Below, in pieces: positions 1 through 64,000 of a DNA stretch of 64,000 bases (its first letter is position 1; each line of letters begins with the position of its first letter). Source of the stretch: Sphaerolaimus hirsutus (Eukaryota > Nematoda > Chromadorea > Monhysterida > Sphaerolaimidae); assembly GCA_964036195.1 (NCBI GenBank), contig OZ038457.1, positions 6,847,147 to 6,911,146 of the forward strand. The letters are read 5' to 3'. A program made the translations under genes and the position numbers. The notes beneath the pieces were generated by a model. It was not told where the DNA came from. It did no database searches and was given only the letters and a program-made list of their open reading frames with translations.

Positions 1-3000
1 TTTGCAAGCCTCTGAGAAGTGGGTACCTAAAGCAGGATTCTCTCCAACCTTCAGTTGGGTTTTGTAGAGTCACCAGGGGGAGCCAACTTTGGGTGGGTCC
101 CCAGGGGGTGCCATTTTTGTGGGGGTTCCTAGGGGGTGCCATGTTTGGGGGGTCCCCAGGGGTGCTATTTTTGGGGGGTCCCTAAGGGGTGCCATTTTTG
201 GGGGGTCCCTAAGGGGTGCCATTTTTTGCTGGTCCTCAGGGGGTGCCATATTTGTGGGGCCCTAGGGGGTCCCATTTTTGGGCGGTTCCCAGGGGGTGCC
301 ACTTTTGGGGGGTTCCCCAGGGGGTGCCATTTGGAGGGGGTCCCCATTGGGGTGTCAGTTTTTGCAAGCCTCTGAGAAGTGGGTACCTAAAGCAGGATTC
401 TCTCCAACCTTCAGTTGGGTTTTGTAGAGTCACCAGGGGGAGCCAACTTTGGGTGGGTCCCCAGGGGGTGCCATTTTTGTGGGGGTTCCTAGGGGGTGCC
501 ATGTTTGGGGGGTCCCCAGGGGTGCTATTTTTGGGGGGTCCCTAAGGGGTGCCATTTTTGGGGGGTCCCTAAGGGGTGCCATTTTTTGCTGGTCCTCAGG
601 GGGTGCCATATTTGTGGGGCCCTAGGGGGTCCCATTTTTGGGCGGTTCCCAGGGGGTGCCACTTTTGGGAGGTTCCCCAGGGGGTGCCATTTGGAGGGGG
701 GTCCCCATTGGGGTGTCAGTTTTTGCAAGCCTCTGAGTAGTGGGTACCTATAGCAGGATTCTCTCCAACCTTCAGTTGGGTTTTGTGGTTCTCTACAATT
801 TATACCACAAGGATTTACAAACACAAAAAGAACAGCAAAGCACAAATGTAACCAATTGAAGATTACAACAAAGTTTGACACCTTGCAAAAACCACACTAT
901 CATATCACAAAACCTATACCACACAGAATGCACAGGGTCCCCAGGGGGGTGCCATTTTTGGAGAGTCCCCAGGGGGAGCCAACTTTGGGTGGGTCCCCAG
1001 GGGGTGCCATTTTTGTGGGGGTTCCTAGGGGGTGCCATGTTTGGGGGGTCCCCAGGGGGTGCTATTTTTATGGGGTCCCAAGGGGGTGCCATTTTTGGGG
1101 GGGCCCTAAGGGGTGCCATTTTCTGGTGGTCCTCAGGGGGTGCCATATTTGTGGGGCCCTAGGGGGTCCCATTTTTGGGCGGTTCCCAGGGGGTGCCACT
1201 TTTAGGAGGTTCCCCAGGGGGTGCCATTTGGAGGGGGGTCCCCATTGGGGTGTCAGTTTTTGCAAGCCTCTGAGTAGTGGGTACCTATAGCAGGATTCTC
1301 TCCAACCTTCAGTTGGGTTTTGTGGTTCTCTACAATTTATACCACAAGGATTTACAAACACAAAAAGAACAGCAAAGCACAAATGTAACCAATTGAAGAT
1401 TACAACAAAGTTTGACACCTTGCAAAAACCACACTATCATATCACAAAACCTATACCACACAGAATGCACAGGGTCCCCAGGGGGGTGCCATTTTTGGAG
1501 AGTCCCCAGGGGGAGCCAACTTTGGGTGGGTCCCCAGGGGGTGCCATTTTTGTGGGGGTTCCTAGGGGGTGCCATGTTTGGGGGGTCCCCAGGGGGTGCT
1601 ATTTTTATGGGGTCCCAAGGGGGTGCCATTTTTGGGGGGGCCCTAAGGGGTGCCATTTTCTGGTGGTCCTCAGGGGGTGCCATATTTGTGGGGCCCTAGG
1701 GGGTCCCATTTTTGGGCGGTTCCCAGGGGGTGCCACTTTTGGGGGGTTCCCCAGGGGGTGCCATTTGGAGGGGGGTCCCCATTGGGGTGTCAGTTTTTGC
1801 AAGCCTCTGAGAAGTGGGTACCTAAAGCAGGATTCTCTCCAACCTTCAGTTGGGTTTTGTAGAGTCACCAGGGGGAGCCAACTTTGGGTGGGTCCCCAGG
1901 GGGTGCCATTTTTGTGGGGGTTCCTAGGGGGTGCCATGTTTGGGGGGTCCCCAGGGGTGCTATTTTTGGGGGGTCCCTAAGGGGTGCCATTTTTGGGGGG
2001 TCCCTAAGGGGTGCCATTTTTTGCTGGTCCTCAGGGGGTGCCATATTTGTGGGGCCCTAGGGGGTCCCATTTTTGGGCGGTTCCCAGGGGGTGCCACTTT
2101 TGGGAGGTTCCCCAGGGGGTGCCATTTGGAGGGGGGTCCCCATTGGGGTGTCAGTTTTTGCAAGCCTCTGAGAAGTGGGTACCTAAAGCAGGATTCTCTC
2201 CAACCTTCAGTTGGGTTTTGTAGAGTCACCAGGGGGAGCCAACTTTGGGTGGGTCCCCAGGGGGTGCCATTTTTGTGGGGGTTCCTAGGGGGTGCCATGT
2301 TTGGGGGGTCCCCAGGGGTGCTATTTTTGGGGGGTCCCTAAGGGGTGCCATTTTTGGGGGGTCCCTAAGGGGTGCCATTTTTTGCTGGTCCTCAGGGGGT
2401 GCCATATTTGTGGGGCCCTAGGGGGTCCCATTTTTGGGCGGTTCCCAGGGGGTGCCACTTTTGGGGGGTTCCCCAGGGGGTGCCATTTGTAGGGGGTCCC
2501 CATTGGGGTGTCAGTTTTTGCAAGCCTCTGAGAAGTGGGTACCTAAAGCAGGATTCTCTCCAACCTTCAGTTGGGTTTTGTAGAGTCACCAGGGGGAGCC
2601 AACTTTGGGTGGGTCCCCAGGGGGTGCCATTTTTGTGGGGGTTCCTAGGGGGTGCCATGTTTGGGGGGTCCCCAGGGGTGCTATTTTTGGGGGGTCCCTA
2701 AGGGGTGCCATTTTTGGGGGGTCCCTAAGGGGTGCCATTTTTTGCTGGTCCTCAGGGGGTGCCATATTTGTGGGGCCCTAGGGGGTCCCATTTTTGGGCG
2801 GTTCCCAGGGGGTGCCACTTTTGGGAGGTTCCCCAGGGGGTGCCATTTGGAGGGGGGTCCCCATTGGGGTGTCAGTTTTTGCAAGCCTCTGAGTAGTGGG
2901 TACCTATAGCAGGATTCTCTCCAACCTTCAGTTGGGTTTTGTGGTTCTCTACAATTTATACCACAAGGATTTACAAACACAAAAAGAACAGCAAAGCACA

Positions 3001-3440
3001 AATGTAACCAATTGAAGATTACAACAAAGTTTGACACCTTGCAAAAACCACACTATCATATCACAAAACCTATACCACACAGAATGCACAGGGTCCCCAG
3101 GGGGGTGCCATTTTTGGAGAGTCCCCAGGGGGAGCCAACTTTGGGTGGGTCCCCAGGGGGTGCCATTTTTGTGGGGGTTCCTAGGGGGTGCCATGTTTGG
3201 GGGGTCCCCAGGGGGTGCTATTTTTATGGGGTCCCAAGGGGGTGCCATTTTTGGGGGGGCCCTAAGGGGTGCCATTTTCTGGTGGTCCTCAGGGGGTGCC
3301 ATATTTGTGGGGCCCTAGGGGGTCCCATTTTTGGGCGGTTCCCAGGGGGTGCCACTTTTAGGAGGTTCCCCAGGGGGTGCCATTTGGAGGGGGGTCCCCA
3401 TTGGGGTGTCAGTTTTTGCAAGCCTCTGAGTAGTGGGTAC
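1..3440. repeat. Three-level hierarchical satellite array
   Basis: The lowest level is a degenerate monomer of about 27-28 bp of the type GGGGGTGCCATTTTTGGGGG followed by TCCC. Runs of these form units of 360-361 bp, each starting with the landmark TTTGCAAGCCTCTGAG. The landmark occurs at 1, 361, 722, 1259, 1796, 2157, 2517, 2878 and 3415. The two steps from 722 and the step from 2878 are 537 bp because about 176 bp of unrelated AC-rich sequence is included. The step pattern 360-361-537-537-361 adds up to a 2,156-bp higher-order unit, and 1-1440 recurs at 2157-3600 almost unchanged. Because the monomer is near 27 bp (a multiple of three), long open frames occur on both strands; they encode only repeats such as GVPKGCHFW and are not genes. 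The G runs could form quadruplexes. Confidence 0.95.
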
Positions 3441-3441
3441 C

Positions 3442-3892
3442 TATAGCAGGATTCTCTCCAACCTTCAGTTGGGTTTTGTGGTTCTCTACAATTTATACCA
3501 CAAGGATTTACAAACACAAAAAGAACAGCAAAGCACAAATGTAACCAATTGAAGATTACAACAAAGTTTGACACCTTGCAAAAACCACACTATCATATCA
3601 CAAAACCTATACCACACAGATTGCACACTGCACACCATCATACCAAATCGCAAACTGTCTACATTTTACTACCGTGTTTCATGCCCAACCATTTTACAGA
3701 AGTTTACAAAAATCCATTCCAAAACATTGCATCTTTGGTATTGGTCTTGTTATTGTTGGTAGATTACATACCGCATTTCAAAACACATGCCTAGCATGTG
3801 GGCAAACTTAACTAAAGTATCATATTTTCTCCAATGGTATTAATTGTAGAGAACCACAAAACCCGACCGAAGGTCGGAGAGAATCCTGCTAG
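3442..3892. mobile_element. MITE forming the right edge of the satellite array
   Basis: The last satellite landmark leads into TAGCAGGATTCTCTCCAACC followed by a GTTGGGTTTTGTGGTTCTC run. This reappears in inverted orientation at about 3845-3892, ending GAGAGAATCCTGCTAG. The arms are about 50-65 bp, so this is a MITE-like element of about 450 bp. The left arm is the same sequence found at the junctions of every satellite unit, which suggests the array grew from inside, or by repeated capture of, this element. No transposase is visible. The superfamily is not assigned because target duplications are unclear. Confidence 0.7.
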
Positions 3893-3945
3893 TTTATCAA
3901 CATGGAAGGGCAGAATCTTGGCAGTGGGCATGCGCGCGGCCAGAA

Positions 3946-4200
3946 TGGTGCCACACACACTGGATGTCAACTGTTTCGGTGTCAACTCGATTTTGTGACA
4001 CTGTAGCTGCAGGACAGTTTTTAAGGGCAGATGCGGCAATGTCGAAGAGGAATTTAAAGTGCCATGTGCATTTGAACACGGTTTCGCAACCCATAAACTA
4101 AAATTTATGAAAAACTGTCGGCCCAGTTGACATCCGGATGACACCGAGGATGAAATCGAGTTGACACCGAAACAGTTGACATCCAGTGTGTGTGGCACCA
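3946..4200. mobile_element. Palindromic MITE, 47-bp TIRs
   Basis: TGGTGCCACACACACTGGAT at the left is mirrored by ATCCAGTGTGTGTGGCACCA at the right. The inverted match continues inward through the GTCAACTGTTTCGGTGTCAA segment and the ATCGAGTTGACACCG segment. The whole unit is about 255 bp and non-coding. A related palindrome with a CCACACACGCTAGTTG end lies at 36711-36873. Confidence 0.8.
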
Positions 4201-5442
4201 ATGCTGCTGCATGTGCATTCACACCAATCTGATTACTACGGCGCGAATGCGTGTGCGCGCGTGCGGCGACAAAACGACCGGCCGCCGGCGGCAGGTGGCG
4301 GCGCGACAAACGGCCGCGTGTAAATACTACTGCGGCGGCCGCCTGCAACTTTGCCGCGCGACGTGTCATCGCCTACGAGGCCATCATTTGACACCTTCGT
4401 TACACCACGCACATGGTGGACGATGGGAAGTTTTTCAGATAAATAACTTATTTTTTTATAGAAAAATAAGATTCTTACCCCTTTTTCACGAATTCCCACA
4501 TGTCTTGATTTATTGTAGAAAATAGTTTTCGATATTCAGTTTTTAAATAAAAAGTTACCAGTCTTATTTCTTTCTCGAATAACTGAAACATTAACCCGGC
4601 TCAACTGATAAATCCACACTGACTATGGAGGAAATAAGACAATGTCTTTACATTTTATCTTAGATTGTGTGATCAGGGTCCCCCTCCTTCCCATAAAAAT
4701 GTTGAAAAACGCATTTTCGAATTTTCAAATTCATTTCACACAAAAATTAAATTTAAAAATTTACAAACAATTTACAATTTCTTTCCATCGTTGCACAGCG
4801 AGTGCAATCATCGCTGCCAAAACTTAAGACAACTCGAAAAATTCGCAACTATTAAACTAATAAAAGAATAATTTATGCAAAGTTGTTGATTAAACATGTC
4901 GACGCGAAATGCAATTTTACACCATAGGTTTCAATGAAGGTTTTTTACCCCAAAAATCAGCCGAAATTAGTCATTTTCCCACGTCCAAATCATTCAGGCC
5001 GATATAAAATTGATCGTTCCCACAAACTTCAGATCGCATTTGCGCATTTAGACGTTGTCGACACGTTTTTGCAGCGTCCAAACGGCGCACTAATTACCCG
5101 CCGAAAACTGTAGTAACTACACAAATATACGATAAATCTGCAACTTCGATCAGGCGATTGCAATCCGGTTGCAGGAGATTTCGCGCGGTCGGAACGCTGA
5201 AAACGCAGCGTTAACGCTTGGCTAGCGCTTCCGGTACGCGCAGCGCGGCGGGAGGCCTTGAAAATGCCAATGTTCCCACAGTTGAGCGGCGACGCGGTCA
5301 ACTTGGACAACTAAAATATGTTTAGAATGACCGGTGAAGTTGCACCAGGGGCGCAATTTAATAAGCCCGCCAAGGTTTGGCGAGCGGCGCGAATCGGCCC
5401 GCGCGTTTCACTGCCCAAATTTGGAGACAGGCAGATTCGATG
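4201..5442. other. No recognised gene; CpG-rich patches
   Basis: No exon of a known family was recognised here. Two short patches, at about 4235-4380 and 5180-5300, are strongly CG-rich (for example GCGCGCGTGCGGCGAC) within otherwise AT-rich sequence. The open frames across them look like composition effects. They could be regulatory or unrecognised exons. Confidence 0.4.
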
Positions 5443-5444
5443 TA

Positions 5445-5746
5445 CCGTATTTCCTCGAAATACCCCCAGGGGATTTATTTCTTCATAGTGGAAATTTTGA
5501 GGGGGGGGGGGGTAAACGAGGGGGGCGGGTAATTTTTCGCCAGAAATTTTTTGAACTCCCAGTGCTAATTCATCGTTGTTAACGTACGCTGAGATAGAAA
5601 CATGCAACGATAACTGACATGTATTTGACGTCTGTAGACTATCGAGGTATTTGGGGTATTTCGAGGGGGGTTTAAGTTCATAGTGGTCATTTTGAGGGGG
5701 TTGATTCGAGGGGGTATTTCGAGGGGGGTATTTGGAGGAAATACGG
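5445..5746. mobile_element. Mariner-like MITE, family A (TA target)
   Basis: The element starts CCGTATTTCCTCGAAATACC and ends in the inverted form GGAGGAAATACGG, with TA on both outer sides. The ends are followed by long G or C runs and GAGGGGGGTATTTCGAGG motifs. Related copies are at 14017-14471 and 15270-15686, with fragments near 17700, 31670, 37500 and 57908. A TA target fits the Tc1/mariner group, but no transposase is present. Confidence 0.75.
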
Positions 5747-5748
5747 TA

Positions 5749-7305
5749 TCTAGTTTCTTTCTTCGACAAAATTGATCGATAATATTTTCTGTCCGAAATA
5801 GTTTCCAGACAACAGAACCACATCGAATCGGGTTGCCCGCAAAACGGGACTAGTCAATTAAATTTCATGTCGGCGCACATACCGCTGCTTTGGACACTGT
5901 GAACGACATGAACAGAAAGAAATGCCGACACACTCCATCATTTTCAAAATTTTCAAGTTATTATGGCTATCTAGTATCTACCATCAAAATCTCATCTGCT
6001 TGCAACATCAGCACCGGGTTCTTCTTAAAATAATGTACACAAAATACGTTTCGCGAGGACATTTTCAAAAATTCGCCCAACCCCGACCCAAAATTGAGAA
6101 ACTCGTCTGGTCTGATAGACAATATTTCTACGCGTAAATACACGCCACCCCCAGAGCATAAAAAATCAAACATTAAATCTATCTCTGCCCCAAAATGCGG
6201 GAACGAGTGAAGGCGCTCACAGTGGGCGGCGCCGGTCCCATCGAAAGCCAGTGTATCTATTGCAGCGTCTAATTTGACACTTCCTGTGCTCGTTTTCGGC
6301 CATTGCAGCCGCCCGGCTGCGCGACCGTTACATAGAACGGGGCGCCCCCAAAACACAAAGGCCTTGCTGCAGCTGCGCGAAACGTCCTCCAAAAACTACG
6401 TTGACAATTTCGGGGAGACACGAGAAAATTTCGATACTTTCCGATGGAAACCACCAAATTACGAGTTTCCATCCGATGGCGATGTGGGAAACACGCGATA
6501 AAATTTTTACAAGTATCTTTACAATCCCCCGCCCACCCAAAAACATTCGCGTAGACATTTCCCAGTGGAGAAGAGACCCTCGGCTTTGCTTCAATTCGAA
6601 CGTTTAGACAACTAAGATTCCAATTTCTGAAATGGCCGCGTCGCTAGGAACCGAAACGACAGATGTTCCATGCGGGGCGGCCGTGCAAAACTTCAAGGTC
6701 GGCCGCCTGTAAATAACAATCGTCATGCGCGCGGCACGGCGGCCACGTGCTGCTGCCGCAGCGGCAAAAGTCCGCCGCGCGTTAGCGCCGTCGGATTTCA
6801 AAGCGACCCGGGTCCCCCAGATAGAGGGCCCAAATCGATTCCATGCCATTGAACACGAAAAGATGAGAGATCACACGTACAACCATTCAGCGGGCGGCAA
6901 TAACCATGGCCCCGTCGCGGCGCGGCGACGATACGCATCTCAGCGAAGTTTGTGCCGCCGGTCCTATCTGTAGATTTGCTGCAGTCGACAGAGTGGACAG
7001 TGTCCAGCGCGACGGCGGGGGTCAACGCAAAATCGGTCGCTGTGTGCAAACACGACTTTTATCAGTGTTCAACGCACACACGCAGGCGTCAACGGTCATG
7101 TTTTGCCACGGTTTATGATTACACGTTTCAATGTCACCCCCCCCCCCCGAGTGAATAGGAGAAAACCATGTAAATGATTGCAACCATCAAATTGGGATGT
7201 GTGCACTCGTACTTATCCTGGAAACAACTCACAAAATTCTTGCAGTGAACTGTTTAGGGGAACGAGTGATTGGGGAAGCTGCATCAGACAGAAAACACAA
7301 ATTGT
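5749..7305. other. No recognised gene; CpG-rich unique sequence
   Basis: No protein family was recognised on either strand. The segments 6290-6380 and 6630-7040 are CG-rich and contain E-box-like CACGTG and GCTGCTGCCGC runs. The remainder is AT-rich. No repeat boundaries were identified. Confidence 0.35.
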
Positions 7306-7313
7306 GTTACTTG

Positions 7314-7714
7314 TAGGGTTCAAACGGGATTGACTTTTCGGGATCGGGATCGGGATCGGGATTGGTTTTTTGAGATTTCGGGATCGGGATTGGCCGGGAT
7401 TGGGGTCACGGGATCGGGATTGGCATTTTTTCGGGATCGGGATTGAGGTCTTGGGATAGAGATTTTGGCCAATGTTTTGGCATCCACAGTTGTTCATCAA
7501 GGTCTAAAAACACTGTTGGATGCCAGAAACGTGGCATAAAATGAACGCTGGGGGTTTGCGTTCACATTTTTGCATGCATAAACGTCGTTTTGTCACTTTT
7601 GATGATTTCCACTTATTTTTCCGGGATCGGGATCCCGGACTTTGGAGTTTCTCGGGATCGGGATCGGGATTTGAAAAGTTTCGGGATCGGGATCGGGATC
7701 CCGTTTGAACCCTA
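7314..7714. mobile_element. hAT-type MITE, family B, (CGGGAT)n interior
   Basis: The element starts TAGGGTTCAAACGGGAT, ends ATCCCGTTTGAACCCTA and is flanked by perfect 8-bp target duplications GTTACTTG at 7306-7313 and 7715-7722. The interior carries arrays of CGGGAT (GGGATCGGGATCGGGATT) and a shared middle segment with TGGATGCCAGAAACGTGGCA. The 8-bp duplication and TIR-first-T pattern fit hAT elements. Frames through the hexamer read as [16 protein letters not shown] strings and are not genes. Confidence 0.9.
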
Positions 7715-7722
7715 GTTACTTG

Positions 7723-10690
7723 CTCACTGATAGTGCGTACTGAGAGAAAACCTAACACAGGAAGCTTAAAGCCAATTTCAACCTTTCTCGCAAACACCAA
7801 ATTCCCACCCTTTCCGGTGACCAGATGTAATTTTAACGCCTGATCAACCAAGCGCGTCAAAGTTAAAGACACTGAACGCCGGTAAGAATACAAATTGCGC
7901 GACAAATTACACTGGCCGCGACATGTGTAACACAACTTGTAATACCCGGACCAGACAAACCCGTAAGGGAACGGTCCCGTCCCACAGTTCAGACTAGGGA
8001 CGGCCGGTCTGCGTTTTTAAAATGCACAGATTGAAACAATTCTTTTTTTAAATTACCAAATTATTGGTGGTTGGTTGTTTTTACTCTTTTAGTATAAAAT
8101 AGGGAAGGAAAAAAGATTTTTATTCAACAATGCTGTTTTCAAAAAAAATTTTTTTCATAAAACCATTTTTACAAAACTTCCCATATATGGTTGTCAACAT
8201 ATACAGGTATGAATGTCAGACAAGTGACAGTACTCTACTTTATGTTATATATACCCATAGAATGGCTGTGAAGTCATGGGATAGGATTTTAAATGGTGCT
8301 TTCTGTCAAAAATACCCATTTTTTGTCCACTTGTTAGCTATTGAAGCTGGCCGATTGGGGGGGGGGGGTTTAGGCGATAGTAGCCCAAAATTTTGCCTCC
8401 GGAATAGATAGATAGCTGGGCGGTACACATACGGTATGCCCCTTATGTTCACCCCGTCAGAAGAAAAGTAACTATGTTCCCGGGTTACCCCCCATTTTCT
8501 ACCCCTGATGTAACATCAGAAAATATGGCAACATGTCTGATATACCTGTATACATCGAATCCACAACGATATTAACCCATTTTAAAAACATTTTTTAAAC
8601 GCAGTTGTTTAAAACCCGTTTCCACCCCTACTCGGCCGGAATCTGGTCATCCCAATTCTATTCAGTGTCTGGGCGATAACTGAAAGTGAAACCGTAAAAT
8701 TAATGCCGTCGACAAAGGGGCCAGCTGCCGCGGCTGCAGCTGACGCCCGCCCAAAATCAAAGTGTCGCCGCGCCGCGCAGCATACAAAACTTGCTTTCCA
8801 TGCGCCGAATGCATGAAAGCTGCCGTTATGGTAGAACGTCGGCGGCGACACTCAGACAGACAGACAGACTGATAATCATCAATACAAGAAAACCGATAGT
8901 AATTAGTATCGAACGGCCGGAAGTGTTCCGGCGACAGATTTCCCATATGGCAACAGCTGTGAGAGAAACGGGGGGTGCGTCACTTGTCGCGTCTACCTGT
9001 CGCCGCGCCGCCCGGCGAAACTTTTTCTGCCGCGGAGACAAGAAAGGACTCCCCAGACAGCTTTGTGCCACACCCAGATATCGCGCCGGGTCGGCATAAA
9101 CATGTTCGATTTCAATAGAACGTGTATTTGGATATTTACAATGAAGTGCGAGTTGCGAGCCCTGCAAAGAGCCGATCGTTCTGAATATACGATCGCGTTG
9201 TTTTGTGAGGCAGTACGGTCTACTTCCAGCCTGAGATTTGTTAAAAACATTGAAGTTTTTACGCCCTTTTCAAAATTATTTTTTTTAATGAACATGCATT
9301 TATCCTGTTTGTAATTAATCAATTAATTGTAAACAAATCGTGTACCTCTCAAGCTGAAACTAGACCCAGGAACTACACAAAGCTTTTTTGACGGGGAAAA
9401 CACAAAGACATAACGTACGTATTTATATATTCATGGATCTCGAAAACCCCGCTTCACTTTATGAAGGCGCAGCAACCCCCCCCCCCCAAAAAAAAAAATA
9501 ACACGTGTATGCACGCACTGCAACGTTCTATTTGCACAAACATTATTTACAAACAATCCAAACAAACTATGCAGTCGGCTCGGCACAAAGGCGCGTCAAT
9601 GCCACAAGTGTTCACGGGGCACAAGTACCACGATGGGGCCGCACTAGGTCATGGAGCACATGCGAACGAGCAGACGGCAGCTCATGCACGCCCCAGTGCG
9701 CAATTAGCGCCGCGGCGGCGAGGCCAGTTGCAGTTGCGCCACCGGTCGGGTCAAGTGCGGCTCGCACCTCGCGCAGAACATTCTGGTTTCCATGAAGAAA
9801 AGACCACACACATACACACGCGACGGCACGAAACCCAGCACAAAGCGCCAGATCTTTGTTGGCGTGCGGCATAAAAAACGAGTCATGCGTGCATCTTTGA
9901 TTACCATTTGGCGACGGTCGAAAAAATGGCTGATGTTCGGTCTCGAAGCGACAGACTGACTTTGGACGCCTCATTAGAAATAAATTAGCCCCGGCAGCGG
10001 GTTTTCCCACATTTTTGAGCTCAAGTCAGATGGCAGCATGAGATAAAGATCTGCAGTTAAAATTTAAACCCATTAAAATCAGCTTTTTGGGGCCTGGGGG
10101 GGGGGCGAAAACGAACAGCCGCTGTCACACCATAATTTATGTGCAAATTGATGCAACGAAAACGGGAGAAAAAAACAGGATGTGACAGTCATCGCGAAAC
10201 TGAATGGGAACCATCATGGCCAACATGCTGCCGCACAAGTGAAAAGCAGCGCGCAAAAACGACGCGGCGCAGTGCCGCGCGGCTCGTAATGAGAATCAAA
10301 ATGGCGCCGGGCGGTCGGGCAGAAAAAACTCCACCCCGCCGCCGGGTGGGAACGCCGTTTGGCAGACAGCCGAACAATGCGTCGGACAGTTCGTAATTCA
10401 TTTTTCATTAGCCTAAGCCAGTTGCAGCCGCGGGAACCATCCGGCGACGCGGCGGCAGTGAGTCACGCGGCAGCCATTCCACACGGGCAGCTGCGCGCTC
10501 TGGGCGGGTTCAAACGGCCGAGCGGCCGAAAGAAATTGATGCGCCATTCACGGAGATGTTCATCTACAGAAAAAAAAACAGTGGCGGCGCGCGGCACATG
10601 CTAAGGGCTGCAGCGGCGGCGCGGCGCGTAGTTTGCATTGGAACGCGGCGCGGCGGCGGCGCCACGGGGCGGCCCGGTCCGAGAGCATTC
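7723..10690. other. No recognised gene; CpG-rich stretches downstream of the cyclin gene
   Basis: No conserved domain was recognised in six frames. Patches at 8690-9060, 9590-9780 and 10180-10690 are rich in CG and GCCGC motifs. An A/C homopolymer tract lies at about 9475-9500. The open frames are compositional. The region could include the 3' UTR or distal control sequence of the cyclin gene that ends at about 10701 on the minus strand. Confidence 0.35.
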
Positions 10691-10700
10691 CTGGCGCGTT

Positions 10701-12999
10701 TTAACCGGCCCGTATCGGCGGGCGGAGATCGGCTCGCATGCGCGCAGCTCGTGTCGTCGCCGCGGCAGCGCAACCGGGCCGCTTGAATGGGGAACCGACT
10801 AAGTGCACCGTACCGGCGGCCGGCACTGCGAGATCGCGCGCCGCGAAAAACGGGCAGCTAACTGTTAACGGAACGGAGGGAGGAATGCGCGCCGCGCCGC
10901 ATACCTTCGTACAGACAACAAATCCACAGTAGGTAGACCAAACAAAAGTACGTACCTTTGCAAATCTCGGGCAGGACGGAGTGGGCGCCGCAGCGCAGCA
11001 CGCTGGCCACGGACGATTCCAGTTGGCAGCGGGCTATCAGCGGCTCGATAAAGTCCAAGGCGGTCACCGCCGACACGTCCCAGTTCAGCCGGCCCAACAC
11101 CAAAAGTTCCCATGTCTGCGGGGTGTTTGGAATTTTGATGTGCTTGTAAATTGGATAATGTGCTATGAGAATTGGAGGAAGGAATGAAAAACGGGGTCAA
11201 TTCGTGATCGTGTCAACTGATAAACCTTGTAAAAATGTCAAGTCATAAGTACTGATCATCCGAAAATGTGACAAATTGGTTCACGGGCGAAATTCAATAA
11301 AACGTTCGATCGCCAATAAGAACCACATCGAGCAGGACAACGTAATAAATACTTCACACAAAAAAAACCTGACACCCACCAAAAAAACTTCCAAAACAAA
11401 AAAACAGCCACTCACCAGTATCTGACTAACAGACACAGACCGATCGGTATACTGTGACAAGATCTGCGCGTTGAACGGCGTGGGCAGCTTGACCTTGCTG
11501 GCGACGAACAGGCACACGGTGGCCAGGCACTGCAGCTGGTTGTCGAAGATCTGCTCGATGCACAGGAACCTGTCGAGGATGTTCACCGCCAGCGCGAACA
11601 CCTCGAGCACGGCGCCGCGCTCTTCGGGCCGCTGGGCGGCGCCCCGGTGCTCCATGCACACCTGCGGGGGGGAGGGGGTAGGGAGGGGGGTTTTAGGGCT
11701 GTGATAGACCCGGTGGTGGATCTGAAATAAAATCTACCATCTGCCATTTGAATACAAGAACAAGCATTGAACTTTTTCTCATCATATCTATCACATTGCT
11801 TCGACTTTTCGTGAATTTGATGCAGTTTTTCACGTGACCCGTTTCATAACAAGATGATTTCATTCATTGTACAGCGATATGTCTCTCCGGTTTACGTGCA
11901 CTGCAAAATTAGTTGAAAAACCGTTTTTAATTTCGCAATAAATTCTGAATAAATATTGTCCATTTCGAACCCTGAGAATCGTGTATTTATATAAAAAACA
12001 ACGTGACGCACATCAAACATCCAGCTGGCGACGATGCGACGCATGTGCGGCCGCAAGTGGCGCTGCAACTGCCACATGTCCGAAGCGGGGCAGCGCTGTT
12101 CCGCCGCCAGCAGATTCGACAAAGTCTTGTCGTCTGCGATAAATGGACCGTAAATCACATATGCCCATCATTCAATTGGCGACATGAGAAAACGCGAGCG
12201 GGAAAAATAAAGGTCGTAAAGCCGCGAAGCCAATAAAAGCAATTTCCCAGGCTGTAAATAAGATAAAATATTTCGAAATCATGGCACAGTGCCAAAACGC
12301 GACAAAGTCAAACCCCTACCCTCAAACACACCAACAGCGTGCCGTTCAGGCAGCGGGGGCACTGAGTCCCTGCGCGCCTCTGCCATGAGCCGCTTCTGCT
12401 GCTCGGCGGGCATGGCGGGCGGCAGCGGCACGGCCACGTAGCCGGCGGGGGCGGACACGGCGCCCGCGCGGCTCGTCGTCGCCGCCGAGGGACAGTGCAC
12501 GGCCGCCGCCGACGAACAACGCAGCACGTAGCCCGTGGACGACACGCCGTACATCTGCAGTGAAGGGGAAAGCGTGTACGGGTGTGGCTTGTGTGTCGAC
12601 ACAATTCCGCACCTTGTAGATCGAGCGGCGAGAATTGACATTTTACGAGCAAAGGGAACATGCAAACAAATGCTTGAAAAGTTTTTTAATGATTTTAATG
12701 ACACACAATTTGTCAATTTTATCGATTCTTGACACTCCCTTCGCCACTTGACAAGGTGTGAAACTGTCCCCTGGCCGGCAAAGCCGCACCTTAAATTCGG
12801 GGGCGGTCGCCGCGCCGCCGCTGCAAAGCTGCAGGTAGTTAGCTGGCTTTATTAGCGGCACATTCGCAGCTTCCAATAAATTAGTGGTCGGTGATAATTC
12901 ACGCTTTGCAGTAAGAATCTGCGAGGGGTGAGGCAATTTTTTTAGGCCGCGCGACAGAAATCCCCTCACGCGCGGTGTACACGCGCACGACAGGAACAC
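10701..12999 (-). CDS. D-type cyclin
   Basis: D cyclins bind CDK4/6 and drive G1 progression through Rb phosphorylation; that role is inferred from family membership. The firm exons are 12133-12012, 11661-11416 and 11115-10956, all with GT/AG borders and matching phases. They encode the cyclin box. Visible blocks are MRRIVASWMFDV, then VFALAVNILDRFL, then ATVCLFVASKV and AQILSQYTDRSV, then WELLVLGRLNWDVSAVT with LDFIEPL, in the usual D-cyclin order. Tentative N-terminal exons 12999-12790 and 12554-12332 join in phase and would give an unusually long N-terminus of about 145 residues. No LxCxE Rb-binding motif was seen in them. A tentative last exon, 10861-10701, also joins in phase and ends in a stop codon. 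It resembles the family only weakly and lacks a recognisable PEST tail. Family assignment is secure; the ends are not. The paralogue type cannot be decided. Confidence 0.8.
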
Positions 13000-14014
13000 G
13001 CGCGGGAAGTAAAATGTGGACTGCAGCGGCGCGACCGCGCCGCGTCGTCAATAAATAGGCTCCACCCACTTTTATCGCGTGCTCATTGGTTTCGCTATGA
13101 CGAGTAGAAAAATGAGGAAAATGTTGTGCTTCGCTTTGGCGCATATTTTGAAAGGGAACTACGGAAATCGTGTTGAAAGAGTTGACTGAAAAAAATGTAC
13201 ACGCAGCACGATATTCATTGCAGAATGAATTAATCTATTTGGCAGCCAGCGCCACAAGTGTCAAAAACGTAATTACTTTTACCCGGAATACCCAGGTATT
13301 TATACATTTATTTCAGGAATACCATTAAGCTGTTTATATTACATTTATCAGCAAAAACACCAGGGTATGATGATGTACACCACTATGATGATGTGCACCA
13401 AAACACCACTATGATGTAAAATGTTTTACCAAAAAGTGAACTACAATGTGAATAAACATAGCAAATGCTTGAAGACATATTGTGACAACACCCAGGGTGG
13501 GAAGTCATATACTCAACAGACCTCAAGGTATGCATCCAAAGTTACTTACATATCAGTCGATGATGTGTGAGCAGGATATTTGTCCATACACTTTCACAAA
13601 AAGTAAAAAATGAAGAAAAAAATGTGGAGTCTCACACAAGCAACAAAAGTTTTTTCGTGGAAGGATCATTTTGAGAAAATTTTTGTAAATAAGTACTTCA
13701 TAATGAGCATTCCCTGCAGAAAAATACATGGGGTGTGGTTCGCAGAGTATACTGCAATTTTAATGCAAAGTAGATTGAAGTATAGACATTGAATGGAAAG
13801 AATTGGTAATCTTATGGAAGATATCATATTCACAGCTTACAAAAATATACAATATATACCTCATTTTAAATTTTTGATATTTTGTCAATTATGCAATACA
13901 CAAAATATATTTTTGATGATATTTGTTATGCAATAAACATTTAAATTTTACAATATGTATGAAACTGCTTTGTTGTTGTCCAGTTCAGTAATTTTGAATG
14001 TGTTATTTTGAGCT
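13000..14014. other. No recognised gene
   Basis: AT-rich unique sequence lying upstream of the minus-strand cyclin gene. No coding family or complete repeat was recognised. The first 150 bp contain CG-rich sequence (CGCGACCGCGCCGCGTCG near 13030) that could belong to the cyclin promoter. Confidence 0.35.
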
Positions 14015-14016
14015 TA

Positions 14017-14471
14017 CCGTATTTCCTCGAAATACCCCCCGGGGGGTGATTGTTTCATAGTGGTCCCGAGAGGGGGGGGGGGGTTAAACGAGGGGGGGGG
14101 TATTTCGAGGGGGGGGTTATTATTTCACAAGAAAATTTTTGAAAACCAAGTACGAAATAGTCGTCTGAAACGTACGCAGACGTCGAAAAATGCAACAAAA
14201 ACCGCCATTTATAAGGTTCTGTAGACTAATATTAGTATGTAGATGGTTTGTACACTGTTCTAACGTGACACCGACATTCTTTTAACGTGTGTTCTGCAGT
14301 ACACAGAACACAAACTGCAGTATTTGTCATGTACGTTCCCTTTACACTCAATTTGGGGGGGGGGGTATTTCGAGGGGGGGGTGATTGTTTCATAGTGGTC
14401 CCGAGAGGGGGGGGGGGGGTCAAACGAGGGGGGGGGTATTTCGAGGGGGGGGGTATTTCGAGGAAATACGG
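14017..14471. mobile_element. Mariner-like MITE, family A
   Basis: TA, then CCGTATTTCCTCGAAATACC at the left and GGTATTTCGAGGAAATACGG then TA at the right. Long G runs (eight to twelve) repeat next to TATTTCGAGGGGGG motifs on both sides, and GATTGTTTCATAGTGGTCCC occurs twice. No coding capacity. Confidence 0.85.
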
Positions 14472-15269
14472 TAGGTTGGGATGATAAATAAGCAAAGAAA
14501 ATTGTTTTCTTCTTCATGCATACAAATATCAAAGTTTGCCTGTGTAATGTCTGAGGAATTAGTGTGTTCACTTTATTGTGGTCAACTTTTACACAAGAGC
14601 ACAGCCTAATTGTAAGCAGCATAGTTGTTAAAATGTATTTAGATTTACTTGAAAACACATAAAATCGAGTAATGAGTAAATATGTTTGCATTTCCTCCAA
14701 AAAATACCTGTACTCACCTGAATGCATACTTTTTAAAAGTACACAAGTACAGAAAATGTAAAACAAAAAATTAATGGGTGCATAAAAAGATCAAACAACT
14801 CAAATAAATAGAAATGGCTAGAAAATGGCAGCATTAATGATGCAATGGGTAGATAAAGTAACTAAGTACTTTCACCTTTACGTTTACTCACTTTTATGTT
14901 TTCCTGGGTACTAACTCAAAAAATACTCGCTTAAACGTTTTGTATGAGTAAAAATGTCGGTATTTACGTTTACTTACCATTCACACAGTGTAAAAGTAAT
15001 TTTTTTACTTTACATTTTCTGTACTCAGGGTTATGTAAAAATAAAATACTTTACATTTAGATAAGTTATCTTTGAAAAAAGGACTTCTAACAACTCTGGT
15101 AAGCAGCCACACATTAGCGGATTTACTTTCATTGCATGATAAGATAAAACACGAATTTATTGAGATAAAGATTGATAAGATTTCCAGGATGTTAAAAGCG
15201 TGATATGTAGTAAAAGTACTGAATGCATCCCATAACACATGTCTCGACGTTTTCTGGCATATAAATATA

Positions 15270-15686
15270 CCGTATTACCTCGAAATACCCCCATGGGGGT
15301 TTATTATATCGCCAGCAAAATTTGAGGGGGGGTTAATTCGAGGGGGGGTTTATTCGAGGGGGGGGGGTTATTATTTCGCCAGAAATTTTCGTGAAATTCG
15401 TACTAAAGAATACGCCTTTTCTTACACAAAAACGGTAATAAATGTGAGAAAATAGGTCAAATTGGGGCTATAGATGTACATCTGTACACAAATGAGCGTA
15501 TAAGTGTAGCTGCGATGCAAATAAGTAGTAATAAATACATCATGTACATTGCATACATGATGTACATCATTCCGGAGGGGGGGTATTTCGAGGGGGAGGG
15601 TTTATTATTTCCCCAGCCCATTTTGTGGGGGGGTTAATTCGAGGGGGGGGGTTAATTCAAGGGGGGGATAATTCGAGGTAATACGG
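15270..15686. mobile_element. Mariner-like MITE, family A variant
   Basis: CCGTATTACCTCGAAATACC at the left is mirrored by AATTCGAGGTAATACGG at the right, with TA on both sides. Poly-G runs and TTAATTCGAGGGGGG repeats lie inside both ends. The interior contains a TGTACAT-rich segment with a short palindrome around 15535-15570. Confidence 0.8.
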
Positions 15687-15835
15687 TATGTAAACTGCCC
15701 AGATACACCAATGTACATGTATTTACCTAAGCGATGAGACAAAGCTTAATTTGCAGTTCTCATTCGGCCAATTGGTAAAAGTCTATATTTATTTACCTAA
15801 TAAACTTGTCATTTTTGTTACTCACGATCATGAAG

Positions 15836-15958
15836 TAGTTATATAGATCGAAAACGGCGGCTATGACGTAAAAGCGCTGGCACCTTTTTGCTATTGCACC
15901 GTGCCGGATCAATAAGAAGTGGTGATAACTGGTAATTTTACAGAACTTGGCGCTGGCG
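15836..15958 (-). CDS. Candidate single exon, unassigned
   Basis: An open stretch on the minus strand is bounded by a CACGCTAG acceptor-like site and a strong donor ATC|GTGAGTAAC. Its reading frame includes CQRFYVIAAVFDLYNYFMI, partly hydrophobic. No family was recognised and no partner exon was found nearby. It may be chance, since only the donor is a good match. Confidence 0.25.
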
Positions 15959-16255
15959 CTAGCGTGACAAAAAACCAAGATATTAAGATATCAGAATTTT
16001 TTTTCAAAAATATAGGATTCATATTTTTCAAGTTTTTTAAAAGAGAGGTTAAATTACTTTTTTATTTGGGAGAGATTTTCTGAGTTTAATGATTTTTAAT
16101 TTTAAATGATTATGTTCAATATTTTTTTCTGAAATTTACTAATTTTTTGGAACGCTAGGCGTAGCGTGCTGTTGTAGCATAGAAAAGAATAGGTGATTTT
16201 GAGAAAATATAATTAAACATACTGTATATCCTTGTATAACTCCTGGTGCCGGTTC

Positions 16256-16466
16256 CGCAAGTGGAAAAGTTAAGAGTTAAAACTTAAGAGTTGAGTAAAA
16301 TGATAAATTATAAGTTAAGAGTAAAGTTAAAAGTTAAGAGTTGAGTAAAATCGTTTGTCGTTTTACTCAACTCTTAACTGTTAACTTATCTCATAACTTG
16401 TCATTTGTCATTTTACTTAACTCTTAAATTTTAACTCTTAACTTTTCCACTTGCGGAACTGGCCCC
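16256..16466. mobile_element. Introner-like MITE, family G
   Basis: Starts GTGCCGGTTCCGCAAGTGG and ends CCACTTGCGGAACTGGCCCC, with TG on both sides (254-255 and 467-468), consistent with a 2-bp target duplication. The interior is two inverted tracts of AAGTTAAGAGTTAAAA-type simple repeats. The same termini bound the elements inside the receptor gene at 21696, 22521 and 22986. This copy lies outside any recognised gene. Confidence 0.75.
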
Positions 16467-16505
16467 TGGGGGAGTTATTTTTTTATAGATTTTTTGACTG
16501 GTGAG

Positions 16506-16740
16506 CAGGGTTGGAAAAATCTCAGAGAAAAATAAAAATGAATTAAAAATCAAGTGGAAAATCGAAGAATAAAATAAAAGAAAATGGAAAATTAATAAAA
16601 TAAAAATACAAATTTACTAAAATTCGAATTTAGTAAAAATTTAGTATAATTGTACAAAAATTCGAATTTTTGTGCATATTTTTTAAAATTTTACAAAAAC
16701 TCGAGTGTCTGTAAAATTCTATAAAAAGTTTTCAATCCTG
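16506..16740. mobile_element. hAT-like MITE, family C
   Basis: Begins CAGGGTTGGAAAAATCTCAG and ends in an eroded inverted copy TTTTCAATCCTG. The interior is AT-rich AATAAAAATAAAA sequence as in the better preserved copies at 35714-36033 and 55317-55627, both of which have 8-bp target duplications. The duplication is not visible here. Confidence 0.55.
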
Positions 16741-17033
16741 TTGCGAGTTGGCTGCAAATTTTTTTAAAAAATAAGCTAAAACATTCATATGAGTCAGTCC
16801 ACGAGTCAATAGCCAGTCCAGGAACAAAAGTTGGACACCGATAAAAAATTGAAAATGGCAAAAATCATCCTAAAGTACTCCAATGGGTTCAGTGAGTCAG
16901 AAAATATGTGCAAAATTTTTGGTTATCTACATCGCATATATATGAAGGGAAATTTTTCTAAAATTGGGCATTTCTCATGTTATTTGCTGTTGGGCACCCA
17001 ACTATCAAGACATTATGTCCATATTTTATATCG

Positions 17034-17372
17034 TTGTGTAGCCCAGAATGTCCTCTATCAGAATCCACAAACTTTTATGGGGTTCCCTGGAGGTCTTTTA
17101 TACCTAAGAAATCAAAACGTGCCAACACATTGATTCTGGCCGCTTGCATCAGCCGGAAAGGCCAAACACAGATGCGCGTAACGGCTATATTTTACACCGT
17201 TACGTAGCCCAGAATGTCCTCTATCAAAATCCACAAACTTTTATGGGGGTTCCCTGGAGGTCTTTTATACCTAAGAAATCAAAACGTGACAACACGTCAA
17301 TTATAGATGCTTGCATGGCTCAGAAAGGCCAAACACAGATGTGCATAACGGCTATATTTTACACCGTATATA
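17034..17372. repeat. Direct tandem duplication, about 166 bp
   Basis: GTAGCCCAGAATGTCCTCTA followed by TCCACAAACTTTTATGGGG occurs at about 17038 and again at 17204, and the flanking AAGGCCAAACACAGATG segment is also duplicated (17157 and 17326). Small open frames over it repeat the same peptide and are not supported as genes. Confidence 0.8.
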
Positions 17373-19340
17373 TAGAAATTAATATATATAGAAATTATAT
17401 TATATTAAATTCTATTCTATATATAGAAATTATTTTTTTTGGACATGATTAAATGGGGAACCCTGACTCGAAATTTGCCAAAATTTCGAGTTGAGTCGGG
17501 TGAAAACCTTAAGTCTCGAGTCAGGGCCATAATTTTCCGGTCGAGTTGGCCGAGTCGAGTCGGAACCCAATTTTACCCTGGAGTCACGAGTCAATTCGAG
17601 TTGAGTTCGAGCCCTATCTGTCTGGCTTCATCGAATGTCTTTTTTAATTCACACTTTGCCCCTATGCCTACTTTGCCCCTATGATTGGCATCGATTATAG
17701 AGGGGGAATTATTCGAGGGGGAGGTTTTTCTTCACGCTCACAACGGGGGAGTTATTCAAGGGGCAGGACCTATTCGAGGATTTACGGTATTTATTTTCTG
17801 ATATGTTTGAAATATAAAATCTCCCAGAGATTTTTCAATGTTAGCTGTGGTGCACATAGCGTGAAGCACATGAAAAGCGCCATGAAGTTTCTGGCGCTAG
17901 AGGCCATAAATTCGGCGCCCAGTTACACTGGTTTTCACTCGTGGCGGCGGCAATTGAAGTCAACCTCTAGAAAAACAACGCGATTCCTTCACTCAAAATG
18001 GAACCGGCACGCGTTTTATACAACGAGAAAAGGAAAGGAAACGCGATGATAATAACGACCTCTACTTGATAATATTTCTAAACAATGAGTCAACAGGTGC
18101 ACCGTCGAATTTTCTCAGCGAAAATTTTAATAGCTAACGTCCACTTCTATTCGGAAACTAATAACTTTGATGGGGGCGAAAGTGAAAAAAAATTTCAATG
18201 TGGGCGCATGATTGCAGACTGCAATTTGCAGTTCGGCGCCGGCCTGGCGGCTTACTTCAAATAAGACGGGCGAAAACTGCGCTGCCCCGCTCAAATGGGA
18301 ATGCATATTTGCTAAGATGCTACTCACGGCTGATAGATACTTTGAACACGAACAGAAGAACATCAAAATACAAGTTTGAAAATAAATTGTATAAAAAACA
18401 AGCGCTGCAGGCGACGGTGCTACATACTACATACAAGCCAATATCACAGTCTGTATCCCTATACATACACAGGTGGCAATATCACAGTCTGTTACCCTAC
18501 ACATACACACATGTATGTAATATTGGATTCAGCCGCTGCAGGCGGCACAGCTAGAGCGCTCTCACGTGCCGCATATAAATACCTACAAACACCTTTATTA
18601 GCCCGACGCATTTTTGGGCAGCGCGATTCATTATGTGAAACGCTGCCGGACTTAGGTGTTATCAGGTGTAAAACGTGAAATACCATAAGTCCTTGGATAG
18701 TTCACAAGGATGTTCACAAGGAATTTTGATCAGAAATTGGGACTGACAGTTGGAGAAGCAGAAGGGGGATCACTCCGTTTCCAAGTGACAGACGCCCAGT
18801 GAATTGTAATAAGTCATCATGAACAGTACTAATTGAAATCATGAATTTAACATAGTGAACATAAAGTTTTTGAACTGTCTATGTAAGAAGAAGTTTATGT
18901 ATGACACCGGCCTGGGCGTAGCTTCATTCCTTCTAAAATACCAGTACGCTGCTATATTTTGTCTCTGCGTGAGAGTCACTAACGTCAGACTGACAGGTAG
19001 AGTGATGTCAAAAAACCCATGAAACCCGAAAAACACCGGACCAGAGAGATTACGAACCGCCAGCGCCACTCCTCCAATCCAACTTCCCACACAGACAAGG
19101 AAGCGCTAATGAGCCGCAAGCTGATAGCGCTGCGCAGCGACGCAGTCCAGCCGCCGGTGCCAGGCGCGCTGCGGCTACGCGCCGACGTGACCACGCACGC
19201 GGCGACACCTTCCCGCAGCCGGACGCATTCCAACTTCCAGGCAGCACAAACTTTTTTGGTGCCAGCTTCCCGCCCGCAGGTAGCGCGCGGCACGATTTCG
19301 GTGTTCATTTGCGGAAACGTTTTTGTGAATGACGCGCTGC
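17373..19340. other. No recognised gene
   Basis: Includes a short ATATATAG palindromic tract (17370-17430), tandem GAGTCGGG/GAGTTGAGTC motifs at 17465-17610, and a family A fragment near 17700-17790. CG-rich patches lie at 18230-18290 and 19060-19300. Open frames over the CG-rich patches show no recognisable domain. Confidence 0.35.
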
Positions 19341-19348
19341 GTTATGAC

Positions 19349-20488
19349 TGTAACGATGGCAAACCCCACATGAAAAAGGTCTTTTAATTTTTAAGCGATT
19401 TTTCTAAAATGAATTTTCGAATTTTTCCCAATGAAAATTTTCGAATTTCGAATTTAATTATCGAATTTTAGAATCTTTTTGCACAGTTTTCAAAATTTTT
19501 TTCGGTAGTTTTCGTATTTTTGATAATACTTTCCAAATTTTTTAAAGAAAAATATTAAATTAGAAGCTTTAGACACTGTATTTGGATAGTTTTAATGTCT
19601 GAATCAATTTGTTACCTTATTTTCACTGTAATTTAGCATTTAAAATGATCAAAGCACTAATGTGAACCAGCTTTCCACGTCTTCATTTCATTCAAGTATT
19701 TATACCATGGTTGCAAAAATGTATATACTTTGAAAAAGTTCAGTATTTTTAACAACTCTGATTTTTACAATGGAAGAAAAAACAAGGAAAAGGAAGATTT
19801 GAAAATTTAGTGGCAACCTGCACAATAAATATTCAACTACTGCACACACATTTTAGAATTCACTTGAATACTGACCTCCTTTTCTAAAAACTTTGAGCTA
19901 AATGTTATTGAGCCTGCGCACACTAGTTTACTACAAGTAAAATAACAATCTAATAAGGTCATATGTATATCAGCTTCTGAATGCATCTGATCTGAGTTTA
20001 CATGTCATATTTTTAATCTCCATCAAGTGTAGTCAATGAACTGATCATTCCTGTAAACTCAGATGCACCCAGATGCAAATAAATGTGTTTACCAAATTGT
20101 TAGTTTTCTGGCGATGAAGTAGTGTGCGCTGCACAAATAAATGTGCCTATTGCCCAACACGATTCCAGAGTTCAGACACAACTGTGTCCGGGTCCATCAC
20201 ACATGCCATTTCAATGTTTTTTTACTTTTTTTTCTTCACATTACCTTTTTTTCAGATGCACTGCATATCAATTGTCAATTGATTTAGGACCTTGAGCTTA
20301 AGAACGTATAATGTGCTCTTGAATACCCTGAAAAATTCTAAAAAGTATTTTCGAATTTTCGAATCTTCTGAAAAAAATCGATTTTTGAGTGTTTTTTCCA
20401 GAGGTGAATTAAAAATTCGAAAATTCCGCAAAAATTTGAAAATTCGAAAATGTTTTAGAATTTTTAAATCTTTTTTTTGCCATCGTTA
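19349..20488. mobile_element. hAT-like element, family N (1.14 kb)
   Basis: TAACGATGGCAAA at the left (19351) and TTTGCCATCGTTA at the right, flanked by GTTATGAC and GTTATGAG, an 8-bp duplication with one change. Interior ends carry TTCGAAAATTCG-type repeats. No transposase frame is visible. A second copy is at 62359-63143. Confidence 0.8.
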
Positions 20489-20954
20489 GTTATGAGAACC
20501 ACTCGCGCTAGGCTACAGTGTAAACAATGGCGGTGACGATATCGCACGCGACGTAATTAGACGAATTAAGTTTTATTTGATGTTATTTTACTTGTGGGGT
20601 ATTTTACGACATATATTCATTTTTTATCATGGACAAATTTTCATTGTGGGTGAGAGTCCTGTCATACAAAAGCATTTGAATTATTTATAGGTTCAATTCA
20701 AGCATTGGGCATTGGGGCTAAATACAACAGTGGAATAGCTCTAAACAGGCAAAATATATACCATATTTCTTCTAATAGAACGGCATACCTCCAACAGAAG
20801 GGCACCTCTGTAATAAGCCCCCGCCCCTGAAATACTCCCACTTCAAAATTTTTATTTTGGAAATATAAACGAGGAAATACGGTATTCAGAATTCAGATTG
20901 AGCTCAGAGAGAGGTAAATCAATGCAGATAAGTACAAATCATAATAACATAGGC

Positions 20955-21010
20955 TAAGCATGTTTGGCTGCACCGTCCACTTTGTGGTCGGCTTTAGCCA
21001 ATCTTTAAAA
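20955..21010. repeat. Fragment of palindromic MITE family E
   Basis: The segment GTCCACTTTGTGGTCGGCTTTAGCC resembles the arm ends of the long palindromes at 24837-25332 and 42382-42889. It lies just downstream of the receptor stop codon at 21018. Immediately upstream, at 20760-20883, is an eroded copy of sequence also seen at 43375-43470 (AATAGAACGG motifs). Confidence 0.5.
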
Positions 21011-21017
21011 TTAGAAA

Positions 21018-24000
21018 TTAATCGATCGTGGCAACAGTATTGTTCATTTTCGCCACCGCTACCTTGATACTCCGCGTCAGCTTATTATTAAATGGCATTT
21101 TAACGACCTTGGCCGCGGCCTTTGCATAGCTTTTGGTGAAAATCAGATGCAAGATCACAACCAAACTTCCATTTAGGACTGGCGCCAACTCGACGTACCC
21201 CGATAATACAGCCTTGACTAAATTGGAGTCTATGAAAAACTCGGAGCCGGAAGCGAAGAAGTTCACTTTTCCAAAGCTGTCGGCGTAGAGCATGGTGAAA
21301 GTCATCTGCGGAATTGTAAGTACTGGTGGCAATCCCAGACCCTGTAAAAAGCCCTGTAAAATGACAAATGTCATGCAAAGTGTCAAAAGTCATGGAAAAT
21401 GCCCTGTAAAATGGCAACTCGGTTGCCAATTTGCAGGGCATTTTCCATGACTTTTGACACTTTGCATGACATTTGACATTTTACAGGGCTTTTTACAGGG
21501 TCTGGGAGTGGCACCTAGATTCAGTCCGACGGTACCGAAGAGAAGGGAGGTGACGTCCCGAAATGCAGAGTCGTTAGGGCTGTTTCGATTGCCTGCGAAA
21601 AGCGTAGTGAAAAGTAAGGCATTTCCTTGAAAGATACGAACGAGGCCTTTTTCCCACCTCTACGCTCAGCGTTTAAATAAACACCTTCCTTGCTGGTGCC
21701 AGTTCCGCAAGTGGAGAAGTGAGAAGTAAAATGGCAAAAGCGAAGAAAACAGCAAAAACGAAGTGAAATGGCAAGTAAATTGGCAAAAGCTAAGTAAACA
21801 AGGTAATTTATCTTTGCTTTTGCCATTTTACTTCTCAATTCACCTCGGTTTTGCCATTTCACTTTGCTTTTGCAATTTTACTTTTCAATTTACTACGCCT
21901 TTGCCATCTCAGTTTGCTTTTGCCACTTTTACTTCTCACTTCTCCACTTGTGGGACTGGCCCCAGGACATTGGACAAGTTCACCAACCATTTTTTTCACT
22001 TTGGATTGAATATCTCAGGCTATGGTGGGTTTATGAAGCTGAAATGTTGTATACCTAAAACATTTACATAAGTGTTCATGAATGCATACTTTTTAAAAGT
22101 ACCTGAGTATATAAATGTAGATCACAAATTCCAATATGGGGCATAAAATCTATAGTACTGCTCAGATTTAATATCAAAGATATGTGGGGAAGTGCCTTAA
22201 AAAAGAAGTTACAACAAAATATATAGCACTGCTAAAATCATGAAATTTTTGTTGAAGAAACTGTTTGAAACATGTTTCAGGGAACTCCTGGAAGAACTTT
22301 TTGCTGGATATCCACTTTCCACAATCGGATGACGTTATGAGTAACCTAAACTAACTATTTTGTGCCACCCGCTTGTTCCTGAATAACTTGTAGACTATGC
22401 CAGTGACCATGACAACCTGGGCGAGCAGAACAGTGCTCACAAAACCGATTGGCACATTGTACATGGTACGGTATGCTTCACGGACCATGTTGAGCCTCCC
22501 TGTGACCACTTTAATGTAGCCCAGGAGCCAGTTCTGCAAGTGGAGAAATGAGATATAAATTGGTAAAACCAAAGTGAAATGGCAAAAGTGATATGAATTG
22601 AGATGTAAAATAGCAAAAGCGAAGAGAAATTACTTTTTATTTTTGTTTTTGTTTTACTTAGCTTTTGCCAATTTACTTGTCATTACACTTCGCCTTTGCC
22701 ATTTTACTTTGCTTTGACTGTTTTACTTCTCACTTCTCCACTTGCAGAACTGGCACCAGGAAATCAGGGCTAGTCATATTTGGCTTTGGAATGATCTCCG
22801 GTAATTCAGGTAATTGTTTTAGACCAATTGTTAGGTAAATACATGTGGCATAAGAGAGCGGATAAGAAATGGTGATATTCAAAAAAACACACAGCCAGAA
22901 GTACTTTTTAGTTGCCGTGTGCTTGTACCAAATTGGATACAGGACAGCCTGGAATCTATCGAATGTGAGCAGACACAGGAATATCTGGTGCCAGTTCCGC
23001 ATATTGAGAAGTGAGAAGTGAAGTGGCAAAAGTGAAGTGAAGTGAAAAGTGAAATGGCAAAAGCAAAGTTAAATGAGAAGTGAATTGGCAAGAGCGAACT
23101 GAAATGACCATATGTATGAATGGTAAATGACCATTTTAACGTGTGCTGTGTGTTGTAGGTAGGAAATTGCAAAAAGTGCAAAAAAATGTGCCTATCCAAC
23201 GTGTAGACAAGAATTACAGACACATCGTACCACTGTGCCACACACCAGTCAATGTGCCACTCAGGGACGTATGCAGGATTTTTGATGGGGGGGGCGGATT
23301 GTATACGGAGCCTGGCGAATGGGGGGGGGGGTGGCACCCCCCCCCATAAATCTGGCCCTACAGTAAAGGAATGGAGCCATGGCTCTGGTGTTGACACCAA
23401 CGTCTACTATATAGGTATATATTTATACCTATATGTATGGTACCAGAACCACTTTTGGCACTGTCAACCATTTTTCTATTTACTCAATTCAAATTTCAGT
23501 CCATTTTCCATGCTGTTGACGCCCGTTACTCGACCCTGACTGCCTGCCGTGAGGGGTGCTACCCGCCTCCGTAGCCTAGCACTTACTCATGGCCCAGTTT
23601 TGACCATTTATCAATTTTATCAATTTACATTCAACTTTTTCATTAATTTTCAGCTTACGGTTTAACTTAGACAAAAACACATTAAAAAACTCTTTTCCAA
23701 TTTATTTATTGGGCACTTCAGTAATGCATTTTAACCCTGAAAATACATATTAAATAATGAGGTGGCGATTTGCATGCAATTTTCAAAACATTTTTTTTGA
23801 AAGTGCCCACAAATTCGCCTCTGAAAAATACCATTTCTGGCAAATTTTTCTGTCCGGCCGGGGAATGGGCGGCACCCCCCCCCCCCTGCCCGCCCCCCCT
23901 GTGTACATCCTTGGTGCCACTGATATATTTTGCACTATATTGACACTAGATAATGTTCACACAAAAAGAACAAACACAAAAAATTTGAAACAGCCTCACC

Positions 24001-27000
24001 TCCATTTGTTTAATTGTTTTGCATTTTATCGTTACTTGAGATTTTTTTTTTTAATATAATTTTCCATTTCACTTCTCATTTCCCTTCGCACTTCTCATTT
24101 CACTTCGCTTTTGCCATTTCACTTCTCACTTCACTTCTAACTTCTCATTTCACATCTCGTTTGCCATCTCACTTCTCACTTCACTTCGCTTTTGCCATTT
24201 CACTTCTCATTTCTTATTTCACTTCGCTTTTGTCACTTCACTTCGCACTTCTCAATTTGCGGAACTGCCCCCTGGTTCAAAATCAAAGCGAATGTGCTGA
24301 ATCCCTTTGTACATGTATCGTTTTGGACATCATCGGCATTTATAAAAAAGTAAAATGGATTATTGAGTGGAAATAACGTGGCAGAGAGCAATTTGTCGGA
24401 TGCAATGTAGACGAGAAAGTCAGTTATAGTCTCTGCCAAGTGATATTTCATTGCAGCCTGGCAGAGTTGTTAAATGTACTGAACTTTTTGAGGTAAACGT
24501 AAATGTAAAGTGTTCATTTTTCACTCACTACTGAGTACAGAAAATGTAAAGTAGAATTTAAAACGTGAGTCAATTACTTTTGTCCCCGGAAAACGTAATA
24601 TTGGGTATTTTTGAGAAATTTTTCACTCAAAATCACGTATTTCAACACTCTTAATTTCACCTGTTAATGTGTTTTTTTCTCCTATTTTTCAGTTATTTTA
24701 GGATTTTTTCCCCTTTTTTGTAATCGCCTTCTTTCAAAGAGTACGTGAGTATCTGAGTACCAGTATTCTTTTCGGTAGGAAACATGAATGTATTTAATTG
24801 AGTAGGTATACATATTTATCAAGTAAACATAAATACATCTGATAAAAAATAGCTAAAGCCAACAAAAAGTGGACACTGCACCTAACCATGTGTATGCTTT
24901 TGAATGCACAAAAGTAATATATCATATACCATGCCATTTTCTGATTGAGCTATCAAAAGATGTATATCAAGGGAAATGTACACGAATGCTAAAAATATAG
25001 GCTATCAACACAGCAAACTGCATCACAAGAAACAATTTCACCAAACGTTTGCATGGCAGCGTGAGCTGTGTCAAAGTGCTGCAAACATTAAAGATACAAA
25101 AAGCTCACGCTGCCATGCAAAAGTTTGGTGAAATTGTTTCTTGTGATGCAGTTTGCTGTGTTGATAGCCTATATTTTTAGCATTCGTGTACATTTCCCTT
25201 GATATACATCTTTTGATAGCTCAATCAGAAAATGGCATGGTATATGATATATTACTTTTGTGCATTCAAAAGCATACACATGGTTAGGTGCAGTGTCCAC
25301 TTTTTGTTGGCTTTAGCTATTTTTTATCAGATATACTTCTTTTTGAGGGCCACAGGCCCAAAAGTTTATAAGTTATTGCAAATCAAGCAAATGCCAAATG
25401 TGGCAGGGAGCAATACAATCTATAGTCAAGAAGACGCCAAATACTAAGATTCAAAAGATTTTCAACCTGACATTTAGAACCTGAAATTTATCACTTGACA
25501 TTTATGACTTGAAATTACCCACTTGACAATAACTTGACATAAACCACTTGACATTTATGACTGAATGGCATCACTTGATATTTATGACTTGACATGAACT
25601 GCTTGCCATTTTTTCACCTGATAGTTTTCACTTGACATAAACAACTTGACAGGTATCACCTGAAAATTGTTACTTGACATTTGACATGACATTTATCACT
25701 TGACATTAAACTTGACATTTCACTTGACATTTATCATTTGATGTTAAACTTGACATTTGACATGACATTTATCACTTGACATTAAGCTTGACATTTAACT
25801 TGACATTTGACTTGACATTTCACTTGAAATTTATTACTTGACATTTCACTTGAAATGTATCACTTGGCATTTGACTTGACATGGCAATTGAAAGTTATCA
25901 CTATATATTCACCTTGACATTTATCACTTGACATTTGACTTGACTTGACTTTAGACTTGACATTTGACTTGATATTTGATCACTTGACATTAAACTTTAC
26001 ATTTGACTTGACATTTCTCACTTGAAATTTGACTTGACATTTATCACTTGAAATTTGACTTGACATATGACTTGATATTTCACTTGACATTTATGACTTG
26101 ACATTAAACTTGACATTTCACTTGAAATTTGTCACTTCACATTTGACTTGTAATGTGTCACTTGACATTTGACATGACATTTGACATTACATTTCACTTG
26201 AAATTTATCACTTTACATTTGACTTGACATTTGACATGACATTTATCACTTGACATTAAACTTGACATTTCAATTGAAATTTATCAGTTGACATTTGACT
26301 TGAAAGTTTTCACTTGAAATTTGACTTGATACTTTATCACTTGATATTTTATAACTATCTATCACTTGACATTTATCAATTGACAGTTCACTTGAAATTT
26401 ATCACTTGACAATTATCACTTGACATTTCACTTGAAATCTACCACTTGACATTTATCACTTGATATTTGACTTGATATCTTATCACTTAATATTTTATCA
26501 CTAGACATCTATCACTTGACATTTATCACTCGACATTTGACTTGACATTTATAACTTGACATTTGACTTGACATTTATAACTTGACATTTGACTTGACAT
26601 CAACCACTAGACAGTTATGACCTGATAGTAATCAGCATGCAAGGTCACATGCTCAGTATCACATGAAGCAGTAGTTCAGGCATGTTTGCGCATTTTACAC
26701 AAAATAAGCAAACTTGAATAACTTTTGTAAATCTGTACCAAAATTGCCAAAAATTGTCTCATTTGAAAGCTCTAGTCATGGCACATATCAACAAATTTTT
26801 TTTATTGCCCCATTTGTATTCAAATTTTAAATTTATTGAGGTTTGAAAATTTCAAACAGATACCGTACCAAAGTGGGCGGAGCCTGTGAAAAAAAATCCC
26901 GAAAATAAGAAATGGCATCATATTCTCTTTCAAATGAGCCATCAACCATGAAAATCGGTCATGTTTCAAGGAAGTTATTGCAGTTTGAAGATTTTCGGGA

Positions 27001-27426
27001 GAACAAGAACAACAACAACAGCAACAAGAACACTACTTGAAAAAGAAAATGCGTAATAACTTCCTCCGAACTCAACCGTTGGATCTGAAAATTTGCATGG
27101 TGGTACTTTTCGACACGGGCTTTTTAATGGTGCAGTCGGTTCTGCACTAGCGCATTGCGTTCCGAAGTTATTGCGATTTTAAATTTGCGATTTCCGCATT
27201 TTGGTGTGTCCGACCATATTATGGGTGGGTCGCTTGCGCCCTCCCTCGGCAGCGAGGGATGGCGCTGGCGCGCCCACCCGATTGTAACAACTATGCAGCC
27301 TTGTTGCTCCTCTCCCTGTTCATTTCCAGCAGCACCATGACGTTGAAGACCAATGCGAATGAGAACAGACACATCATTGGCCATGAGTGTTTCATCCATA
27401 CCGCAAAATCTCTGGCTACAAATGCC
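21018..27426 (-). CDS. Rhodopsin-like seven-transmembrane receptor, 5' end not found
   Basis: A class A GPCR-like protein, ligand unknown. Six exons were assembled: 27426-27300, 24457-24272, 22984-22757, 22533-22369, 21659-21515 and 21322-21018, in phase throughout with a TAA stop. Exon 1 holds TM1 (CLFSFALVFNVMVLLEMNRE). Exon 2 holds TM2 and the conserved TM3 cysteine (NDTCTKGFSTFALILNQ). Exon 3 starts IFLCLLTFDRFQAV, with DRF in place of DRY, and contains TM4. Exon 4 has TM5 ending VTGIVYKLFRNKR. Exons 5 and 6 hold the third loop, TM6 (LLFGTVGLNLVLTIPQMTF) and TM7, then IFTKSYAKAAAKV. TM7 lacks a clear NPxxY. Four introns coincide with or consist mostly of transposons. Removing these at their ends restores the frame, for example ILNQ|IFLC. 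Donors of introns 1 and 2 are not clean GT. The gene could be functional with transposon-derived introns, or a pseudogene broken by insertions; the lack of frameshifts or stops favours the former. Confidence 0.7.
21325..21514. mobile_element. Introner-like MITE, family F (receptor intron 5)
   Basis: Read on the minus strand, it begins GTGCCACTCCCAGACCCTG and ends in the inverted form CAGGGTCTGGGATTGCCACC. It is followed by AG, which is also the dinucleotide before it (CTAG|GTGCC ... CACC|AG|TACTT). Using that GT as donor and the downstream AG as acceptor removes exactly the element plus one AG copy and joins CTA G|TA CTT in frame. The interior is a near-perfect palindrome of TGTAAAATG / CATGACATTTGACA motifs. 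Related copies are at 32763, 36213 and, more diverged, 28150-28521. Confidence 0.8.
21696..21963. mobile_element. Family G MITE inside receptor intron 4
   Basis: Begins GTGCCAGTTCCGCAAGTGGA and ends CCACTTGTGGGACTGGCCCC. The interior has inverted tracts of AAGTAAAATGGCAAAAGCGAAG type. It lies inside the 708-bp intron between receptor exons 4 and 5 rather than at its borders. Confidence 0.8.
22521..22756. mobile_element. Family G MITE forming receptor intron 3
   Basis: On the minus strand the preceding exon ends TTCCTG and the element starts GTGCCAGTTCTGCAAGTGG. It ends GCAGAACTGGCTCC, followed by TG, duplicating the TG target. The GT at the element start is in donor position. Because the duplicated dinucleotide is TG rather than AG, the likely acceptor is CTTGCAG inside the element end. 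This would add four codons (NWLL) yet stay in frame. Confidence 0.8.
22986..24271. mobile_element. Family G MITE with nested insertion, receptor intron 2
   Basis: The left end is GTGCCAGTTCCGCATATTG and the right end AATTTGCGGAACTGCCCCC. Inner tracts are CACTTCGCTTTTGCCATTT-type repeats. A second element (family H, about 23263-23930) is nested inside. On the coding (minus) strand the junction is AACCAG|element|AGATATTCC, so removal restores the codons for ILNQIFLCLL. This orientation presents GGGGCAG at the 5' end. The nearest GT is seven bases inside the element, so the donor is uncertain. Confidence 0.75.
23263..23930. mobile_element. Nested hAT-like MITE, family H
   Basis: CAGGGACGTATGCAGGATTT at the left and a diverged GTGTACATCCTTGG at the right, with G-run and C-run tracts next to the ends. 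The better preserved copy at 41792-42237 has an 8-bp target duplication. This copy interrupts the family G element above. Confidence 0.6.
24837..25332. mobile_element. Palindromic (foldback) MITE, family E
   Basis: Two arms of about 230 bp, almost perfectly inverted, meet at a loop of about 35-40 bp near 25085. The arm ends read AAAAAATAGCTAAAGCCAAC and GTTGGCTTTAGCTATTTTTT. Motifs TTTGCATGGCAGCGTGAGC and its inverse sit next to the loop. A transcript would form a long hairpin. The sister copy is at 42382-42889. Confidence 0.9.
25441..26640. repeat. Minisatellite (ACTTGACATTT)n
   Basis: About 1.2 kb of degenerate 11-13-bp units of the types ACTTGACATTT, GACTTGACATTT and ATCACTTGACATTT. There are no spacers and the unit is far too short and irregular to be a CRISPR array. 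It lies between the family E palindrome and repeat L. Confidence 0.95.
26660..27287. repeat. Dispersed repeat L, copy 1
   Basis: About 600 bp matching, in inverted orientation, 39816-40440. Shared blocks include GCGCATTTTACACAAAA, AAAGTGGGCGGAGCCTGT and the terminal CGGGTGGGCGCGCCAGCGCC. A CCTCCCTCGGCAGCGAGGGA hairpin lies near the terminal end. The end hairpin might suggest a Helitron-like 3' end, but no other Helitron hallmark was seen. Confidence 0.75.
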
Positions 27427-27507
27427 CTGCGATGGGTTGCTTTACAATAATGCAATGGGCAGGGGCATTGTGCACACTTGATGCCACCCAGTCCCCCAGG
27501 GGCATAT

Positions 27508-28149
27508 GAAGGGTGTGCTTCTAAAAGTACCGATCTACAAATTTTTCAAATTTGAGTTAGGACCATTTTTGGGGTCCCCATAAAAATGCGCTTCAAAAAT
27601 ATATATAATATGTGGGGGGTGCGAAATTCAATTTTGAGATATGGGGGGTCGAAAAAAGCAAAAAAAATCGCAAAATACAGTTTTTGAAATTTTAAAAGTA
27701 CCGATCTACACACTTTTTTCAAAATTGTTCTTTTAAATGTACTGATCTGCACATTATTATTTGTGCTTCTAAAAGTACCGATGTCAGATCGGCGTCCGGT
27801 TGCTCAAAAACTCATTTTGTGCTTTTTTATTATGGGTAAAAGTACCGATCTACAGCTTTCTGATTTTGTGCTTTAAAAAATACCGATCTACATGCTATTA
27901 CTAATTTGTTCCTTTAAAATGTACTGTACTACAAAAATACAATTCCCTAAATTTTATATAGCTAGTGTTATGTGTATAATCAATGAATATACCCATGCAT
28001 GTGAAGACCCAACAATATGGCCGAAATACCTTTACCCAAAATTCCCATACCCAATACCCATGTATGGGTATTGCATGCTCCAAACTTTCAATCGCGATTA
28101 TCTCGAAATCGATTTTTTGTAGATCGGTACTTTTAGAAGCACACCCTTC
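27508..28149. mobile_element. MITE, family Q
   Basis: TIRs of about 30 bp: GAAGGGTGTGCTTCTAAAAG then TACCGATCTAC at the left, and the inverse ending GAAGCACACCCTTC at the right. The AAAGTACCGATCTACA motif recurs several times inside. No coding capacity. Confidence 0.8.
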
Positions 28150-28521
28150 ATATCAAGACCATGTAAAAGACCTGTAAAAGACCCTGTAAAGTGTGAAAGA
28201 CCCTATTAAATGTTATGTGTCATGTAAACGACCCTGTAAAATGTCATGTGTCATGTAAAAAAACCCCATGTAAAGTGTCAAATGTCATGTAAAAGACCCT
28301 GTAAACACTGACCCTTTTTGACATAAAATTTGGATACAATAACAAGAAAAATGAGATTTGGATACACATGACACTTTACAAGGTCTTTTAGATGACATTT
28401 GAGACTTTACAGGGTCTTCTACATGCCACATGACATTTTACAGGGTCTTTTACATGAGACATGCTATTTTACAGGGTCTTTTACAATTTACACGTTTTTT
28501 ACAGGGTCTGGGAGTGGCACC
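28150..28521. repeat. Diverged family F element, left end missing
   Basis: Repeats of GTAAAAGACCCTGTAAA and ATGTCATGTAAA on the left and ACATTTTACAGGGTCTTTTA on the right. The right end GGGTCTGGGAGTGGCACC is intact and is followed by AG. The left terminus is not recognisable, probably removed by the abutting family Q element. Confidence 0.6.
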
Positions 28522-29090
28522 AGAACTAAATGTGTGCCATCACTTGAAACAAGTTACACAATGTGTATTTACACAAAACACATGGGGTTCTTTAAAAATG
28601 AATGCTTTTTTGGTTTTCTGTCATAAATAATATTGTTTTGTTATATCAGTTACATTAGATCCAACGACGGTAAGGTATTTACAGCGGCAGAATCAATAGT
28701 GGGAGGCTGAATAGCTAAGTACCACAATCAAAGCCAAAGTGATAAACCAGCGTGCGAGTTTTCTTCGAATTACGCTCGGTGTTCGTTCGTTCGCTAGCAT
28801 GATTCGTTCCCAGACAACTTCGATTTCAATTATCCTGTTTTCCAGCATTACCTACGACAAGTGCAAAACTTTCACCTTTCCCCGTTCTATTTCTTACCGC
28901 TAACTATTTTCAACCCCGCCCCCCCCCCCCCGTTAACAAGTCAAGTTATTATTCATATACCCGGCGGATCGCAAAGTATGCGCAGAATCCTACCATAATT
29001 TAAGGACTGAAATCTTGTAATAAATTTCGTGATTAATTATTCCACAGTAAAAACTAAATACTATGATGAAAAAATTGTATAATTTTTGGT
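28522..29090. other. No recognised gene
   Basis: Unique AT-rich sequence with a C-run at 28918-28931. No domain or repeat boundary was recognised. Confidence 0.3.
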
Positions 29091-29093
29091 TCA

Positions 29094-29402
29094 TTATTCA
29101 GATGGGTTATGGTATGTTTCCATACTAAGTGTGATGTCCGCCAAGTATGTGAGGACATTTCTAGACAAACAGCACCTCCTCAGTGCGTACTGCTCATTGT
29201 CCAAGTTCGCTGGGGGCCACTGTCGAATGGCCGCGTGCCATCCGTACGTTGCGTCCACGTACAGGACAAAAATCGCATCATACAATGGCCGGTATTTCAA
29301 ATAATATGTTCCATAACACACTTTATAGGCCAGCATTTCTAATTGTGCACAATAGATTAATAGAGTAGGATAGCCATTGTTCGGGTCAGGATTAGTGAGG
29401 GA
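29094..29402 (-). CDS. Candidate exon or ORF, unassigned
   Basis: The minus-strand frame is open from about 29402 to a TAA at 29094 and reads as protein-like sequence, for example AYKVCYGTYYLKYRPLYDA and AIFVLYVDATYGWHAAIRQW, then RRCCLSRNVLTYLADITLSM. Composition is less biased than in the repeats and codon use resembles the neighbouring exons. No family was recognised and splice borders were not settled. The opposite strand is also open over part of it, so this could be coincidence. Confidence 0.35.
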   Translation of the reverse strand, partial: SLTNPDPNNGYPTLLIYCAQLEMLAYKVCYGTYYLKYRPLYDAIFVLYVDATYGWHAAIRQWPPANLDNEQYALRRCCLSRNVLTYLADITLSMETYHNPSE

Positions 29403-30366
29403 AATACATGGTATTTACTTGTACATACATTTTATGCAAGTAACAAGAAAAAAAACTAATTTTATGCTTACATGATGAAAACAATAATTGTAGCAGTTTT
29501 ATGCGGGTACTGGGTAAAAATGTATTTTTATGTGGGTATTTTATGAGCATGGCTAAAAATCTAAGTATTTACCTGAACATACGAATATAACTTCTGCAAA
29601 AGTTAGGTACTTTTATCAATTTTGGTTTTTGTTGTATCAGTTTACAAAGGCTATGCAAAAAAACAAGGCAAATGTACTCAGTGTGCACAATTAACAAATG
29701 CTTATTGTACTTCTCTGTAACTGCTAACAGCAAATGATTTGTGATCAAAGTATGGATATGCTTTCAGCAGTTTGCATTCTGGATACTCATCAGACAGTGG
29801 TACCCATTTCTGTAAGTGGGTATTAAAGGTTAAGGGGGTTTGAAAAAAACATTGCTTACAACAATTCCAAACATTTCTTGTTTATTCACATCCATTTTCT
29901 AATTTTCTGCTGATAGCTACCTAGTTTAGTTTCTGTATCTATGGATGTGTATAGGTATACTAATCAGATGGACTAACAAAGTATTCTAGAAGTGCATCAT
30001 AGAAGTCCGCAAGACACACTTTATCTGTGATGGAGACATCTCTGTAATGTTGGGATCCCATTAGGGTTGGGAATTTTCAAAATTTTGCGTTTGGGTATAT
30101 ATCTGGTATCAGGTCCAAAAAGGTTTAGGTCGGGTATCGGTTCCAAAAAACTTTGCGGGTATCGGGTTCCGGTCGGGTATTGAGGTCGGATATCAGGTTG
30201 GGTTTTAGGTCTAATGTCGGGTATCTGGTGATAAAATGACCTGGTATAGGATTGAACAAAAAAAATGCAGCATAGTGTAGTGTATCTATCACCAGAGTTG
30301 ATAGTGGGTATTTACGTTTACTCTGAAATACACTATAAGCTGCACCATACAAATGATAAAAGAATA

Positions 30367-30513
30367 CCTGCAGAGATCTTGGTCATCGGCCAGTACACCC
30401 CTCATTCTACATCTGACATAATCAAGACATTCCTCCCTCAGATCCATTGGAATCTGTGTGAAATGAGAGTTTAACTCTAAATTGACATCTATTATGATAC
30501 TATTTATCACCAT
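30367..30513 (-). CDS. Candidate exon, unassigned
   Basis: Open minus-strand frame with MDLREECLDYVRCRMRGVL and ADDQDLC, ending at a good donor TCTGCAG|GTATTC. It might join the 29.1-kb or 31.5-kb candidates, but phases could not be verified. No family was recognised. Confidence 0.3.
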
Positions 30514-30792
30514 GTGCAGATTTGTGCTGATATCATTGGAAACTTACATGCAGAGTTGTTCACTCACATTTTACTCACACATGAGTACAGAAAACATAAA
30601 GTATTGTATTTTTTGATTTACAGTGTGTAAAAGGAGAGTAAAATACTTTATTCCAGAGAAAACGTTAAAAATGAGAATTTTGGAAGGGGAAAATGAAAAA
30701 TGGGTATTTTTCGCACAGAAAACATAAAACTGAGTATTTTTCTCACAAAAAAAATATTGGTGTTTTTTTAATTTTGAGGTGTGAGCAGAGTT

Positions 30793-31415
30793 GTTAAAAT
30801 ACTGGTATTTTTGGAAAGTGTAAGTGTAAGCATAAATATATTTTCCAAATTTTGAGTATGGATACTGTAAGCATAAGGTATTTTTAAAATACCTAGGAAA
30901 GTGTAAAAAAGTGCAAGCATAATTTTTTGAAAAGAGAGTGCTCTTGCTGTTGAGCATCGGACGACACCCTACCTTTCACTTTTAGATGAATTTACTGATC
31001 ATTCCATTCATTTTTCACATTATTTTCATCAACCACAATCATCAAAACATTGTCGTCGGAATCCATCATCTGACCCAAAATTCCCAATCTGACGCCACGA
31101 TAATCGCCGAGAGACAATTTTTTACAACACACTTATATTTTAACACAACTTATATCTCTATCGCTATTTACAGTGAGCTATTGCACACGTGCAGTTTTTT
31201 TAACACACGTTCTTGTTCAATTTCTTTTTTGTATGTTTACACTTTTTCAAAAGCGTAAAACTTGCCCGTGTGAATTTTTTAAACACTTTTATTACCCGGG
31301 TAATTTGGCCGGAAAAGCGTACGGGTATTTTATAAAAGCGTAAGCATAAGTGTAAATATAAATACTCATTTACCCGGGTATTTCGGGTAAGTGTAAATAC
31401 ACTTTCCCAACTCTG
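30793..31415. mobile_element. hAT-like MITE, CAGAGTTGTT family
   Basis: Starts GCAGAGTTGTTAAAATACTG and ends in the inverted CACTTTCCCAACTCTG. The interior carries GTAAGTGTAAGCATAAAT repeats. It is related to 33192-34119 and 34403-35225, which show 8-bp duplications. The duplication here was not resolved. Confidence 0.5.
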
Positions 31416-31419
31416 GGTG

Positions 31420-31680
31420 TGATTGAAAGGAACCAACCGATCCTTGCTCACGAGCCCAGTCCGAACGGTACAGTTTGGACGCACCACAATCTTTGGCGGA
31501 CATTGACAGGTAGCGATCCCGCACGGCTAGGCACTGTGCCAACTTTGTCTGTTTGTGCGCACTTAATACACCTTGCATGCTAGCAACGGTAAAATAACCG
31601 AGTCTACTGCAGAGGTACAGCATCTCGTAAAATAGCGATGGCACATAAAATGGAATTTCACTGGAAATTGAGACCTCCTT
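31420..31680 (-). CDS. Candidate exon, unassigned
   Basis: Open minus-strand frame containing IPFYVPSLFYEMLYLCSRLG and then KQTKLAQCLAVRDRYLSMS. It ends against the hAT-like MITE at 31415. Protein-like but with no family recognised. A membrane protein is possible from the first block only. Confidence 0.35.
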
Positions 31681-32762
31681 TCACCTCGAAATACCCCCCC
31701 TCAAAATGATCACTATGAATTAATATACCCCCCTCGAAATGCCCCTCCCCCGAATTGGGTGTAAATGACAAAATCTGCGGTTTGTGGACTTCTATAAACG
31801 TAATTAACAAACTTAAGAAAATTTTACTATTTGTCAACAATTCCAATGAAAAATGTTGAAAATATTGCAGAAAGGGTAGACTTTATGGGGGGGGGGTTTG
31901 CCCACTGAGATCAGTCAGAAGTGGGTGACTGTAAAGAAAGCGTTGAGCGGTGTATTCAGTGCAGCACCTCTGCGACGGGGTGGCCAGTGCTGCTAGGAGC
32001 TTCGGCCAAAGAACTCGACAGACAAGTCCAGCAGAGTACAACCACTGAAGTTAGGCCGGTGCCCATGTCCACTGTTAAAAGTCCACTTTTAATGTTGTCA
32101 GGTTATCGATTAAGACGCGATTAATTTTGGATCTGTATTTTGAGGTCAATTTTTAGAATGCACCTGTTAACCGTTACGGTACTGTTTTATGGCGAGTGTT
32201 TGAGTTTTATTAATGTCTGACAGACATTCATTTCCTTTTTAGGAGACATTAGCATTGGAATGTGGGCATAAATCAAAACTTTTGTTTAACCTACAATATT
32301 GTCTGAATGTAAACACCTTATTCCGGATCACGTCAGGCACCCTATTTTTGATTTCACTTGTGACTAGTGATGGAAAAGCGCCAGAAAAAAGTGGCGCCAT
32401 GCGCCAATGGCGCCATTCAGGAAGTGGGCGCCATTTGAAAAATAGGGCGCCAGGCGCCAATGTCGCCAAAACAAATAAGTGTGCACAATACCCTGCACAT
32501 GCTAAAAAAAACTTCTCCAGAACTGCAGTGCACACCAGTGTTGTTAAAATACTGGTATTTTTGGAAAACGTAAACGTAAACATAAATAATTTTTCCAAAT
32601 CAAAAGTATAAATACTAATACGTAAGGTATTTTTAAAATACCAAGGAATACGTAAAAAAACGTAAACGTAAAAATAATTAAAAAGAAGTATTCGCCATTC
32701 TTTTTCGGAAAATACCATTACTTTCACATTTAGATGGGTAAATCAGAGGGGCAATTCTCCTG

Positions 32763-32949
32763 GAGGCACTCCCAGACCCTGTCAAAGGCCCTGTAAAATG
32801 TCAAATGTCATGTTATGTGTCAAAGTCATGTAGAATTCCCTGCAAAATGGCAAACATATGTTACCATTTTGCAGGACACTTTACATGACTTTCGACACTG
32901 CATGACATTTGACATTTTACAGGCTTTTACAGGGTCTGGGAGGGACACC
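32763..32949. mobile_element. Introner-like MITE, family F
   Basis: Left AGGCACTCCCAGACCCTGTC, right ACAGGGTCTGGGAGGGACACC followed by AG. The interior palindrome carries TGTAAAATGTCAAATGTCATG. On the minus strand it starts GTGTCCC after TTCTTCTG, so it too presents a GT donor. It abuts the candidate coding segment at 32950-34300. Confidence 0.75.
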
Positions 32950-33191
32950 AGAAGAATCTTGTAAGTACTCTGTCGAATCATCTTCTAGTGGGTCGGAATA
33001 AGTTCGAACGCACAACACAATTGTGTCACGCAGTTTTTGCGCGACACAATTTTGTTGCGCAGGTAGTGGTGGAATGGCGCCGTGGCGCTGAAAATACACT
33101 CGATTTTGTGCCTGTCGCTGTATGTACGTAAACAGTGGATGTTTGATTGGGCAGTGATCAACCCTCTGGAGGCTGCGAGCGAGTTGCAAAG

Positions 33192-34119
33192 CATAGTTGT
33201 TCAAACGTATTTACATTTACTCAATAAATACGGATACTTGAGTACTGCGTAAATACGTTTACATTGCCTCCCGAAAAAATACCGGTACTCACTTACTCGC
33301 GTACTTTTTGAAAGTACACGAGTACAGAAAACATATTTCAAAAGCCGGAATTACAGCTCAGCGGCGTTTGACGTGAAATAATTACGTCGTAAAATTGATT
33401 ACATCAAAATGGACAAAGGTACAGCATTGAAATTTCAGAATTAGATAGTTCTAGTAATTGGGTGTAATGTCCCAAACTAAAATTTATCAAATAATCATTA
33501 TTTGAGTAGTCATTAATTTACCGTCAAAATTTTTTGGTGACGTAAAATGTTTAACGTGAAATGTTGACGTAGAATGTGTAAATTTCGACGGTAAATTAAT
33601 AACTACTTAAATAATGATTATTTGATAAAATTTGTTTGGGACATTACACACAATTACTAGAACTATTTAATTCTGAAATTTCAATGCTGTACCTTTGTCC
33701 ATTTTGATGTAATCAATTTTACGACGTAATCATTTCACGTCAAACGCCGCTGAGCTGTAATTCCGGCTAAACAGGCTTTTTAATAGGCTTTTTCGAGGCA
33801 TAAATAAAAAAGGAGAGAAAAGCTAAAAAATAGTAACAAAATATCCAGAATAGGATAAAGATAGACAAAAACACATTAACTAGTGAATCTGATGGTGGAC
33901 AAGTTTGAAAAGTAGTGATTTTGTTGGAAAATTGGGGCAAATTTTGTCAAAAATACCCACTTTTACGTTTTCTGCGGACAAAAGTCATTTAATCATGTTT
34001 ACTCATGAGTAAAAGTAAAAAATAAATACTTTACGTTTTCTGTATTCACCTGCGAGTAAAAATAAATACTTAACATTTATGTTTACTTTTGAAAACGTTC
34101 AGTACTTTTAACAACTCTG
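33192..34119. mobile_element. hAT-type MITE with TTGCAAAG duplication
   Basis: Begins CATAGTTGTTCAAACG, ends AGTACTTTTAACAACTCTG and is flanked by perfect 8-bp duplications TTGCAAAG at 33184-33191 and 34120-34127. Inside are ACGTAAATAAA-type repeats and a nested 426-bp palindrome. Confidence 0.9.
33343..33768. mobile_element. Near-complete palindrome, 426 bp
   Basis: AGCCGGAATTACAGCTCAGC at the left is mirrored by GCTGAGCTGTAATTCCGGCT at the right. The inverted match extends through the arms (ATGGACAAAGGTACAGCATT; AATAATCATTATTTGA) to a small loop near 33550. It is nested in the hAT MITE and is non-coding. Confidence 0.9.
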
Positions 34120-34402
34120 TTGCAAAGTTGCGAATACCACCATGGTCACCATTGATAGTTTGGTCAAGAGGGATTTGTAGCCTTGATCGTTGTGCTTTCA
34201 TTAGCATTTATGATTCCCCGACGCATTATTTCCGTTAAGTCACCAATAATGGTTGTTGTATGCAATTAAGCCACAGGAAATGGTCGCTAATGGCAACTCA
34301 CATAAATATTTACTAGTTGACACTTGTCTTGACTTAATTGCATTGCGCGGCCATTATCTGTGACGCGTCTGTGACGCCATTATCTGGCGCCTTTCACTCT
34401 AG

Positions 34403-35225
34403 CAGAGTTGTACAAATACTGGTATTTTTGGAAAACGTAAACGTAAACGTAAATACCTTTTCTAAATCAAAAGTATAAATACTAAAACGTAAGGTATTTT
34501 TAAAGTACCGGGGAAAACGTAAAATAAAACGTAAACGTAAAAATTATATTAAGTGCTTCCGCTATCAGAGAATACAAAAACACAATGTTTTTTAAACAAT
34601 ATGGATGTTCATATGATCTTCATCAACATTTCCTGCTCACCTGTATTTTATATATATATTTAGAATGATGGGATCGGGATATTGAATTGGGATTGGAGTT
34701 GACATTTTGCGTTGTCGTCAACTACTGGGTGCAGGGCCATAAGGTGCCAATTCCGTAAGAGGAAAACTAAAAAATTATGAGTGAGAATTATTAATTGAAT
34801 GTTAAATGGCAAGTAAAAATTGAAAGAAAAGTAAATTTGTAAGTGAAATGACAAGTTAAAAGACAAATGGTCAGTCATGAGAAAACAATAAAAATATTTT
34901 TGACTTTTTTTTGCATTTCAGTTCTCCCTCACAAAAATACTTTTCTTCAACTTTTCACTTGCAAATTGGTGTTTGAGTTCTCCAATTGCGGAATTAGAAC
35001 TCCTCAACATTAGAACATGTTGAACTCATCATAATACACTATATTTGTCAAACAATATGGCTCCGTGTAGCATATTGTTACGTTTTCTCGGGTACCCGTG
35101 TAATTGTGCCAGGAAAACGTAACAAAGCGTAATGGTATTTTTGGAAAGCGTAAGCGTAAACGTAAGTATAAATACCCGAATAACCGGGTATTTCGGGTAA
35201 ACGTAAATACGTTTTCGCAACTCTG
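34403..35225. mobile_element. hAT-type MITE with CACTCTAG duplication
   Basis: CAGAGTTGTACAAATACTGG at the left, TACGTTTTCGCAACTCTG at the right, perfect 8-bp duplications CACTCTAG at 34395-34402 and 35226-35233. The interior is dominated by AAACGTAAACGTAAA repeats. A diverged family G element (34743-35003, GTGCCAATTCCGTAAG end) is nested inside. Confidence 0.9.
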
Positions 35226-35713
35226 CACTCTAGTACGCATAAAACGCAGATGGTCACTTCGACGTGAGCCAAATTCATACTTTTTGAGGAATTTGTCGGG
35301 GCTGCGACGATAGGATCCGACTCAAGACCTTACAATCCGACTTTATAGAACGATTTGTGTATCAAACTTGTATCGTTCTCGCAAAAAAAGTCGGATTGAA
35401 TCAAATGTATCGTGACCCGAATGGAATCCGTCCATTAAAGTTCGAATTAATAAAAAAATACGTCATTGGTAACGAAGGACCGAATCACTGACTCGTTTCA
35501 TGTTCGCCGAGTTTAGCTGTATTTTACCAATTGTATCGTTATGGTTGGCGCTAGCGGCGCTCTTTTCGCGCCATTTGAAATGCTGGCGCCAGGCGCCAAA
35601 AGCGCCATGGCACTTTTCCATCACTACTCATGCGTAAACGTACTTTCTGCCCAACCCTAATCTGTTCTGGAACGAGAATCTATTCTAAGTGTTAAATTAT
35701 TAATAAGTATAAG

Positions 35714-36033
35714 CAGGGTTGGCAGAATCTCAGAAAAAAATAAAATAAAATTGAAAATTGAAGAATAAAATAAAAATAAAATGGAAAATTGAATAAAATA
35801 AAAATAAAATACCATTTTTATACAATTTTACTACAATTTTAGTAAAAATAATTTTACAAAAATCAATTCTGGTCACGATCTGACATAAAAAATAAAAATA
35901 AAAATAAAATGGAAAATGTAAGAATAAAATAAAAATAAAATGAAAAATGTAAGAATAAAATAAAAATAAAATACAATTTTTATACAATTTTACTACAATT
36001 TTAGTAAAAAGAATTTTACTAAAACCAACCCTG
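35714..36033. mobile_element. hAT-type MITE, family C
   Basis: CAGGGTTGGCAGAATCTCAG at the left, CTAAAACCAACCCTG at the right, perfect 8-bp duplications AGTATAAG at 35706-35713 and 36034-36041. The interior is AAATAAAAATAAAATGG repeats. The frames rich in FIFILF are artefacts of these tracts. Confidence 0.92.
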
Positions 36034-36212
36034 AGTATAAGGTTTTGACTGTGTCTTTTTATTACTTCCTTTAATTTCCGTCATTTCATCTCTTACAGCA
36101 GCAACGGATGTTTTTATCAAAGCAGTCACGGGTGTTTCTGTCGTACCACCCGCTGGGTCCGCTGCGCGACCACCCGAAACGTTCCACATTTGTTAAAGCG
36201 CGCAGACACCTG

Positions 36213-36391
36213 GTGCCACTCCCAGACCCTGTAAAAAGCACTGTAAAATGTCAAATGTGATGCAAAGTGTCTAAAGTCATGGAAAATGCCCTGCAAAATG
36301 GCAACCGTACGTTGCCATTTTGCAGGGCATTTTACACGACTTTTGACACTTCGCATGACATTGACATTTTACAGGGTCTGGGAGTGGCACC
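36213..36391. mobile_element. Introner-like MITE, family F
   Basis: GTGCCACTCCCAGACCCTGT at the left and ACAGGGTCTGGGAGTGGCACC at the right, with TG on both sides (36211-36212 and 36392-36393), supporting a 2-bp duplication. The interior is a palindrome with TGCAAAATGGCAACCGTACG at its centre. It lies outside recognised coding sequence. Confidence 0.85.
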
Positions 36392-36710
36392 TGAAACGGC
36401 AAAAACTTTTGCAACAAGCCAATATTTCGATTATGTTTTCAGTTTAAATGAGCATTCGGGTTACACACAAGAGTGGAAATGTCCCGAACATGCAATACAA
36501 AAAAAAATTTAATCTGATAAAAAAAGTCAGTTTAAAAAAATCAAGTGCCAACCCTAAATAGTAGAGAACACTTAAATATAACAAATAATTTATAATAAGA
36601 TATTAATAGAACACAACGCAACAAAGTACACACAAAGAAAACTTGCTAAGAAAATGCTAATGTATGAATTTGAAATGTGTGGGTACACTGAGTGGGAATA
36701 TTGCCTCAAT

Positions 36711-36873
36711 GGCCCCACACACGCTAGTTGAAATCGACACCAAATGTCAACTGGTTCCGTTCCCAATTCAAAGCTTGCGTTTGAACGTCATTCATCGGCT
36801 CATCAGCAAGCTTTGAATCGGGATCGGAACCAGTTGACATATGGTGTCGATGTCAACTAGCGTGTGTGGGCCC
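36711..36873. mobile_element. Palindromic MITE
   Basis: GGCCCCACACACGCTAGTTG at the left and CAACTAGCGTGTGTGGGCCC at the right. Arms of about 68 bp extend through CAACTGGTTCCG to AAGCTTGCG. It ends about 50 bp downstream of the PGGT1B stop codon. It is related in sequence style to 3946-4200. Confidence 0.85.
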
Positions 36874-36925
36874 AATATGCCACGGATAAATACAATAAAA
36901 TTGCAATGAGTAGAATATAAAGTGA

Positions 36926-50181
<13,256 letters not shown>

Positions 50182-50501
50182 CCGTCACCCATTCATAGGA
50201 AACTTAATTATCTTTATCTTCAAAACTATATTTTAGGATACACGAAAGATTAAAGGACTGTGTGTGTAACCCGAAAAACAAAGGCACAAACGGCCATAGA
50301 TAGCTTAGCTGGTTTAGCTTTGAGGTCTGAGAAAATTAATACATCTTTTATGGTGCGTGAACCGCGAGAAGTCCACCAAACCCAACCCAATCTTGCCATG
50401 AAGTCTTGAATGTCAAGGTGGCAAAAAATTTATTATACCGTGAGAAATTTGATTGTCTACTTTAAAAAACGACGAAACTTTGGAAACATCTTGAAAGCGG
50501 G
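50182..50501. promoter_or_regulatory. Shared divergent promoter region, PGGT1B / TRIP13
   Basis: Only 320 bp separate the two start codons, which face away from each other. No transposon terminus was recognised within it, unlike nearly every other intergenic stretch of the window. Specific core elements were not identified. The role as a bidirectional promoter is inferred from geometry. Confidence 0.55.
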
Positions 50502-53500
50502 ATGCAAGTTCTCGTGGAAGCGTGCTGCGCCGGGCTATCATGCGGGTTAGTGAGAGTTGCACAGAGCAATAGATTATCTTGACGTCCTGCGAATTGGTTT
50601 ATGTTTCGGATTCAGTTTCTCCTCCCTTGGAATTTTGCCAAAGCAACAAAAAATCACATTTCGGCGCAGATCGGTGGAATTCGAGACGCAAATCCGTTCT
50701 CTCATCGCTTCACGCAAATATTGGCCGCACGGCCGGCGGGTCGACATCAAAACAAATGACATACTTCACGTTACATTGAGCAAACGGGGTACTCGTGATG
50801 ATGCGGTATGTTTTGTCTCATTTTGGTTCGACATTGATAGCTGATTTTGGAGAATTACACTGAAATCTGCTGGACAATTTTTACAGCCGATCGAGGTTAC
50901 TGGCGACACTGAACTGGATATTCGGCCGTATCGCTTGCTGCACTCTGAGCCGGAATCCTTATTCGTTTCAGGTTATTTTTCAAATCTTTTTTTTTGGCCA
51001 ACTATCTTAAGTTGACTATGGTTGGTAAAAGTTACTTAAAAACGTTGTTGTTCATTGTGCTTTTTACGCGGAGTTCTGATCATATTTATTTGTTCAATTT
51101 CTGCAGGCGACGACAGTAACTGCGACAATGACGCGACCGTTGCGAGTGTTCATTGGCGATTGCCCAATTCACAACTGGAAAACCTTTGGGACACCCTGGT
51201 TTTTGAGGAGGATATAAAATGCAAGGTAACGATTACTTCACGTCCTGTGGCCATGTTTTTTTTCAAATTTTGTTTCTAAGAAGTAAAAAAAAATCACTCT
51301 GTATTCGTAGGGTTGGAAAAAAACGTTTTTTTTAACTCGATGTTTTTTTATTTAAAAAAACACGTTTTTTAAAATAAAAAAAAACGTTGTTTTTTTAAAG
51401 TTCCCAGATATGACCTTGTGTCAACATATATAGGTATATCAGAGAGTGGCAATACTCTGTGATGTTATATATGACCATATAATGGCTGTGGAGCCATGGG
51501 ATAGCATTATAAGTGGTGATTTGTGTCAAAAATATCCATTTTTCGTCGACATATCGTTCGTATATTGCCTTATAGTCGAATGTTCGTGACTTCAGGTAAA
51601 GTTTGGCACGGAATAGTGATGAAACAAGGTTATAAAAGGAGGTTGTTACTTTGGGAGTGAAGTTACACACTGTGGAGGTACATGGAAGCACATTACCTCA
51701 ATATTATATAGTACAGCAACATATGATGGCCTATTAACCCATGGTAGCACATAGAAATGGATACTTTGGTACTAAAAATGCCACAAAACCAATGAAAACA
51801 ACCACCAATGTCAATTTGTGTGTGAAATTGCGCGCTTGCGCGCAAAAATTTTGCAAAATACCTAGTGCTTAGTACTAAAAATTTCGGCCGATGTTTTTTA
51901 AAAAAAAAAAACGTTTAAAAAACATCGGCCAACCCTATGTATGCGTGCAATGCGGATGATTTCTAATGTACATGCAAATTTGTTAAGAGTCATGTAAAAT
52001 GTAAAATTCTATCTTACAGATCAGTTTACACTTTTTTATTTAACGCAACGAAGTTCTATGTCATTTTCGTGTTCAAACGAATGAGCTCAATTTGGTTGCA
52101 GATATTGGATTATGCGGAGGCGATGTTGTTGTTGTCGCAGAGCAACGTCGACCCGGCCATCGTGCCCGTGAACCGCCTTATTCTGCTTCATGGTACAGTT
52201 CCTGGTACTAAATTTCCACCCGTGTACAGTCTCTTAATTGGAAAATGACGTTGTTTTAAACATGTTCTTTTTTGAATTTTAATTCAAATTTCAACTGTTA
52301 CGGACATTTCCGACTAGGGTGTTAAATTTCCGTTTTCGTTTTTCGCTTTTCCGCAGGAAAATTTTTTACCTATCCGTTTTCCGGCAGCTGAAAAAAATTT
52401 ACCTTTCCGTTTTGCGGCAGCCGAAAATTTTTTCCGTTTCCGTTTTTCCGGCCCATTTTCCGTTTTCCGACTGAAAATTTTTTACCTTTCTGTTTCCATT
52501 TTTCCAGGCCATTTTTCCATTTTCTGGCTCGATTTTCAGTTTTCTGGCATTTTTCCATTATTTTTCCAATCTGTATTTATCTTTTTTCACTATGGTGTTT
52601 TTAACTACCAGGTTCTTGTGTCGTTCATAATTATCTGGTTTTTTTATCTATATCCAAATCTGTAAAAAACACAAAGTTATTTTGGACACATACTTTGCAG
52701 TCTGCTGAGTCTACTTTTTACTGTTCAGATACATCATACATCAAAGTGAAAATTTCACTTTCCGTTTTTCCGGCATTTCATTTTCCCGTTTTCCGTTTTC
52801 CGGCCGATAATTCTTTTTTACCTTTCCGTTTTCCGCTGAGTGAAATTTTTTTACCTTTCCGTTTTTCGGCCGATAATTTTTTACCTTTCCGTTTTCCGTA
52901 AAGTAAAAAATTTTACCTTTCCGTTTTCCGTAAAATAATTGTTTGACACCCTATTGCCGACGCAGCATGTTAGTCCCTTATAGTACTAGTAAACGTTGGT
53001 GACAACGCCAATTCCGCGATGGCGTGGCGCCTACAAATGGCGGCAGCGCCATAACTCCATCCCTCTATGACATGGGACAAATTTGAGCGGTTGACGCTCC
53101 CCCCCCCCGTTCACCGGGCTCCCTAAACAATCCGCCCCCCCCCCTGCCCGAAAATCCTGGGTATATCTCCCTGAACCTAACCACACAAATGCCATGTTTA
53201 GGAGTTCCGGGCACTGGCAAAACAACTTTGTGCAAGGCTGTAGCGCAGCGACTGGCCATTCGCTTGCAGCATACTTTTTGCCGCGCCGTGTTTGTGGTCG
53301 TCAACAGTCACAGTTTGTTCTCAAAGTGGTTTTCGGAGGTTGGTTTCAACTAGGGTTGGCCGATGTTTTTTTTAAACGTTTTTTTTTTATAAAAAAAACG
53401 TTTTTTTTTTTTAAAAAACATGACGTCCGAAATGTTTTTTTTTTTTTAAAAACATCGGCCGAAATTTTTAGTACTAAGCACTGGGTATTTTGCAAAACTT

Positions 53501-56500
53501 TTTGCACGCAAGCGCGCAATTTCACACACAAATTGACATTGGTGGTTGTTTTCATTGGTTTTGTTGCATTTTTAGTATCAAAACATCCATTTCTATGTGC
53601 TACCATGGGTGAATAAGCCGACATATGTTGCTGTAATATATAATATTAAGGTAATGTGCTTCCATGTACCTCCACAGTGTGTAACTTCACTGCCAAAGTA
53701 ACAACCTCCTTTTATAACCTTGTTTGATCACCATTTCGTGCCAAACTTTACCTGAAGTCTCGAACATTCAACTATAAGGCGATATACGAACGATATGTCG
53801 ACGAAAAATGGATATTTTTGACACAAATCACCACTTATAATGCTATCCCATGGCTCCACAGCCATTATATGGTCATATTTAACATCACAGAGTATTGCCA
53901 GTGTCTGATATACCTATATGGCGCTACGCACACTGAAGCCGAAATATTCGGCATACGCACGTTTTTGACAAATGCCGAATTAAATGCTGAATAGAAAAAA
54001 ACTTGCTGAACTCAAATCGTCCGTACTCTTGAAAATTAGGTGGTTTGTCAATTCAGCATGTATTTCAGCATTCAAAAGATGTGTACACTTTTTCATGCGG
54101 AAACATTCAGCAATAGGATAAAATCTCAAATGCTGAAATGCAAAGATAAACGAGGATTGGTTTTTGAGATCTCGGGATCGTATCGGGATTGACCTTTTGG
54201 TATCGGGATCGGGATTGGTTTTTGAGATTTCGGGATCGGGATTGACCTTTCGGGATCGGGATTGGCATTTTTCGGGATCGGTAATGGCATTTTTGAAAAC
54301 ATTCTAATATACACGTTTTTTGCCAATGTTTTCACAAAACAGGCTCAAAAACACGTCTGGATGCCAGAAAAGAGGCATAAAGTGGACATTGGTTAAAATT
54401 TATTAATGCAAAAAGGGCATTTAATGAGGTTGACCAAATTTTCTGGGATCGGGATCGGGATTGTATAAATTTTTTTGGGATCGGGATTGTGATTTTGAAA
54501 GTTTCTGGATCGGGATCGGGATTGGCTTTTGAGATTTCGGGATCGGGATCAGGATTGAGGTTTCAGGATCGGGATCGGGACCACCAAATCCCGAAATGTT
54601 TTAGGATCGGGATCGGGATTCCGTTTCGACCCTAGTGCCAACCCTATCCAATATACATAATCACTATTGTCTATTGACCGAAGTTGATGCTGTACAGAGA
54701 ATGTAACTAATTATATCTTGTCATAAAGTTGACATCAAAAATTGTCATCAATTATATCTTGTCACACACACTAGTCAGGGGTAGGAAAGGGGGGGTTCCC
54801 CCCCCCAAATCGCCCAGCTATCTATCTATTCCAGAGGCCGCTCAGCTATCTATCTATCCCGGAGGCAAAATTTTGGGCTACTATCCCCTAAACCCCTCCC
54901 CCCAATCGGCCAGCTATCTACCTATCTGGAGCGATTTTTGGGAAACTATACCCTAATTTTCGCTCAAAATCGCTATTTTCATACCTATATATAGATTTTC
55001 ACCTCCAAAATCACTAGTTCATGCATCTAACTGCCTATTTTGAGCTATTTTTAGTACTATATGTCCTTATATACCCATTTTTAGCCATTTTTCACCTACT
55101 TTCAGCAATTTTTCTCCTTTTCCTCCCTTCTATGCCTATATATTGAGCCCCCGCGAACCCCCCCCAGAAAAATTTTCAGCTATCTATCCCTCCGGAGGAG
55201 TGATTTGCTATCTATCCAACACCCAGGAGGGCCGAAAACTAGAATACCCCTGACACTAGTTGACATCAAAAATTGTGTCAACTAAATTTTGGATAATTAT
55301 TGGTTTTACTTGGCAGCAGGGTTGGCAAAATCTCAGAAAAAAAAATCAAATACAATTTTTATACAATTTTACTACAATTTTAGAAAAAAGAATTTCACAA
55401 AAACTAATACTACAATTTTAGAAAAAAGAATTTCACAAAAACTAATCCTGGTCACAAAGAATAAAAAATAAAAATAAAATAATAATAAAATAAAAATAAA
55501 ATGGAAAATTGAAGAATAAAAAAATAAAAATAAAATGGAAAATTGAAGAAAAAATAAAAATAAAATATAATTTATTTACAATTTTACTGCAGTTTCAGTA
55601 AAAATAATTTTACTAAAACCAACCCTGCTTGGCAGATGCTACAGTGTATGCACAACTTCATGTGTGCAGTGGCAAAAAGGATGACAATTGGGGTTAAGGG
55701 TGACTTCTAGTGAAAATTATGGTCATCGTTTTCAAAAATACTTACTTTTACATTTTCCCATGGAAATAAAAGTAAAAAATTCTACTATACGTTTTCTGCA
55801 CTCAGGAGCGACTAAAAATGAATATTTTACATTAACTTTGAAAACATTGATTACTTTCAACAATCTGGTTTGCAGGCATGCTTAGGGTGACAAATTTCCG
55901 TTTCCGTTTTCTGCAGGCAAATTTTTTCCATTTTCCATTCCGTTTTCCGGTAATTGAATTAATTTTTCCGTTTTCCGTTCCGTTTTCCGACTACAAAATT
56001 TTTTTCCATTTCCGTTCCTGTTTTTCTGGCTAATTATCCCTTTTCTGGCTAAATTTTCAGTTTTTCTGCCTTTTTCCGGCTGAATTTTCAGTTTTTCCGG
56101 CTGAATTTTCAGTTTTTCCGCCTTTTTCCCGTTTTCAGGCTCAATTTTCAGTTTTTCAGCCTCATATTCCCCTTTTCTGGCTCAATTGTCTGTTTTCTGT
56201 TTCAGCCAAACTGGTAAACATGCATGCAGGTTTTCAATTATGTGACTTTTTCCATTTTCCATCAAAATTTCAGCAATTTTTAGCATTTCCAGGAAATTTC
56301 CACAATTTTTTTGTTTTCTGGCAAAATTTCATTTTTCCATTTCCAGTTTTCCGGCCTTGTTTTCCTTGTTGCTGAAATTTTATTTCCGTTTTCTGGCAAG
56401 TGCAAAAAAATTTCCGTTTCCATTTTCCATAACAAAATTTTTTTGACACCCTAGGCACGCGCTGTTCCAATGTTTATCATTACTATTCGCTCATGTATAG

Positions 56501-59500
56501 GGTTCAAACGGGATCCCGATCCCGGATCCCGTGAAATTCCGGGATTTACCAGTCCCGATCCCGATCCTGAAACCCCAATCCTGATCCCGATCCCGAAATC
56601 TCAAAAATACCAATCCCGATCCCGAAAGTTTTCAAATCCCGATCCCGATCCCGAGAAACTCCCAAGTCCGGGATCCCGATCCCGGAAAAATTAGTGGAAA
56701 TTATAAAAAGTGAAATAATGACGTTTTTGCATGCAAAAAAGTGGATGCAAACCCCCAGCGTCAATTTTATGCCACTTTTCTGGCATCCAACAGTGTTTTG
56801 AGACCTTTATGAACAACTGTGAATGCCAGAAAAATGGCCAAAATTTCTATCCCTAGAACCCAATCCCGATCCCGGAAAAATGCCTATCCCAATACCGATC
56901 CCGTGACCCCAATCCCGGCCAATCCCGATCCCGAAATCTCAAATTACCAATCCCGATCCTGATCCCGAAATCTCAAAAAGTGAATCCCGATCCCGATCCT
57001 GATCCCGAAAAGTCAATCCCGTTTGAACCCTACTCATGTACACACATTGCCCAAATTCCCAAAATGGTTCGTACGTTTTTTCTGTTTACACACTGTTGAA
57101 CTGTGCTGAACTACAATATCTCAAGAATGAGCAGTTTTTAAAAAAAATTATGGTCTTCATTTTTGAAGATCATGTTCATACATGTTCATAAAAAATGTTT
57201 CATGAAGATGTATGAAAAACTAGATGAGATCTGGATCATTTCACAGCAGTAGATTTTCTGCCAATTGCTGAACTGGTTTGCTGAAATGAAAGTGTCTGGA
57301 TACAATTTTTTCACAAGATGCTGAAATGTTAAATTCAGCATATGACCAAAAATGCTGGAAAATCATCTAAATCCGTCCGAATTTGTCCGAATTCGTACGG
57401 TTGCTGAATGTCTGGACCCAAAAATGCTGGTCTAAAACCGTCCGAACAGCATTTTTTTAGTTCGGATTCGGCAGATGAAAACGTGCGTATGCCGAATATT
57501 TCGGCTTCAGTGTGCGTAGCGCCAATATGTTGACACTAGGTCATATCTGGGAGCTTTTTAAAAAAAACGTTGTTTTTTTTAAAAAACGTTGTTTTTTTTA
57601 AAAAACGTTGTTTTTTTAAAAAAACATCGAGTTAAAAAAAACGTTTTTTTCCAACCCTAGTTTCAACAGTTTCGCTTTTGAAAATTAATTAGATTTTTTT
57701 ATTTTTTTGCAAAATTGTGTCACACCGCAGAGTGGAAAACTGATCCAGCGGATGTTCGACCAAGTGAATCAACTGTTGTTGGATGTTAAGATGCTCGTGG
57801 TCGTGCTTGTCGATGAAGTTTGTTTGACGTTCAGCTACTTCCAGATTTGGTAACATGTCGAGAACATTTGGTTCCAGCTAACGCATGCTCAAACACAAAA
57901 AAGGAATTACCGTATTCCCTCGAATTACCCCCGGGGGTATTTTTCCGAGTGCAAATTGTGAGGGGGTGATGTAATATCATCTTCACCAACATTATATCAC
58001 ATGAATAACTCGCTATTGCACTTTGAGGTGGAGAGCATCGGCATGTGCCGCGAGAGTGCGCTCGCACGTAACGAACCCTCGGACTCTGTGAGGGCTGTCA
58101 ACGCCCTGCTCACGCAGCTCGACGCCATTGCCAGGTGAATATAGCAAAAAGATTTTGTAAACTCGACGGACATTATGGAAGTCAATGCTCTACGGGATTT
58201 TCGTACAACTGCGTATATTCGTAGTTGGCACTCGTCCAAGTTACCGTTTGAGAGAATGTTACCCAGTATGAAAGATGCAGGATTTCCGTCTGCGTCATCA
58301 AAAATGGCTGCGGAATGCGATTAAGCGAACACAATTGGTCGCTAATGGCGGCGCACACACGAGTTGACACACATGTTGATTTAATTGGATACCGCGGTCA
58401 TTTTCGTTGACGAGAGCGGAAATCTAGCGTCTTTTACCTCATTCGTATTCAACGCAAAGGTAACTTGGACGCACTGGGAAGTTCATACTAGGGTTCAAAC
58501 GGGACCACTTTTTCGGACCGGGACCGGGACCAGAAATTTTTCTTATCGGGACCGGGACCGGGACTAGGTGGTCGGGACCGGGACCGGGACTGGCATTTTT
58601 CAATTGTCGGGACCGGGACCGGGACTGGGGCATCCGGACCGGGACCAGGATTTGCCGAACCAGGTACCAAGACCACAGCCCCCTTTTGAGCCCTATCGGG
58701 ACCGATAACCATTTGAATGCATATTTTCAGAAGTTTCATACGATTTTCACACTTCATTCAATCAAAATTGTCATCAAAAATAAAATAAAAGTCACAAAAT
58801 TCAATTGAGTCACAAAAAAGGACATTACGCACGAAAATTATGACAGTGAGTATTGATACATAAGCTGGCGCAGTGCTTTCTGAAGGAAAATAAATATTTC
58901 AGCCTTCTCTGATGTCGAACATGAATGAGAATGCTTGGAATGGCGGGGGCCTCGCCGTAATGAAAACCCGGCCGTAATGAAAGCCTGGCCGTAATGTATG
59001 CCTACCCGGCTGTAATGAAAGCCTGGCCGTAATGTAGGGGATGCTACATTCCGGCCAGGCTTTCATTACATCCGGGTGGGCATACATTACGGCCAGGCTT
59101 TCATTACGGCCAGGTTTTCATTACGGCCGCTACACCCTCGCTTGGAACTCACCAAAAAAAACGTCAAAAAATCGTCGACGGAATGAGAATGCGCCGACTG
59201 GCGCAAATTTTTTTGAATTTTACAAATATTTAATAGGCAAAATTTGGTTCCAGTCCAGTTAATTTTTCTTATCAGGACCACTGAAAAATTCCGGGACCGG
59301 GACCGGGACTGGGTGGTCGGGATCGGGACCGGGACCGGGACTGGCCTTTTTCAATTGTCGGGACCGGGACCGGGACTGGGGTGTCGGGACCGGGACCGGG
59401 ACCGCCCCAGTCCCGACTTTTTGCCGAACCATGTACCGGGACCGCGGTCCCGTTTGAACCCTAGTTCATACGTTCTTTTTTGAAGGAATTCGTCGAGACT

Positions 59501-61221
59501 GCGACGATAAGATCCGACCTAAGACCTTACAATCTGACTTTCTATAACGATTTGTCTATCAAACTCATCTCGTTCTCGCATAAAAAGTTGGATTGAATCA
59601 AAAGTATCGTGAACCGAATGGAATCCGTCCATTCAAGTTCGAATTAAAAAAGATACGTCATTGGTAACCAAGGGCCGAATACCTGATTCGTTTCATGTCT
59701 GCCGAGTTTACTGTTCGCACTAAAATATTGACACTATTCGCAACACGTAAATTGTAGTTGGTCAGAACTTTGTCCACAGATTTGCCCCCCACCCATTCCC
59801 CCCCGGATACTTCCTTTCTTGGACATGATCGTGTGTATCAATTAGGGATGGCCGGCGTTTGGTTTTCAAACGTTTTTTATTATAAAAAAACGTTAAAAAA
59901 CGAAAGCATCGGAACCGTTTATGGCTATATATAACATCACAAAGTACTTTCAGTTGTCTAATGTACCTGTATATGTTGACCCATAACCATATATGGGAGC
60001 TTTTGGAAAAAAAACCCGGTTTTATTTAATATAAAAACGTTTTGTATAAAAACGTGTGTTTTTTAAAAAAACTGGGTCGTTGAGAAAAAAACGTGTTTTT
60101 TCCATCCCTAGTATCAATGTACTGCGTAATGTATTTAACTAAGCATTTTGTAGCGGAAATGGCACCGGAAAATCCAACATTTTGCCAAATTATTCTATAC
60201 GACCGCCTCGAATCACCAACAAAAAAGCTCACATTGAAAAATTCGCCATTGCAAAAATCACCACTCTCTTTCAGGCACCGCAACGCCCTAGTCCTAGCGA
60301 CCTCAAATCTACTCAACTCGGTGGACAAGGCGTTGCTCGACCGCGCCGACCTGCTGGTGCACGTGCCCCTGCCCGGCCGCACCGTGGTCCAGCGGTTGCT
60401 CAGAGAGGCTCTTGACCACTTGAAAGAGAAGGGACTTTTGGTCGAGTCGACTGGTGGGGAGTGGGGTGACAGTGGTGCTTTGACAGATGAGAGAATGGGG
60501 ACGATTGTTGATGGCAAGTTGAAGGATATTAGCTGGTGGGTTTTGGTATGGTTTTTTTATATGTACTTGATAAGGTATTGCATGTGGTGCCTACACACAC
60601 TAGTTTTCTACCGAAATTTCGAAAACTACAAAATTCAGCTTTGAATGCATTTGAATTTACAAAATGAGTCATTTCTAATTTACGTAAACTTTAGTTGGGC
60701 GGTTCTGGTTAACTCAAATGCTTTCAAAGTTGATTTGTGAGTTCCCAAAATTTTACATAAAACTCGTGCCTTGTCCCAACGCTCGACAATTTTCAGCAAA
60801 TGCGTCGGTCTGAGTGGAAGGGCGGTGCGCCGTTTGCCTGTTCGCGCATTTGCAGCAGTCCCTCAGGTCGGGCGTTGGTCGTGCATGTTACCTTTTGAGA
60901 CAACATTCAGTAGTGTCACTGAAAATGTGATGAAGTTTTTTCGGATCAATTCTTTTTGTTACAAACTTCCTGTGAGATTGAATGGGGGAGCATCGGGTTA
61001 ATCGTACTTAAATATTTATGTTAATTAATTAATTGGGTTCAATTTGACAAATTAATGGCTCCTGGTCGCATCCTCGGTTCTATTCCTTCCTCTTATTTTA
61101 TTCCACAATGCAGAAACCTGTCGATGTTCGCGAGTATTTGCAAGCTTTGGATGATGTTGTTTCAAACGATCCCAATTGTAATGGTGTTAAATCGATTGGT
61201 GTGAATGGAGAATGCCAGTGA
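50502..61221 (+). CDS. TRIP13: TRIP13 / PCH-2 AAA+ ATPase
   Basis: AAA+ ATPase that remodels HORMA-domain proteins (MAD2, HORMADs) in spindle checkpoint silencing and meiosis, acting as a hexamer. Eleven exons: 50502-50545, 50670-50805, 50887-50971, 51107-51225, 52102-52192, 53202-53338, 57731-57817, 58028-58134, 60275-60535, 60797-60866 and 61114-61221. All have GT/AG introns and matching phases, totalling 414 residues (human about 432). The N-terminal domain includes [13 protein letters not shown] and [20 protein letters not shown]. Walker A is [14 protein letters not shown], followed by [16 protein letters not shown]. Walker B is [10 protein letters not shown], split by an intron. Sensor 1 is LVLATSN, followed by [15 protein letters not shown]. 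The end holds [12 protein letters not shown] and [12 protein letters not shown]. Start is [12 protein letters not shown], the only ATG that splices in phase. Intron 6 is 4.4 kb of nested hAT insertions. Identification is firm. Confidence 0.95.
51308..51937. mobile_element. hAT-type MITE, family J
   Basis: TAGGGTTGGAAAAAAACG at the left, ACATCGGCCAACCCTA at the right, target dupl TGTATTCG and TGTATGCG (seven of eight). Interior runs of AAAAAACGTTTTTTT lie near both ends, with CATATATAGGTATATCAGAG in the middle. It lies in TRIP13 intron 4. Confidence 0.88.
52315..52953. mobile_element. hAT-type MITE, family D
   Basis: TAGGGTGTTAAATTTCCG at the left, TGTTTGACACCCTA at the right, duplications TTTCCGAC and TTGCCGAC (seven of eight). 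The interior is dominated by TTTCCGTTTTCCG repeats. It lies in TRIP13 intron 5. A sister copy is at 55883-56453. Confidence 0.88.
54170..54634. mobile_element. Family B element, left end unclear
   Basis: (CGGGAT)n arrays in the GGGATCGGGATTG orientation with the TGGATGCCAGAAAAGAGGCA core. Right end ATTCCGTTTCGACCCTA. The left TIR is eroded or replaced. Nested in 53920-57523. Confidence 0.7.
54776..55252. mobile_element. hAT-type MITE, family R
   Basis: CAGGGGTAGGAAAGGGGGGG at the left, AGAATACCCCTG at the right, perfect duplications ACACTAGT at 54768-54775 and 55253-55260. The interior has repeated CAGCTATCTATCTATCC. Nested in 53920-57523. Confidence 0.88.
55317..55627. mobile_element. hAT-type MITE, family C
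   Basis: CAGGGTTGGCAAAATCTCAG at the left, CTAAAACCAACCCTG at the right, perfect duplications CTTGGCAG at 55309-55316 and 55628-55635. The interior is AAATAAAAATAAAATGG repeats as at 35714. Confidence 0.92.
55883..56453. mobile_element. hAT-type MITE, family D
   Basis: TAGGGTGACAAATTTCCG at the left, TTTTTTTGACACCCTA at the right, flanks GGCATGCT and GGCACGCG (six of eight). The interior is TTTTCCGTTTTCCG and CTCAATTTTCAGTTTTTC repeats. Confidence 0.85.
56498..57032. mobile_element. hAT-type MITE, family B, (CGGGAT)n
   Basis: TAGGGTTCAAACGGGATCCC at the left, CAATCCCGTTTGAACCCTA at the right, perfect duplications CTCATGTA at 56490-56497 and 57033-57040. GATCCCGATCCCG arrays surround the shared TGGCATCCAACAGTGTTTTG core. 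Confidence 0.93.
58499..59463. mobile_element. hAT-type MITE, family B variant, (CGGGAC)n
   Basis: TAGGGTTCAAACGGGACCAC at the left, GGTCCCGTTTGAACCCTA at the right, perfect duplications GTTCATAC at 58491-58498 and 59464-59471. The hexamer is CGGGAC (GGGACCGGGACCGGGACT) instead of CGGGAT. An inverted repeat built of GGCCGTAATGAAAGCCTGGC units is nested at about 58950-59130. It lies in TRIP13 intron 8. Confidence 0.92.
59843..60112. mobile_element. hAT-type MITE, family S
   Basis: TAGGGATGGCCGGCG at the left, TTTTTTCCATCCCTA at the right, perfect duplications GTATCAAT at 59835-59842 and 60113-60120. AAACGTTTTTTA runs near the ends resemble family J. It lies in TRIP13 intron 8. Confidence 0.9.
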
Positions 61222-61591
61222 TTGTGTGCTGTTTACATGTAAAAATTTTACACGTGATCTCCCATGTGATTTTTAAAAAACAACAACGAAAAGTGAAGTG
61301 TTCAGTTTACCTCTTTAGTTTGTCTACATGTTTGAGCACATGTTCTTCATCAAGTTCTCAGACGTCGCTGGCGCGATTAAGCTACCTACTTTCAAAGATA
61401 AGTGCGGTTGCACTTTTGAAGTCTTTGTTTTCGCTTTATCATGGCTAAATTCTCCAAAATATCTCATGCACGAGATGTTATTTTCAAATTTGAATGAAAA
61501 ACGTTGTATGGGTCCGGCGACAAATCAATTTCACGTTGATGCAATTTTTCGTCAATCATCGTATGCACCGACCATCCACAGCTGCGTCAAC

Positions 61592-61712
61592 ATTAGTGAT
61601 GTGAAAAGCGCCAGCCTTTTGGCGCCAAGCGCCATGGCGCTTTTCTGGACCTTAGCGCCAGGCGCCAGGGGGCCATGGCGCCAAGCGCCAATGGCGCCAG
61701 CGCCAAAATGAT
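61592..61712. repeat. GCGCC-rich repeat block
   Basis: TTAGTGATGTGAAAAGCGCC followed by GGCGCCAAGCGCCATGGCGC units. It matches the left end of the element at 32365. A right partner was not seen within the window. It lies just downstream of TRIP13. Confidence 0.6.
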
Positions 61713-61822
61713 ATTGCCTTTAATGACACAGGTACTATTTTCTTCACTTTCAATGACTTGTATTGCCTCCAAAAATGGTCAAATAATGGAAATCAATAAG
61801 TTTTCTTGCTCAACAGTGAGAT

Positions 61823-63953
61823 TGGTATTAGGGTGTAAACTTAGTTTCTTATCTTTTTTGCGATGCACATTTCTGCGTCCCATTCTGTTGTACATTGGCC
61901 GATTTTGATGCCCTTCGAGCATGTTGGGGTTTGGGGTCTGGGCTATAACAAAAAAAAATTTTTCCTTGAATAATCCCACAGTCCCGAGATAAGGGGGGTC
62001 TATAAAAAGGTGGCCATTTTCCATGGCCGATGTGGACACTGACCTTTGAAGCTTGATAAATTGGCCATTTCTGTGCCGATTTTATTCATTCAACACTTCA
62101 AATGATCGAGAAGACCTGTAGATTCAAATTTTATGGTTGAATTAGAGATGTCGAAACGGGCGTGGGTCGGTGCACAAGTAAAACCGGTGCACAAGTACGG
62201 CCGGTGCACAAGTTATAAGAGCGGTGCACAAGTACGCCCGGTGCCCAAGTAACGTGCCCGTACATGGGCACTGGGCGGGGCATTTACTTGGGCACCGGGC
62301 AGCTGTTTTACTTGAGCATACATGTGCATTGCTTGGGCACCACTTGTGCACCTTGCGACTAACGATGGCAAAAAAAGATTCGAAAATATTTTCGAATTTT
62401 CGAATTTTTTCATAATTTTCGAATTTTTATTCCACCCCTGGAAAAAACACTTAAAAATCGATTTATTTTTTAAAAAATTCGAAAATTCGAAAATTCAACA
62501 ATTCGAAAATAGTTTTCAAATTTCTCAGGGAATTCAAGGTCACAAAAAGCTATCTTAAGTTCAGCGTTATAAATAAAGCGACAATTGATATGAGGTGGGT
62601 CTGAAAAAGTCTAATGTAACGAAAAAAAACATTAAAAAACATTGAAATGGCATCCGCGGCGGCAGCGGTGGACCCCATCAAATCCGTTTAGGAATGCGCG
62701 GAGCCGCCCGCGGTGCTCTACTTCCGCGGATAGAGACTCCGGTCCGTCAAATAAATCGCCCGCAGGTCTTCCGAGGGGCAGTCACACAAACGTTTTTGGA
62801 ATGCATTATGCCCCAGTAAAAATGGTGCAAACTGATCCACATAAGTGTTTCTACCATTTGTCATGTTAAAGTGAAGTGAAATTGTCATGTCATGCTTCAC
62901 TTACAGTGAAATTAAGGTTAAAAGGGGCTCCAAACATGAAAACAGTCCAAATACTGTGTTTTAAGCTTCAAATTCAATCTTTTTCTAAAAAAATTCGAAA
63001 AGTGCCAAAAAAGATTCAAAAATTCGAAAATTAAATTCGAAATTCAAAAATTAATTTGGGAAAAAATTCGAAAATTCGAAAACTCATTTTAGAAAAAACA
63101 CTTAAAAATTTAAATACTTTTTTCTGGGAGGTTTGCCATCGTTACTGGCGACTTCTGCATCCACCCGCCTGCGGGCATCTGCGTGTTTCAGCGGGGTTAT
63201 GTTGTGTGACAATAGAATTGCTTGACGCCATTCTTGTGCACCGGGCGGTCCGCTTGCATCTGTCCGGTGCACAAGTAAACAGCCGCCGGTGCACAAGTAA
63301 ATGCCCCGCCCGGTGCCCAAGTACGGGCACTTTACTTGGGCACCGGGCGTACTTGTGCACCGCTCTTATAACTTGTGCACCGGCCGTACTTGTGCACCGG
63401 TTTTACTTGTGCACCGGTCTGGCGCCGTCGAAACTCCGTATGCAGATTTGAACCGGTTTTTGAACATGGCAAAAACTTTTTTCTGAACATGCTATTGTAT
63501 AGTTTAGACCAAACGAATTCATGTGGCACAAAAATGTTTTCAATATCTTTTTCCAATCAAAAGTTATAGCACTTTCAACTCTAAGCTTTGAGTTTATTGG
63601 CATACGGAGTTTAGACATCACTTATCCGACAACAAAACTGGAATCGACGGGTTGTCTCGATCATTTTAAGAGTTGAATGAATAAAATCGGCCCAGAAATT
63701 GCCGATTTATCAATCTTCAAAAGTCAGTGTGCACATCGGCCATGGAAAATGACCACCTTTTATAGACCCCCCTTATCTCGGGACTGGGGAATTATTCGAG
63801 GAAACAAAAATTTTTCGTCATAGCCCAGACTCCAAACCCCAACATACTCGAAGGGCATCAAAATCGGCCAATGTTCACCACAATGGGACGCAGAAATGTG
63901 CATTTCTATGAGATTGCAAAAAATATATAAGAAACTTAGTTTACACCCTAATA
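61823..63953. mobile_element. Nested inverted-repeat (foldback) complex
   Basis: The outer arms are 61823-62143 and 63640-63953. They start ATTAGGGTGTAAACTTAGTT and end AACTAAGTTTACACCCTAAT when read inverted, and share CCCCAACATGCTCGAAGGGC-type and TATAGACCCCCCTTATCTCG segments. Inside are second arms 62155-62356 and 63233-63421, built of GGTGCACAAGTA units. Inside these is a hAT-like family N element. Small open frames are not supported as genes. Confidence 0.75.
62359..63143. mobile_element. hAT-like element, family N
   Basis: TAACGATGGCAAAAAAAG at the left, GGTTTGCCATCGTTA at the right, flanks CTTGCGAC and CTGGCGAC (seven of eight). TTCGAAAATTCG repeats lie near both ends as in 19349-20488. 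It is the innermost of the inverted-repeat complex. Confidence 0.82.
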
Positions 63954-64000
63954 TACTCGGCAGACATGATAGATAATATTTATGTACGGTTTTTTTTAAA

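Follow-up and report, generated by a model that had tools for sequence, protein, structure and literature searches.

Results

An inverted element splits a receptor gene

The window, by which we mean the whole 64-kb stretch of DNA analysed here, carries on its minus strand a receptor gene in which TM6 is split by a near-palindromic element with 94-nt arms, 95% complementary to each other, and a 3-nt spacer (Table 1). Read in the direction of the gene, the borders run from exon ...CTGAATCTAG (to 21515) through the element, GTGCCACTCCCAGACCCTG...GGGATTGCCAC (21514-21326), and a CAG (21325-21323) into exon TACTTACAATTCC (from 21322); the wider context is ...GTCGGACTGAATCTAG/GTGCCACTCCCAGACCCTG...CAGGGTCTGGGATTGCCAC/CAG/TACTTACAATTCCG.... 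As RNA, 21323-21515 is predicted to fold into one hairpin whose ends are paired (-156.9 kcal/mol, z -26.6). Without removal, the upstream receptor frame hits a stop at 21390, within the element. Removal of 21514-21323 joins SLLFGTVGLNL to VLTIPQMTFTML in an unchanged frame and without a scar (GTVGLNL/VLTIPQM), and the joined frame stays open (...SLLFGTVGLNL/VLTIPQMTFTMLYAD...). The original prediction, that a GT donor and an AG acceptor would remove the insert exactly and keep the frame, agrees with this open frame, splicing itself being inferred from selection and homology. The duplication that it read as AG is a 3-bp CWG, present at this locus as TAG on the left and CAG on the right, two copies that have only AG in common.

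The joined receptor, from TM3 to TM7, matches 7tm_1 with an E value of 2.7e-5, below the Pfam cut-off. TM6-7 alone gave zero matches in a Pfam search, and the joined receptor had zero relatives at E 0.01 in a large protein collection.

The terminal 19-mer of the focal element has seven matches in the window at up to 3 mismatches, compared with none in 100 shuffles. By eye, the interiors of the three other window copies of the family (Table 1) are related, contrary to the earlier description of copies with unrelated interiors. A second family (GTGCCAGTTCCGC...), whose first six bases are the same as those of the focal family, is found in neighbouring receptor introns; in the receptor direction (minus strand), its possibly composite member at 22988..24271 reads CAG/GGGGCAG...GGCAC/CAG.

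Table 1. Positions of the focal element, the flanking receptor exons and related elements in the window.
Feature	Position	Strand	Basis
Predicted intron from the element, GT...CAG, 192 nt	21323..21514	-	Sequence borders and open joined frame
Element itself, 189 nt, two arms	21326..21514	-	Borders; 7 substitutions/189 vs family consensus
Donor-side target-site copy TAG (degenerate CWG)	21515..21517	-	Sequence; CWG rule from other copies
Acceptor-side target-site copy CAG, predicted 3' splice site	21323..21325	-	Sequence
Upstream exon part, first half of TM6, preceded by ordinary-looking TTTTCGCAG acceptor	21515..21592	-	Sequence, by eye
Downstream exon part: second half of TM6, TM7, C-terminus, stop TAA	21018..21322	-	Sequence
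Second-family element within adjoining larger receptor intron	21696..21962	+	Sequence
Second-family element in receptor gene, CTG/GTGCCAGTTCTGC...GGCTC/CTG, GT start, no terminal AG	22525..22756	-	By eye
Second-family element or composite, CTG/GTGCCAGTTCCGC...GGAACTGCCCC/CTG	22988..24271	+	Sequence
Left end of a same-family copy whose right end is lost or diverged	28502..28520	-	End matches, sequence
Same-family copy with diverged ends	32763..32948	+	End matches, sequence
Same-family copy, CTG/GTGCCAC...GTGGCAC/CTG	36213..36390	+	End matches, sequence

GPCR-type receptors have a usual TM3 spacing, which would be met here by a 2-codon scar in the receptor intron 24271-22988; such a scar could not be reconciled with a pre-insertion gene, and we make no claim for it. 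The same 1.3-kb intron contains a second GPCR-like TM3 piece (23150-23290, minus strand; VILVYTLDRH), by eye perhaps from a tandem copy. Elsewhere in the window, repeated long frames with GVPKGCHFWGVP-like units on both strands (133-3800) apparently form a tandem array, a cyclin-like exon was recognised by eye at 11281-11733 (minus strand), and exons of a TRIP13/PCH2-like AAA ATPase with ordinary-looking GT-AG borders extend over 53130-61000 (plus strand). Two fold-back elements outside the introner family (24825-25344 and 42381-42890) each have arms of about 240 nt, 98-99% complementary, with 34 nt between them.

A high-copy family with a CWG target

In the genome (348.5 Mb, 762 contigs), we counted 1,299 exact matches to the 20-mer GGTGCCACTCCCAGACCCTG and none to its reversed control. 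Exact donor ends number 1,764 where CAG precedes (CAGGTGCCANTCCCAGACCCTG) and 1,522 where CTG precedes (CTGGTGCCANTCCCAGACCCTG), a CAG share of 53.7% of 3,286. We examined 170 copies: 40 from a DNA search (20 loci left after removal of 10 opposite-strand duplicates of the same places, and 20 more) and 130 from the first 12 Mb of contig C1, taken in order (60 CAG-donor and 70 CTG-donor copies). The right end was identified in 150 of the 170. The two ends of the family are unequal, with GTGCCA at one and GGGGCA or a variant at the other, and on the acceptor side the element ends in ...GGGANTGCCCC, followed by CAG or CTG. By target site, the 150 complete copies fall into CAG/CAG (55), CTG/CTG (50), CTG/CAG (19), CAG/CTG (5) and other (21). 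The target duplication, seen in independent copies, is thus a 3-bp CWG.

A CWG target, and not AG, points to NuwaI-type transposons. This group of the PHIS superfamily is described as having a CWG target duplication, occurring in animals only within the survey concerned, and carrying inverted ends of 12-61 bp that usually begin with GGG; its autonomous copies encode a DDE transposase and a Myb/SANT protein (PMC4482050). The present family resembles it in its target. Its own ends are inverted, one starting with GGGGCA and the other with GTGCCA, and the inverted part makes up nearly the whole element. We read the element as a non-autonomous MITE, a DNA transposon that is palindromic over almost all of its length, and a NuwaI-type (PHIS/Harbinger-like) transposase as its most likely mover. 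Whereas the consulted sections of that survey describe transposons and make no mention of introns (PMC4482050), the copies here are putative introns; among the titles listed in a search of the open-licence literature, the two on PHIS transposons do not mention introns either. The focal receptor intron is probably of the CAG-target kind, GT-AG and scarless.

Copies in coding exons lie mostly GT first

Coding sequence beside the copies was called with a codon-position HMM self-trained on the flanks; left and right flank were scored separately, and a flank counted as coding when its mean posterior exceeded 0.5. Of 148 complete copies (two near-duplicates were dropped from the 150), 62 were called coding on both sides. 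After removal of the element and one target copy, frame and strand agree in 42 of these 62, about 10 being expected at 1/6 (binomial p 5e-19); in the remaining 20, the two sides are on opposite strands (12) or in shifted frames (8). With stricter posteriors, 33 of 43 copies (0.7) and 19 of 22 (0.9) are frame-continuous. The HMM misses exons, leaving the focal copy (L001), which it did not call coding on both sides, as well as L017, L037, L045 and L090 outside the 42, and its counts are therefore probably low. An earlier version, run on 92 copies, had given 16 of 26 continuous, 14 of them on the GT-first strand. Two other tests preceded the HMM. The first and cruder one, based on the longest open frame spanning the junction, did not distinguish CAG from CTG copies (p 0.35); a codon-only model, by which 19 of 34 frames matched, got likely exons wrong, L090 among them. 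The HMM took the place of both.

Frame continuity alone implies insertion into exons. The gene moreover lies on the GT-first strand of the element in 38 of the 42 frame-continuous copies and on the other strand in four, one of which (L025) also begins with GT in the direction of the gene. By class, GT-first and other-strand copies number 15 and 0 for CAG/CAG (n=54, p 2e-5), 7 and 0 for CTG/CAG (n=19), 16 and 3 for CTG/CTG (n=50, p 0.003) and 0 and 1 for the rest. Target frequency does not explain this bias, since the coding calls contain sense CAG (269) and sense CTG (282) with equal frequency. The bias shows that the GT matters, as splicing predicts, and as DNA excision or decay does not. Excision by a transposase at the DNA level before expression, as for the internal eliminated sequences of ciliates, would make removal exact whether the target is CAG or CTG, and the target is nearly palindromic; such a process is blind to strand, however, and the elements are present in the assembly, and we regard it as extremely improbable.

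Removal could also be non-spliceosomal and guided by the hairpin, as discussed for the nonconventional introns of euglenids and hemistasiid diplonemids. The focal intron does form one long stem with its two ends paired, diplonemid introns are described as lacking GT-AG and as paired end to end (PMC12621601), and among full-length copies the arm complementarity of exonic ones is higher (median 0.844, n=20) than that of the others (0.778, n=44; p 0.006). Exonic copies are also nearer to the consensus, however, which alone is enough to raise complementarity, and a hairpin-guided route should be indifferent to a GT or a GG start, to which the data are not; we consider it improbable. Three frame-continuous CTG/CTG copies (L035, L128 and L136) lie on the strand that starts with GG, and removal at the element ends as GT-AG or GT-TG cannot explain them. 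L035 has an AMP-binding match across the junction (E 6e-13, 72 residues to 68 positions), and L128 has no Pfam match.

Under spliceosomal removal, the preferred reading, the 38 GT-first exonic copies would use the GT of the element as donor; 22 of them have an AG downstream and 16 a CTG end. The introner interpretation of the original prediction accordingly stands as far as copies in coding exons, frame continuity and GT-first orientation are concerned, but not in its splice-site rule, the target being CWG rather than AG and the downstream AG being confined to these 22. Its suggestion of a family that may mass-produce introns agrees with the genome-wide counts of termini and donor ends and with the exact frame continuity of two-sided coding copies in the sample. 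In the C1 sample, exonic copies on the GT-first strand comprise 14 of the 60 CAG-donor copies and 14 (CTG/CTG) plus 6 (CTG/CAG) of the 70 CTG-donor copies. Scaled to the genome, this would correspond to about 400 (CAG-donor), 300 (CTG/CTG) and 130 (CTG/CAG) introns, figures that hold to an order of magnitude only, as the sample covers a stretch of a single contig and some exons escape the HMM. Hundreds of introns in this genome are probably products of the family.

Homology across the joined junctions

Of 30 joined frames submitted to Pfam, nine remained without a match at the thresholds applied, and a further four had weak matches only. Among CAG/CAG copies, a CUB match runs over the junction of L037 (E 3.8e-8). 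LRR (L090, E 4.5e-12) and cadherin (L148) are matched on both sides but not across, and joining in L148 re-forms the motif DQ/NDNAPQF. Matches on one side only were obtained for PAN (L022, E 8e-5) and, below the cut-off, for cadherin (L147, E 4.6e-6). In the CTG/CAG class, Vma12 (L044, E 8.5e-10), cyclin (L138, E 2.6e-7) and the Na/K-ATPase alpha subunit (L168, 93 gapless residues in the best chain) all match over the junction.

CTG/CTG copies interrupt conserved genes, and after exact removal the alignments of CNOT9, AMPK-gamma and BCKDHA with solved proteins are gapless at the junction. The joined CNOT9 piece (L174) aligns to 9jnl over 133 residues without any gap (E 2.7e-73), the sole gap in AMPK-gamma (L071, E 3.8e-38) lies more than 50 residues past the junction, and that in BCKDHA (L137, E 2e-17) about 30 residues past it. 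A fourth copy (L068) has a CHGN domain (E 3.8e-16) and matches chondroitin sulfate synthase 2 (E 5.9e-11) with a gapless junction and a 2-residue gap later; it had been taken for a broken gene, an assignment dropped on this match. Below the Pfam cut-off, the joined frame of L048 (CTG/CTG) matches an Srw-type GPCR over the junction (38 residues to 38 positions, E 0.002), L025 (CCG/CCG) a kelch domain over the junction (78 to 78 positions, E 3.7e-5) and L017 (CCG on the donor side) EGF (E 0.007). Weak matches of L008, L040, L063 and L112 were not used, and L024 was rejected as an exonic case, since by eye it appears to lie within a papain-like gene, in one of its ordinary GT-AG introns. On contig C1 (near 3191464-3191837), the copies L092 and L055 are separated by about 350 bases, one having CAG flanks and the other CTG flanks; by eye, they seem to delimit a single SMYD-like exon. 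The frame obtained by joining at L092 has no Pfam match.

From their divergence from the consensus, several exonic CTG/CTG copies are not new insertions: the CNOT9 element carries a deletion and 9 substitutions over 171 aligned bases, the AMPK-gamma element 17 substitutions over 185 and the BCKDHA element 11 over 189. This bears on the possibility that the genes are dead or dying and the copies in them plain, unspliced MITE insertions, with the genes broken or present on one haplotype only. The poor conservation of the window's receptor would fit such decay, and so would the 3 substitutions in 163 aligned bases of L068, by which some copies may be young. Broken genes would not be expected to show the strand bias of 38 to 4, however, nor CNOT9 its gapless junction or AMPK-gamma its own around elements that have diverged this far, and we hold decay to be quite improbable.

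CTG-flanked copies and the 3' end

CTG/CTG copies have no terminal AG, and they are exonic at a rate like that of CAG/CAG copies (16/50 vs 15/54). An AG nine bases before the end (-9) is rarer in exonic copies (5/38) than in the others (32/85; p 0.006), a depletion in which subfamilies could play a part. Only 2 of the 16 exonic CTG/CTG copies have it, and its use would add three codons; use of TTACAG at -19 would shift the frame.

Splicing of these copies to an ordinary AG further downstream, with the loss of a few codons, is rather unlikely. The few ordinary introns that we viewed are, by eye, GT-AG (in the TRIP13-like gene, in the next AMPK-gamma intron and at single borders beside L137 and L138), and in 8 of the 16 exonic CTG/CTG copies the downstream exon has its first AG in frame, which would agree with such splicing. 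This is no clear enrichment, however, over the 6 of 15 exonic CAG/CAG copies, and use of this AG would delete VKTDE from CNOT9 and VVFDTQ from AMPK-gamma, residues with complete or near-complete identity to the solved proteins; in BCKDHA, the first downstream AG is out of frame.

Conserved junctions, the depletion of the -9 AG and the lack of enrichment for in-frame downstream AGs together make exact removal with a TG 3' end the simplest reading. For copies with a CTG target, exact removal would be GT-TG, the least certain step of our account, and the family would then probably be a maker of both GT-AG and GT-TG introns. The acceptor-side target copy has changed from CTG to CAG in 19 of 69 copies and from CAG to CTG in 5 of 60 (p 0.006; in the C1 sample alone 16/56 vs 5/47, p 0.03), which suggests that AG is better than TG and is selected after insertion. 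We lean slightly towards the view that one transposon family has given an animal hundreds of GT-TG spliceosomal introns and a similar number of GT-AG ones, TG being accepted even in CNOT9 and AMPK-gamma, perhaps as the hairpin presents the intron end, and being then selected towards AG. If so, each CWG insertion amounts to a natural experiment that compares AG with TG as 3' end, all else being equal.

TG as an intron 3' end is shared with 36 human genes, where it is reported at alternative sites (PMC2374985), and with Micromonas, for which 34 introns with TG or CG acceptors are listed (PMC3879977); in contrast to these numbers, perhaps hundreds would here derive from one element family. Among the titles listed in a search of the open-licence literature, which is no proof of absence, none was on TG-ended introners.

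Discussion

The best overall explanation, to which we give a probability of roughly 0.87, is a NuwaI-type MITE with a CWG target whose GT end serves as donor and whose copies are spliced out exactly, making hundreds of introns. A NuwaI-type transposase would insert the MITE and duplicate the 3-bp CWG target, and a GTGCCA end placed after CAG or CTG would provide a GT donor at the first base of the element. Where the target reads CAG on the gene strand, splicing would be GT-AG and scarless; where it reads CTG, equally exact removal would have GT-TG borders, and selection would after insertion change the acceptor-side CTG to CAG.

Introners have been proposed as a major source of new introns, and the part of the literature covered here names few animal cases. 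The large copy number, the simple target rule and the two putative 3' ends in one genome make both the needs of a newborn intron and the strictness of the AG rule directly testable. They also suggest how selection mends a poor splice site, as TG-ended copies appear to turn into AG.

Introners are characterised as repeated introns that are similar up to their splice borders, have inverted ends and target duplications supplying splice sites, and are usually removed exactly; rare GC and GA donors are mentioned in the relevant part of that report, TG acceptors are not (PMC9860276, Gozashti et al, 2022). Inverted ends, similarity up to the borders, a target-supplied splice site and the usually exact removal, which is here putative, are common to both, whereas in the present family the supplier is a 3-bp CWG, the donor would be the first GT of the element, and the central base of the target would decide between an AG and a TG 3' end (compare PMC9860276). 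Similarity up to both borders of the putative introns is seen in the 42 of 62 frame-continuous copies and in the homology junctions, and the splice sites would come from element and target jointly, GT being the element's first bases and AG or TG lying in the target copy.

The non-canonical introns of Fritillaria borealis are reportedly of MITE origin. Many introns of this animal are described as falling outside GT-AG, with AG/AC and AG/AT borders and a YAY triplet (PMC13326754). Many introns outside GT-AG would thus be common to both animals, the TG ends here being putative, but the present copies start with GT and end in CWG, giving GT-AG and presumably GT-TG introns rather than AG/AC or AG/AT with YAY. 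The nonconventional introns of euglenids and diplonemids are reported to lack GT-AG and to have ends in a long stem, and a MITE origin has been suggested for them (PMC12621601). Base-paired ends and a suggested MITE origin are shared with the present family, in which the GT end is under selection.
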